DNA of 64,000 nt from Branchiostoma floridae (taxonomy: Eukaryota; Chordata; Leptocardii; Amphioxiformes; Branchiostomatidae), in contig NC_049995.1 of NCBI RefSeq assembly GCF_000003815.2, forward strand, positions 16,304,187 to 16,368,186, written 5' to 3'. How positions within the stretch are numbered: the first letter of the stretch is position 1; every line of letters begins with the position of its first letter. A program made the position numbers and the translations under genes. This document shows, piece after piece, positions 1 through 64,000 of the stretch. The notes beneath the pieces are model-generated. The model saw only the letters and a program-made list of their open reading frames with translations. It was not told the origin of the DNA and did not search any database.

Positions 1-2
1 CG

Positions 3-1505
3 GACGAGGAATACTTCAAGCAACAGCGGGGCAGCTCTCACGTTGAGGAGAAGTTACAAAGTCTCCGTCGGGAAAGCAAAGTTTCCGACCTCGTGCGAGC
101 GGCCTGGTCGGACAGCATCTCCGAGGACACGGACGAGACGCAGGTGAGACAGTCGAGATCACTCAACTTGAAGAGGTCTTCGGGCCGCAGCAGGGAGAAC
201 GCCAGCACTCGGGCTAGAAGCGAACCCCCTGTCCAGTCTTCCCGCCATCGCACACGGAGTAGCAGCAGCGAGGCTACGGCAACACGGGACAAGGCGAAGC
301 CTGACATTCGTGATCTCAGAAAGTCTCGGGGTTTAGTCAAGGAAGTAGACAAAGCGCTGGACGAGTTGTTGAATCCAGATATCAGCCATGGGAAACAACC
401 CAGAAGCAAGCGCTACCAGGATCGCGGCTCCGTTTCAAGTTCGTCACAGTCAGACAGCACGGAGTCGGATTTCGTGAGAGAACCGGCCAGGAGGCGCCAG
501 CGACGCAGGGGGTCGCGTGGCAAGAGTGGCAAGATGACAGGGAAACACGTCTCTTCAAAGCGGCCCGTGTCACGCCGACGCTCTGATAGCTATGATTCGG
601 ACACTTCTTCTGGCATGGCTGATGATTCCCGCTCACGTTCTACCAAGCGCCGCCGACGCCGGGCAGGTAAGAGTGGCAAGATGAAAGGGAAACATGTCTC
701 TTCAAAGCGGTCCGTGTCACGCCGGCGCTGTGATAGCTATGATTCGGACACTTCTTCTGGCATGTCTGATGATTCCCGCTCACGGTCTACCAAGCGCCGC
801 CGACGCCGGGCAGGTAAGAGCGGTCGAAAACGTACTATTAATGATTCGGGTACTCGTCGTGTAAAAGTTGATTGGCCACAGCACAGAGTACACTTCCCAG
901 GACATGGGAAGGAAGGGGGCGTGACTTATGATCAGTTGTCCTTGCCCATGTTTGTACACGGTTTTCTGAAGAATGTTCTGTATTCGGAGCGGGTTTCGGT
1001 TGACGCGGAGCATAAGTTGGTTCATCTAGCAGATCTTATGTTCGATGCTGTGTACTATAACTGGGAGTTAGTTCGGGAAGTCCACGCATCTTTACTGTAC
1101 GGGATAGAGTATGGTTCGCTCACGTGGGGTAGCCGCGGCACCTTTGATGCCGTCAGAGAGAGACACTACCGGACACAAGCTGGCGTCGCTCGTGGCAACC
1201 CGTCGTCATCGAAGGCGGGTCCTGTCAGGGAAGCTCGCGCGGCGGGAAGCAGGCCGCGGTATTGTGGCGGGTTTCAGTACGGCAGCTGTTCCCTACAATC
1301 CGGCCATTGGAGTTCACGGTGGAACGCCCCAATGCTACACGTCTGCAGTGCGTGCTTGATAGTACGGGGCATACAGGAACCACATTCGAGTCAAGATTGC
1401 CAGTACAAACCCCGGCCATTTCTCGGCTCGACAGGGGACACCGCCCACCTCTCCCAGAGACCGGGTCCCTCACGCGGACGTTCACAGAGTGATCAAGTTA
1501 CATGA
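3..1505 (+). CDS. Gag-like ORF1 of the Ngaro element, 5' partial
   Basis: The frame is open from the first bases of the window, so the true start is upstream; the GTG at 93 is only the first alternative start inside. The protein is very rich in Arg and Ser. It holds a tandem 49-residue repeat, a conserved middle part (about 830-1130) and a Cys/His-rich tail near 1255-1420 with spacing like C-x7-C, then H-x-C-x2-C, then H-x4-C, as in the zinc fingers of DIRS/Ngaro Gag proteins. The role is presumably RNA binding and particle assembly. Its stop at 1503-1505 overlaps the start of the RT ORF by 17 bases in another frame. Confidence 0.75.
519..812 (+). repeat. 147-bp in-frame tandem duplication inside ORF1
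   Basis: Two nearly identical 147-bp units (519-665 and 666-812) are followed by the start of a third at 813. Each encodes 49 residues with an RS-rich block and a run of five to six Arg. The few differences change residues such as Pro/Ser and Ala/Ser, so the duplication is recent. As 147 is a multiple of three, the frame is kept. Confidence 0.9.
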
Positions 1506-3165
1506 AGAGGTTGCCACACTCGGTAATCTTCCCAATTTTATCGGCGCACGTAGACCAGTGAATTCAAACCTGAATATACATACTTGGAGAACGTTACTCG
1601 AGAATTATGAACACAGACATATAGTAGATTATTTAGAATTCGGTTGGCCTATCAATATTCAATCAGAATCGTATATTCCACCGTCAGTTTTGCACCCGAG
1701 GAATCACAAATCTGCTACTTTGTATGCTTCACATGTGGATCAGTTTATTTCGGAAGAGTGTCAACATGATGCCATAGCGGGGCCGTTTGCAACAAACCCG
1801 TTTCCTTTCCCTGTGGCCACACTACCTCTACAAACAGTGGAGAAACGCAATAGTGATAAGAGAAGAGTTGTAGTGGACTGTAGCTTTCCATATGGACATT
1901 CGTTAAATGAAGCAGTACCCAAGGATACATATTTAGGGGACACAGTCCAACTGACATACCCATCGGTTGATACCATGACTCAGATGATTTTGAATAAGGG
2001 AGCTGGATGTTTGATTTATAAGACTGATCTGAGCCGAGCATATAGACAATTGCCTGTTGATCCTAAGGATTACAAATATCTGTGTTATCGTTGGAGAGGT
2101 GCCTTCTATGTGGACACTAGACTTGTATTTGGGCTCCGATCATCGGCCTATGTTTGTCAGACAACAACATCAGCAGTGACTTTTATACAGAAGGAGAAAG
2201 GCTATGACGTGTGTAATTACTTAGACGATTTTGGAGGAGCTGAGGTTCCAGAAGTAGCTGATACAGCTTTTGCCGATTTACAGTCAACTCTAGCAAGTCT
2301 CGGCCTGGACGAGTCAGAACAGAAAGCTGTACCTCCAACCACGTGCATGACGTTCCTTGGAATCGAGTTTGATACAGTTTCTATGACCAGGCGTGTACCG
2401 CAGTTTCGGTTGGAAGAGATCAGGCTTCTGATTAATTCGTGGTTAAACAAGAAGAAAGCAACCAGACGTGAACTCCAGTCTCTCATCGGGAAGCTCGTTT
2501 TTGTTTCCTCCTGTGTGCCACCAGGACGGCTGTTTATATCTCGAATGTTAGAGGCTTTGCGTTCATTACGGCGGAATCACCACAGACTGCGGTTGTCACG
2601 GGACTTCCGACTGGACCTTCTGTGGTGGCACAGATTCATGGACACATACAACGGTGTATCTATGATGGTTACCGATATTTATAGCTACCCGGACGAGTTG
2701 GTTATGACTGATGCCTGTGCCACGGGGTGCGGTGCATTTTGTGACGGGCAGTTCTTCCACAGTGTGTTCCCAGACCACGTGTTGGAGAAGTTTGGATCAA
2801 AGATACACGTACTCGAGATGTTGACTATCGTCCTTGCAGTCAGGAAATGGGGGCCACGTTGGTTCGGACAGCGTATCTCTTTATACTGTGATAATATGGC
2901 CTGTGTCTATGTGTTGAACTCCGGACGTGCTCGTGATCGAGATCTGTTACACTGTGCTAGGGAGCTGTGGCTGTTGGCAGCCAAATTCGAGTTCCAGGTT
3001 AAAGCTTCGCATATTCAAGGCAGTCACAACCGAATTGCAGATCACCTTTCCCGGTGGCATCTCTCGGCGTATCATGCTCAGCAGTTTACCCGTCTCACAC
3101 AGCATCGGTTGACAGTTGAGATTCCGGTATTCCAGGAGGACTTCATCTTGGATTGCCCTTATTAG
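1489..3165 (+). CDS. Reverse transcriptase-RNase H (Ngaro ORF2)
   Basis: A 558-codon frame counted from the GTG at 1489, which overlaps the end of ORF1; translation probably depends on frameshifting or reinitiation rather than on this codon. The RT domain carries the first catalytic Asp in KTDLSRAY (residue 180) and the YLDD box (Asp 246 and 247). The RNase H domain follows with Asp 408 (TDACATGCG), Glu 443 (VLEML), Asp 468 (YCDNMA) and Asp 518 ([10 protein letters not shown]), so all catalytic acids are present. It would copy the element's RNA into DNA. There is no frameshift or stop up to the TAG at 3163. Confidence 0.93.
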
Positions 3166-3197
3166 TAGAGTAGGTTTTAACGTTTGTTTGTTCTGTT

Positions 3198-4196
3198 GTG
3201 TTTATTTCAGCCCGAATTGATCTTGGACTACTACGTGATCAGGTACGACAGACTAAGAGAGCAGCGTTTGCTGATGGGACATGGGAGAACTTGAGGACAC
3301 ATTTACGGACTTACCTGCTCTTCTGCACATTCTACGACATAGTCCCGTTTCCGGCAAAAGTGGATACCCTTGAAACTTATGCTGAATTCCTGAGTCGTTC
3401 ATTTCGTGCCCCAGCGTCAATAGCAAACTATGTTAGTGGTATTAAGACTTTCCATATCCTGTTTGGACTGGATACGGCGGCGTTCTCTTCTATGGACTTA
3501 GCTCTACTACTACGAGGACTTAAGAAACAGATGAGACATACGCCTCGTCAGAAGCTGCCTTTCACACCAGACGTCTTACTCAGGATTCATGAACACTTAG
3601 ATACTTCAGACTCGTTTCAGGCTACTATGTGGACTGTGATACTGTTAAGTTTCTTTACATTTCAGCGAAAATCTAACTTTGTGTCTAAACATGGTTTCGA
3701 CCCTACTAAGCAGTTCACTATTCATGATTTTGTTGTATACAAGGGAATTTTGTTGATCAGGATCAGGTGGTCCAAGACTTTACAATGTGCGGAGAGAGTA
3801 TTGTATGTTCCGGTGATGGAGATCAAGAATTCTCCCCTCTGTCCAGTATCAGCGTTCTGTAACATGGTTAGGTTAAACCGCAACAAGAATACGAGTGCGG
3901 CCTTTGTTAGACCACATAGGGGTAGATTTGTACCATTGAATCAGAATATCTTTGACAAGGCCTTCAAGCAGATACTAGGTAGAGCGGGCCTAAGTCCTGC
4001 TAGGTACTCTCTCCATAGTGGGCGTAGAGGAGGCGCCACATTTGCATTCCGTGCAGGAGTTCCCATAGATCTAATCCGCCTCCAGGGTGATTGGCGTTCT
4101 GATGCTTACCTACTGTATTTGAAGGTTCCCTTGGCTACAAGATTACGTTTGTGTTATAGAATGGTTAAGCATATCCAGTGGAAGACGCCTCGGTAG
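3198..4196 (+). CDS. Tyrosine recombinase (Ngaro ORF3)
   Basis: A phage-integrase-fold recombinase of about 330 residues. The likely catalytic set is present: Arg 157 (TFQRKSNF), His 273 and Arg 276 (LHSGRRGG), Trp 299 (GDWRSD) and Tyr 304 or 307 (YLLYLK). An N-terminal SAM-like helical region precedes it. In this order of elements it replaces the DDE integrase and inserts circular cDNA without a target duplication. The frame has no ATG near its start. The coding similarity begins right after a pyrimidine-rich stretch ending TTTATTTCAG at 3210, so a spliced junction is possible. Confidence 0.9.
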   Translation: MFISARIDLGLLRDQVRQTKRAAFADGTWENLRTHLRTYLLFCTFYDIVPFPAKVDTLETYAEFLSRSFRAPASIANYVSGIKTFHILFGLDTAAFSSMDLALLLRGLKKQMRHTPRQKLPFTPDVLLRIHEHLDTSDSFQATMWTVILLSFFTFQRKSNFVSKHGFDPTKQFTIHDFVVYKGILLIRIRWSKTLQCAERVLYVPVMEIKNSPLCPVSAFCNMVRLNRNKNTSAAFVRPHRGRFVPLNQNIFDKAFKQILGRAGLSPARYSLHSGRRGGATFAFRAGVPIDLIRLQGDWRSDAYLLYLKVPLATRLRLCYRMVKHIQWKTPR

Positions 4197-4358
4197 CGTT
4201 GAAGGCATTGCAGTGTTCGTAGAGTAGCAATTTCGAGATTACAGTTTGTTAATTTGTTCATGGGTAATGGGGTCGTGGTGTCTCTCGTCACCTTCATGTT
4301 TAATTGTAATTCTGATATTTTTTGTTTTTCTTTTAGCGGTTTGGCCTTTTGTTTTTGG

Positions 4359-4775
4359 TGTTTTCCCCGAAAAAGTTTTTTCCTGATTAAACTTTTTCCT
4401 TTTTTCTGCCAAACCGTGTCTTTGTTTGAGTTTGTCCGATAATTTGAGAAAAATTTCTTTTGGTAATTTTTATTAATTGATCGCAAACGGTATTTGTCTT
4501 GGTGCGGCCCGTTTGCCCTTTGACACGGAACACGTGAGAGTGACGTCACTCGAAGTTTGCTGGGCAGGCGGGTCGGACGTTTCTTTCTGCTCTCCTTTTT
4601 CACCCTCCACCACCCCTTTTCTCCGCCAAATGTTATTGAAGGTTAAGTATGTTATTATAGTTGTTGAAGTAGTATTACTATTAGTGCTGTGTTTTCCCCG
4701 AAAAAGTTTTTTCCTGATTAAACTTTTTCCTTTTTTCTGCCAAACCGTGTCTTTGTTTGAGTTTGTCCGATAATT
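4359..4775 (+). repeat. Split direct repeats B1-A2-B2 of the Ngaro element
   Basis: Positions 4359-4444 and 4690-4775 are identical over 86 bp, with 245 bp between them. They mark the 3' end of the retrotransposon. The spacer should equal the missing 5' terminus (A1). The perfect identity supports recent insertion. Confidence 0.85.
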
Positions 4776-4930
4776 GAATGTGTAAAACTTCATCAATGCA
4801 GTCTCTTTCCGTTTTGATCATCAAAGTCAACTTTCAAACTGATAGTAGCTGTAGAACACCTGTAATGAACAAGTAAAACTCATTGAGCAAGACGACAGAC
4901 AATTATGCTCATGGTTTGAGTTATTGGCAT

Positions 4931-5401
4931 TTAGGCCATGTTGATTTGATTATATGGATGACATCCTCCGGGAACTCCAAAACTGATGCGAGCGAGCGAA
5001 TAAAAAAAAGTTTGGCCAAAAAAAAGTTGCCTTCAGTATGAAATCAAACTGGCCAGGAGGGTTGAACATAGGACTAAACACACATAGTATGGTATGCCAT
5101 GATCCTCTGGACCTGAATTTTCTGTACTGGTACCTCCTCTAACCAACAATAGTTGTTTTTTTTTTCTTTTCGTCCTTTCACATCTTATTCTTTGACTTTA
5201 GATTCATTTGGCATTCTATATATGGCATTAGTTATCTGTTTTCTGATACTTTTTTTTCAATCTACGGAATATTTGTGCTCATTTTACAGCTGCTTTGCAC
5301 AATTTTTTGTGTGGTCGAAACTTTTTTTTTTTTTTTTTGGAAATGGCCGAAATTGGTGCGAGCGCGGATGTCATCCATATAATCAAATCAACATGGCCTT
5401 A
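4931..5401. mobile_element. PIF/Harbinger-like MITE with TTA target duplication
   Basis: Inverted termini of at least 33 bp (4934-4966 and 5366-5398) begin GGCCATGTTGATTTGATT and are flanked on both sides by TTA (4931-4933 and 5399-5401). A 3-bp TTA/TWA duplication is typical of PIF/Harbinger elements. The interior of about 465 bp is AT-rich with T-runs and no transposase. It shares its outermost bases and target type with the larger element at 57165-58370. Confidence 0.75.
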
Positions 5402-5569
5402 CATAAAATAAGGGTGCAAATATAGCCTGTAACCCGACCGTTATTGACTGATATATACAAAATTCTACCACTAATCTATCACTGATAAAATCTGATAATA
5501 GATAGTGCGAAGTAACGTTGTGTTTTTATTTATTTGTTTATTTTTTATTGTTGTTTGTTTCCTACGCAG

Positions 5570-6071
5570 TGTACAATAACCTGGAAGGACGGGAAGCTCC
5601 ACACCTCTATAGAGGGACCCCGAGGTCACATGTGGTCAGAACGAGAGATGCGGGAGGACGGCAGGTGTTATCTCGTGAGTTGATTCATGCCTTTATTTTG
5701 AATGAATGAATGAATGAATGAATGAATGAATGAATGGTTTATTGCACTTCAATAAAAAGAAACATTTTGCAGCCAGTTGGTTGAATTGCACGTTGTTTTA
5801 CATGTTGTCAAGGTGACATCAAATGGAACTGGACCGAGTTCAGTGGTTTTTCGAGCGCCTTAGTGCCTCAGCTTACACCTTGTGAATTTAGACACCTCAA
5901 AGAAGAAAAAACACATTCAGAAGTGAAACAAATATTACAAAAGCTTTGAATATTTCCAGGCGGTAGGAGACTCCGTTGTTGTTATCAATGTGTTGGAACC
6001 GTTTATTTCTACAGACGATGTCGGCACCGAACGGGACGACTGCAGTCAGGATCTTTGCCAGGGACGAGTAG
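5570..6071 (+). pseudogene. FABP gene copy 1, only exons 3 and 4 in window
   Basis: Exon 3 (5570-5674, 105 nt) follows an acceptor TCCTACGCAG and ends at a GTGAGT donor. It encodes WKDGKLHTSIEGPRG and SEREMREDGRCYL, which align with the beta strands of the complete copies downstream. Exon 4 (6015-6071, 57 nt) encodes NGTTAVRIFARDE and ends in TAG. Exon lengths and phases match the intact genes, apart from one extra residue at the C terminus. No exon 1 or 2 lies between the Ngaro element and 5570. They may be left of the window, with Ngaro and the MITE inside a long intron 2, or may be lost. The open frames leave a functional gene possible, so the pseudogene type is provisional. Confidence 0.7.
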
Positions 6072-6237
6072 CCATGGTAACCGTAACCATGGCAACCAGA
6101 CGACGCTACCATGTCTGATTACAATTTAAGAATCAATCAGTATGTTTTTACTGTTCAGAATTGTGAAGTTTAAGGTTAGATATAAAGTGTTATTAATTAC
6201 AACAAATTATCTTAAAGATACAAGTTAGCCCATCTTT

Positions 6238-7302
6238 GGGAGGGAAAGCACTGCATCCGAAACCAACTGCCACAGGTTCTACAGAGTCCACCAGACAAAC
6301 AACAAACCCCACAAGCTATGGACACTAGCAAGACAACAGCCAGAGTATCAGAGAGACCTTAAGAACCTCATACTCCTCAGTACCATCCCAACCAGACACA
6401 CCGTAAAAGCATGTCCAACCTGCCACAACGCTACAGAAGACTTGGTCGGTCATCTATTCACCAGATGTTTCACTTTTGACCACTTACGACAAACCCTGGC
6501 AGAAGAAATAGCAAACACCCTGGGAGTAAGAGTCATGGCAAAAGTGCACGAGCAACCAGATGAGAGGTTCACAGAGGTCATGCTGGGTGCCGAGATAGTA
6601 GAAGAAGCTGTAGAACCAGCTGTGTGGAGCGCCTTCATCACAACAACGGCCAGATTGCTCCGCCCTCTAGCAGCCATGGCATTAAAGCACGCCACCTGGA
6701 AAGAGAGGCAAAACTGCAGCACGGGGAAGGAGAATAGAACACACGAGAGCTGAGGACGTACAGACGAGAGAAGAAGAAAGAGCTGAAAAGAGCTAGACTT
6801 AAACTACCCCCAACAAAGGCTACAACACAGCCTCGACAGAAGCTAGACTGTGAGTTAAACATACGAGCTGTGGAGAACTGAACTGTGTAGAGTCACAAGG
6901 AGTTGTAGAGAATGATACAGAAAGGGTCACTGAACCTTGAAAGTGGAACTCTAAAGAACTTTAGAGAACTCTTGAGAGTTATGTGTACAATGCACAGAAA
7001 TAGAGACGAGAAGAGACAGTTATTATGGTATGATAGATCTGATCGAGTGATTTTTTTAATGTCCCAATGGTCAGCAGTAGACTAGACGTTTGGGGCATGG
7101 GATACCCCTGGCAGGTTCGTTCACCTGCCCTCCGAGAGATTGTAAATATGAGTACGAAATTACGACAGTATAAGGATATAATTTATTTTATTTTAACAGG
7201 ATTGCTATGTACCACATGTTTAATGTCACGGCTTCCCCTTTGTAAATACTTCAGCTATGCAATGCTCTCCCAAGGGAGGAATAAAGTACAAGAAAGAAAG
7301 AA
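6238..7302 (+). mobile_element. 5'-truncated non-LTR retrotransposon (LINE) 3' end
   Basis: A reading frame from about 6247 to 6753 encodes the C-terminal tail of a LINE polyprotein. It includes a zinc-knuckle-like motif C-x2-C-x9-H-x4-C in CPTCHNATEDLVGHLFTRC, typical of the region after RT in several LINE clades. A roughly 550-bp 3' UTR follows, ending with AATAAAG and a GAAA-type tail near 7290. The RT and endonuclease parts are missing. It sits between the two exon 4 copies. Confidence 0.75.
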
Positions 7303-7591
7303 AGAATGAATGGTTTATTGCACTTCAATAAAAAAAAACATTTTGCAGCCAGTTGGTTGAATTGCACGTTGTTTTACATGTTGTCAAGGTGACATAAAAT
7401 GGAACTGGACCGAGTTCAGTGGTTTTTCGAGCGCATTAGTGCCTTAGCTTACACCTTGTGAATTTAGACACCTCAAAGAAAGAAAAAACACATTCAGAAG
7501 TGAAACAAAAATTACAAAAGCTTTGAATATTTCAAGGCGGTAGGAGACTCCGTTGTTGTTATTAATGTGTTGGAACCGTTTATTTCTGCAG

Positions 7592-7648
7592 ACGATGTCG
7601 GCACCGAACGGGACGACTGCAGTCAGGATCTTTGCCAGGGACGAGTAG
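7592..7648 (+). pseudogene. Orphan FABP exon 4 (duplicate of 6015-6071)
   Basis: The 57-nt exon is identical in coding content to 6015-6071 and keeps its CAG acceptor and TAG stop. No exon 3 lies between the two copies, so it could act only as an alternative last exon of copy 1. Otherwise it is a relic of the duplication. Confidence 0.75.
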
Positions 7649-8117
7649 CCATGGTAACCGTAACCATGGCAACCAGACGACGCTACCATGTCTGATTACA
7701 ATTTAAGAATCAATCAGTATGTTTTTACTGTTCAGAATTGTGAAGTTTAAGGTTAGATATAAAGTGTTATTAATTACAACAAATTATCTTAAAGATACAA
7801 GTTAGCCCATCTTTAGTTAAAGATACACAGGTAGTTGTTAGTTGTATTTGTGTTCTGTAATATTCTGATGTTTTGTTGATTCTGATGTTTTGTTGTTGTT
7901 GATTGCATTACTTTTATGAAAATTGATTATTTCTTTTACCAATAAATGTTACGGAAAAATATCATTCTTTTTTTTAATAAAAGCTGCATTTGAGAAATAA
8001 ATTATCATCAGCATCAAAATGTATCAAAGATGAAAGAGAAAATGTAACTAATTATGCTCTGTAAAATAAAACACTTCTCAACATGTTTGTGAGTCTGTCT
8101 AAGTGTGCACACACCTA

Positions 8118-8310
8118 TATTTTGGCGTAGAGTAGCGGTAGGGTGTTTGGCTCAAAGCCCAAGGTCCTGGGTTGGAGTCCCTAGTATGCCCCGACGTTGT
8201 GCGCTTTCAGGTTTGAGTGGATCAATTAAATCAGTCCGGATATGCATCCTGTGTCCTTTAGTACAAACCTAAATGTGTTACGCCATGAGGCGGTTTGCAA
8301 TACAGTCCAC
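8118..8310 (+). mobile_element. tRNA-derived SINE
   Basis: A tRNA-like head is recognisable near 8122-8185. It has an A-box-like part (TAGCGGTAGGGTG) and a B-box-like part (GGGTTGGAGTCCC), followed by a body with TCCGGATATGCATCCTGTG and GTACAAACC. The same body recurs at about 27828-27945. It would be transcribed by RNA polymerase III if active. Confidence 0.65.
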
Positions 8311-9109
8311 GTAATCCGTAGACCTGAGTCAGCTTACAGATGTGCCCTTTGTGGCAAAGACTGTCATTCTCGTATAGGACTGTTTAGCCACAGTCGACGC
8401 TGTAGGGCTGATATCAATTAGGATTTTACCATGGCCAATATTGACCGAAGGAGGCCATATATAATCCGTAAGGTTGAAGTCTGGATGTGACAGATTCTTT
8501 GAAAGCGAACAAGGAAAGGCGTAAAACTATACATGTGTACGTGTCCCTGTAGTTCAACATGGTAGCAGCCTCACAGTTGAGCTTTTGGTGCCAAGTAGTT
8601 GGTAACAGGGAGAACAGTTACCGTATTTTTGAAGCGACGTAAAGGGCCGGGGGGGGGGGGGTCAGTCCCGTGTTCGAGGAGGTGTCTAGAACGAGGACGT
8701 GACTCGAGCAAGGAGAAGGGCTTGCTAGCAACCCCTCCATGTACGTACAAAAGTGCCCTGCTATTGAAACAGTACTAGCAAGGAAACCTGTTGCACTACG
8801 AAACGAACGTAATGCCAGATTTGACAGAGAAAGTCAGAACAGCATTACATTTCAAAAGAAAACGTGAAGGTAAAGTTGCATACCCTTCCCCCACGAGCTA
8901 GCGCTCCAGTAATGTTCATGCGAAGCTTTTGACCGTGCGGTCATCGGTCAAAGGACGAAACCTTAAGGTCATGTTCGTACGTTCACTCATATTTCACCTG
9001 ACGACACCCTTTTAATTCATGATTGTTTGTCGCGATGAGTCAGAGGTTCAACACACTTTATAATGTACTTCGGTAATAACTAATTATAGTATTTGTCAGG
9101 CTTGTTTGA
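8311..9109 (+). other. Upstream region of FABP copy 2
   Basis: No gene was seen here. It holds a G-run (8650-8662) and, at 8925-8985, several GGTCA half-sites. One, CGGTCAAAGGACG at 8945-8957, resembles a degenerate DR1 (PPAR/HNF4-type) element. The function is inferred only from the motif and its place upstream of the TATA box. Confidence 0.4.
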
Positions 9110-9129
9110 TTTCTAAAAGAGGAGTAACG

Positions 9130-9230
9130 TATAAATACAGGGCCACCCTCTACCTACGGTACTTCTGAAGCAGATCCCAGCTGACTACAGTTACTCGGGC
9201 TATACCGGAACTACACGTTGTCAAGTAAAG
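9130..9230 (+). promoter_or_regulatory. TATA box and 5' non-coding exon of FABP copy 2
   Basis: GTATAAATACAG has its TATAAATA at 9130-9137. It is followed by about 95 bases that align with the same region of copy 3 (15456-15547), then by a splice donor at 9231 (or 9225). The coding exon has an acceptor CCGTTTCAG ending at 9660. Transcription probably starts near 9160, giving a 5' UTR split by an intron. Confidence 0.75.
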
Positions 9231-9285
9231 GTGAGGCATGCAGTGTTTTATGTCATTTTTATAGGACAGCAAACATGATCAGTTC

Positions 9286-9408
9286 GTGTGTGTGTGTGTG
9301 TGTGTGTGTGTGTTAGTACGTGTGTGTGTGTCTGTGTGTGTGTGCCTATGTGTGTGTTTGTGTGTGTGTCTGTGTGTATGTATGTGTGCGTGCGTGTGTG
9401 TGTGAAAA
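9286..9408. repeat. TG microsatellite
   Basis: A long run of (TG)n with interruptions in the 5'-UTR intron of FABP copy 2. A related TG run lies at the equivalent place in copy 3 (15607-15682). Confidence 0.95.
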
Positions 9409-9673
9409 CAGAGAGCGAGCAACCTTGATTTGTAAATTGAATCTCCGCATTTCATTTAGGCCACGGTCGCAAGTACACCTTTGCCCGTCAGTGATGTAAC
9501 CTCAGCCTGGCCACAAATTTGTCCCGGTGGACTGACGGATACCGGGGCACGCCTTTTCTAAAAATTCACTGCTCTTTCAAAAGCGCTTTAACAACATGTA
9601 ATTACAGTTGAAGCCATTGAATATAACTCTTCTTAAACTTTTCCTTCTTTTCCGTTTCAGTACAACAACCAAG

Positions 9674-11877
9674 ATGGCTGCTAACTTCACCGGAAACTGG
9701 AAGCTAGTTGAGTCGCAGAATTTCGACGAATATCTGCAGGCCCTTGGTGAGTCATAATATACTTCTTTCACATCATAAAGTCCCAGGTATAACATAAACC
9801 AGTCTATATAACAGTTCTTGTCTAGACTTTATATTTACTTTACTTTACGTTGTTACTTGCCAAGAAAAAAATGTAAAATACACACTAAATGTCTGTTTGT
9901 GGCGTCGTCTGTGGCGTAACTGGTAGAGCGTCCTGCTCGGAATCCTAGAGGTCCCGAGTTGGATACCCGCCATGCTCCCAACGTTGTGCCTTTTGAAAGC
10001 TACACAGGCTTCCTCATTTACATGGGGAAAAAATGGGTACCTGACTTCGGTTGGGAGGTAAAAGTAAATTTTGCAATCCTGTGTATGTGGCGCTGTTAAA
10101 ATAAGTTTCTTCCTTGAGTGCAGTGCCACATTGTCCTCGTCTGTCAAAAATTGGTACCTGACTTCGGCCGGGAAGGTAAAAGTCTACCTTTACCTTCTGT
10201 CTGTACCGTGTATGTGGCACTGTTGATATAAGTTACAAACTTGAGTGCAGTGCCACATTGTCCTCGTCTGTCTGAAATGGCTACCTGACTTCGGTCGGGG
10301 AGGTGAAAGAAAAGATTACCGTTACCTTCTGTCAGTACTGTGTATGTTAAAATAAGTTACTAATAAACTTGCAGTGCCACATTGTCCTCGTCTGTCCGAA
10401 GCAAAATAGGAAAAAAAAGCTATGGGAAGTGAATGAGGCCACTTGCATCAGTGTCCACTAACCGAGACGGGGGTTGATACCAACTTCCAGGCACCTTTGA
10501 CGCTTTGCTGACGTCACAAATCCGGTCTGAGTGTATGACATAGGCTTTGGCTCATTTCAACTTGATAAGGATCAGAGGACTGATGGAATTAGCGCTTTAT
10601 TTTGTGTCGGATAGAAAGTTGTAAAATTGTAAATAATGTTGACTACCGTCACAGATGAACTTACATTCAAGAAAAAAACTCTCTGTGTCCAATCCAGGCG
10701 TGGACGCCGACAAGCGGAAGATCGTGGTGAGCGCCAGTCCTCGTCACGAGATCCAACAAGACGGTGACAGTTTCACGGTCAAGACCACCGGCCTCCAGAA
10801 CAAGACTATCAGCTTCAAGCTCGGAGGACAGTTTGAGGACGAGTTGCCTTCGGGCAAAGTCAAGGTCAGTACCATTTTTCTGATCTTTAAAATGGTTAAT
10901 ATTTAGCGTCCCCTGCTCTTAGTACAATGCTAGACTTTCTTCCAACACAAAGGTATACCATGGATCAAATTTTCAACAACCACTGACGCCGCTCCTGACC
11001 AATCACTTCAGAACGTAAACTCGCGAGAGTTAAGAACACGTGGTCTTGCGGATCTTTGACGTCAGCAGTTGGTCAAACGTGCCAGGAAGTTTGATAACAA
11101 CCAACGCAGATATTACATGTCGGTAGTATATGTCACTTGCAATCAGTTGGGCAATAATTTGCAATAAACGCATGTATAATTAATAATCTTATGTTGCATA
11201 TTATGTATCACCACAGGTCGTGCCTACTTTAGTCGGAGGCAAGCTGCATTTTGAAATCGAAGGACCGAAGGGAAAGATGACCACCGACCGGGAGATCCGC
11301 GCAGACGGCCGGCTCTACATGGTCAGTACTTCTGCGAAATGAAAAATGCCCCTGCAGTTCCAAAGCAAGCTGCTAGGGGGCCAAACATACAATACGCCTT
11401 CCGTACATCCGTAGCTATATGCCAAAAAAATCAAGACCATAGCATGTCCAGGTAAAAATGATTTTAGAAAATCGAAGTTCTGCTGCAGTACCAAGGTCAC
11501 ATAACAGGGGGCCCAGCATCGACCCTGGCCTTCCTCTTTCCAATATATACCCACATACCAAATAACATTACAATTCATTCAGATGTTCTAATGTTATGCT
11601 GACCACAAATATGCGGAAACACAAACACGCAGATAGACAGACACATAGCTAGGTACAGCAGAGAGACAGACAGACACACCAAAAACTAGACCTCCATTTT
11701 TCATAGAGGTAATAATGAGAAAAATTAAGATTCTATATAGTCTTCCTCGCTCAGTTTACTGATCAAACATCGTTTTGTCACAGCAGACTATAAATCTGTT
11801 GTTTTTGTTTCCATGATTGCCAGGTGATGACGGCTGGGAACGGGACCACCTGCACCAGGATCTTCGCCAGGGAGTAA
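9674..11877 (+). CDS. Fatty-acid-binding protein (iLBP family), complete copy 2
   Basis: Four exons (9674-9746, 10698-10864, 11217-11321, 11824-11877) join to 132 residues with GT-AG introns in phases 1, 0 and 0, the standard vertebrate FABP structure. The N terminus carries the family signature GNWKLVESQNFDEYLQALG. Later come EIQQDGDSFTVKT, KLHFEIEGPKGK and a C-terminal NGTTCTRIFARE. The protein should be a cytosolic ten-stranded beta barrel that binds fatty acids or other small lipids. The ligand-anchoring R-x-Y of many FABPs reads R-x-F here. The start of exon 2 (VDADKRKIVV) departs from the usual N-F-A-x-R-K-I-A, so this copy may have diverged in its portal region. The exact subfamily cannot be fixed by eye. 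Confidence 0.93.
9895..10400 (+). repeat. SINE head followed by three ~120-bp tandem units (intron 1)
   Basis: Positions 9905-9975 look tRNA-derived (TGGTAGAGCGTCCTGCTCGG, then a B-box-like GAGTTGGATACCC). Three units follow at about 10025-10145, 10146-10272 and 10273-10397. Each contains TACCTGACTTCGG and the motif CAGTGCCACATTGTCCTCGT. It is probably a SINE whose body has been tandemly amplified. Confidence 0.7.
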
Positions 11878-12369
11878 CTATGGAGACTTGTTACCATGGA
11901 CACCCGTCACCAGGGCAACGGGTGTAAACTTACCGGCATGCTGATTTTCCTGTTTTTATTTTCTGCAACTTCGTGAATAAGACGAGCAAATCATTACGTA
12001 ACTAACCACCCACCTTGATTGTAGCATAATACGTAAGGGGTTCTTCTGAAGTCAGCGTAAAGCGATGTCAGGACCCCCAATGCAGACCCTCTTGAATAGC
12101 AACACTAGTGTATGTGGCAGCTGGAACATTTTGCAACTGCAGTAACCATAGCAACTAGCAATGTTAACATGCAGTAACTATAGCAACTAGCAATGGTCAC
12201 AGTCAAGGCAAAAGCAAGAGCCTAACCTCTGCTTGGAGAATAGCCAAGGCAAGTTTGACTCACGGACAAACCGTTAGTAACCATGGCAACTAGAAACACA
12301 GGAAACAGCTTCGTTGACAGTGTAAACAATCATGTGACTGGTTTTCTCACGAAACTTTGGCAAAATAAA
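11878..12369 (+). terminator. 3' UTR and poly(A) signal of FABP copy 2
   Basis: An AATAAA at 12364-12369 is followed by TCCACTTCA, as in copy 3 (22024-22029). The UTR contains several X-box-like motifs (GTAACCATAGCAAC at 12142, GTAACTATAGCAAC at 12174, GTAACCATGGCAAC at 12277), the first two within a 32-bp tandem repeat. Relics of two MITE families are also present (about 12005-12091 and 12219-12246). Confidence 0.7.
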
Positions 12370-12439
12370 ATCCACTTCAGTTCAATTCATGGCTACTTTT
12401 GTCCTTCTGATAATTACCTCCGAGAAAATGGAGATATGT

Positions 12440-12495
12440 TTTTGTGTGTATCTGTGTGCGTGTGTTTATCTGTGTCCTTGTGTCTGTATTTCTCT

Positions 12496-12562
<67 letters not shown>

Positions 12563-13060
12563 TATTTGGGTGGGTGAGTGTGTTTGTGTGTGTGTGNNNN
12601 NNNNNNNNNNNNNNNNNNNNNNNNNNNNNNNNNNNNNNNNNNNNNNNNNNNNNNNNNNNNNNNNNNNNNNNNNNNNNNNNNNNNNNNNNNNNNNNNNNNN
12701 NNNNNNNNNNNNNNNNNNNNNNNNNNNNNNNNNNNNNNNNNNNNNNNNNNNNNNNNNNNNNNNNNNNNNNNNNNNNNNNNNNNNNNNNNNNNNNNNNNNN
12801 NNNNNNNNNNNNNNNNNNNNNNNNNNNNNNNNNNNNNNNNNNNNNNNNNNNNNNNNNNNNNNNNNNNNNNNNNNNNNNNNNNNNNNNNNNNNNNNNNNNN
12901 NNNNNNNNNNNNNNNNNNNNNNNNNNNNNNNNNNNNNNNNNNNNNNNNNNNNNNNNNNNNNNNNNNNNNNNNNNNNNNNNNNNNNNNNNNNNNNNNTGCT
13001 TTGTGTGCGTGTGTCTGTGTGTCTGTTCGTGTGTTTTCACGATTTCTTTCCATAAGCTCG
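12440..13060. repeat. TG-rich microsatellite interrupted by an assembly gap
   Basis: TG/TGTC-rich sequence lies on both sides of a run of exactly 400 N (12597-12996). Long frames running across it are artefacts of the dinucleotide repeat. The true repeat length is unknown. Confidence 0.95.
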
Positions 13061-13187
13061 CCGTGGACACTGACAGGAAATAATAGGTCAAAGGTCTCAG
13101 AATATATTGCTGCCCTGTGTGCCATTAGGCACCACAAGAGTCTGAAAAAAAAGAAACATTAAAAAAGAAACCACTGGTATAGATGTG

Positions 13188-13767
13188 CGAGGGGCGTTCA
13201 ATAAGTAATAACTCTGACCCACTTCCAGTTGTCTGATCTAAATGAAATTTGGCATGTGTAACGATTCATATCTCTATAGTTTATGTTGCAAAAAAGCCAG
13301 CTCTGAACTAATTGTGGTTTCTGATTTACTGGTGTTTGAACTGAGTTAGGTGTGAAATGGACCAGGTGTGAAAAAGAGCCAGCCGAGTGTCGCGCAGTGA
13401 TCCGGTTTTTGTATTTGAAAGGACTCACACCAAAGGAGACTTTTGATGAAATGAAAGAAACTTATGGTGATGATGCCCCATCATATGACCTTGTAAAACG
13501 CTGGCGTCCTGAATTCAAACATAGCCGGAAGTCTATGGAAACAGTTCCCAGAGCTGGTCGTTCCTCTTCTGCCATTGATGAGGCATCTGTTGGAGGACCA
13601 ACCTGGGGTGTCCTACAAAAACGGTGTCCAGAGCTGCATCAAACGATGGAAGAAATGCACAACTCTGGGTGGTTCCTATGAAGAGAAAGACTAATAACTG
13701 TGCCAAGTTTCATTAATCTCCTGCTATGGGAAATGAGTCAGAGTTATTACTTATTGAATGCCCCTCG
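13188..13767 (+). mobile_element. Internally deleted mariner-like element
   Basis: Inverted ends of about 30 bp (13188-13217 and 13738-13767, GAGGGGCRTTCAATAAGTAA) bound 580 bp. The right end is followed by TA and the left is preceded by TG, a decayed TA. Inside, 13352-13590 encodes the helix-turn-helix N terminus of a mariner transposase (FLYLKGLTPKETFDEM, YGDDAPSYDLVKRW). It jumps directly to the extreme C terminus, recognisable in another frame (KRWKKCTTLGGSYEEKD). The whole catalytic DDD region is missing, so it is non-autonomous. Confidence 0.88.
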
Positions 13768-14050
13768 TACCGACGACTCTCACTCACTCACTCCGGCGAG
13801 CTCGCTCGGAATCTCCGCATGACTAGTAAGCATGACTACTAGCATGACCGACTACTATTAAGTATCAAATACCTCCTCACAAAGGAACACGAAATAGAAA
13901 TGCCTTAGTTATGAAACCAGAATTGATTTGTTCAAGTAATAAATTCTTAAATGTTTTTCCATTGATCTCCGGTATAATACGTGGAGCTCGTTGCCAACAA
14001 GTATTGTGGGAACATCCTTATCAGATAGCTAGAAAAACGCAAGAATGGCA

Positions 14051-14463
14051 GTTACATACTAGCCTCAAATATCTTTCGTGTTGGGGTCTGGCAGGATGGC
14101 TGTAGAAAGGTTCTCGAAGGCTCTTGATCAGAGGGAGGAGAACCTAGGATTGATGACCACTCACACCACAGGTAGCCAGCTACAACACACCACAGTTGGT
14201 CAGCAGGCTATCACAGTAGCGAATAAGGTACTTAGTGGTCACTGTTATGGATTAAAATTAAAGAAATACAGTTGGGGGTCTTTAACCAATCATGGTAGGG
14301 TGTAATTACCTCCTGCTGATTCTGCTACTGTTCTATTGGTGGAGTTTTTTTGCCCACTATAAGGGGCAAAATTGAGAAGAGTTCCTATGTCATCCTGCCA
14401 GACCCCTGCACGATAGATACTTGAGATCGGGCTGGGGTTTGGTAACCAGGCTAGTTACATACA
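14051..14463. mobile_element. MITE with ~34-bp inverted termini
   Basis: The left part (TCTTTCGTGTTGGGGTCTGG) and right part (CCAGACCCCTGCACGATAGA) are inverted relative to each other. The outer edges GTTACATACTAGCC and GGCTAGTTACATAC also mirror each other. The interior of about 350 bp has no coding capacity. It lies between FABP copies 2 and 3. Confidence 0.7.
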
Positions 14464-15225
14464 TATAGATACAGATACAGAAGCTGGTGTGTTGCACCAA
14501 GGAGGATATATGGTTACACCGAAGCTGGTATATGTGTTACACCGAAGGGTGGTTATAAATACGTATACCGGCTGTACAGCACAGAAGGCCTTATATACCG
14601 GCTATATAGATACAGATACAGCATGTTACACCGAAGGGCGGTTATACCGGCTATATAGATACAGATACAGAAGCTGGTGTGTTACACCGAAGGGCGGTTA
14701 TACCAGCTATATATTAGATACAGATACAGATACAGAAGCTGGTGTGTTACACCGAAGGGCGGTTATACCGGCTATATACATACAGATACAGAAGCTGGTG
14801 TGTTACGCCGAAGGGTGGTCATATTTATGGCTATACAGATACAGATACAGAAGCTGGTATGTTACACCGAAGGGCGGTTATATCGGCTATATAGATACAG
14901 ATACAGAAGCTGGACGTGTGTTACGCAGAAGGGTGGTTATACCGGCTATACAAATGCAGATACAGAAGCTGGTGTGTTACACCGAAGGGCGGTTATACCG
15001 GCTATATAGATACAGATACAGAAGCTGGACGTGTGTTACGCAGAAGGGTGGTTATACCGGCTATACAAATGCAGATACAGAAGCTGGTGTGTTACACCGA
15101 AGGGCGGTTATACCGGCTATATAGATACAGATACAGAAGCTGGTGTGTTACGCCGAAGGGCGGTTATACTGGCTATATAGATACAGATACAGGCGCTGGT
15201 GTGTTACACCGAAGGGCGGTTAAGC
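14464..15225. repeat. Minisatellite, ~56-62 bp unit, about 13 copies
   Basis: Units contain GATACAGATACAGAAGCTGG, then GTGTTACACCGAAGGGCGG, then TTATACCGGCTATATA. Unit length varies slightly, and two units share an extra ACGTGT insertion, showing local higher-order duplication. Frames of up to about 210 codons run through it only because several units are multiples of three. A lone unit lies at about 56806-56862. Confidence 0.9.
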
Positions 15226-15314
15226 TAAAGCAACGCCCCCATAACTCCCCCTTACCTTGCTACTGTTGTTTGTCCGCTGCCCTTAAGGTCGTCGTCATTA
15301 GGGTCATGCTCGTA

Positions 15315-15547
15315 AGGTCATTGACCCTTGGGTTTGACGTCATGTTTTGTCTGTCTACTGTTACGATGAGTCGGCTGGCTGCCACGCCTAATTATGTAAT
15401 TCGATAATTACCAGTATTTGTTAATGCGTGGTTGAGTTTCAAAAGGTGGGCAAGGTATAAATACAGGCCGCCAGCCGCTACCCACAGTACTGTGAAGCAG
15501 ACACCAACTGTGAGCTACTCGGCATATACGGGAACTACACAATCAAG
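15315..15547 (+). promoter_or_regulatory. Promoter and 5' non-coding exon of FABP copy 3
   Basis: TATAAATA at 15456-15463 is followed by a leader that aligns with that of copy 2 (ACTGTGAAGCAGAC, GGAACTACAC) and a donor TCAAG|GTAAGA after 15547. At 15315-15327, 141 bp before the TATA box, lies AGGTCATTGACCC, a near-perfect inverted repeat spaced by one base (IR-1), which is a binding pattern of nuclear-receptor dimers. The acceptor of the coding exon is at 18613. Confidence 0.75.
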
Positions 15548-15604
15548 GTAAGATTCTAGAGTTTTCTGCCGTTTTATAGGACGATTGTAATACATGTAAG
15601 GATC

Positions 15605-15616
15605 AGTTCGTGTGTA

Positions 15617-15660
<44 letters not shown>

Positions 15661-15830
15661 GGTGTGTGTGTGTGTGTGTGTGCATATACGCGTGTTTAAT
15701 TTTGTGTTATAACCTATGTTATGTATCCGCGTATGCGTGTAACGTAAGTGTATGTGTCCGCGCGTATGTTTGTGTCTGCTTGTGTGCGTGTCTGCGTGAG
15801 TCTCTCTGTGCGTCTCTTTCTTTCTCCCTG
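15605..15830. repeat. TG and degenerate TG/CT microsatellite
   Basis: (TG)n runs with decayed flanks in the 5'-UTR intron of FABP copy 3. Confidence 0.9.
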
Positions 15831-16376
15831 TGTTGGTATTGAAAGAAAGAGAGGGAGAGAGCACCTTTCCTGTGATTTGTATGTGGCACTGTGGACTTTA
15901 AGCATGTCAGCCAAAATTTCCTTTGCTCACCTACAAATGGACACGGGTTTCCTAACATCTGGTTTACAGCGATCGGGTCTCAAATTGAGATTGAAGATTG
16001 TACATAATTCTAAACATTGTTGAATCAAAAAGAAATGCGCTTGTAAGTGTAAGTAAGCACATGCCATGTAACTTGATACTGGCCTTACAGAAAGGTGTGT
16101 GGTAGTTGTGAGAAAATTTGGATGTCTAAGATATTTTCCCAGAGAAGTAGAACGGCAGACGAACAGCGAACCAGCTGCAGTCTGCTTACGTTGAGAAATG
16201 AAGGCAATTTTCATATTACACATAATTTTGTCACTCGTAAGATCACCGTGTTAGGTCGGATCGTTTGTCCGAAAGGTCATTTATGATTGCTTAACCCCAG
16301 TCACGTTGTCATGGCGACATATAATAATAATAATAATATGAACATGTATGGCGTCTAGAAGCAAGTTCTGACCGCG

Positions 16377-16427
16377 AGGTCATTAACCTGAAACGCTTTC
16401 TGGTCTTAACCGAAAGGCCATTGACCT
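16377..16427 (+). promoter_or_regulatory. Two further IR-1-like motifs in the 5'-UTR intron of FABP copy 3
   Basis: AGGTCATTAACCT (16377-16389) and AGGCCATTGACCT (16415-16427) repeat the IR-1 pattern seen upstream of the promoter, again with T as the spacer base. Regulatory use is inferred. Confidence 0.4.
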
Positions 16428-16911
16428 TTCGCGTCCACAGCATTTGTTAATAAAGCAATCCTAATTTGTCTAGAGTTTTACAACGGCGAAAAAATAACTA
16501 TTGTGTCGTTTACTACAAACTAGCTATTCTGCTTGCCTAAGATTTAGCTGTGTTCGTTAGAAAGAATTGGAAATTAATATGAAATCATACTGTAACTTGT
16601 AACCATCCCCCTCCACTGAATGGAATAGCCCACCGTGTGATTCAGAGTAGACGCGTGGCCACGCCCACCTTTGTAAAAAGGTAGACCTGCGAAATAAAGA
16701 CATAAAAATGCCAAATTTCTGACTGGCACGCTTCAATCAAGATTGTTATTGGTCGTTCTTCCAATTTCCATGCTATATTAAGTCAAGTAAGTCAATTAGT
16801 TGCACTAAGGAGGTTATATTTATGGGTTTCTTATAGGGCTATAGAATAACCTCCTTGACCTTGGTTGCCCTGGTATTTGTGTCTATCAGGTGACAGCGTT
16901 GTCACACCCGT

Positions 16912-17040
16912 CAGTTCTAGAGTTAGCTATAGTATACACTTGTTGTCTGATACAAACCATACTGGAGTCAGGACTGGAGTTCTAGAGTTAGCTATAGTAT
17001 ACACTAGTAGTCTGATACAAACCATACTGGAGTCAGGACG
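16912..17040. repeat. 66-bp tandem duplication
   Basis: Two copies of about 61-66 bp (starts at about 16913 and 16979), each with GTTAGCTATAGTATACACT and CTGATACAAACCATACTGG, differing at two or three bases. They lie in the 5'-UTR intron of FABP copy 3. Confidence 0.85.
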
Positions 17041-17090
17041 CACTCAAGTCAAGGTAGGACACTGTCGCTTCTGGGTGTAACGGCCACTAT

Positions 17091-17484
17091 ACACCTTTCT
17101 CACGCGGCGGCCATGATAGATCTAAAACGAGTTCAATGAGGCAAACAAAAGGCTGTCCATCATAATTAGCAGTTCAACTAATGATATCCTGCCAATTAGG
17201 GAAGCGACCAATAAGTGAAGTCCGTCAAATATTTGCATTATTATGTTTTTATTTTGCATCTCTTAAGGGACTATGGGACCAGTCTACACTACTTTAAATT
17301 GCTACATTTTTCGGTGCATAACACTAATTATGATTTTTATTATTCTATCTTATATCATGAAAGTTTGTATGGTTTCGGGGAAAACTAAATGGGACCTGAT
17401 TTTAGAAATAAGTTTTGTCTGTTTGCCTCATTGACCTCGTCTTCGATCTATCATGGCCGCCGCGGCGCCGCGTGAGAAAGGTGT
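17091..17484. mobile_element. MITE with GC-rich inverted termini
   Basis: The left end ACACCTTTCTCACGCGGCGG and the right end CGCGTGAGAAAGGTGT are inverted. The subterminal GGCCATGATAGATC and GATCTATCATGGCC also pair, as do inner GAGGCAAAC and GTTTGCCTC. The right arm has an extra GCGGCGCC. There is no coding capacity. Confidence 0.75.
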
Positions 17485-17499
17485 ATTAAACACAATTCC

Positions 17500-18600
17500 G
17501 GCGGTCACATCTATTAAATTCATCGCCTTGAAAAATATACGTCTGAAGACTAGTATGATCTTGTATCTTAACTGTGTATACGGGGTGAGGGTAGTGGACT
17601 AGAGATCGCTCAAACACAGTCTGTGTTTCAATAAGACTTAAGTTATGTTAGTTTAGGTTATTTATGTAGGAACCTTTTTTTCTGTAAAGATTGAGGCGTT
17701 TTCAACTAGAAAATCCTCAAGAATTCCCCACTATTCAATCGTAATGCACCAGATTATCTATAGTGCTTTAGCCCCAAATCGTCGACACAACAATTACTGA
17801 AAACTGGTTCTTCCACATTCTCCAAAGTAAGTCTGTCAGTCATGACAATCTTTCCCCAATCTCTTTCCGAATGATTACGTCTTTTCAATAGAAAATGGCA
17901 ATTACAGGTTAATTAAGGTGACCGAATGCAAAATACTAACATTACATAGATCTATTACTATTGTCGTGGATGCCATTGTAAGCACGATATATTCGCTATT
18001 CTATACAATTTATATATTGTTAGTCATTATTATCCTTTGTAAAATTCCATGGTAAAAATCTGTTGTCCTTGTCTCTGTCAACAGGGCTAGCCCTTTGTAA
18101 TAGCCACAGGGTATTTGGACAGCCCTGGCTGTGTGCGCTGAACAGCCAAACTGATAAATAATATATTAACAGGTCTATCCATACAATCATTCTAGGCCCT
18201 ACTTAAAACCTATACAATGCAAACAGTCAGTCAATATTGTAGGAGTCTTATGCAAATGTTTAGTTGCCCAGTCGGTCATGGACCTCAAGAGATTTTTTTG
18301 AAAATCACAATCGCCATGACTATTGACAGGAACACACTGTCAATGGTGAAGAACAGTATTCCTATTGACAGGATGTGCTGCAATTTGATTCTTATTGACA
18401 AGAGCATCGTGTCAACTCGCCTCGGCGAATCACAATAACCAAATACTTACTTTAAGAATCATCCCATATTTAGCTCCTTTTAATGTATTTTGATAGAATA
18501 AAAATATAGTTATATAGATTCAGCACATGCGACATTTCTCAAACTCAACTTGAAACATCACAAGATGTTCCTTTCCGTTTTTATGTCATAACGTGACGTC
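17500..18600 (+). other. 5'-UTR intron of FABP copy 3, no gene recognised
   Basis: AT-rich sequence with no supported exon. A short stretch at about 18085-18160 (GGGCTAGCCC, CAGCCCTGGCTGTGTG) resembles another at 19515-19560, suggesting a small repeat family. Confidence 0.5.
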
Positions 18601-18632
18601 ATTTCCGTTTCAGGACAACAACCAATTGCAAG

Positions 18633-21323
18633 ATGGCTGTGAACTTCACCGGAAACTGGAAGCATGTCGAGTCGGAGAACTTCGACGACTATCTGAAGGC
18701 CATGGGTGAGTAACAAGATACTTCTTACACATCACGGAGTCTCTCAATAAAATGGCTCACGGTTTCAGGTGCGCATGCGAGGTCAAAGGTTAAAGTCCAC
18801 AACTTGTTAACAGTTCTTGTAACTGGCTGGACAATTCTTGATACATATCTGAAGGGAAATATTGGCGAAAAAATCATTCATGCTTCGAATGAGAACACAA
18901 TCAAACTACAATAATATCCAGTATCAATACTGAGGGTCTGCATGGGGGGTCCCGACAACGATTTACGCTGAATTCAGAAGAATCCCCTATGCATTACGCT
19001 AGATCAAGGAAGGCAATTACGCTAAATTTGGTCGCCTCACTACGAATTACGTAGATAAGATGGTTTTCCCTACGAATTACGGGAAATGAAAATAGGCTGC
19101 CTACGCCTTACGGAAAAGAGCATGCAGACCCTTAGGCAATATATCCCAGTTCACGATCCCAAGCTTTTATCACCTTACCGACCAACAAAAATCAATCTTC
19201 TTGCTTAAGTCGTCCAACCCCCATATATATAAGAAAATGTTGGACAATTCATCTTCCACTGCTTACGGAAAAGAAGTCAAACCCATCAAATAGCTTAAGT
19301 AGAAATAGATTTAGTTTAGACGTTATTATTATTCCCTTTTGATTTATCTATGAATATCATTTCCCTTCTTTGTATGCAATTAGCCTTCGGGCATGAATTT
19401 GCAATAAAGAGTATTATTATTATTGTATTTAACTGGTACTATGCAGCTCCTATTTCCCGTCTCACCCTAGCTTTACATTCCTCAAATAGTAACTACTTAT
19501 AAGAGCCTCCGGCTAGTTGAGTAGCCCTGGCTGTATTTCTCTTTATACAGCCAAATAAATCAAATAGAATGAAACTCATGAGAGGGAGAAATCCCTACAG
19601 ATTCATGCTAAACAAATGAAACTTGACCTGTGTGTACTTGACCTGTGTGTACTTGACCTGTGTGTACTTGCTATGTGTGTACTTGACCTGTGTGTACTTC
19701 CTATGTGTGCCAAATACAGGTATTAACTTTGCCATGAGAAAGATCGCGAATGGTATCACCCCGAAGTTGGAGATCCAACAAGATGGCGACAGCTTCAAGG
19801 TCAAGACCATCGGCGCCAAGACCAAGGAGGTCAGCTTCAAGGTCGGGGAGGCGTTCGAGGACGAGATGCAAGTCGGCAAAGTCAAGGTCATTGCCTTTTT
19901 CTTTTAGATAATCAAGTTAAGCACTGCTCTTAGTGACCAGGCCAATGGCCTAGTCGGAAGGGTTCACCTTGCAGTTGTAGAGATTGAAATGTCTTTTTCT
20001 TTAACCCTATATCTGATGACATCATCAAATTAGCATAATTTATGCATATATAATCATGAAAGATTTGCTAAATAACATAAGCTTTTATTTATGTAACAAA
20101 ATAGCAGTAACATAGCACATAAACGTGAAAAATACATTGTTAGAACCGAAATTAGCGATTTTTGGCAAAACTGCCTGTCAACAAACAGTTGCCATAGCAA
20201 CAACAAAGAAAGGAAAATTTGTTAAACTTCGTAAAATTGTTGCCAACAATATTTTAGGAAAACTAACGAAATTTGGTGGCTCCAGCGTAAGCCGTTCTGG
20301 CGTTATAGGACATCAAAGTTGGCGTAGGCCTCAAAAGCCCCCCCCCCCCCGTCTGAATAGGGTTAAATATCGTTCACCTGGGGCTAACACTAACCTTCAT
20401 AAACTTCTCACACGATTTTACGTTACAAATTATTACTGTCCAAGCAGAAGTTGATGGGCGACATCGTGACTTTTTTCTTACATGCCGTATTCTTTTGTTA
20501 GCTGACATAAAAAAACGGCATATAAGAAAAAGGTCACGATTTTCCCCATCAACCTCTGCTTATATGCTATAACAGGTCGTGCCGACGTAATAGTGGAAGG
20601 CAAGCTGCATGGCAACAAGATTTTAGTTTCATATTTTATGTTATAACAGGTTGTGCCTAGTCTAGTGGACGGCAAGCTACATTTCGACATCGAGGGGCCG
20701 AAGCAGAAGCTGGTGATCGAACGAGAAATCCGGTCTGACGGAAGGTTGTACCAGGTCAGCTGACTTTGTCTTTGACTCTGAATCTATTATTTAAGAGGGT
20801 ATCTCACCGGACTTAAGTACTTTTGTGACTTTTCTTCGTTCTAACTTGGATTTCTGTTACCATTGACTTTGAACGGAAATACCATGCTAGACATATAACT
20901 GAAATACATCAAAACACGAAAGGATTGTTTATTATTGAATTCATTGAGCGCTTGTTCAAATCACGCAACCGCAGCCAACGTGAGTGGTAGCGCTGGCAAG
21001 GGACAGGAAATTTTCGATCTGACTGATAAAAAATTCTAGAATCATTCCCGACATTTTGTCTGTCATTCTGCTGCAAGAGGGAATTGCGATTGTACAATGT
21101 ATATCTGATATGTACTTTCAACGTCATATTCTAGCTATTATACAATGCGTAATTAGACAATGATGCTGAGAATATCAGTGTTCTGAGACATTGTTATCTG
21201 GGGTGATTCTACAAGAACGCTTGTGGTTTCAACAGACTATAAAACTGTTGTTTTTTCACTGTTGCCTAGGTGATGAAGGCAGGAGACGGGACCACCTGCA
21301 CCAGGATCTTCGCCAAAGAGTAA
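18633..21323 (+). CDS. Fatty-acid-binding protein (iLBP family), complete copy 3
   Basis: Exons 18633-18705, 19720-19886, 20650-20754 and 21270-21323 join to 132 residues with the same lengths and phases as copy 2. The N terminus is GNWKHVESENFDDYLKAMG, exon 2 reads GINFAMRKIANGITPKLEI and the C terminus GDGTTCTRIFAKE. Exon 2 keeps the family's usual N-F-A-x-R-K-I-A motif, unlike copy 2. The predicted role is cytosolic lipid binding and transport. R-x-F replaces R-x-Y at the C terminus. Intron 1 holds a MITE and a LINE tail. Intron 2 holds a hairpin and a broken second exon 3. Confidence 0.93.
18933..19132. mobile_element. Short inverted-repeat element of an ATTACG-rich family
   Basis: The ends AGGGTCTGCATG and CATGCAGACCCT are inverted. 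The interior is rich in ACGAATTACG-like strings. Relatives in the opposite orientation lie at about 12005-12091 and 21455-21645, in the 3' regions of copies 2 and 3 (TCAGCGTAAAGCGATGTC and AATGCAGACC type matches). Confidence 0.65.
19195..19415 (+). mobile_element. LINE 3' tail (CR1/L2-like family of this window)
   Basis: AAAAGAAGTCAAACCCATC is followed at 19375-19410 by GCAATTAGCCTTCGGGCATG and AATTTGCAATAAAG, then a TATTATTAT tail. The same 3' end is found at 23660-23825, 53680-53875 and, reversed, at 60660-60750 and 48165-48200. No ORF remains in this copy. Confidence 0.65.
19621..19712. repeat. 15-bp tandem repeat beside exon 2 acceptor
   Basis: Six units of the type TTGACCTGTGTGTAC lead up to the acceptor at 19719. 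They form much of the pyrimidine/purine context of the intron end. Confidence 0.85.
20443..20560. repeat. Imperfect palindrome of ~45-bp arms in intron 2 of FABP copy 3
   Basis: AGCAGAAGTTGATGGG at 20443 pairs with CCCATCAACCTCTGCT ending at 20560. GTGACTTTTTTCTTA and CGGCATATAAG parts also pair. It could form a long hairpin in DNA or pre-mRNA, and is possibly a tiny MITE. Confidence 0.75.
20576..20616 (+). pseudogene. Broken duplicate of FABP exon 3
   Basis: An acceptor context TATGCTATAACAG precedes bases encoding V-V-P-T, then TAA TAG, then GGCAAGCTGCATGGC, which matches the exon 3 start (GGCAAGCTACATTTC). It ends after about 40 bp. The intact exon 3 starts 74 bp downstream after TATGTTATAACAG. 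Using this acceptor would bring in two in-frame stops. Confidence 0.75.
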
Positions 21324-22029
21324 CCATGGGGACCTGTTACCATGGCAACCCGTCACAAGGACAGCGGACGTAAACTTGCTAGATAGCAACATGTAGCAAC
21401 TGGAAACATTTTGTAACTGCAGTAACCATAGCAACTAGTAATGTGGACATGTCTTTTTTTCGTAAGGTGTAGGCAGCCTATTTCGGTTTCTCGTAATTCG
21501 TAGGGAAATCCAAATCGTCTTCTTCACGCAATTGGTAGCTAGGTGATCAAACTACACGTAACTTCCTCCCTTCATTTTAGCGCAATACGTAGAAGGTTCT
21601 TCTGAATTTTTGGTAAAGAGTTGTCGGGACCCCATACAGACCATCACGTAGTAACCAAGATCGCAACCACGGTTACTCTCCAAGCAGACGTTGGACTCCA
21701 GCTCCAACTTCTTTAAAAGTCACTTTTATATCAGGTTTTCTATTTTGTATTTTTTGTTGTTGTTCACCAGGGAAACTAACTATGAAAAAATGCTTTACTG
21801 AAGACGTCAAAGACAGGCCTGGACCTAACCTCTTCTTGGAGAGTAGCCAAAGTAAGATTAAACTCAATAAAAAACAACTAGCAAACTAGACTCATAGACA
21901 GTTAGAAACCATGGCAACTACTAACACAGGGAACAGCATGGGTGGTTAGCGGTATGAAAGTGTGGCAGCTTTACTTACGATACTCTTGCAGATAGCGCTG
22001 GATTTGTGCAGTTCATGACGGCAAATAAA
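21324..22029 (+). terminator. 3' UTR and poly(A) signal of FABP copy 3
   Basis: AATAAA at 22024-22029 has the same following bases as in copy 2. X-box-like motifs lie at 21336 (GTTACCATGGCAAC), 21422 and 21905. The region holds a partial ATTACG-rich element (21455-21645) and a short element at 21671-21848 with inverted ends GGTTACTCTCCAAG and CTTGGAGAGTAGCC. Confidence 0.7.
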
Positions 22030-22805
22030 ATCCACTTCAATCTTATACACCTGCGTTCTTCTGATGATTACCTCCATGAAATGGAGGTATTGTTTGTGTG
22101 TGTGTATGTGTATGTCTTGACACAAGGCAGAAACTTAGCGGTTATGGAAGACAAAGAAACAGAAACAGCAACAAAGACTGATACCTTTCTTCGAATTCTG
22201 CACGAAAAGTCCTAAACCCCTCGAATGACGTCATCCTTTATGACACGTAAAGCTGTCTATTGTGACGTAAGAATCGGACGACAGGAAGTACTAGAATGAC
22301 TGGCACGCGTTTGGATGCAATTTGATACTAGCTTATTCTTTGCGTTTTTGTTGATATTCAAATAGAGAAGTAAGGTTTTAAATAGAAACAACATTCCTAT
22401 CCGCGAGACAGTTAAACACGTACAACCAACTCGTCCTACACTGACTCGCAACATAATTGCCAAACACAAGGTATGGTAATGGCGCGATTTTACCTTTAAA
22501 TGAATTTATGAAACGGTAGATATTGTTACCTCCTTTTCTGTTTCACACTGGAATGAATCCATACTGTTTAAAAGTGCCAAGGCGTGTCTCACTCACTTTA
22601 AGTCTCTTCAAAATGATTTCCCTAACCGAAGCTTTAAGGTATAACGTATGCTCATTTTTGCCTGAGTCGAGTAAGGAAACAGGTGTAAAGTACCTTTCTC
22701 AAGGGTACAACGTCAGGGTCTGCTATGTGTTCGAAAAAGGACATTTAGATTCTAATCCAACAACCCTAACCACAAGACGACCTTGCTTCAAGGTCAACAA
22801 CCAAG

Positions 22806-25620
22806 ATGGCCGTAGACTTCACCGGAAACTGGAAGCATGTCGAGTCGGAGAACTTTGAGGCGTGTCTGGAGGCTCTAGGTAAGGAAATGAGTTATGTGCT
22901 ATAAGACGGCAAACCTCTCAATAAGGGTAATCCACATATGGTTGCTAACTAACGTCCCTTAAGGCTACACAGCTAAGATGAACCATTCCTTCGTTCCTTG
23001 CATTCTTTCCTTCCACTCAACCATCCTTTCTCCCCCCTTCCTTCCTCCCTCCTTTCTTTCGTCCCTTCCTTCCTTCCCTCCCTACCTCCTCCCTTCTTTC
23101 CTTCCTTTCATCCACCAATCTCATCTCTCCCCATCCATGATTCCTTCATCCATCCTTCCTCCCGTCTTTCCGTCCTTCATTTGTTCCTACATGCACTCAC
23201 TCACTCACTCACTCACTCACTCACTCACTCACTCACTCACTCACTCACTCACTCACTCATCCATCCAGTTATTTATATTTACCCATTCGTTCGTTCATTC
23301 ATTCATTCATTCATTCATTCATCCATTCATTCAATCAATCAACTAACGATTGTTTGAAATACATAACGTTACAGGTGTAAACTTTGCCATACGCAAGATC
23401 GCAAAGAACACCAACCCTCGTTTAGAAATCCAACAGGATTTAAACAACTTCAAGATCAAGACCGTTTCTATCAAGACTACGGAGGTCAAGTTCAAGATAG
23501 GGGAGGAGTTCGAGGACGACCTGCCGATGGGCAAAGTCAAGGTCAACGCTTTCTTAATCTTAAACGATCGAGGATTCATGTGAAAACTGATTTTAAAATA
23601 CACAGAATTATGTAATATGTATGTTATGGAAAAAATAAAGTTATGTACTGTAGAAAAAGTGGGACTTTTCGCCTTCCTCTGCTTCCAAAAAAGAAGTCAA
23701 ACCCAACCCGTTTAGAAATGATCAACACTATTATTCGTGTAGTCTCTTATGTTTATCTCCCACGTTTCCACCATGTACTTGCAATTAGCCTCTGGGCATG
23801 AATTTGCAAATTAAACTTAAACTTTATAACGTTACGTCTTTATTAGTGTTTGTTATGACACCTGTATTGTAGAATCTCTGCACCAAAGCTAAGAAAATTC
23901 TAGTGATCAGTTTAGAACATATTTGCGGAATTTGCTGACATTTATGATTGATTTTATGTCACATGTACACATCAACAGATCATGCCGACCTGGGACGGGG
24001 AAAAGTTACATTTTGACATCGACTCACCGGTGGGGAAACTGGTCAACGAACGGGAGATCCGCTCCGACGGTAGACTGTATCTGGTCAGTTCGTAATAAGC
24101 CTTCTCACACTCGTTACCACGCATGCGCGGGTGAAAGGAACTCTGAGTGATATGTCAAAGTTGTGGCCCTCAGACGTCAACAGTCTCGTCTCTACCATTG
24201 TTTCGATTTGTGTAACAATATCCGGAACGTAATGGCGCCTGTAAAATGGCGGAATGTTGATTTTCTGTGTGCCTTCAACTTTGACATATTACCCAGAGTT
24301 TCGTTCACCCGCGCGTGCGTGGTAACTAGTGTGAGAAGGCTTATAGGCCCTTTTACAGAGGTCAGAACGCACAGTGTGCGTCGACAGGAATTCTAGGTAC
24401 TATGTCAAAGGGTAAGGCCCAGAAATTTTAAACAATCCTTGTTTTGATTTGCATATCTGTTTTGGTTTTCAATTTCGGGGTCTTACCTTTTGACATATTA
24501 CCTAGAATTCCTGATATCGCTTGTCTTGTCTCTGTCGCCGCACATGCGTTCTGACCCCTGTGAAAAGGCTTATTTCCCTCTGCTTCTGATGTAAAAAATC
24601 TGACGAAGTGGTAAATTCCATGTAAAAAAATGATAACATCAATGACCCGTTTCGCTTTGGTATTTACGGTGTCATCGGGCTAATCTCCAAGCAGATCCTC
24701 TTCATCATCATCCGGGCGTGCTGGTTGCACGGATGGCCATGACTCTCTTCCTCCATCCTTCCCTATCCTCCATAGCCTTTGGCAGTTCTTCAGCCGAGCA
24801 GCCAGTATCTACACAAACTACAATACAACTATAGCATAAGATAGTATCAAAAGCTGGCAGAGGAGTGAAGCCGGCCTAGCAGTGTGTATGCTACCGGATC
24901 GCGTCTGATTACCTTTAGCTACCTACATGTATACTCCTTGGCAAGCTTTGATACTATATTATGGCACCAAAGGATTTGCTTGGAGATTATCATAACGCAT
25001 GGTCTGTTTCTATACCTACTTCAAAACCCCAATTATTTGCTTTGCTCACTAGGTGGTTTATTCGGTGCTCGTGGTTGTATAGGAACCAAGTATATCCTTA
25101 TGACATGTCTGCACCGTAGACACCGAAGGGATAAGGTCTTAAGCCCTAAATTAAGTTTGCTTTGCTCATTTGGTGGATTCTTCGGTGGTTATTGGGGGTA
25201 TGTATGGGAAACAATCATGCCTTATAACACTACATACACCTCAGGGGATGTCATTAAGCCTATACTAAGTACAATGATACATTACTGATAGCGATAGATC
25301 TAACGTTAGTAAATGAATAATGATATTTTCCTTCGCCAAGAAGGGTATTGTTTTCGGTTATCCTATAGGGTGATGGCTCTTTATGTAGGTCAACAGCATA
25401 TAACTCAAGAAATTATGGATGAAACTTTGTGATATTTGGTAGGTGTGTAGCAGTTGTGGAAAGGAAGGCCAAGTTGGAAAACTGTTTACCTGGCGTTTTC
25501 TAATGGTACTGCAGCAAGCATTGTATTTTCAATCAATTTGATTATTTCCATCCTGTCGTTGCCTAGGTGATGAAGGCCCCAGATGGGACCACCTGCACCA
25601 GGATCTTCACCAAGGAGTAA
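22806..25620 (+). CDS. Fatty-acid-binding protein (iLBP family), complete copy 4
   Basis: Exons 22806-22878, 23375-23541, 23979-24083 and 25567-25620 give 132 residues with the family's exon lengths and phases. The N terminus is GNWKHVESENFEACLEALG, exon 2 starts GVNFAIRKIAKNTNPRLEI and the C terminus is DGTTCTRIFTKE. The signature position usually N-F-D-x-Y is N-F-E-A-C here. In the fourth-exon region R-x-F again replaces R-x-Y. Exon 3 (IMPTWDGEKLHFDIDSP) differs most from its paralogues. No TATA box was recognised upstream; CTTGCTTCAAG before 22793 may be the acceptor of a 5'-UTR intron. It is probably a lipid carrier like its neighbours, with altered helix and portal residues. Confidence 0.92.
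22985..23340. repeat. CTTC-, CACT- and ATTC-type simple repeats in intron 1 of FABP copy 4
   Basis: CT-rich CTTC/CTCC tracts are followed by (CACT)n at 23190-23258 and (CATT)n at 23295-23330. Frames rich in Ser, His and Leu here are artefacts of the repeats. Confidence 0.95.
23655..23830 (+). mobile_element. LINE 3' tail in intron 2 of FABP copy 4
   Basis: GAAGTCAAACCCAACCCG and GCAATTAGCCTCTGGGCATG then AATTTGCAAATTAAAC match the LINE end at 19195-19415. Confidence 0.65.
24095..24573. mobile_element. Two related MITEs placed end to end
   Basis: The first (24095-24344) has ends ATAAGCCTTCTCACAC and GTGTGAGAAGGCTTAT. The second (24343-24573) starts at the same bases with TAGGCCCTTTTACAGAGG and ends CCCCTGTGAAAAGGCTTA. 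Both contain an inverted pair of ATGTCAAAG and TTTGACATATTACC. They lie in intron 3 of FABP copy 4 and have no coding capacity. Confidence 0.8.
24680..24990. mobile_element. MITE with CTCCAAGCAGA termini
   Basis: The ends are CTAATCTCCAAGCAGATCC and GGATTTGCTTGGAGATTA, inverted. Relatives or single ends lie at 21671-21848, 33163-33300 and 12219-12246, so it is a dispersed family. The internal GCTGGCAGAGGAGTGAAGCC pairs loosely with TATACTCCTTGGCAAGC. Confidence 0.7.
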
Positions 25621-25751
25621 CCATGGAAACTTGTTACCGTAGCTACCCGTCACCAGGGCAACGAGTGTAAACACTGTCAGCTTGTCCCAGCAATGCAATG
25701 CAATTTGATTCCGTCTGTTGATTTTTGTCCTTTTCGAAATAAAGTAATAAA
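25621..25751 (+). terminator. 3' UTR and poly(A) signals of FABP copy 4
   Basis: AATAAA occurs at 25738-25743 and again at 25746-25751, about 120 bp after the stop, giving a far shorter UTR than copies 2 and 3. A diverged X-box-like motif GTTACCGTAGCTAC lies at 25633-25646. Confidence 0.75.
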
Positions 25752-27512
25752 CCGAGTGGTTGCAGTTTGAGTTTCTTATCTAACTGCTCATATAAGCCAT
25801 GTTTTATCAAAGTGAGCAGAGACTGAACTAATAAATTCGTCATATTTTTTGAAGTAATCAGGGCAAACCTCAATGTCAAGAACAAGAGCAGAAGAGAACT
25901 AGCCCTGTGAGTGAAATACAGAACTTTTCTGGTCACAAATTACTGATGTTCTAGTTTTGAAACGGTCCCGTGTCGTAGTAACATAACGTTAGTTCCATAA
26001 TCAGGACATATATTATTTCCTGGCACTTAATATATTACACAAGCACACAAGGGTGCACACACACACACACACACTCACTCACTCACACATACACACACAC
26101 ACGCTCACAAACACACACAGGGAGATAGTCTCTCTCACACACACATGCATGCACACAATACACATGGCTGACAATCAATGTCAAAGAAGCATTATGTATC
26201 ACAAAACACAATTTACATTTTTCATGTTGATCCAAATTAACAGCCCTTGAAACACTTATTTTTTAAACTGTTACTTAAACCAATGTATTACCTTTTTACA
26301 TTGCTGCATATAATTTTCAATACAATACAAATGTATTTATTTTCACAAGTACAATAAAAACTCTTTGCAGCATGAAGATTCAAATATGTACAAAATGACA
26401 ACATTTCCTGCAGCGACAGTAATATCTACAATATTGGAGACAACATACAAACATTGGAAACCCTTCCAAAGACAAGTTGTATTATATCTACTTACTAATT
26501 GATGGACAAAACTGAATTTTAATAGAGTAACAATCAAAATATGCATAATCTTTTATACGAAATCCATTTCCCACATTTCTTTACATAGTCCTTTAACACT
26601 AGTTCACCTTTATCCGCGGGGTAACCTATATCCGTTGTTGTTAGAAACATAGTATTCATGGCTATCAAGTCGACGGATAGTGGTTTCTAATCACGACATT
26701 ATCAAAACACCACAATTTGAAACCACCGTCCGTTGACTTGATATCTTTGAATACGCTGTTTTTAAAGACATCGTATATAGGCTACCCCGCGGATAAAGGT
26801 GAACTAGCGTTACATGTAGTTTGCATAGTGACCTGCAAAGAGGTAGCCCTTTATGGTGGCACTGGCACCAATAAAAATAATTATTAAAAAACTGCATTTT
26901 TTTAGAAAACAACAAAAACCATAAGTTGCTCGGTAATCTATAAATATCACTTTCAGCCATTCAAATAGTTCCTTGAGAAATGACTGTTTCTTAACTGTCT
27001 TTCCTTTAGCAGCATACATAAACTTAAGATGTTTGTTTTTGTATAAAGGTGTTTGCTAATGTTCTATCACTACATATTTAGTCCACAGTGTTACTGCATT
27101 CAGTATAAGTCAGTGGTCAGATTGTGCCTTCAGTTCACAGTACATAGCATTACTGCATTCCACATAAGTTAGTGGTCACATTGTGCTTCTTATTATGGTT
27201 TTCCTTGATGTAACGTTAAACTTCACAACATGAACTTCCTATAGACTCTATAGAGTAATAATTTCTCATCACACAGTGTACTAATCCCTACTATAGTGGT
27301 CTGTGCGGCCCAAGAGCTTTAGAAACGGAGATGGGCACTGCCCCTATACACTGAAAGATGAAGAAAGGATTTTTAACTTAACTAACTGCATAGAAAAGTA
27401 AGAAAATGGAAATTCTATCCTCCATTCACTGCTGGGCTGGACTCTCTTAGTATTTTTGTGGCTTGGCAAATTTTCCAATGATGTCACCGTGGCTGGAAAA
27501 TGTCCTGCAGTA
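25752..27512. other. Spacer between FABP cluster and minus-strand gene
   Basis: No exon is supported. It contains a CA microsatellite (26055-26160) and one MITE (26593-26815). The two genes converge here. I could not assign the poly(A) site of the minus-strand gene. Confidence 0.5.
26593..26815. mobile_element. MITE family with TAGTTCACCTTTATCCGC ends, copy 1
   Basis: The ends TAGTTCACCTTTATCCGCG and CGCGGATAAAGGTGAACTAG are inverted, and inner ATAGTGGTTTCTAATC and TTTGAAACCACCGTCCG parts also pair. A truncated copy lies at about 32514-32690 and a full copy at about 61745-61968. Confidence 0.85.
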
Positions 27513-30500
27513 CTACCGTTTTCCTCCAGGGGGAGCACTTTTGGCCCTGGTCTGCAGTCTGGTCTCAAGCCACTCTTCGTAATCCTCTGTGGGCATCTCA
27601 ATAATCTTCTCTCGAACAAACTGTGAAGAAATAGGTTTTGTGAATACACAAATTTATATCAAAACTGGAGGTTCTGCAGCAATACTTGTAAAGCCACAAG
27701 GGGACCCAATGTCAAACTTGACCTTTGTTTCTAGACTCCAACTCAACTTCAAAGTATCTTAAGGATCCATCCAAAGCTTCATGACATATACTGTAACACA
27801 CCACACTTATCGAAAAGAGGGGTCCTTCCCGGTGTAAGTGGATTAATTAATTCTGTTTGGATATGCAGCTTGTGTACTCTTCATGTACAAACCTGGTGTG
27901 GCTTAGTTTGGTTTACCACCTTTGCAATACAAACAAACAAACCTCTATAGCAGAGCAGATGTCAGGTGCGGGTTAATTATAACAACATGGAGGGGTGTAC
28001 ATGTACCTCTATAGCAGAGCTGATGTCAGGTGAGGTTAATTATAACAACATGGAGGGGTGTACATGTACCTCTATAGCAGAGCTGATGTCAGGTGAGGGT
28101 TAATTATAACAACATGGAGGGGTGTACATGTACCTCTATAGCAGAGCTGATGTCAGGTGCACACAGCTCCCAGGGCCGGAGAGTGGAGAGAACCTTCAGG
28201 AACTGGTGAGGGCTGTACCGTCTGCTGATGCCGTCTAGCTGCACCTGGGCAGGGGAATGCTGGGTTAAGTATCTTATTTCAAGAAGAAGGGGAGACATGA
28301 TCCAGCTGGTAGGTCTTGAAAGAATCCCGCTAGAGTCTTTCTTAACACTTCAAGTTGGAAGCACAACAAGAGATCAGTTTCAAACTCAAGGTCCCAACAG
28401 CTTAAGCGCAGCCAGGAGTCCAGCCTTGTTCACGGGTAGCAACCTTTGAGAGCAAACCAAAGAGAGCAAGGCTGGACTCAAAGCTACCACAGCTTGTGAT
28501 TTGAGCTAAAACTTAACCAAGTTTAAGACCAGATTGTACAGTTACTTGGAGAATGAGAAGTACATCACATGAGAAGTGCAAGAGTGAAGACTATTCTACA
28601 GGCCTCAATGCCTTCCTTTCTGGAGACAGTATTCACTATTTCAAGCAATGAAAGTTGACAGAAGAATATACGACTGTACACTCTGATTTCATAGCTCCTG
28701 GCTTTTCACTTATGTTACAACCAAAAAAGGAGTAAAATAAAAGTAATTTAGTATTCAGTCATTTGTACTTACAATGCCGTATCTGGAGATTTTCTCCAGG
28801 ATGTTGAGGCAGAATCTGTCGTCCCTGATGTTTGGTGGCAGGTTCTCTTGTAGGTCCTTATACCTGTGCAGAAAAGTATGCAGTTATGCATGGTGGAACA
28901 CAGGTATATAGGCTGGGGTAGAAATGTACAATCATGATGACGATACTTCATAAAAAAGCTCAGAACTGAAGTCTTGCACATCCAACAGTTTCATTAGGAA
29001 TATTAGTAAATACTTAACTTATTTTTACAACATCAAAAGTAGCTTCAGTTAGTACTGCCTTGAGGAAGGTACCCAATAGCTGAGAAAAATAATGTTGTAG
29101 GAACATGTATTTTACTTTTGGCTGTTTTAAAAGAACACTCATCGTTCTTGATAAGGTGTCAAGTTAGTACATGTACCAAACAAACAAACCAACCAGACCG
29201 CATGAAAATTCTGTCTGCAAAGGGTTTTGTACCCTTCCTACTCCTTTCTCTCAAAACAAAACAAACAAACAAACAAACAAACCCACCAGGGAGCGTGGAC
29301 CTTCTGTTTCCGCAGAGTTTCGTACTCTTCCTGCTCTCTTCTCTCCTCCTCCTGAACAGCTGTCTTCATCTTGTCCACCGCTCGGAAGAAACTGGTGGGG
29401 TGGCCCAGGGTGCGGAACTTGGTCTCACACTTCTGTTTTCTTTTCCTGAAGGAAGGAAACAGCAAAAAATCAGCTTTCATCATGTCTGTTGTTATGAGTT
29501 AAGAGCTGCAAAGTACAGAACTTGGTTTCATAATGTTTGCTTCCTTTTCCTGATTTCTGATGATGATGATGATGTGCATACCAGTCAGACATCTTACAGA
29601 GACATTAAACCTATAAGTGGTGCCCAAGATGCAAACCAATTGGTATGACACTTCTGTTTTCTTTTCTTGAAGAAGGGAAGAAAAGAATCAATTCCAATTC
29701 TGCCAATTTTATCTGTACCTTTCCACTGTGCAAGGATGTTAAGTCAAATCTGACAGTGGCCTTTCTACCAAGCAATGTTAGATACCCAATCCACCCCAAA
29801 GTTGACAGCACCTCCAAACTGAAGCCATGACTGGCTAGTAAAGTTCAATTTTCCCCAAACCTGTCCAGAGCCTCCAGGTTGTCGTGTAGAGTGAGAGCCT
29901 TCTCGGCAGAAACGTCGGCAAACCTCTGTCTCATCTCCAGCGGCAGGCCTTGCTGTCTCACGCTCGGGAAGTCATGGTAATACTAATAACTTAAGGTAAT
30001 ATCACACGTACCTGTTCAAAGCTTCCAGGTTATCGTGTAGCGTGAGAGCCTTCTCAGCGGAGACGTCGGCAAACCTCTGTCTCATCTCCAAACATTAGGG
30101 AATACTACAACTTCAAAGGTAATATCACACGTACCTGTTCAAAGCTTCCAGGTTATCGTGTAGCGTGAGAGCCTTCTCAGCTGAGACGTCGGCAAACCTC
30201 TGTCTCATCTCCAAACATTAGGGAATACTACAACTTCAAAGGTAATATCACACGTACCTGTCCAGAGCTTCCAGGTTGTCGTGTAGAGTGAGGGCCTTCT
30301 CGGCTGAGACGTCGGCAAACCTCTGTCTCATCTCCAATGGCAGGCCCTGCTGTCTCACACTCGGGAAGTCATGATAATACTAATAACTTAAGGTAATATC
30401 ACACGTACCTGTTCAGAGCTTCCAGGTTGTCGTGTAGAGGCAGTCCTTACTCACTCACTCACTTACTCACTCTATACTTAAAGGTAATATCACACGTACC

Positions 30501-33500
30501 TGTCCAGAGCTTCCAGGTTATCGTGTAGCGTGAGAGCCTTCTCAGCGGAGACGTCGGCAAACCTCTGTCTCATCTCCAATGGTAGGCCTTGCTGTCTCAC
30601 GCTCGGGAAGTCCATGTACAGCGCAAAATACGCAGGAGAGCTGGAAATACACACATTCAATGACTAAAAGATAATACAGTGACTTTACATTTGAAAAACA
30701 ATATGTAGTATATTTCACAGATGAATAAGGACTTATTTACCAACAAGTTTGTAAACAGAGCTTTTATAAAATTTTTGCAGTTAACCTCTGTAATGAATTC
30801 CATTAACACCAAAAGTGTACATCTTTAAGTGAAATGAACGGCCGATGCAGTTCCAAAAGAAGCCACTACTGACAAGGACCAAACCTACAGTACAAGAGCT
30901 ACCTACCACCTCTACATCATGACCATAGCATGTCCAGAACATGAGAAATCGAAAATGGAAGTTCTGCTGCAGTACCATAGAAAGGCATTAGGGGTCCATT
31001 ATTGAACTTGGTAATAAGGAATAAGGAAAACTGTTACTTTAACAATGACTAGGAATTAAGGTTAGAGTGTTGAGACTTTTGTCCAAAACACTGATTTTAA
31101 GACCAGAACGCTGATTTTAAGACCAAAACGCTGATTTTAAGACAAGTTACTAGTACATGATTATACAATGTAGATGTACCTAAGCGGTCTGGCAGGCATG
31201 CTCTTGCTGGAGGATGTGGAGGGGGTTCCCCGGAGCCTGTAGTCAGCCAGCTGCGACCGGACCTCGTCTGTAGGGGATTGCTGGGGACGGAAGTTCAAGG
31301 AACTTTACCAAAAGTGCCCCCCGATAGGCAATTCGTACAAAACTTGAACCAAAGTGAGCACTATTTGAATAAACCTTAAATCATAGTAAAAATGTCAATT
31401 GATATAATATTACACTTAATAAACCAGTAACATACCTATTGCTTTGATGGTAGAACTTTGGAGAATGTGTTACAGTACAAGATATTAGATAATGTACTAC
31501 TAATGTGCATAATGCTGGTGACTGTTAAGACTCAAATCTGTTCACAAACATTTTAAACTCATATGTGCACAGTATGTGAAGACAGATGTGCAAAATAAAC
31601 ACATTATCTAACTGTTCGCACAAAATTGTGAAGACATGTTTCTGTGGTACACATACATGTACAATGTACATTAGACTTACTGATATTCAAGTCCTCAATG
31701 TTAGGACAGCTGTTCAGAGATGCAACAAGGAAAATTAGACAAACCAAATTGATTTGTAATAGTAAGAAGATTCAAGAAAGCATCATTCCAGATTCAGTGG
31801 CCACAAAACGTCACTCAGAGCTTCTTAATCATGAACTCATTCAAAAGTAAATATCAAAATGAAAGTATTCTAATTTTCCCAGACTTACGTTTCGAGTGGA
31901 GCCCGGCATGCCGTAAGCACGAGACTGTTTCCTGAGTGCCATCATCGCTCGCGCCCCCCTCCCCACCGTCTGCATCGACAACGCTCTGTGGAGGACATAA
32001 CAGTCATTTCTAAACACATCCAAAGAAGTGGCGGAGAGTTACTGTAATACCTGTCCAAAAGCAAAAGTTAAAGTTGCCCTTGCATCTGTAACAGATGGGT
32101 GATGCCTATCTCTATTTCTGTAGCCCTTGGGCCACACATCTGTGCAAGTCACTACAGCAGGGGGCTATAGTCTGCTGGTTATGATGTGTGTTTAACTCCC
32201 ATACTCTTTCTTATAAGTGCTGTGTGCTAAGCAGAAAAAGCAGCATGTACCATTTTTAAAGTCTTTGGAATGACTTGGCTGGGGTCTGACCTTCATCAGC
32301 ACTTTCACTCTCAATCTCCTTACCTGTCCACGGCCCTTGGAGTGTTGATGGTGATGGTGGGCGTCTCACGTTCCGCACTGCCGGGTCTCAGGTCGCCATC
32401 TTGGGCCAGTCCTTCCTCCGCTTCCTTCTGTAGGTCTGCACTGATGTCTGACAGGAACTTCAGAAGGGCTGCGGAAATAGAAAAAAAATTCAACAAAAAG
32501 ATTAACACGTTTGTTAACACTAGTTCACCTTTATCCGCTAGGTAACCTATATCCGTTGTTTTTAAAAACATGGATTTTAGGGATACCAAGTTGATGGAAA
32601 GAGGTTTTTCAAACTGCAATATTGGGAATATATTACAATTTGAAACCATAAACTGTTCGTCGACTTGGTATCCCTACGTAGTACCCTGTCAAGTTTTCTG
32701 TGACCTTCATTCCTTCATTATGACCTTGATACCTCCTTCCCCTTGTATGGAATTTAACATTTCAGTACTCTGATGCCTTAAACCTCTTTAACCACCACCT
32801 AGAACAAGGACGTAGTTAGCTAAGGGCACAACCCACCGTACGTGCAAATACGTTCTGTCTATGTGCCAAAACGTGGGCAATCTTTTGGGATCCGTAAGTG
32901 ATAAGTACCGCTTCCGTACGAACTCCGGGAATCCGACGGATTTTGAAGAAACAGACACACCGTAGAACTTTAAGTGCAGGCAAAACTTTGTGTGTCATCG
33001 GGCAGTGGTTCAGAAATACGTGGCGGACGTGGTCTAAAAAAAAGGTATGGACTAATTGCACGTACGGCGCCCTTACATTAGCTTCCCACAATTATTTGAA
33101 AGACATCCAAATATTAGTGATGACTGAGGAGGTTCTGAACACCTAGTGTGCTGCTGAGGTTAGTCTCCAAGCAGACCCTACGGTGCCTTAGAGATAGCAT
33201 CAAAGCTGGCCAAGGAGTATAGCCGGCACCGGCGCCCGTTTGACTCCCTTTGGCCGGCTATCTCTCTTTGGCCGGCTATACACATCTAAGGACATGTTTA
33301 ACTTTCCCACAATTATTTGACAGACGTCCAATTATCACCAGGTTCGTTAGTGATGACGGAGGAGGTTTTGAACACCTAGTGTGCTGCTGAGTTGTTCCTC
33401 GCACTTACTGCTGTCCCTTTTTGCCCTACTGTACTTTCTACTGGTCCTTCTATTGGTAGATGTTCTCCTCTGGGCTGGAAAGGGAAATGCTAGGACGTTT

Positions 33501-36500
33501 CTACACATTTTTATGATATTACAATTAACATTGAACAAGATGAAAAACAAACAAAACATATCTACAATCTTGAGATCCTACCTTACGTTATCCAAATTTC
33601 AAGTTAATTTATCACCCTGGATACTATGATGACAATGACGGAAAAACTCCTTGCAATTCAAAGCGGTTTGTTATCCTGAAATCTTGTTGAAAAGGCAGAC
33701 ATGACTGAAAATTAGAGTGCATATTAGTATAATTATTATTACATCATAGTTTACATGTATTACTACTGGTCCTTCTATATCTGCTTCTTGGGGCTGGAAA
33801 GGAAAACACTAGGAAAACACACTTTCTACATGTTCTTATGATATTACATACAACTGTATTTTCTACTGGATCTTCTACAAGTAGATCTGTTCATCTCTGG
33901 GCTGAAAAGGAAAACACTGGGAAGTTTCTATATGGTTCTATATTCTTTTTTTTCTGAGAGTTAATCAACTGCTTTACAACAACATCACGAATTCAAAGTA
34001 GTTCTATAACTGTTACAGCACTTTCAGCTGGAATTTACAATTACAAAATCATATTAGCACAGAAATATTCAGAAAAGAAAAGTTGTGTTTCAAAGGATTT
34101 ACATGTAGAAACAGCATACTAAACCAAAGGTATGAAAACATGTTCAACAATGATTATCTCTTGAAACTCTTATCCGAGCAGAGAGGTTTTCTTTAATCAT
34201 GTCTTAAAAACAGCAGACAAATATATACGGGGTTGGACAAGTCCACTAGCCCCATTGTCCACTCGGCGGGCAAGTGAAAGTACTGTTTGGGCAAGTGCAT
34301 TTCCTACCCAACTTGCCCAATCGGGCAAGTAAGATTTTTCCATGAGAGAGATTTTGATATACATGTACATGTAGTTTTGACCCTTTTTATGGTCATGACA
34401 TCAAGCAATGGTCAACAAAGTAAAAAAAAAAAAAAAAAAAAATTCACGGGTCTTAGTGGCAAGTGTGCAGATGTTAACACACTGGCAGCACCAAATCCGT
34501 AGGTGTTTTTGGCACCTTTAGACAAATTAGCCGTGAGGCTCGGTGGGCGTCACTCCACCGTCATGGGGGCAGGGGCATGGCGAGTATCGAACTCAGGACC
34601 TACTGATTCTGATTCCAACGCTCTAGCCGTTGCGCCACACAGACACCCCACAAAGTAAAATGGAGGCAATAATAAGAATTCCATTGCTGGAAGTCAAAAA
34701 GCATATAAAAGTGACATTTGAATTGGGCAAGTGAAAAATTGATTCGGGCAAGTAAATTTTTTATAAGCTTGCCCGATAGGACAAGTGAATTTTAGAAAAC
34801 TTGTCCAACCCTGATACATTGAAAATTCTAAGACATTCATCACAAACATGTACTGTCATTTTAGCATAATTTATCGACAAGTTTGTCACACATAACATTA
34901 CGATTTAATCCTGCAGAAGTACACAAAAAATCAACAATTCTGAAGTCAGCAGTGCAGTTCTGGAAATGTTAAACACTTGTAAATCCCCCCCCCCCCCAAA
35001 AAAAACTTTCCACAAACACGTTACAGTACCTTTATCGTACACCTCATCCACTTCTGCCTCAGGTACGTCCTCGCTAACCACGATATCCGGCGCCGTTACC
35101 GGGCTGGTCGTCACGGTCGGCGTGGGAGGGGTGGGGGGTACAGGACTAGGGGAGGGGGAGGGGGGTGCCGGCGAGACCCGCCCGGAACTGTGGCTGCCCG
35201 GACGGCTGCTGACGCTCGGCGAGCGAGCGATGGAGACTTTCCGTCCGCTGGAGGGGCGCCGACCCCCCGCGGCTAGGCGGAGACTCAGCCTGTTTTGCTG
35301 AAAAAACACAAAATACAAACATATATATTAAGGTGCGTTTATGAAGGTTAGACATCCATATTTTAAAAAAGTACAATCCAATCTCTACAACTGGATAAAA
35401 AAGGAGATTAACTTCCGAATGTTTCGAGTGATGTCCATCACAATTCTTCTTCAGAAGGTCATCTGTGTTCAATCAATCAATCAATCAATCTGCCAATCAA
35501 TCAAATGATGAAGTATTTGATCAATCCATCAGACCCCTAACTGTCTGAGTGTGAAAAACTTGTAAGTAAAGTTCTGAACAGATTTGTAATTTTTTTTAGG
35601 ATAACTCAAGGCCTAATTTGAGAATATCAAAGGACTGGGCAAAATTTAAAAGTACAATCTTGCAAGGTGTTGGAAAAAAAATCTTATGTTGCTATTGAAT
35701 GAGCATCAATAGTTTATGGTGCATTGTCAAGGTTCTACCTGTTAAAACATTTCAATGATAAGGTGCCTTACCCTGTCTATTCTGGGCTGAGTGATGAACT
35801 GGGCCCACTTTGTCTCTGTCATTTTCTCCTTCTTAAGTTTCTGTTGGGTTGTCTTCCCTCCTCCGGGTTCCCTAAATGGAACAAAAGTAAGGTATGATTT
35901 ACAGAAAAAGTTTGTAAAGTTGATTTCATTTCTTAATTCTCAACTCTGTTGTTAGCTGCTTTAAAAATATGTTACTACTATTGGAAAGTGAGTGAGTGAA
36001 TGATTCCCACTTGCTATGATTAAACCAGGGCTGTCTCGAGCTTTAATTTTTTTCCCCACTCATTGTTTGGCAGCCCGTGTTGTTATTTCTGTTGTTACTG
36101 AAATACATTTCAATTTCATGTCACAAAGTTCTAATTTATAGAATGGATGTGGTGATCAAGTTTTGGTTTATTCCAACAAGCAAAATTCCATAATGGGATG
36201 GAGGGACGTATCCTTGGTGACAGCATTGGGTCATACATTCCTTACTTACTGGAAGATTTTTCTTTTAGAATGTCCATAAACCAAGGATTCAATTCAATGG
36301 ACCTTACTATACATTCACATTTAAACACCTCCTACGCAGCGACATCCAACAGTGAAACCGCCTGTCTGGATGTACCCTGCAATCTCAACCGTCACTCTTA
36401 GTTCCTGTGGGTGTCACCACTAACAAGCTGTCAGCCAATCAGAGAATACATGTAGGCCTTTCAGTTTTCAAAAGAGAACTTCTTGCATATACAATGTATA

Positions 36501-39500
36501 CATATGTATAAGGGTAAGCTCATCAATATCTATAAGCAGGGCAGTCAGGAACTAAGGGTGACGGTTGAGAAAACAGGGTACATCCAGACAGACGGTTTCG
36601 CCATTGGATGTTCCTGCATAGGAGGATGACAACAGTTCACACAGCATTTTGCCTTACTTGAGGTCCCAGCATGAGGAAATGGGCATCATGACACTCGGTC
36701 CCTCCAGCGACATGGACTCCAGCAGCCAGTTCAGCGCACACAGCTGACGGAAAAAACTCTCCCTGCAACAAGAAGAAAATTGGGTTAAGACAATACGACC
36801 ATTGACTTGTTACTGACAGCATAAATTGTCATGTGCATTAAGCAAATAGCCAATAACATCCACTATGATCATAATTCCACCAGGTGCCATGATACCGCCA
36901 CCTCAAAAAACGTTAGTATAGAGGTCTTCCCAAGATTGTCTTGAACACCGAATGTTAAATATCCTATATGTAATACAATTCAGATATTTAGGTGTTCAGA
37001 AGACAATCTTGGGAAAGCCTCTATTACAACGTTTTTTTGAGGTGGCAGTATAATGGCACCTGGTGGAATTATGCGAATGTATGTTATCTATCCTTGAAAT
37101 ATTTTCTGTGTTTTTCTTTTGTGAAGTTGAACATATCTTTACTGTCTTTGATGCATTGACTTTCTAATTGGGCAGTTAGATCAAATAAGAATTACCTTTT
37201 TTGTAACTTATGCTGGCAAATTAACTGTTACAAATTGTTGATGACAGTATAAGATGATACTGGAACTGTACTAAATGAAGTCTAAAATAGTTTGCTTTTC
37301 AAGCTGCATTTTTTACAAACTGACATAACCGCTAATAACATGGACAATAGAAGTCAATCATTTTGATAAGACTGACATTGTACTCCACATTACTATGTTG
37401 AATATATGACATAATCATAATCATACTCCAAGCCCCTAACACCCCCAATAGTAGAGTGGTATGTTCTTACAGTTCATTTGGTGTTGCCGGTTGGGCAGCG
37501 TTAATGTTGGAATAACAGGGGGTGAAGGGTCGGGGAGGGGCGCTGTGCGGTCCCTTCTTCTTCTTGGTGCTGACGGCAGAACGTGTGCGAACGGAGGGCG
37601 CAAACTCGGACTGGGCAGCCAGGTCTATTGTTCTGTATAGGAAAGGGAAAGAAGGAAAATTATGAGCAATTTAGTCAATACATAGCAAAATCTAGATGTT
37701 ACTCGCCCTATCATTCACTGTTGCTTTAGCTAACAGTGTCTTGTTCTTGTTCTATCATATGTTGAACAAACTGTTGTCTACAATCATGCCTTGCAATCAA
37801 CGTAAAAAGACAGCATACTTCTTTTAGAATATTCTACAAAATGGTGATAACTTTACATGTTGAAGACAAATGACAATAGTAACTACATTGTACACAATGT
37901 AGTAACAGAGTCAGACTTAGTTGTGACTTCTACATTTCTTTACAGTTCTTTCTTTTAAACTATACCATGTGCTAATATGGTGCCTACCCTGCATGGCTGG
38001 TAGCAGCACTTTTTGTCCTCGCACTACTCCCCTCGGGAACTTCTGTTTGGAAAAACCTGGGAAAGGGACAACACACAGAAACTTGGATTAATCGAACTGA
38101 AATACATGAAACTGGGAAAAGGGTTTCTTGAGAAAGACAAATAAAGTCGAAACCGGTCGAATTTCGGAGTATCAGTCGTCATCGTTCCATACCTTATTGA
38201 TATATGTGAAAGGGCTAAGCTTTGAAAAAACATCTGATCCTAAGGGAGGGTCTTTTTAGCGAATGCCCACAAACGCCCACTCTAGAGAAGTCCGCGCTCC
38301 ACGAATCTCATTTTTTTGGCTTGGAATATGTCCACGTTGTGCTCCCATGTATTAATCCTGAGTTTCAAGTCAATCCATTGACCCGGAGTGACATAAATCA
38401 AAGTTTCGATTCTCGATGGTCTTTTTAGCGAACGCCCAGCAAAATGTCTTTTTAGCGAATGCCCACTATATCCACAAAAATATAGGCCGTCGCGCAACGA
38501 CACCTAAACCTACCACCACAAACATGTTCAAGATGGTGTCCCATTAATGTGTACGGAGTTTCCGTGCTTTACAAGCATTTTAAGTCCCTGTTTTTGGTCA
38601 AAATGTACGGCGACGATACTACCATACTTTACTATAGCAATTCAAAATGGCGGGCACTAGTCATGTGACCTTCTTGCGGGACTGTTCTATAAGTATCGCG
38701 GGAGGGACTGTTGTAGCATAGCTTCTCATACAACCATTTTAGAGTGAATTCTGAACAAGATTTTCATTTCATAGTGCTATCATCTGACTGATATTGACAA
38801 TGTGGTCATTTTTTCTGTGCTATTATTACCCAGGTTTGAGGAACTTAGTGCAAATATGGATATTGATTCACCTCAGTGCCCAATTAATGTACAAAAGGCT
38901 CAGACACATTAGTGTTATAAACCTGAATAGGGGCAGGTAACCAATACTAGAAAAACATAGCTATTTATTATTAACAATACTATTTACATTATGATAATAA
39001 CTCTTCACCAAACTGGACTTTTGTTATCTTTATTTATCACAGAAACATTGTTACAATGAGGATTTGATTAGATGAGTATCTGTTACAGTGTGTACAAACT
39101 TATTATATTTCAGCCATACATAGTATGGTGAAATATATTGTATTCGTAATGTTTCTTTCTTTCTTTCTTTCTTTCTTTCTCCTGTCAAATCTTCAAAGTG
39201 ATTCATCTCCGCCGTTCCTGGACCGAATGACCTGAAATTTGGCACAGGGGTAGAATGGGCCAATACCTTGATGCTTTTTTCTCAGTTTTTTCATATCTGC
39301 CTCTAAAATGATTTTATTGAGATTTTTTGGTCAATTTTAGACCAAACCTGTATATTTTGGCCCCTGTACCCTGGTATTACAACCAAATGAGCTGAAATTT
39401 GACAGAGATGTGCCTTGATAATGCCCCCATATAAATTCAATAACACTTTTGGTGTACAGTACAACAAAATGCTTATTTTTGCGATTTTTTGACCAATTTT

Positions 39501-42500
39501 TGACCAAAAAAGGACACTTTTGGCTCCTGTACCTTGATATTGCAACCGAATGAGCTGAAATTTGACACAGATGTGCCTTGATAATCCCTTCATATAAATT
39601 CAATAACACCTTTGGTGTACAGTGCAACAAAATGCTTATTTTTGCGATTTTTGGCCAATTTTTGACCAAAAAAGGACACTTTTGGCTCCTGTACCCTGGC
39701 ATTACAATTAAATGACCTGAAATTTGGTATAGATAGGCATTAGATACTTGGTAACAAGATTCAAGTAAAATTTTTGACATAAACAACTTTAAAATGATTA
39801 ATTTTGGCACTTTTCTGAGGGGAAATTTGTTTCTTTTGGCCTCCTGACGTGACCTTCCGTGACCCCGCACAGAGCCACACCTGTGCGCGTCAGCCGGAGA
39901 GTTAATTGAATCGAAGACCTAGCCAATCAGCGAAGAGGAGGCCAAAGGCTAATTAATATTCATAAGCGGGGCCTCATGATCCCGTATATAGCAGTGTTCC
40001 CGCCAGGGGGAGCGAAGCCCGCCTAAGGCTCTCGCATTTTAGACTATTCAGAAGGACTTATATTGTATCAGTTCTTAGGGGCATATCTATGATAATCGCA
40101 GCAGTCACTTAACTTCTCTTCAGGAGTTTAGCGTAACACTATTTCAGGTCAAACCGTCAAAGGCAACTAAAAACAAACTATAACGTTACTGAGTTCAACA
40201 GTACTTATAACTTGTTATCCGAAGTTGAAACGCTAGCGATGGTATTTTCGTTGCGCTGTTAGCTCCGTGCGACTGTTGTTGACGGTCTTATAACGGTATA
40301 TTTTGCACCCCTGTACCCTGGTATGAGTAACATTTGGTATAGATAGGCATAAGATAGTTGGTAAAATGATCCAAGTAAAATTTTTGGCATAAAGTACTGT
40401 AAAAGGCTTAATTACAGCACTTTTTTTAGGGGAAATTGGTTTTCTTTCGTTCTCCATGCCATGACCTTTCGGACGTTCACCCCACAGAACCGACATCTGC
40501 ACCTGCGTCTAGCCGGCAGGAAGAGTTAATTCAATTAATGGTTCAGCCAATCAGCGAAGAGGAAAGCGAAGGCTAATTAATATTCATAAGCGGGACCACA
40601 CAATACGTTAACTTGAAGACTCAGGACGTACAGACTTCTCGCCAGGATTTTTTCAAAGCGTCGGACAGGGGTCCGGGGTCCGCCGAATGTCCCTGGCGGG
40701 GTCCAGGGGCAGGGCCACTGTGGGGGGGGGGGGGGGACCCAGGTGGGCGAAGCCCCCCAGGAAGCTCTTGCATTTTAGACTATTGAGAAGGCTTCTTTTA
40801 TCAGTTTTTTTAGGGCCATATCTACGATAATCGTAGCAGTCACTTACTTCTCTTCAGCAGTTTGACTTTAAAATATTTCAGGTCAAAGCTTCAAAGACAA
40901 CTAAAACCTCATAAACAACAAACTTTACTTAGCTCAACAGTATACAAAAATATTGTACGGGTTGCCATCCTTAGTTGAAGCGCTTATTTATAGCGCTAGT
41001 ATCTTCGCTGCGCCGTTAGCCGCCGTGCGACTTTTGTTGACGGTCTGATATCCCTACGTCGCCGCCTCGCTGATATTCCCACGGACATGTTTCAAGAAAA
41101 ATACCCAGCAAAAAACGCTGTTCTGCGTCAAATTCTATTCTATAAAACATGTGGGACTCAGTGTTACAGTCTAAATATTTTGTAGAAGCACCGCTGTAGG
41201 AAAGAAGGTCCAAGCAATGTAAAACATCACGTAGCATGAAGTTCGCTGTCAACTGGCACACAGCACATGACTGTTTGAAACTCTAAGTCTAATCAACAGC
41301 CGTGTTTGATTGATAGCCGGCGGTCCTTTGATGAAGTCGGCGAAAGGTGCGTTAGTTAGAAAATCTGCGTTTAGTTTTGATACGTAATTATAAGTTATAC
41401 AGTGGCGAGAATGATTATTTTCTCATCAATATTTCTCTTCAGAATTATTTGAACTTAATTGTACATCTAAACAATTGGCTTACCTGTGCAATGTTTATAT
41501 GATTAATGATCAGTGTACTGAAATCATGTGTAACGTATGGCTCCTAGTCAATAGATCAGCATTTTCTCTATAGTGACCACCTGTCTATAGTGGCCACATT
41601 TCCTAGTGCTGTTGTTGTTTGACATAAACTTTGAACATTTAAATTGTAAGTAACTTTAAACTGCCAGAGTTTCAGCCCAATAAAACACTCTCAGCGCCAG
41701 GGTATGAACAGACTGACCAGACAGACGAAAATAAATCCTCGAACAAGGTTCAATCGTATCTTCCGGGTCTGGCAGGAAGTTGTTAAACTAAAATAAGAAT
41801 AGGCTCGATGGCTGATTGCATACAAAGTAAAACAGTTGAACAGTTTTACAGCTTGAAGAAAACAAACGCTCCTACAGTACCTACGCACCTGCTTGATAAT
41901 TATTAAATCGTATGCCCTACTTGAATAAAAAAAGTTCACTGCAATAATAAATGTACCCACATCACAAGGAGCTTATACTTTTTTAAACTTACACCTAGTT
42001 ATCGTACTGAAAATTGTTAATGACATTACATGAAGTCATTCAACAATTTTCAGTCATGATGAAAATTTTCTGAATGGAAGGTGTGATTATTGTCATTTTC
42101 TGAAAAATAGAAGCAAGCTCTGTTTTTACCTGGAATCAATTCACAATACCACTCCACTTTGGGGGATAATGTACTGTTAAGAGGATGTTCCATTTTTGCG
42201 CAGGGGTGATTTGGAACAGTCCAATGTTGCGTGGGAAGGGGTATGGCTGAAATATGCTGTATTTGCTCTTAAGCAAATGTCGGCCTTTCTAGTTTCAAAT
42301 ACAAAAATGTATTTCGTTTCACTTCCTAAATATTTTAAAAGTATTGGAAGAAGCAAGGAGTTGACACATAAACAATATTAATTGCATTATTTATGTGCAG
42401 TAAAATGTGACCACATGCTATCAATAGCCTAATAAAATGTTGGAACATGGCACAAGCGGGCTCCTCTTCTGAGTACAGAAAGGAAATGTTTTATAACATT

Positions 42501-45500
42501 TAGTTATGACGTAGAAAATTTCAATTGTAAAATGTACCTTTATTAACATTTACAAACAAATTGTTTTTTTCTCTTCTTAATAAATGACAACAATACAGGT
42601 AAGTAAGGTGTGTTTCCTTTTATAACAGGCCAGGTAAGACGCCGTACAGGTAAGTAAGGTGTGTTTTCTTTTATAGCAGACCAGGTAAGACACCTTACAG
42701 GTGAGTAAGGTGTGTTTCCTTGACTACAGACTAGGTAAGACACCTTACAGGTGAGCAACGTGTATTTCCTTTCATTACAGACCAGGTAAGACACCGTACA
42801 GGTGAGTAACGTGTATTTCCTTTGATTACAGACCAGGTAAGACACCGTACAGGTGAGTAAGGTGTGTTTCCTTGACTACAGACTAGGTAAGACACCGTAC
42901 AGGTGAGTAACGTGTATTTCCTTTGATTACAGACCAGGTAAGACACCATACAGGTGAGTAAGGTGTGTTTCCTTTTATAACAGACTAGGTAAGACACCGT
43001 ATAGGTAAGTAACGTGTATTTCCTTTCAGTACAGACTAGGTAAGACACCGTACAGGTGAGTAAGGTGTGTTTCTTTTATAACAGAATAGGTAAGACACCG
43101 TACATGTGAATAACGTGTATTTCCTTTGATTACAGACCAGGTAAGACACCGTACAGGTGAGTAACGTGTATTTCCTTTGATAACAGGCCAGGTAAGACAC
43201 CATACAGGTAAGTAAGGTGTGTTTCTTTTTATAACAGACCAGGTATGACACCGTGCATGTGAATAACGTGTATTTCCTTTGATTACAGACCAGGTAAGAC
43301 ACCGTACAGGTGAGTAAGGTGTGTTTCCTTGACTACAGACTAGGTAAGACACCTTACAGGTGAGCAACGTGTATTTCCTTTCATTACAGACCAGGTAAGA
43401 CACCGTACAGGTGAGTAACGTGTATTTCCTTTGATTACAGACCAGGTAAGACAGCGTACATGTGAGTAAGGTGTGTTTCCTTGACTACAGACTAGGTAAG
43501 ACACCGTACAGGTGAGTAACGTGTATTTCCTTTGATTACAGACCAGGTAAGACACCATACAGGTGAGTAAGGTGTGTTTCCTTTTATAACAGACTAGGTA
43601 AGACACCGTACAGGTAAGTAACGTGTATTTCCTTTCAGTACAGACCAGGTAAGACACCGTACAGGTAAGTAACGTGTATTTCCTTTGATAACAGGCCAGG
43701 TAAGACACCATACAGGTAAGTAAGGTGTGTTTCTTTTTATAACAGACCAGGTATGACACCGTGCATGTGAGTAACGTGTATTTCCTTTGATTACAGACCA
43801 GGTAAGACACCATACAGGTGAGTAACGTGTATTTCCTTTCATTACAGACTAGGTAAGACACCGCACAGGTGAGTAAGGTGTGTTTCCTTTGTCTATAGAC
43901 CAGATAGGGTATTACACAGGTGAGTAAGGCGTCTTTCCTTTGCCTATATACCATATAGGCCATTATACAGGTGAGTGAGGCGTCTTTCCTTTGCCTATAG
44001 ACCAGATAGGGTATTATGCAGGTGAGTAAAGCAACTTTCCTTTGCCTGTAGACCAGGAAGGGTATTATACAGGTAAGTTAGGTGTCTTTCCTTCGCCTAT
44101 ATACCAGATGGGGCATTATACAGGTAATTAAGGTGTCTTTCCCTTGCCTATATACCAGATAGGCCATTATACAGGTGAATAAGGTGTCTTTCCTTTGCCT
44201 ATAGACCAGATAAGCCATTAAACAGGTGAGTAAGGTGTCTTTCCTTTGCCTATAGACCAGATAGGCCATTATACAGGTAAGTAAGATGTCTTTACTTTGC
44301 CTATAGACCAGACAGGGTATTATACAGGTGAGTAAAGCGTCTTTCCTTTGCCTATAGACCAGATAGGTATTAAACAGGTGAGTAAAGCAACTTACTTACC
44401 TGTATAATGCCCTATCTGGTCTAAAGGCAAAGGAAAGACGCCTTACTCATCTGTGCGGTGTCTTACCTGGTCTGTAATCAAAGGAAATACACGTTACTCA
44501 CCTGTACGGTGTCTTACCTGGTCTGTTATAAAAGGAAACGTACCTTACTTACCTGTATGGTGTCTTACCTGGCCTGTTATCAAAGGAAATACACGTTACT
44601 CACCTGTATGTTGTCTTACCTGGTCTGTAATCAAAGGAAATACACGTTACTCACCTGTACGGTGTCTTACCTAGTCTGTAGTCAAGGAAACACACCTTAC
44701 TCACCTGTACGGTGTCTTACCTGGTCTGTAATCAAAGGAAATACACGTTACTCACCTGTACGGTGTCTTACCTGGTCTGTAATGAAAGGAAATACACGTT
44801 GCTCACCTGTAAGGTGTCTTACCTAGTCTGTAGTCAAGGAAACACACCTTACTCACCTGTACGGTGTCTTACCTGGTCTGCTATAAAAGGAAACACACCT
44901 TACTTACCTGTACGGTGTCTTACCTGGCCTGTTATAAAAGGAAACACACCTTACTTACCTGTATTGTTGTCATTTATTAAGAAGAGAAAAAAACAATTTG
45001 TTTGTAAATGTTAATAAAGGTACATTTTACAATTGAAATTTTCTACGTCATAACTAAATGTTATAAAACATTTCCTTTCTGTACTCAGAAGAGGAGCCCG
45101 CTTGTGCCATGTTCCAACATTTTATTAGGCTATTGATAGCATGTGGTCACATTTTACTGCACATAAATAATGCAATTAATATTGTTTATGTGTCAACTTC
45201 TTCCAATACTTTTAAAATATTTAGGAAGTGAAACGAAATACATTTTTGTATTTGAAATAAGTTTGTACACACTGTAACAGATAATTACTCATCTAATCAA
45301 ATCCTCATTGTAACAATGTTTCTGTGATAAATAAAGATAAGAAAAGTCCAGTTTGGTGAAGAGTTATTATTATAATGTAAATAGTATTGTTAATAATAAA
45401 TAGCTATGTTTTTCTAGTATTGGTTACCTGCCCCTATTCAGGTTTATAACACTAATGTGTCTGAGCCTTTTGTACATTAATTGGGCACTGAGGTGAATCA

Positions 45501-48500
45501 ATATCCAAATTTGCACTAAGTTCCTCAAACCTGGGTAATAATAGCACAGAAAAAATGACCACATTGTCAATATCAGTCAGATGATAGCACTATGAAATGA
45601 AAATCTTGTTCAGAATTCACTCTAAAATGGTTGTATGAGAAGCTATGCTACAACAGTCCCTCCCGCGATACTTATAAAACAGTCCCGCAAGAAGGTCACA
45701 TGACTAGTGCCCGCCATTTTGAATTGCTATAGTTAAAGTATGGTAGTATCGTCGCCGTACATTTTGACCAAAAACAGGGACTTAAAATGCTTGTAAAGCA
45801 CGGATACTCCGTACACATCAATGGGACACCATCTTGAACATGTTTGTGGCGGTAGGTTTAGGTGTCGTTGCGCGACGGCCTATATTTTTGTGGATATAGT
45901 GGGCATTCGCTAAAAAGACATTTTGCTGGGCGTTCGCTAAAAAGACCATCGAGAATCGAAAACTTTGATTCATGTCACTTCGGGTCAATGGATTGACTTG
46001 AAACTCAGGATTAATACATGGGAGCACAACGTGGACATATTCCAAGCAAAAAAAATGAGATTCGTGCAGCGCGGACTTCTCTAGAGTGGGCGTTTGTGGG
46101 CATTCGCTAAAAAGACCATGCGTGATCCTAATACACAATGTTTATGTTTTGATTTCAGTCATTCTGTATTAAATCCGCTGGCCTTCCAACTGAAACTATC
46201 TTTTTTTGTAGTAAAGTAGATGTTAACGCACTTAAGAAAACTTACAGTCAACAACAAAACCTTAAGACATTCACACCACTTGTAATTGCAACGTTAATTG
46301 GCTTGGCATTAGCTATAGGGTATGCATACTTTTGTAATGTTAACTGTAACGGGGGCCGCCCTAAGACGGTCCCGGTCGTAAGACGGAACGGATTATTTGC
46401 TGATCTTATTATCCATAAGTACACCGTGTTTGTTGTCACTGACTATGCTGATTACAAAGGTAAATAAACCAAGTCCATGCACACAGCTTTAATTTGCATT
46501 CCAAGTATACTTTAACATATTTACTTCATGTTTAAAAAAAAAACAGAATTCTAACAGTAATGTTGACAGTGCTGAATCACTGCGGTCACCGGCCTCTGCG
46601 TATTGGCGGCTCGTGTCGCTAACTATACGAACTTTTTCAAGCAGTCACACAACTGAAATGATACACATAAATAAAGCTCCATAAAACACTATGAATATGG
46701 GTCTTCAAATGTCTGTTGAGTAGAAAAGCAACCAAAAGGAAGTGACATAAACATTGCCACCATTGTACTCCCAAGGGAGTGTGACCGTGAAGGTGACAGA
46801 CTAGAGAACGCTCCAAAGATTTATTTGACTGTAACAAATGATTCGTACTGTCTATGAAAATAAGACTTGATAGAGAGATGTAGATGATATTTTCATATAA
46901 TCAGACCGAGTTTTGTTGATGTTAGCGGTGTCTTTTTTTCGTAATGGTTTTTTTTAGTCGGGCATTCACAATCAGTGCATTCAGCCCATTGCCCGTAAAA
47001 ACATGAGCTGGATTGTTCTAGGTACATCCTTCCTCATGTGAGACAAGAAGTACATACAGTCACGATTTTACTGTCAAAAGAAAGCTGAAATATCATATTA
47101 TTAATTTTTTTCTGTGTACTTAAATTTACCTCTTACTTCTGAAGAGAGCAAAATGTAAATAAAAGCGTACCGAGTTAGGCACACTGTCCAGCGTAGAACA
47201 AAATTGAAAGGTTACATACACGAAATTGTCTCACAGTGTTTGCCGCTTGTAACATGCAGCGCGAAAGGTTCATGAACCACATGAATGCATTTCTTATTCA
47301 AGTATGTTGTTCAAATCTATGTGTAAAAAATTCAGTCATCAAAAATTTGACCACTCTCAGGCAACTAGCGATGGAGCGCCATGAGTTTGAGCGCAAGAAA
47401 AAGCGTACCGTGTTGGGGCACCTCCCGTTATGTAAACTTTCTTCCAAGCACTTTAAGAATTTTACTAAATGAACTCTCATGCAGCATGCGGATAGCAGCA
47501 ATTAGTTCCTACTATAGTGCAAAAATTGTGCACGCTTTTATTATAGACAGAAAGTGTCTTGCCGAATTTCAAACCAATCAAATTATGTTTATTTTAACGT
47601 TAAATCTGTGAATGCTAAGTATCTTTAAAAAACATCCAAGCACTATTAGAATGTTCCCAGATAAATTCCCATGATTAGAAGTTGTTAAAGCAATTCCTAC
47701 ACAACCATTACGGAGAAGATGTCAGAAGTTACGTCAAACCAAGCTGATTAATGTTCACATTAATTACAGTTAACGATGAGATCGGCCTACATCTATGTCC
47801 TTGGACCCTATAAATTACACCATAATTAGTTTAGACTTTGGAACTTTTCATTGCTAATGTGGTCCCCGCCTAACAACAGGCTTTCACCCAATGCAGGTTG
47901 CTCAGTGGTAACATTGTAATGAGTTTCTCTCTGAATATTTATATTACTAGGTAATGGCAGTGTTTTAGTCAGCCTTATTTTTTTTCCGTCCCCTGGATTT
48001 TTAACTTGGAAATGCTGTTGGGCTGTCTCCAGAAAGCAGCATGTGCCATTTTTAAAGGTCTGTGGTATGACTCGGCCGGGGATCGAACTCACGACCTACT
48101 GAATGCAAGGAGAACACTGTATACAGCTTGGCAATTGTACCGGTTATAACTTTACTTAAAGAAAAACAGTTTATTGCAAATTCTAATTGACCGAGGGCTA
48201 ATTGTAAGTGACAAAAAATGACAGACAAATAATGGTAAACAGTATAGTTCAAGCAACTACTCTTGACTTCGTTTAGTCTAACTCAAAGATGTAACTTAGT
48301 TGGTTTGACTTTTTTTCCTCAGAGACAGTGGAAGACAAAAGATTGCACCTTTTCTATAATGTGTAGGTTTTGTGACATTAAAAGGAGAGTAGTTTTCTTT
48401 TTGTCTGTAAACGTGGAGATACATGTATTAGGATAGAGTTTGGTGGCTTCTTTAAAGAGCTTGTTTCTCTTTTGATCATAGAAGGGGCAGTTTGACATAA

Positions 48501-51500
48501 GATGTGTTTCGTCTTCTACCATCATAACGCACAGTATTTACAACTTCTTTCCCACACAGGTAACACAATAATTTAGTATCTTAAGTCTGACTGTAAACAT
48601 TACTTATTATAATAAGAAGCCCCTTAAAGTCTTACTTTCCCAAGTCCTCATCCTTTGACAAGTCGTCATCAGACTCATCATCATCATCCGAGGATCCGGC
48701 TGCAGGCGGTTGCCATGACGATAGTTTCTCCATCTCCTGCCTGCGGCTTTGCTCCGCCTGGGCGTCTTCATGAGCCGCCTCCTCATCGTTCATCAACCAG
48801 AACAGGCCTTTTCCCAGCCGGACGGACTGGATTAGAGACCTGGGGATTATATCACAAGGATTATAGCAGATTGGATTAAGGACTTAAAAGGGATTTCCAC
48901 AAAGATAAGTTTGAATTCTAGACAAAGAGATCATCTTTGGGCATCTTCGCAACCTGCCTCCTCATCGTCCATCAGTCGGAACAGACCCTTCCCCAGCCGA
49001 ACAGACTGGATTAAGGACCTAGGGATTATCAGATGGATTAGAATAGATTGGGTTAAGGACCTAAGGGATTACCACAAAGATCAGTTCAAATTCTAGACAT
49101 AGAGATCATCTCAGAGATTAGTCCTCGTGAGCTGTCTCTTCATCATTCATCAGTCGGAACAGACCTTTCCCCAACCGGACGGACTGGATTAGAGACCTAG
49201 GGATTATCATATGCAGAGATTAGGTCAGATTCAGGACATAGATCCAGAGATCATCTCAGAGATCAGGTCAAATCCAGGAAACACAGTCCTCATGAGACCG
49301 TGAACAGACCCTTCCCCAACCGGACAGACTGGATCAGGGACCTAGGGATTATATCACAATGATTATAGCAGATTGGATTAAGGACTTAAGGGATTTCCAC
49401 AAAGATTAGCTTGAATTCTAGACATAGAGATCATCTTTGGGCATCTTCACGAGCTGCCTCCTTATCGTCCATCAGTCGGAACAGACCCTTCCCCAGCCGA
49501 ACGGACTGGATTAAGGACCTAGGGATTATCACATGGATTAGAATAGATTGGGTTAAGGACCTAAGGGATTACCACAAAGATCAGTTCAAATTCTAGACAT
49601 AGAGATCATCTCAGAGATTAGTCCTCGTGAGCTGTCTCTTCATCATTCATCAGTCGGAACAGACCTTTCCTCAGTCGGACGGACTGGATTAGGGACCTAG
49701 GGATTAGAACAGGGATTAGAACAGACTGGATTAAGGACCTTAAGTGATCTTCATAGACAGCCAGGAAACTTATAACCTCTTTTTCCAGAGGCAGGGTCAC
49801 TAACCACAGGACCACGCAAGCTACTGCATCAAAGATCTAAGGCTGTATCAAAGTCTACCACAAAGACTCTTAAGAATTGCCAGTATTGACAAGTTCTGGG
49901 ACCAAAATGAGACAGGTAGATGCTAGGAGAAAATGAGAAAAACATGTCTTACCTCTGTTTCTTGAACTGACTGTTGAGTGTGTTCAGCTCCTTTTTCTGT
50001 TTCCTCAGCACAAACTGGGCAGCAGTCTAAAGTGAAGACAAAGAAACTTGAATGTGCTTGCCAATGGATATCAATAATACAAACCACTGCTCTAACATTA
50101 TATAAAACATGTATTTTCTATTACATCACTTTGACAATGTTTAGTAGCTTAACAACATTGCTAAGCTACTAAACATCTATTTCAAATTGATGTTATACTT
50201 AGTAATATTCAGTCATACCTCTCACCCATACCACTTAATAAAACAACTTCTGTCCCCTATTCCTTGCTCTAGCATTCATAAAAGTTAAGCATGGGGGAAT
50301 AAGCATAGATGATATTCCTCCTCCCAACTATAAACGTCAGTGAAAAGATATCGATAACAATAATTATCATAAACTCCAAAACCTCAGGTAGAACTCTTGG
50401 GATATCCTGTCCTGCCATGTTGATGTCCATGTCACACACTAAGCTTAAAGATCTCATTCTGATATACGATCCACAGTGTAGCCTCTTATGCCGGATATGT
50501 CTTATAGGATTTCCCAGGTGAAGAGCAGACCTGGTGCTTCAGTGTGTAACACCATGCAGAAGGGCTGGATTAAGATGGAACTGGGGGATATGATAGCATG
50601 TAGAACAAATAATATTACTTCAGTGCTTCAGTGTGTAAGACCATGAAGAAGGAGGGGATTACGATGGAACTGGGGGATATGATAGCATCGCTCTGTGAAA
50701 CAAAATTTCTTGGCCCTTCCGAACAGCCCAACCTTGTTTTCCCCAATGTTATTCAAGAGATGAAATAAAATGCATCGCTATGTGGATCAAATTAGTATCA
50801 CATCCCTTGAACACCCCTTCCCCAACCTCACCTTTATTTTATCCCCCCCATTGGCATTGGTAAGAAAACTACGGGAGCTAAGGAAGCTCCCAATGAACAG
50901 GACAAATTGGAGAGAGATGAACTTAAAGAAATTAAAGACTGATTACAGCTGCAGGGTGTCCAGACCACTGCAGCAGCAGAACACAGTGGACTAGCAACTT
51001 CTCTGCTGCTGCAGCAGCTGTTCCTCGGCATCCTTTACCAGCTGCTGATCAACAAACAAACAAACAAACAAACAAACACTCCGTACCCTTCTCTGCTGCT
51101 GTTGCAGTTGTTCCTCTGCATCCTTCACCAGCTGCTGTTCCCTCTCCTCCTCTTCCTCCCTCCTCTTGTCTGCCAATGCTCGGTCAACAGCCTCTTGCTG
51201 GAATTAGAAGTATAAATTTTAAGCCTTTCTGATAAAATGGACACTGTACAACATAGCGATACTTTCTAAATTTGAAGACTACGTTGTAAATTCTAACCTT
51301 AAAAATTCAGGAGACTCCCTTCTTAGCCTGGGTGAAAATTCTTATAATTTTACTTATTGGGGAGAAGCAGTAACTAAAGAATTAGCATCCAGGCTACTTC
51401 CTTTCAACCAATAGCAACAAAAAATTGGATTGGTTACCAAAGAAATTTGATTTAGTTTAAGACACATAGAAAGTGTCTTCATCCATACATTCTGTACTCA

Positions 51501-54500
51501 AAGTACTTTGCAATATGAAATTTGAAAAGCCCTTAATTCCTTTTTCTATCCTTAGATACTAGTATTAGTAAGGCTTATTCTATTCTATCTTTAATATGTA
51601 TTTTTCTCAATATTTTATTTGCTCATCCCTAATTATAACCTATTAGAAAGAAGAAAAATAAAGAACATGTGACATTGGCCAGGTTGACTATGTTTATTTA
51701 TCACCATTGTAGTCTTTCAAACAGGACCCTTGGCTAGTTATATCATCAGCATATAATCTTCCGTCTTGTACAAATATTTTATTTCAGCTTCATTGCTTGT
51801 GCAAATAGCAACCATCCAACAGACTGTTCTGTGATCATTGCTAAGTAAGGGACTGTGTCAAATGTTCAATGACATATTTCTGCAAGTCTTCACAAAAGAA
51901 GTTGTGACACAACACTGATGTGTAGATTTCAACACTAGGACTAGGAAAGCTGCTGTTTTATATCATAACCTAACAAGGTACATAAAGTAATGAATTTTCA
52001 ATAAAAGTACATGTAGGTACAGTCAAACCAGGACTAGTACTTGTGTCCAACTCTGTAAAAGAACCTCTCTTGTCAATCCTAGGCCTTAGATTATTTCCAC
52101 CATTATAGATATAGGTTTAAGTTTAAAAGTCCCTGTTTTAGGCAATTTCTATTTTCAAAGGAATCAAGAGCATTAAACTTTTAAAACAAACATCCAAATT
52201 TGAAACTGGTACAAATCTTCCACCACCATTTTCACAAGCTCCGAATTAAGTCATCTGAAACTGAAAACCAGCCACAAGTAACCAAGTGCCATGGAGGGGG
52301 TCCCTGTATTGTGCCCTCCTCTATTTAAACCCACCGCACGGACCGCAGAACGTTCTATACAATGAGAACTTTACCGAGACAGTTCGTTGCACAACAAAGG
52401 AGTAAAGTACTGTGCTAAGTAATGGTGGAACGCTCCATAGAGACGCCCTTTAGCTGTGAATAAACCGTGGCGGATTAAGTAGCTTGTATTTACTATAAAG
52501 CACAATTAATGAATTGGAGCAGATTGAATTGGATTTTGGATTAGAAGAATACGTCTATCTATAATGCTATAGATAGTGGGTAAGAAATAAGATATCAGAT
52601 TTTCAGTGACGTACATACATTGTACATGTATAAAGGCCAGAATTCCAAAGAGACAGAGAAATTGTCCTTTTTCTTTATCCTAAAGCTATTTTTGTTTGAC
52701 TGTAACTTCTTTTGATAAGTTTGTATGCATGACAGCCCAATTCCTTTTTCTAGTATTACACGTTTCTTTTCTGGAAAGGGCAACATTATTACTAGTTAGT
52801 ATTAAAACAAATTGTTTGTTTGATTCTTTAAGAAAAGTTGATTTGAGATTTCACAAAAGGCATTGGTCCGTTACACAAAAGGCATGCAGATTTATATAAT
52901 GATGTAATCAAATGTGATGATGTAATGAAATCAAACACAGGAGGCAGAATTAAAGTTTGGACATCGTAATTCAATTGCCTACTCCGGTAAATAATTATTA
53001 CATGGTAAATAATTTTGCTTTACACAGCAAACGTCACTTACAATGTTCAACAAAAGGAAGTACAGTGAACTTTGCAGGTGAAGGTTTTCCCTTTTTACTT
53101 AACGTTACACATCTGACGGTTGTATACATCGCCTGTCTGCGTCCGGTATAATGAGTACCGTTACAAAACCCCGGTACTGTCACCAACACAGCGTGTACCT
53201 ATCAGAGAGAAAACACTCTGACAAGGCTGAAAGGATTAGTGGACTGTTTACTACAAACAAACAGGCCAGTTTGTCAATATGTACACACGCTTTCACACTG
53301 TGTTCCTGTTCATTATGTGCACCTACTCTATCTAAGGCTAGTTAATGAATTAGGGAGCCTGCAATTATAATGGTTGGAAAGGGTAAACAAACATCCGTGA
53401 CAAATTTTTAATCACCGGTTCTTCAGTCCCAACCAACTAAACAACAACTGAAACATTTACTGAAACGTTAAATGTTGGTGTAAACTCCTAGGTTCTGAAA
53501 AAGAAACTTTTTTTTTATGTTTGTGGAAATTTCCTTGAATCGATGAAGGTTATATATAGATTTGAGGTAGGATAGTAAAGGAATAATATCCATTCCAATA
53601 ATTCCATCCAAACTTTCTCACATTCACTGACAAAAAGAAAGCAGTTCACCTTTTAACATCACTAAACCCACACCTTATAGAAAAGGTTGGATCTTTCATC
53701 TTCCACTGTCTTCGAAAAAGGAGTCGAACCCAATAACCTAGGATCTAGAATTAGCTTTTACTAGTTTTAGACTAGAGTAGACACTTGTGATATTGTATTT
53801 TAAACTGTTTGAATCTCTTATGTCACCTGCAATTAGCCCACGGGCAAGAATTTGCAATAAACTAAACCGAATAATACTCGTGTTTTTTTTGTTTGTATAA
53901 AGGGGTGACAACGAAAACGACAAACATAAAACCACCACAGAAATTCCAGGAATTGTAGCATCTCACCCCCAACTGATAGAAAGGGACACTAATGAACTGA
54001 CAAATCTAATTACAACTAACCACACTGCAGGGAGTCTGTTACTATTCAGTATTTCAACACATTAGACTAACTGACTACACAAACACAATTATTACAGTCT
54101 ATAAAGGAAAGCCAACCTCATTTTGAGTGCAGGGTTGCTAGGCAACGGTCGGAAACAGAGCAACGAGGTGGAATTAGTGACAGTAAATCTGTCATCGCTT
54201 CAAACTCGTTTGGTCCCTTTTTTAATTTGTAACAAAGGGATGAAAGGAAGACAAGACGTCTGACGGTCTATATATTTCAAAGTGATGCTGCAACTTGATG
54301 CAATTGTTAATTTATAGTACAAAATGAATGATGAATCGTTGTACAAGTTAGATTCTTTTCTAAACTTCTTACAATATTGTGTTTAGAACAAGTTGATCCT
54401 ACTTCAAAGCCTAAAGGGTGAATGCAGTGCTAAACTGTGATAAATTCTCTGCCAATTACATTGTCTAAATTATAGTACACATTTTGTGTTGAGTTAAAGA

Positions 54501-57500
54501 AAGTTTGGACTTTTTTGTCAAACCTTTGAACATGGATGTCAGGTTTTAACCCGCTCGTCCACCAAAAAATATCTGACTTCATGACATGAAACTGATAAAA
54601 ATGTATTTTTGCAAGCCTCGAATGACAAATTTAACAACAAAACGGCTTCCAAACAATGTGTAAGACAGAAAAACACATCTCAGTTGAAGACAGCCTTGAT
54701 TTGAAATCCTTTTCAACAATTCAAGTACCACTCAGGACAAGATGTTGGCGTCCCACGGGAAAGTTTGTATAAAGTTTGTAAACCATTTGCGGTGTCACCT
54801 GATTAAATACAGCAGAGCTTTTACATCGGAAGTACCTTCCGTTGGGCGCTAAAGCGAGCACTTCAACCTCGCCCGGCTACACTTCCATTTGTCGCTCCGC
54901 GCTATTGGGCAAACATTTGTGCAGGAACTTTGCTCTGTTTGGAAAACATGCCTCTCGGTTTGACTCGTAGCCAGGAGATTTGTGTATGTGTGCGGGGGCT
55001 TAGAGTGTGTGTGGAAGGACTTACGAAGCATGGCATAAGATTTCAAATATTTTCACATCCTGTAGTACCTTTGTTGCTTACGATTCTTCTTAAAAAGTTC
55101 TACTACTACCTCTAGTAGTAGTCCTGTCAGGAAATCTATACAGACTAGGACAAAGTACTGTGCAATAAAAATATATTTTATAATGTGCAGAAAAACTGTT
55201 CAAAAGATCGAAAACATGGCTCAAATCAAATGCTCAATAAACAGTTCAGAGTTCATTATAATTAAAAACAGAGAATCATTCACTGATGAAAGACGGTGGA
55301 ATCAGATGCTATACTATCTGAAACTTCTGACAATTCAAGAATTTATCCAGTCCCTTTATCTATATTGTTGTATTATGTATGGAAATGAACGTTTTGTGTT
55401 GTTCCAATGCAATGAAAAACATAACTATGGCGACAGTGCTTTGTAGGCCATGCAGGGCTGTTACACTAATCTCATGTTTTCTAGCCATTATTTACCTAGT
55501 ATAGATTTCTACACTAACTTTGACTACTGTTCACCAGTGGGGATTTATCATGTAATCCCCCATCTTTACATGCTTGTTAAGTTTTGTCAACATGGTCACC
55601 ATATCCCCCACCATAACAATCACAATTCTTCACACTTTTTCCACAGAGATTTGTCCAGAAAATTGGGGTTACAAAACAGATCCCACGGCCACCGTGTCAG
55701 CGTGTCCGGAATCCGTGCGACCGGTTGCGCAGGTTGTTTTGGATTTAGCGGTAATTTGATCAAGGTTTACGTGAGCGAGGTCATAGCCACCTGTATAGCG
55801 TACTTGTAAGGGGGTTACAAAGGCAGGGGAAGGCATGGTCCAAGTCACGTAGATTCAACAGACTGTGTTTCAAAACCCTTTTCTTGGTGAGCTAACACCA
55901 GTAGCAGACTGCATTCTGTATGGATACTGTAATGCTGAAGTGGTTATTGAAATAGAAACAGACTAAGTAAAAGGCATTAAAACGTGAAAATGGACACAGA
56001 TTTTTTACACAGAAGAAAAAGTATTCTACACTTTTGACTGCAAACACCGTACTAGTAATGTGTATATTTTCAGCCACATATTTTTACTTGTCATAAAAAT
56101 TAAATTGCTGAGAATATTCGTCTTGATTTTACAGGATGTTGTACACTACACTTTTGACTGCAAACACCTTCTTGCATTTTTTCAAGGTGTTTTTCAACCA
56201 TATCTTTAACCTGCCATACTAACTAAGTTCCTAGGAATATCTAACGTCTTAGTAACTTTCACGTCAAAGTTTTAAAAGAACACTGTTTCTCTTGATTAAA
56301 CCTTGCTTACAGTAGTCCGCCCAACACCCGGCCGCAGTTACACTAATATACACTTACAATGTAAGTTACAGCCCCAGACAGCAGAGTTTGTGTTACACAG
56401 ACTGTTTCTCTGTAAAAGCCCAGAAAGTGTGGCTAATTCAGTTTCTCTCTCCCTTTTTTCCAAGCCAAATGAGTTGGAGGTAATTTACACCAGGTGGTCA
56501 CAGAAGACAATTTACCTGCAGGTATAATTACAGGTGTGTGGATGTAGTGGCGTTCCAGGGGGTAGGAGTTAGGGATAATTGCGGAAAGCTGTCGGATGGA
56601 TCGTTTCTTACATCTGACGGTTCAAGCTTTGCTAGTTTATATGGTACAGCAGTTAATAGTAATGATTATAGATACTGGATAGATACTTATAGATGATAAT
56701 AGATACTGGATAGTTTTAAAGAACACTTGCAACTAGATGTGCATTTTAGGTTAGGTGCGACAGGTTGTTCAGTGCAATATAACCAGCTGCTGCCACGCCT
56801 TGTGCCTGTAAAGCTGGAGTGTTACGCCAAAGGGCGGTTATACCAGCTATATAGACACAGAATTTACAGATTATCTTGTGCACAGTGTGATCATTGTTTC
56901 AACATGTCTTCATCAATCACTTGCTGTACATATTCTCTACTGTCCAACCTGTCCATGGTGATCAATCCAGAAAATAATTGGAGTGGACAGGTGGTCACTT
57001 TATATTAGAGTCCTTTAGACAGGATTCAAAATGATTGGGTCCATCGGGAAAAAATAACTTACAGAGGGACCATAAAAAAATGACCAGATGTTGACCTATA
57101 CTTATAATGCAAAGCTGGTCACCAGGGCAGACTGACTGTATTTCTACTTTTTTTAGTAAAGTTAGGCCACACCAATTTAATTTCTTGGTTCACGGATTTT
57201 TTCATAAAAAATATGGAGCGAGAGGGCGAAATAAAAACTAGAAAGGCAGCATTTTCGTGAAAATGCGTAATGTTTCCCGGTGGTTTTAACAATCAGTAGT
57301 TGACCGCTAAATTTTCATTGTAGCAACTTTTTGATTTCGCGAATCCACCCCCGTCACCCCCCTCCCTCTTAGCCGCTCCCTCTTACCGTGGCACTGATTA
57401 CAGTAGTGTGGTACGTTCACAAGCAAGCTCTGTTTCTTTACAAAAAAATGCAGAACAAAAAAGTGAGAAATGCGGGTTTTGATGTTGTAGTCGCAAGACA

Positions 57501-58921
57501 AAAGTATTCTTATATTAAATGATGTTTCAAAAGGAAAAAAAAAGACAACTGAAAAAAGTCTATCTACTCAGATTCGAACCCGGGTCGATCCAGCAACAAA
57601 AGCGTACTGATCAGGCACTCTGCCGATTCGGCCACTTGGCGCACAACTACGGTCGGTAACTTTTAACAGGTATGAAACGTTACAAATGTATTGCAACAGG
57701 TCCGTTCATAATTTCCAAGATTGCAAGGTCCAATTTTCTGAAGATAAATGTTTTTGTGTGAAAAGTTAGTGATCTCGTTCGTTCCATAGTGGGTACTTCT
57801 TCCTAGACCGCCTGCTTGGTTTGCTTGAAGGCATGGCCGGGCTGACGCCCGAGGTTTTCGCTGCCATAATAATGAAAACGATGCCGAGTTCCATTTTGTG
57901 TCCTGCGCGTTGATAGGTTTACCCCTGACGTATCCGCAAGACAGCCAGAATGTCAGCCAATCAAAAAGATGGAAACTTGGACTGCATGATGCAAGTTCCA
58001 TTTCTCCTTACTTTTGTCCGGTGGATATGCAAATACCTGTAAGGATGCTATATGTTTCTACCTTCGGGAAACATAATAAACATAAAAATTGTAAAATGGT
58101 TGGGGTAAAGGTAACGGCTAATGCAAAACATAAGGGAAAAAAAGTTTTCAGCTTGAAAAAAGTACAAAACACTATTACTGTACAGTAACAGCACCTGTTC
58201 ATTGAAAATTAGAAAAGTAATGTCAGTTTTTATGTTTGCTACACCAGAAAGTTGGTGAATGGTTTCATTAATGGTGAAAATTTTCTGAGTGGTAATTTTT
58301 ATTTTTATTTTTTTTCCCAAAAAATAGGGGCGAGCGAATCCGTGAACCAAGAGATTAAATTGGTGTGGCCTTAGGTTTAGTTGAAAACGTTTTTTTTCAT
58401 TAAACAGATGTCTTTTTTTCTTGTACTTAATATGGAACATTCATGATAATACGCAAGATAGCATTATTTCTCAAGCAGCTGGATTAACACTTTGGAAAAC
58501 ATTTCCAAAACCCATCCAGTTATAACTTGTGTATCTTATTACCTCTTATTCAAAATTCATCAACATATAGACAACCACAATTTACCTCTTTCAGCTGACC
58601 CAAAGCTGATAGTATCAATTTCCTCTCATCCAAGTGGACGGGCCCTCCAAGCTCCTGGTATGGTTTATCGATACGCGAGCGGTACCCTTGTCTCGTAGTC
58701 TGTCTCAGCCTCCTACCATAGTTCTCTCGGAAGACCTCCTCACGCGTCGGAGTTGTCGGGTTGTAGACGGTTTCGGAGCGGGCCTGGAGTTTCAGTCCCT
58801 TCTGCGTGGGGATCGGGAGCGGCTTGACCTGGACGTATGCCCGCGGGTCGTGTCGCGCGGTGCTGGCGGGGGCCATCATCGATTCCCGCGGTCACATCGA
58901 ACCCGACGGACTCAACCGCAT
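27513..58921 (-). CDS. Large 18-exon gene, coiled-coil protein, possibly CCDC60/DUF4698-like
   Basis: Exons in order of transcription: 58586-58921 (ATG at 58879), 51087-51197, 49953-50026, 48636-48839, 37988-38056, 37471-37632, 36658-36762, 35772-35871, 35030-35297, 33409-33474, 32324-32468, 31889-31985, 31180-31280, 30500-30640, 29287-29445, 28773-28863, 28134-28244, 27513-27620 (stop at 27513). The coding bases total 2406, or 802 codons, and phases agree at every junction with GT-AG introns, so the model is well supported. In order the protein has a basic N terminus (MMAPASTARHDPRAYVQVKP), an E/Q/R-rich coiled coil (REEEEEREQQLVKDAEEQ), an acidic run (SSDDDDESDDD), a conserved block (ESFFRQLCALNWLLESMSL and PISSCWDLKEPGGGKT), a Pro/Ser linker, then helical charged segments and a C terminus MPTEDYEEWLETRLQ. 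No signal peptide or membrane segment was seen. The resemblance to CCDC60 is from memory of its central block and unproven; the function is unknown. Confidence 0.88.
27825..27955 (+). mobile_element. SINE body fragment
   Basis: GTAAGTGGATTAATTAATTC, TTTGGATATGCAGCTTGTGT and GTACAAACCTGGTGTGGC match the body of the SINE at 8118-8310. The tRNA-like head is missing. Confidence 0.6.
27945..28140 (-). repeat. 63-66-bp tandem repeat made from the 3' edge of an exon
   Basis: About three extra copies of CTCTATAGCAGAGCTGATGT plus adjacent intron (TAATTATAACAACATGGAGG) stand next to the exon at 28134-28244. Each copy keeps the last ~25 exon bases and the GTACAT donor, read on the minus strand. Confidence 0.9.
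29861..30640 (-). repeat. Five partial copies of exon 14 beside the intact exon
   Basis: The intact exon is 30500-30640. Copies begin at about 29861, 30011, 30131, 30255 and 30408 and keep the donor side encoding RFADVSAEKALTLHDNLEAL, with intron sequence ATATCACACGTACCTG between most of them. They lack the acceptor side (SPAYFALYMD), so they act as spare donors. The 29861 and 30255 copies are longest and diverge at the same point. Confidence 0.9.
32090..32290 (-). mobile_element. SINE-like repeat with AAGCAGCATGTACCATTT
   Basis: GCAGCATGTACCATTTTTAA and GTCTTTGGAATGACTTGGC match 48028-48080, where a tRNA-like promoter is present. Here the tRNA part is lost. Confidence 0.5.
32514..32690. mobile_element. 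TAGTTCACCTTTATCCGC MITE, copy 2, truncated
   Basis: It shares the left terminus and the inner TTTGAAACC part with 26593-26815. The right terminus is missing. Confidence 0.75.
33082..33394. repeat. ~78-bp direct repeat flanking a CTCCAAGCAGA-type MITE
   Basis: TTCCCACAATTATTTGA followed by GATGACTGAGGAGGTT and ACACCTAGTGTGCTGCTGAG occurs at 33082-33159 and again at 33304-33394. Between them, 33160-33300 carries TTAGTCTCCAAGCAGACCC and inverted GGCCGGCTATC parts. Confidence 0.75.
33409..33905 (-). repeat. Exon 10 with two decayed upstream copies
   Basis: The intact exon is 33409-33474. Related sequence (CTACTGGTCCTTCTAT, then CTGGGCTGGAAAGG) recurs at about 33763-33803 and 33850-33915 with substitutions and gaps, each keeping the acceptor side. 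Confidence 0.75.
34229..34812. mobile_element. MITE with GGGCAAGT motifs, containing a nested SINE
   Basis: The ends GGGGTTGGACAAGTCC and ACTTGTCCAACCCTG are inverted, and GGGCAAGT/ACTTGCCC recurs many times inside each flank. The centre (about 34495-34655) is a minus-strand tRNA-derived SINE with B-box CGAACTCAGGACC and A-box CTCTAGCCGTTGCGCCAC. An A-run (34422-34441) also lies inside. Confidence 0.75.
36870..37073. mobile_element. Nearly palindromic 204-bp MITE
   Basis: CATAATTCCACCAGGTGCCA at the left pairs with TGGCACCTGGTGGAATTATG at the right. The pairing continues through CGCCACCTCAAAAAACG and TCCCAAGATTGTCTT. The whole element can fold into one hairpin. It sits between exons 6 and 7 of the minus-strand gene. 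Confidence 0.9.
39108..42296. other. 3.2-kb segment present only in the left arm of the foldback element
   Basis: The right arm joins the flanking bases directly (at 45256/45257), so this is an insertion in the left arm or a deletion in the right. It holds a (TTTC)n tract (39150-39180), about three ~180-bp tandem units (39330-39790) with TGTACCCTGG and GAGCTGAAATTTGACA, and a diverged duplication (about 39780-40300 versus 40380-41050). Both halves of the latter carry CAGCCAATCAGCGAAGAGGA and GCTAATTAATATTCATAAGC. No protein-coding frame is convincing. Confidence 0.7.
42597..44965. repeat. Palindromic array of 51-bp repeats with splice-site-like units
   Basis: About 35 units read in the plus direction to 44390 and about 11 in the reverse direction from there to 44965. 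The unit is 51 bp: ACACCGTACAGGTGAGTAAC, GTGTATTTCCTTTGATTACA and GACCAGGTAAG in order. Units near 43880-44390 form a diverged subfamily (TTGCCTATAGACCAGATAGG). As 51 is a multiple of three, frames of up to about 200 codons with a 17-residue period arise on the opposite strand. I do not consider them genes. Confidence 0.92.
46132..48020. other. Intron sequence, nothing recognised
   Basis: AT-rich, between the foldback element and a SINE. Short frames have no supported similarity. Confidence 0.5.
48020..48130 (-). mobile_element. tRNA-derived SINE, minus strand
   Basis: Read on the minus strand, a tRNA-like part ends in GAGTTCGATCCCCGGC (B-box-like), followed by AAATGGCACATGCTGCTTTC. The latter body is shared with 32220-32270. 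Confidence 0.6.
48160..48545 (-). mobile_element. LINE C-terminus and 3' tail, minus strand
   Basis: The minus-strand frame at about 48525-48350 encodes VEDETHLMSNCPFYDQKR and KLFKEATKLYPN, the Cys/His-containing tail of CR1/L2-type LINE polyproteins. The 3' end (48165-48215) has the GGCTAATTGTAAGTG type terminus of this family in reverse. Confidence 0.75.
48636..49740 (-). repeat. Exon 4 with five upstream copies of its acceptor side
   Basis: The intact exon is 48636-48839. Copies of its first ~70 bases (SLIQSVRLGKGLF, then LMDDEEA or LMNDEET) plus the preceding intron lie at about 48950-49035, 49130-49210, 49295-49355, 49450-49535 and 49620-49710. Each keeps an AG acceptor (CCCTAG). The 48.9-49.1 and 49.4-49.6 kb blocks are nearly identical, showing a second round of duplication. 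Confidence 0.9.
50140..50178. repeat. Perfect 15-bp hairpin
   Basis: ATGTTTAGTAGCTTA and TAAGCTACTAAACAT are separated by a short loop in the intron next to exon 3 of the minus-strand gene. Confidence 0.8.
51000..51197 (-). repeat. Exon 2 with a downstream copy of its donor side
   Basis: Positions 51000-51046 repeat the donor half of the exon at 51087-51197 (CTCTGCTGCTG, GTTCCTCGGCATCC, ACCAGCTGCTG). An AACA-type microsatellite lies between. The copy has no acceptor. Confidence 0.8.
51198..53670. other. Long intron 1 of the minus-strand gene, left part
   Basis: AT-rich with no supported exon, repeat or RNA gene. Confidence 0.5.
53675..53880 (+). mobile_element. LINE 3' tail, plus strand
   Basis: AGGAGTCGAACCCAATAACC and GCAATTAGCCCACGGGCAAG then AATTTGCAATAAACT match the other LINE ends in the window. 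Confidence 0.7.
53881..55646. other. Intron sequence, nothing recognised
   Basis: AT-rich with no feature that can be supported. Confidence 0.4.
55647..55750 (+). other. Candidate isolated exon in an intron, plus strand
   Basis: A 104-base stretch between a good acceptor (CACTTTTTCCACAG) and a donor (GCG|GTAATT) encodes ICPENWGYKTDPTATVSACP and ESVRPVAQVVLDLA in one frame. The spaced Cys-Pro pairs and Thr-rich middle resemble extracellular modules. No partner exon was found, so this may be chance or part of a nested gene. Confidence 0.25.
55751..56805. other. Intron sequence, nothing recognised
   Basis: The only regularity is a repeated CTACACTTTTGACTGCAAAC at about 56026 and 56147. Confidence 0.4.
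56806..56862. repeat. Lone unit of the 14.5-15.2 kb minisatellite
   Basis: AAGCTGGAGTGTTACGCCAA, AGGGCGGTTATACCAGC and TATATAGACACAGA match one unit of the array at 14464-15225, about 41 kb away. Confidence 0.8.
57162..58373. mobile_element. PIF/Harbinger-like element of 1.2 kb, TTA target duplication
   Basis: Ends of about 34 bp (57165-57200 and 58337-58370) begin GGCCACACCAATTTAAT and continue CTTGGTTCACGGAT. They are flanked by TTA (57162-57164 and 58371-58373). The first bases and target agree with the MITE at 4931-5401. A tRNA-like sequence lies inside. No transposase is seen. A single similar end (GGCCACATCAATTTAATT) is at about 59311. Confidence 0.75.
57570..57644 (-). pseudogene. tRNA-like sequence or SINE head
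   Basis: On the minus strand GTGCGCCAAGTGGCCGAATC, with an A-box-like part, is followed by CGACCCGGGTTCGAATC, a perfect B box. The acceptor stem cannot be closed, as the 3' strand does not match GTGCGCC, and the T stem pairs poorly. It is probably a tRNA-derived relic rather than a working tRNA gene. Confidence 0.55.
58892..58921 (-). promoter_or_regulatory. Short upstream ORF in the 5' UTR of the minus-strand gene
   Basis: An ATG made of the first exon base and the next two opens nine codons and a TGA (58892-58894), 12 bases before the main ATG at 58879. It could reduce translation of the main frame. Confidence 0.5.
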
Positions 58922-58984
58922 CTGTGAAGGGAGAGAAAATAATGTTCGATCATTAGTGAAAATGTAACAGTGGGGTTGGAGGAC

Positions 58985-59245
58985 TGATAAACTGACTATG
59001 CAAAAAGGCTGTCAGCCTTTTAGCGTAGTGGTTTAGAGTAGAGTAGAGTAGAGTAGATCATTCGGTTGAGTTTAGTGTCTTGGTTTGTGATCTGGCGGGA
59101 CGGATTCGGTACGGGTTCAAATCCTGCGAGTCAGGATATTGTTTCTTTCTGTTTCTACTCCTAATTCTTATTTGTATGCTGTACTCCTTTCTCACATTGG
59201 TTCCCACAACGGGAATCGAACCCAGGCCTCGGCGGTGCAGAGTGC
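58985..59245. mobile_element. tRNA-derived SINE-like sequences
   Basis: Positions 59015-59125 on the plus strand hold TAGCGTAGTGGTTTAGAG, a GTAGA microsatellite and a B box GGGTTCAAATCC. At 59208-59225 a second B box lies on the minus strand (CGGGAATCGAACCCAGG). Neither folds as a full tRNA. Confidence 0.55.
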
Positions 59246-59570
59246 AAAATACACAAAAACGTAAGACAATTGACAAAAATGAATTAGAATAAAGAAATAG
59301 CTAGAAAAGGCCACATCAATTTAATTTGATCTATTATGTAATCAGTCCGTTGGGAAAGTGAGTTTCTTGAAGCAGTGAACGAAAAGGTCTCAAAAAAATC
59401 TCAGTGCCCCCCTCCCCAGACCCGTCCCAAGGACAGTTTCTTTTCGTAGTTTTTACTCAAGTTTTTGTCCCCAAACTAACTTCAACATTAAATCAACACC
59501 AACACTACATTTTTCTACCAAACTCCTTCAACGGAAACCCCAAACTCTACACTTATTTGAGAGTTCTTAC

Positions 59571-59650
59571 CTAAAACTTTGGAGTTGAAAAGTTTGGGTA
59601 TCCGCCATTTTGGGAAGACTCGATCGAAGAAGCCGCCAAAAAAGTCTTAC
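59571..59650 (-). promoter_or_regulatory. Probable 5' non-coding exon and promoter of the minus-strand gene
   Basis: Read on the minus strand, AAAATGGCGGAT (a YY1-type start-site motif) at about 59601-59612 is followed by a donor TTTTAG|GTAAGA at 59571. The ATG at 59608 stays in frame for 13 codons, and after splicing to 58921 meets a TGA two codons later. It would be an upstream ORF, not the protein start. Confidence 0.5.
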
Positions 59651-60655
59651 AAACTTTATCTCCTAGTTTACTGAGCTAAATGCTTCGTTCCACACATACA
59701 GAAATGTTATCGCTATCACAACACGACAACAACTATTCCCCTAAATCGGCAAGTTTGGCGATGTTATTGATAGTGAGATAGCACGAGTGTCTTGAGACTT
59801 ACCGAGGAAGTTTGGCCAAAGTCTCGGGGGAATAACGCGGCTGCCCCGTCAACACTCTTTCCGTGCCTGCGGTGATTTCAACTCCCGTTTCCGTACCCTT
59901 TAACGCCTGTTATGCTACAAGAATATACAATTTACTCCTTTAAACCACCGGTTGGTGGCCTGTAGGAGTTGAAGTGTTCTCGAAACTCGGCGCCACCATT
60001 TGTGATCAACACTGATTCACAGAGGGGCGAACTGGACACCATTACAACACCTGAGGCGCTCTTCCACCATACAAACTCCCTCCCCACAAGCTCAACTTCT
60101 GAAGACTGTGTTTTGTTCGCTTTTGTTCCATCTACGATGAATTAAAACTTATGACAAGTCTTCAAAACGTTCCAATATGACATAGAAATGGATGAAAAAC
60201 AAGCAACGACACTAGCTTACGTTGTACACTACATTTTAACTTAGCATTAACTTTGTAAGGGTTGGTCTTCAGGTTTTGAGTGTCTTCAAAGAAAATATAA
60301 TGTCCTTTTCCTTGGAATTTATTTATTCATATTAAGTATTTCATTTTTATCGTTTGATTTTTTTGTTGCTATTTCGAGTCAGATCTGAACGACAAAATGG
60401 TCGTCCGGAAAAAAAAAAAAAACTTTTTGCACTGCCTTCCCTCAGGGGGTGCCGCCAGAGCCAGGAAGAGCTGATTGAAACGTCGCTTAGCAACATCAAA
60501 CAAAGGGTTCGCCGCCCGTGTCGGACCAGCGCTCTACTCAGGTGTGCAAAACAAGCCTCTGTCTTCAAGTGTTTGGTTTTCATTCCCCTTTGTTCTGGCC
60601 TGTAGTCTTTCTGATTAGGACGGATTGAGACTCGGTAAACAAGATAAGATAAAAA
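59651..60655. other. Upstream flank, nothing firm
   Basis: Mixed sequence with an A-run at 60409-60421. A plus-strand frame at 60354-60605 lacks recognisable features. No exon is assigned. Confidence 0.4.
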
Positions 60656-61210
60656 TAAAGTTTATTGCAAATTCTTGCCCGTGGGCTAATTGCAGGTAAC
60701 ATATTGAAATGTTTTATTGCAAATTCATGCCCATTGGGCTAATTGCAAGTGAACAAAATCAAATACTTCAATAAATAATCTAAATTCTAACATGCAAAGA
60801 TTAACTGCTTGTATGTAACGGTTATATACAGAATGTCGAGTACGATTCTAAAACCTACGTTACTATTGCGGGGTTTGACTTCTTTTTTGAAAACATAAGA
60901 GATTCAAACAGTGTAAAAACAATATCACGACTGTCTACTAGTACTCTAGTCTAAAGATAGTAAAAGCTAGCTCTCGATCATGGGTTATTGGGTTCGACTC
61001 CTTTTCAATCGAAGACAGTGTAAGACGAAAGATCCCACCTTTTTTTTCTATTATGTGTGGTTTTGTGATGTTAGAAGGAGAACTGTTTTCTTTTTGTCAG
61101 TGATCGTGAATGTGAGGAAGTTTGGGTGGAATTTGATGGCCTCTTCAAACAACTCTTTTCTTTCGTGATTGTAGAAAGAGCAGTTTGACATAAAATGTAC
61201 AAAATAAAGT
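60655..61210 (-). mobile_element. Nested LINE 3' ends, minus strand
   Basis: Two consecutive tails TTTATTGCAAATTCNTGCCC (60660 and 60711) show one LINE end inside another. Positions 60870-61205 repeat the minus-strand LINE C-terminal region found at 48300-48520 (GAAAGATCCCACCTT, TGTGGTTTTGTGATGTTAGA, AGCAGTTTGACATAAAATGT). Confidence 0.7.
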
Positions 61211-61740
61211 CAACAGCCAGAGGTGACCGAGTACTCGACTCATACGAATTCTAAGGACTTGACTTGATTTTACGGAAGCCATACGAAATTCAAGTCTAGC
61301 AATAATACTAGTAGCAATGTTGTATGTACATGTATAAAACTTGTGTGAATTCTGTGAAATTGTTTGTAGTAGATGGTATGAAGTCTGTAAATAAATACTA
61401 AAGTTTAAGTTCGTATATAAACTTCAATGGGCGCCCCTGGGATAAGCTTGTTCGCTCAGATTTTGGGTTACTCTCTTGAAGTAATTTTTCTTCGATTTCA
61501 TGATGTCGCATTGACAAAAAAATACATGTATCTATTGATCTTTTACAATTATTGAACGCGATCACGAGATCTACAAAAAACACGCAAAGAATTATGGACA
61601 TTGCCCAACCATCAAAAGTTTCAAAGTTCTTTATTTGTTCACAATATATCGACTTTTCATTCGCAAACGTACACACGAGGGCTAATTGCAAAGGAGCAAA
61701 CTGATACGATAGTGAAAATTTCTAACGGCATATAACGCTC
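61211..61740. other. Spacer with a partial LINE end
   Basis: TTCTTTATTTGTTCACAATA and ACGAGGGCTAATTGCAAAGG at 61625-61695 resemble a diverged minus-strand LINE end. Nothing else is seen. Confidence 0.45.
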
Positions 61741-61744
61741 TAGC

Positions 61745-61968
61745 TAGTTCACCTTTATCCGCCGGGTCACCTTTATTCGTTGTCCGTAAAAACAGCTCAT
61801 TTACGAGTATTAAGTCTGCGGACTGTGGTTTCTAATTTGCAATACATGTATTTTCAAAATGTTCCGATTTGAAACCACTGTCCGTCGACTTCATATACCT
61901 TAAAGTACGCTTTTACAAACAACGGATATAGGTCACCCTCCGATTAAGGTGAACCAGCGTTAGCTCCG
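61745..61968. mobile_element. TAGTTCACCTTTATCCGC MITE, copy 3
   Basis: The ends TAGTTCACCTTTATCCGCCG and CGATTAAGGTGAACCAG and inner TGTGGTTTCTAATTTG and TTTGAAACCACTGTCCG match 26593-26815. Confidence 0.85.
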
Positions 61969-62044
61969 TGAATTACTATGAAATATGACATACATTTGAG
62001 ACAATGGCTTATGATGAGTCTCAAATATTTTACTCACCTCAAGC

Positions 62045-62200
62045 AGAAGTTAAGCCTTGGCTTGTTTTACGTTTTTATCGGGCTTTCTATTTTGTAACTA
62101 GTGGACGAAAAATTCGGAAAAGAAAAAAAAAAACTGACAAAATAGAAAGCCCGATAAAAAAACACAGAAAACGACGTTCAAAACAAGCCGAAGTCTTAAT
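62045..62200. repeat. Hairpin-forming inverted repeat
   Basis: Left GCCTTGGCTTGTTTTACG and TATCGGGCTTTCTATTTTGT mirror right ACAAAATAGAAAGCCCGATA and ACGTTCAAAACAAGCCGAAG. It is probably a small MITE. Confidence 0.75.
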
Positions 62201-62869
62201 TTTCTTCTTTACAGACACGTGTACAACCTGTCATTAGTGCAAAATTAAGTTGTAAAAGAATGGAACGAACGAAAGAACAAAAAATGGACACAATGTTGTC
62301 TGTTGTCTTTTTGGGACGTTCTGGTACTAGTAAGGAGGTTTAAAAAAAATATTTTTGCCGAATTCTTCTCTCCGTAGGAAAATCTAGCGGGGTCTACAAT
62401 ACATCCTACCGTTACTGCCTATGACATAGCATAACCAAACAGGTGTATCGCTTAGACGCCGCGCCCTCTATCGGTACAGTGTGGAACGACAGCATTAAGA
62501 CGACAGACAACATTGCGTCTTTGTCGGCTGGTCTGTGGAGTGGGGTAAGGAGCGCTCCCGGTGCCAGCCATATGGGGAGGACAGGCCGGGGAGAGTAGGC
62601 CGGGGAGAGGGGGCCAGACTGTACCATTGTACCTGTAGGGAAAGAAAGTACAGCATTATTGCAATCACTTCTATGTCCTCTCAAACACATTTCTGGCTAG
62701 CTATGGCCCGTTTTGGAAGCTAAAATATGACATTTCTTGGATTACCACATACTTATGCTATGGCAAAGTCGGGACTCTTAGTTAAACAAAAAACAACAAA
62801 ATTATATAAACCTCTAACAGCGACACCTACCGGAGTGAGTGTCCTTTCTTACTGTCTTGCAAAATCCTA

Positions 62870-63960
62870 CATTTTTACCGAACTAAAAGCCTCATCGACA
62901 TTAAACTAAACATAGAAGTTTGTCCAAACTCATTTCAAGTGTACTATAATGTCAACGCGTCGTACTTCAAGTGACAAATTTAACAGACAGCAAGGCGTAA
63001 TAACGTCAGAGTGCCATAAAGTTGACATATGCGGTCATATGGAAGCCAGAGCGGGTTTCAACCATTTTAATCGCATTAATAGCTTCATCGACAATAAACT
63101 AAACATACAACTTCAACCAAACTCTTTTCAATTACACCGGTGTGTCTACGCCACGTACTCAAAGTGACAAATTTAACAGACATTAATGCGTAATGACGTC
63201 AGGGTACCATAAAGTTGACAAGGAAATTATGGCGGGTTTTCCACTGTTTTGACCTAATTGAAAGGGTCACTGACAATAAAGTAAACATACAACTTCGACT
63301 AAACTCTTTCCATTTACACCGGTGTGTTGACGCTACGTACTCAAAGTGACAAAATTAACAGACATCAATGCGTAATGACGTCAGTGTACCATAAAGTTGA
63401 CAAGGAAATCATGGCGGGTTTTGTTTTGACCTAACTGAAAGGGTCATTGACAATAAAGCAAACATACAACTTGGACCGAACTCTTTTAGATTACACCAGT
63501 GTGTCTACGCTACGTACTCAAAGTGACGTCAGGGTACAATAAAGTTGACATATGCGCTCAGAAGGAAGTCAGGGCGGCTTTTCCACTGTTTTGACCTAGT
63601 TCATAAAGCCATAGACAATAAACTAAACATACAACTTCGACCAAACTCTTTTTCATCACACCGGTGTGTCTACGCTACGTACTCAAAGTGACAAATTTAA
63701 CAGACATCAATACGTAATGACGTCAGGGCACCATAAAGTTGACAAGGAAATCATGGCGGGTTTTCCACTGTTTTGACCTAATTGAAAGGGTCATTGACAA
63801 TAAAGCAAACATACAACTTGGACCGAACTCTTTTAGATTACACCAGTGTGTCTACGCCACGTACTCAAAGTGACAAATTTAACAGACATCAATGCGTAAT
63901 GACGTCAGGGTACCATAAAGTTGACATATGCGCTCAGAAGGAGGTCAATACAGTGGAAAG
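62870..63960. repeat. ~180-bp satellite, about six units, each with a CRE-type site
   Basis: The marker ACAATAAACTAAACATACAA (variants) recurs at about 63091, 63272, 63450, 63614 and 63796, a period of 164-182 bp. TGACGTCA lies at 63194, 63376, 63534, 63718 and 63900, with TAACGTCA at 63001. The array may continue beyond 63960. No gene lies in it. Confidence 0.9.
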
Positions 63961-64000
63961 ACCGCTCTTACTTTCTTGTGTGGCAGGCCACACGCGAACG

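Follow-up and report, generated by a model that had tools for sequence, protein, structure and literature searches.

The stretch at bases 38244-46122 of the window (64,000 nucleotides of Branchiostoma floridae contig NC_049995.1) constitutes a single copy of a foldback DNA transposon, non-autonomous and bordered on both sides by TGATCCTAA. The family to which it belongs probably moves by a cut-and-paste mechanism with a MULE-like enzyme acting in trans, and its palindrome probably arose a single time, with exchange between the arms thereafter.

Structure of the element

The flanking 9-mer occurs three times in the window, and the chance agreement of two fixed 9-base edges is about 5e-6. The outer arms (Table 1) are 98.0% identical over 862 columns and the inner stretches (42293-43164 against 44392-45257) 94.2% identical over 875 columns, each arm comprising 862+293 bp and running into a 51-bp array; the two arrays meet head to head at the element's centre. 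A terminal motif, GGTCTTTTTAGCGAATGCCCAC, is found six times with up to three mismatches, three times per end, and was not found in any of 100 shuffled sequences. The first five bases inside the duplications, GGGAG on the left and CGCAT (read inward) on the right, do not form an inverted pair. No transposase frame was found within the copy. The first-pass annotation, which had described mirrored arms, a 9-bp target duplication, repeated terminal motifs, an inverted tandem array at the centre and the lack of a transposase frame, proved accurate on those points; the unlike first five bases are a correction to it. Foldback transposons are characterized by inverted arms that are very long and contain internal repeats, as those of this element do, and the family shows the corresponding signs of mobility, target duplications and empty sites.

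The element was also thought to lie in an intron. This is probably so, since weak, collinear PF15769/DUF4698 matches, both below the curated cut-off, flank it on either side. The 51-bp units carry splice-site consensus of the form ACAG|GTGAGT; the idea that the element is an introner, splicing itself out, was dropped because over 1.1 kb separates the ends from the first splice-like sites.

One part of the initial description, that the element is giant, did not stand. Part of its 7.9 kb is a 3.2-kb Helitron-like insert that splits and lengthens the left arm, so this copy is not natively giant; the median length of the 81 listed pairs of family ends (see below) is 4104 bp (4.1 kb). The insert is absent from the right arm, whose uninterrupted sequence represents its empty site. 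Helitrons end 3' in a hairpin followed by CTRR, insert between A and T, and have TC at the 5' end. The insert has the 3' hairpin, CTAG and the A/T site; its 5' end lacks TC, starting with TTATAT.

Table 1. Features of the foldback copy (positions in the window).
Feature	Position	Strand	Basis
Target-site duplication TGATCCTAA, left copy	38235..38243		Identical 9-mer at both edges; pattern in 14/21 elements
Tip tag A, GGGAG, not inverted-repeated	38244..38248	+	One A and one B tip per pair, 81/81 listed
Outer arm A	38249..39104	+	Arm alignment; motifs 38249-38270, 38418-38439, 38445-38466
Helitron-like insert, left arm only	39105..42292		Hairpin and CTAG at the 3' end; A/T insertion site
Inner arm B	42293..42593	+	Arm alignment, family plan
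51-bp array, ~35 units (25 of class a followed by 10 of class b)	42594..44380	+	Splice-like donor and acceptor on + strand
Centre junction	44381..44402	+	Commoner orientation relative to tips
Opposing 51-bp array, ~11 units	44403..44963	-	Array analysis
Inner arm B'	44964..45257	-	Arm alignment, family plan
Outer arm A'	45256..46117	-	Arm alignment; motifs 45899-45920, 45926-45947, 46096-46117
Tip tag B, CGCAT read inward	46118..46122	-	Tip comparison across elements
Target-site duplication TGATCCTAA, right copy	46123..46131		Identical 9-mer at both edges

A family of related elements

Exact copies of the two ends occur 112 and 114 times in the same genome. When the first 100 listed copies of each end were paired, at least 81 end pairs were obtained among the matches listed, drawn from the assembly outside C19, the small contigs and the late part of C18. 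All 81 are convergent (44 B-A and 37 A-B); no A-A or B-B pair is present among them, each combining one GGGAG with one CGCAT tip. The longer pairs include, besides the 11.2-kb relative described below, those at C4:18378867-18388053, C5:28294928-28303335, C16:3183450-3190922 and C14:6539845-6558025. A search for other copies bearing their own 9-bp duplications, as initially proposed, was successful: the duplication is exact in 14 of 21 inspected elements, four having none, while in L018 just seven of the nine bases match. A common structural plan is apparent in 18 of the 21. Empty sites were identified for two copies, one adjoining L020 and the other related to L012, and runs of N interrupt several copies. 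Six places with a single motif (L029-L034) are older relatives with arm matches of 84-88% and different interiors; two of them contain a 198-201 bp array.

Signs of possible exchange between the arms

Among 15 elements, 34 substitutions private to one element are present in both of its arms, as against 95 present in one arm. Moreover, nine of the 37 testable copies have an interior that runs the other way round with respect to the tips, and by median the longer half switches sides in the inverted interiors. These two observations are what is new here and, taken together, the sequence patterns suggest arm-to-arm conversion and inversion within elements, the main doubt being assembly error. The arrays show no such arm-to-arm homogenisation: right-array units match the left array of their own element at 0.9569 and those of other elements at 0.9576 (n=207).

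The flips and two-arm changes could in part be assembly artefacts. Were they entirely so, near-identical inverted arms would have been misjoined and the transposon, although real, would be static. It is indeed hard to place arms that are about 1.15 kb long and 98% identical in an assembly, and the copies broken by N runs point the same way. However, random joining would be expected to invert half of the interiors, and the inverted fraction is well under that (P 0.0013); the longer half lies on the other side in eight of the nine flipped copies, and arm-specific markers persist in many copies. A wholly artefactual origin is a serious but rather improbable alternative.

Candidate transposases

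Kinship with Mutator, which the first-pass annotation had touched on through the 9-bp duplication, finds support in the anatomy of the ends, including a target duplication of the size typical of Mutator/MULE elements of the Phantom type (8-11 bp, usually 9 bp), but not in gene content. The MULE domain PF10551 is found at 27 places in the genome, none of them inside an end pair among those listed, and the family's ends are absent at the nine of these 27 loci that were read (L035-L043). With no PF10551 gene inside a listed pair, the family is filed as MULE-like, which it fits by anatomy only, and not as a MULE member. L037 (G000:C9), a FLYWCH+MULE element of the same genome, resembles the family in its 9-bp duplication, in the sub-repeats of its long inverted ends, and in having unlike short tips (7 bases in L037) before a repeat starting with GG; it differs in having its own 583-aa open transposase frame, with 84 matches in the genome, and an unrelated end sequence. 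L040 was considered as an autonomous partner and rejected, the nearest B end being 3.6 kb away and facing away from it; its separate frames read like those of an intron-bearing gene. Open MULE frames are present in this genome, whereas a 2019 survey, in the portion of its text consulted, reported that B. floridae had yielded none of the MULE transposases (PMC6446971).

A different gene is carried by one 11.2-kb relative, the sole gene-carrying one seen among the 81 listed pairs. Between its A and B ends lies a broken (truncated) zf-AD/DUF6589 gene, and the relative has a 189-bp repeat and an array on one side only. It seems conceivable that the true transposase is represented here by a broken copy, in which case the family would fall outside the MULEs, in a group of transposons characterized by DUF6589 proteins. 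Its location between the two ends, the 33 genome matches of its 487-aa exon, several with stops as expected for a mobile gene, and the lack of a MULE gene inside any listed pair would agree with such a role. Yet the gene occurs in just that one pair, its DUF6589 match reaches only position 296 of the 410 in the model before giving way to the array, and an 89%-identical exon copy on C10 (beside L045) is followed by no arm within the 5.5 kb that were read on its downstream side; the gene may be captured DNA, and its catalytic role is putative. A PDB search with one DUF6589 piece yielded nothing below E 0.5, an NCBIfam search returned 0 families, and a literature search on DUF6589 found no paper. 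On balance this assignment is unlikely. Highly speculative, too, is the proposal that the family is moved by the zf-AD/DUF6589 protein, of a type not known as a transposase, and that this enzyme needs two different tips (GGGAG and CGCAT), whose non-autonomous offspring would be self-renewing palindromes, with arms that copy and flip, tips that stay unlike, and an array offering splice sites on both strands.

Comparison with known elements

The suggestion that elements of this kind are little described was half right: a literature search found no description joining amphioxus and foldback, but Tm1 of the root-knot nematodes (Meloidogyne), a member of the Mutator/Foldback family, is already built on this plan, down to its unlike tips that are not inverted, according to the part of its report consulted (PMC3169594). 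Tm1 copies are mostly non-autonomous and show 9-bp duplications and inverted ends of composite make-up that contain tandem repeats; their tips are short, and an element normally has one of each kind (PMC3169594). Here unlike short tips lie outside the inverted repeats in 81 of 81 listed pairs. The tips measure 7 bp in Tm1, with end repeats of 13-15 bp, and 5 bp here; Tm1 arms are on average 93% alike within an element, whereas those described here are longer and nearly identical; the two are likened by plan. A Phantom-type transposase copy is known for Tm1 and none is linked to the present family; the mirrored 51-bp central array is a feature of the latter and, in the text consulted, not of Tm1 (PMC3169594).

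Tetris of Drosophila virilis likewise has arms of up to 1.7 kb, a flanking domain followed by tandem repeats, 8-10 bp duplications and no autonomous partner found, but its repeats are 220 bp, it has a separate middle domain, and the available part of its description mentions neither inverted interiors nor unlike tips (PMC4079207). Rehavkus shares the 9-bp duplication and a minisatellite adjoining the terminal repeat, and differs in its terminal repeats of 26-400 bp; its transposase has a PHD finger, as described in the excerpt consulted (PMC6446971). The amphioxus "mirage" minisatellites also consist of short tandem units with AG/GT splice signals; the accessible passages have their units spanning real exon borders of host genes (PMC3087553, PMC3902484), whereas the units here lie within a transposon and no exon was found from which they might derive. 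The likeness of the element's central minisatellite, with its exon-border-like units, to the mirages (PMC3087553, in part) might suggest a local inverted duplication with minisatellite growth and no transposon. Against this, the ends are constant and both 9-bp duplications and empty sites are seen at places that are not linked; the empty sites already refute it, leaving it next to no credibility.

Proposed mechanism and significance

Under the preferred reading of a trans-mobilized foldback family, a transposase encoded elsewhere, with a Mutator (MULE/Phantom) enzyme as the likeliest candidate, would recognize the repeated GTCTTTTTAGCGAAYGCCCA motifs near both tips; insertion, itself observed along with the 9-bp duplication, would proceed through a 9-bp staggered cut. 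A single event probably gave rise to the palindrome: in a longer element that carried a gene, the end comprising A, B and the array was copied over the opposite end, the copying presumably reaching beyond the 189-bp terminal repeat, as the one relative and the shared centre suggest. Later recombination between the inverted arms may have acted in two ways, conversion keeping the arms alike and crossing-over turning the interior over with the tips fixed; the tips would escape exchange because homology ends at the tags.

Dozens of near-identical palindromes at unlinked places, each with unlike tips and arm markers, form a natural set within one genome in which the rates of conversion and of inversion between inverted repeats could be measured. 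They also suggest a route from an ordinary element to a foldback, in which one end is copied over the other.

Structure and insertion of the element

As the first-pass annotation had reported, identical 9-mers bound the element: positions 38244-46122 of the window (G000:C17:16304187-16368186; genome size 513 Mb) lie between two copies of TGATCCTAA. The inverted tandem array described at its centre is also present, two opposing 51-bp arrays meeting at a centre junction.

Features of the window element
Feature	Position in window	Location
Tip tag GGGAG		left end, first inside TGATCCTAA
Outer arm A	up to 39104	left arm
Insert, 3.2 kb	between outer arm A and inner arm B	left arm
Inner arm B	42293-42593	left arm
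51-bp array, left	42594 to about 44380	then centre junction
Opposing 51-bp array, right	centre junction to 44963	
Arms B' and A'	from 44964 on	right arm, unbroken
Tip tag CGCAT (read inward)		right end

The uninterrupted right arm represents the pre-insert state of the left arm (ACTTATTTCAAATAC on the right, ACTTATT...CTAGTTTCAAATAC on the left). At its 3' end the insert has a hairpin with CTAG directly after it, and A and T flank the whole insert. Helitrons sit between A and T and are expected to begin with 5' TC; because the hairpin, CTAG and A/T site are present but no TC was found at the insert start, the insert is named Helitron-like only. It contributes to the rank of the window copy as fifth longest among the 81 listed pairs described below.

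In a genome search with 38244-38520, 40 candidates out of 350 were scored, namely the window copy itself and 39 others at 97-98%. Exact matches to the motif GTCTTTTTAGCGAAYGCCCA number 730 in the genome (reversed control, 0), and exact A ends (tagged GGGAG) and B ends (tagged CGCAT) number 112 and 114, respectively (controls, 0). Pairing of 200 listed ends (100 of the 112 A and 100 of the 114 B; convergent, within 20 kb) yielded 81 convergent pairs, 44 B-A and 37 A-B with no A-A or B-B, whose median length is 4104 bp (range 1139-18181). Thirty-eight listed ends lack a partner, some because the partners fall beyond the 100 + 100 listed.

Insertion was analyzed in 21 elements, namely the window copy and 20 fetched loci (L009-L028), two nested readings of L012 being counted as one. 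The A-B-array/array-B-A plan holds in 18, the exceptions being L016 (short), L028 (4544 N inside) and L018 (gene-carrying). The first-pass annotation had suggested looking for copies with their own 9-bp duplications; these are exact in 14 of the 21 elements. The duplication is 10 bp long at L009, has one mismatch at L027 and matches at 7 of 9 bases at L018, while none was found at L010, L011, L016 or L024. The A tag is missing from L010, and in L024 the other tag reads TGCAT instead of CGCAT. L020 lies within a tandem repeat (about 400 bp), and its uninterrupted target recurs in six stretches of that locus, one with exact GTACTAGTC and the others changed within it. Two related empty sites exist for L012, one exact (L042) and one with a change (window 56706-56861). 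The empty sites of L020 and L012 are direct evidence for insertion. L012 (G000:C221) also shows two right ends in one locus, with nearly identical flanks and N runs between, which we read as a duplicated or mis-assembled insertion.

A mirrored splice-like array

Arrays were split into units in 16 elements (601 complete units; L011 and L015 excluded). Class a units (2 to 25 per side) are followed by class b on the A side and by a single b on the B side, except in L022, the mirror case, and L012, with some mixing. Fifteen of 18 elements share one centre; L011 and L022 have it inverted, and L015 has a different one. In the window, the plus strand of the left array contains CAGGTRAGT 27 times and the minus strand of the right array 10 times, as against a single occurrence over both strands of the other 61,630 bases. 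Donor GT and acceptor AG are kept in 98.8% and 98.6% of the 417 class a units, and in only 81.5% and 63.0% of the 184 class b units. Splice-like minisatellites have been reported for the genus Branchiostoma, and the array units are similar to the 'mirages' described there, which span exon borders (PMC3087553). Two older family relatives carry a 198-201 bp tandem array just inside the terminal repeat (L030, 368-884; L031, 333-901), suggesting that array capture may have recurred.

Probable exchange between arms and inversion of the interior

Arms were compared in 15 elements (L011, L016, L018, L022, L024 and L028 excluded). Within elements they differ at 0, 1, 1, 3, 8, 9, 11, 11, 11, 13, 13, 13, 13, 15 and 16 of about 1149 sites, a mean divergence of 0.80% as against 1.25-1.42% between elements. 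Element-private substitutions affect both arms in 34 cases and one arm in 95 (4 and 9 in the window element); by our estimate, independent mutation would leave almost none in both. These patterns are signs of conversion, suggesting that arms within an element exchange sequence. Many copies retain older arm-specific markers, showing that a move does not always reset the arms. Right-array units resemble their own left array (0.9569) no better than those of other elements (0.9576), and of 157 private unit variants only 2 occur in both arrays. Unlike the arms, the arrays show no arm-to-arm likeness, which counts against a simple exchange picture.

The centre pattern has 45 exact genome matches, 37 inside the 81 listed pairs and 8 outside. 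Relative to the tips, 28 of the 37 testable interiors are oriented as in the window and 9 oppositely. The A side is longer in normal interiors (median 2294 vs 1705) and the B side in flipped ones (2159 vs 1616; so in 8 of 9), a switch predicted by inversion of the whole interior. Crossing-over between the inverted arms would produce such flips. Some may be assembly errors; that all are is less likely, since random joins would flip half (9 or fewer of 37, P = 0.0013).

Conversion or inversion inside an element cannot reach the tags, which stand at the edge of homology. For this reason unlike tips in all 81 listed pairs do not by themselves prove a transposase requirement for two unlike tips, possible as this is. 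Unlike tips are likewise habitual in Tm1, a Mutator/Foldback family of Meloidogyne, where one A2/A2 element, without duplication, is described (PMC3169594).

Origin and transposase source

The family member at C16:4845340-4856518 (L018; 11.2 kb) has an inverted repeat of only 189 bp (99.5%). Its B end continues into unique DNA and its A end comprises arms A and B followed by about 10 array units. Open frames between the ends match zf-AD (E 3e-7) and DUF6589 (E 4e-7, above its cut-off; 0.17 and 1.6e-4, below), the DUF6589 match extending to model position 296 of 410 and ending at the array start. This member is a plausible parent form of the palindromes, which would have arisen when the B-side end, beyond the 189-bp repeat, was overwritten by a copy of the A-side end. 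Its zf-AD/DUF6589 gene, present in 1 of the 81 listed pairs, may be a broken transposase or captured DNA.

None of the 27 genome places matching PF10551, the MULE transposase domain, lies within any of the 81 listed pairs. Mutator-type elements do occur in the genome. In one of them (L037, C9:6718000-6724500; element 837-4839) a 583-aa open frame encodes FLYWCH and MULE domains; its long inverted ends contain sub-repeats, and it has a 9-bp duplication (GTGTGTAGC) and unlike 7-base tips, GGAAGCA and GAATGTC. Its ends resemble those of the foldback family in anatomy but differ in sequence, and on this anatomical likeness we favour a MULE-type enzyme as the one moving the family. For L037, a 99%-identical match is found on C19.

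Genomic setting and novelty

The proposed intron location is probably correct: PF15769 (DUF4698) matches lie on both sides, both on the minus strand and below the curated cut-off (48635-48883, E 3e-4, model 1-47; 30493-30663, E 0.003, model 321-351), which would place the element within an intron of a minus-strand gene. The other six host frames searched in the window gave no DUF4698 match. At 29993-30337 and 30493-30663 (minus strand), a 123-bp unit (2.8 copies) appears to repeat a coding piece and splice donor of the nearby DUF4698-like exon, in 'mirage'-like fashion; 178-bp tandem repeats (48760-49213, 49302-49748) adjoin and overlap the other such exon. Minisatellites of 182 bp (63085-63527 and 63562-63926) and 56 bp (14592-15222) also occur. 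Open frames in 1-4200 (plus strand) match RVT_1 reverse transcriptase (E 7e-8) and, weakly, phage integrase (E 1e-4, below cut-off), by its parts a DIRS/Ngaro-like retroelement.

No amphioxus foldback element came up in our literature search, which did not extend to Repbase or most subscription papers; these may already list the family. Known foldback elements include ones that have 9-bp duplications, repetitive ends and unlike tips. The mirrored splice-like array is new here, as are the plausible parent form and the signs, across a sizeable family, of conversion and inversion.
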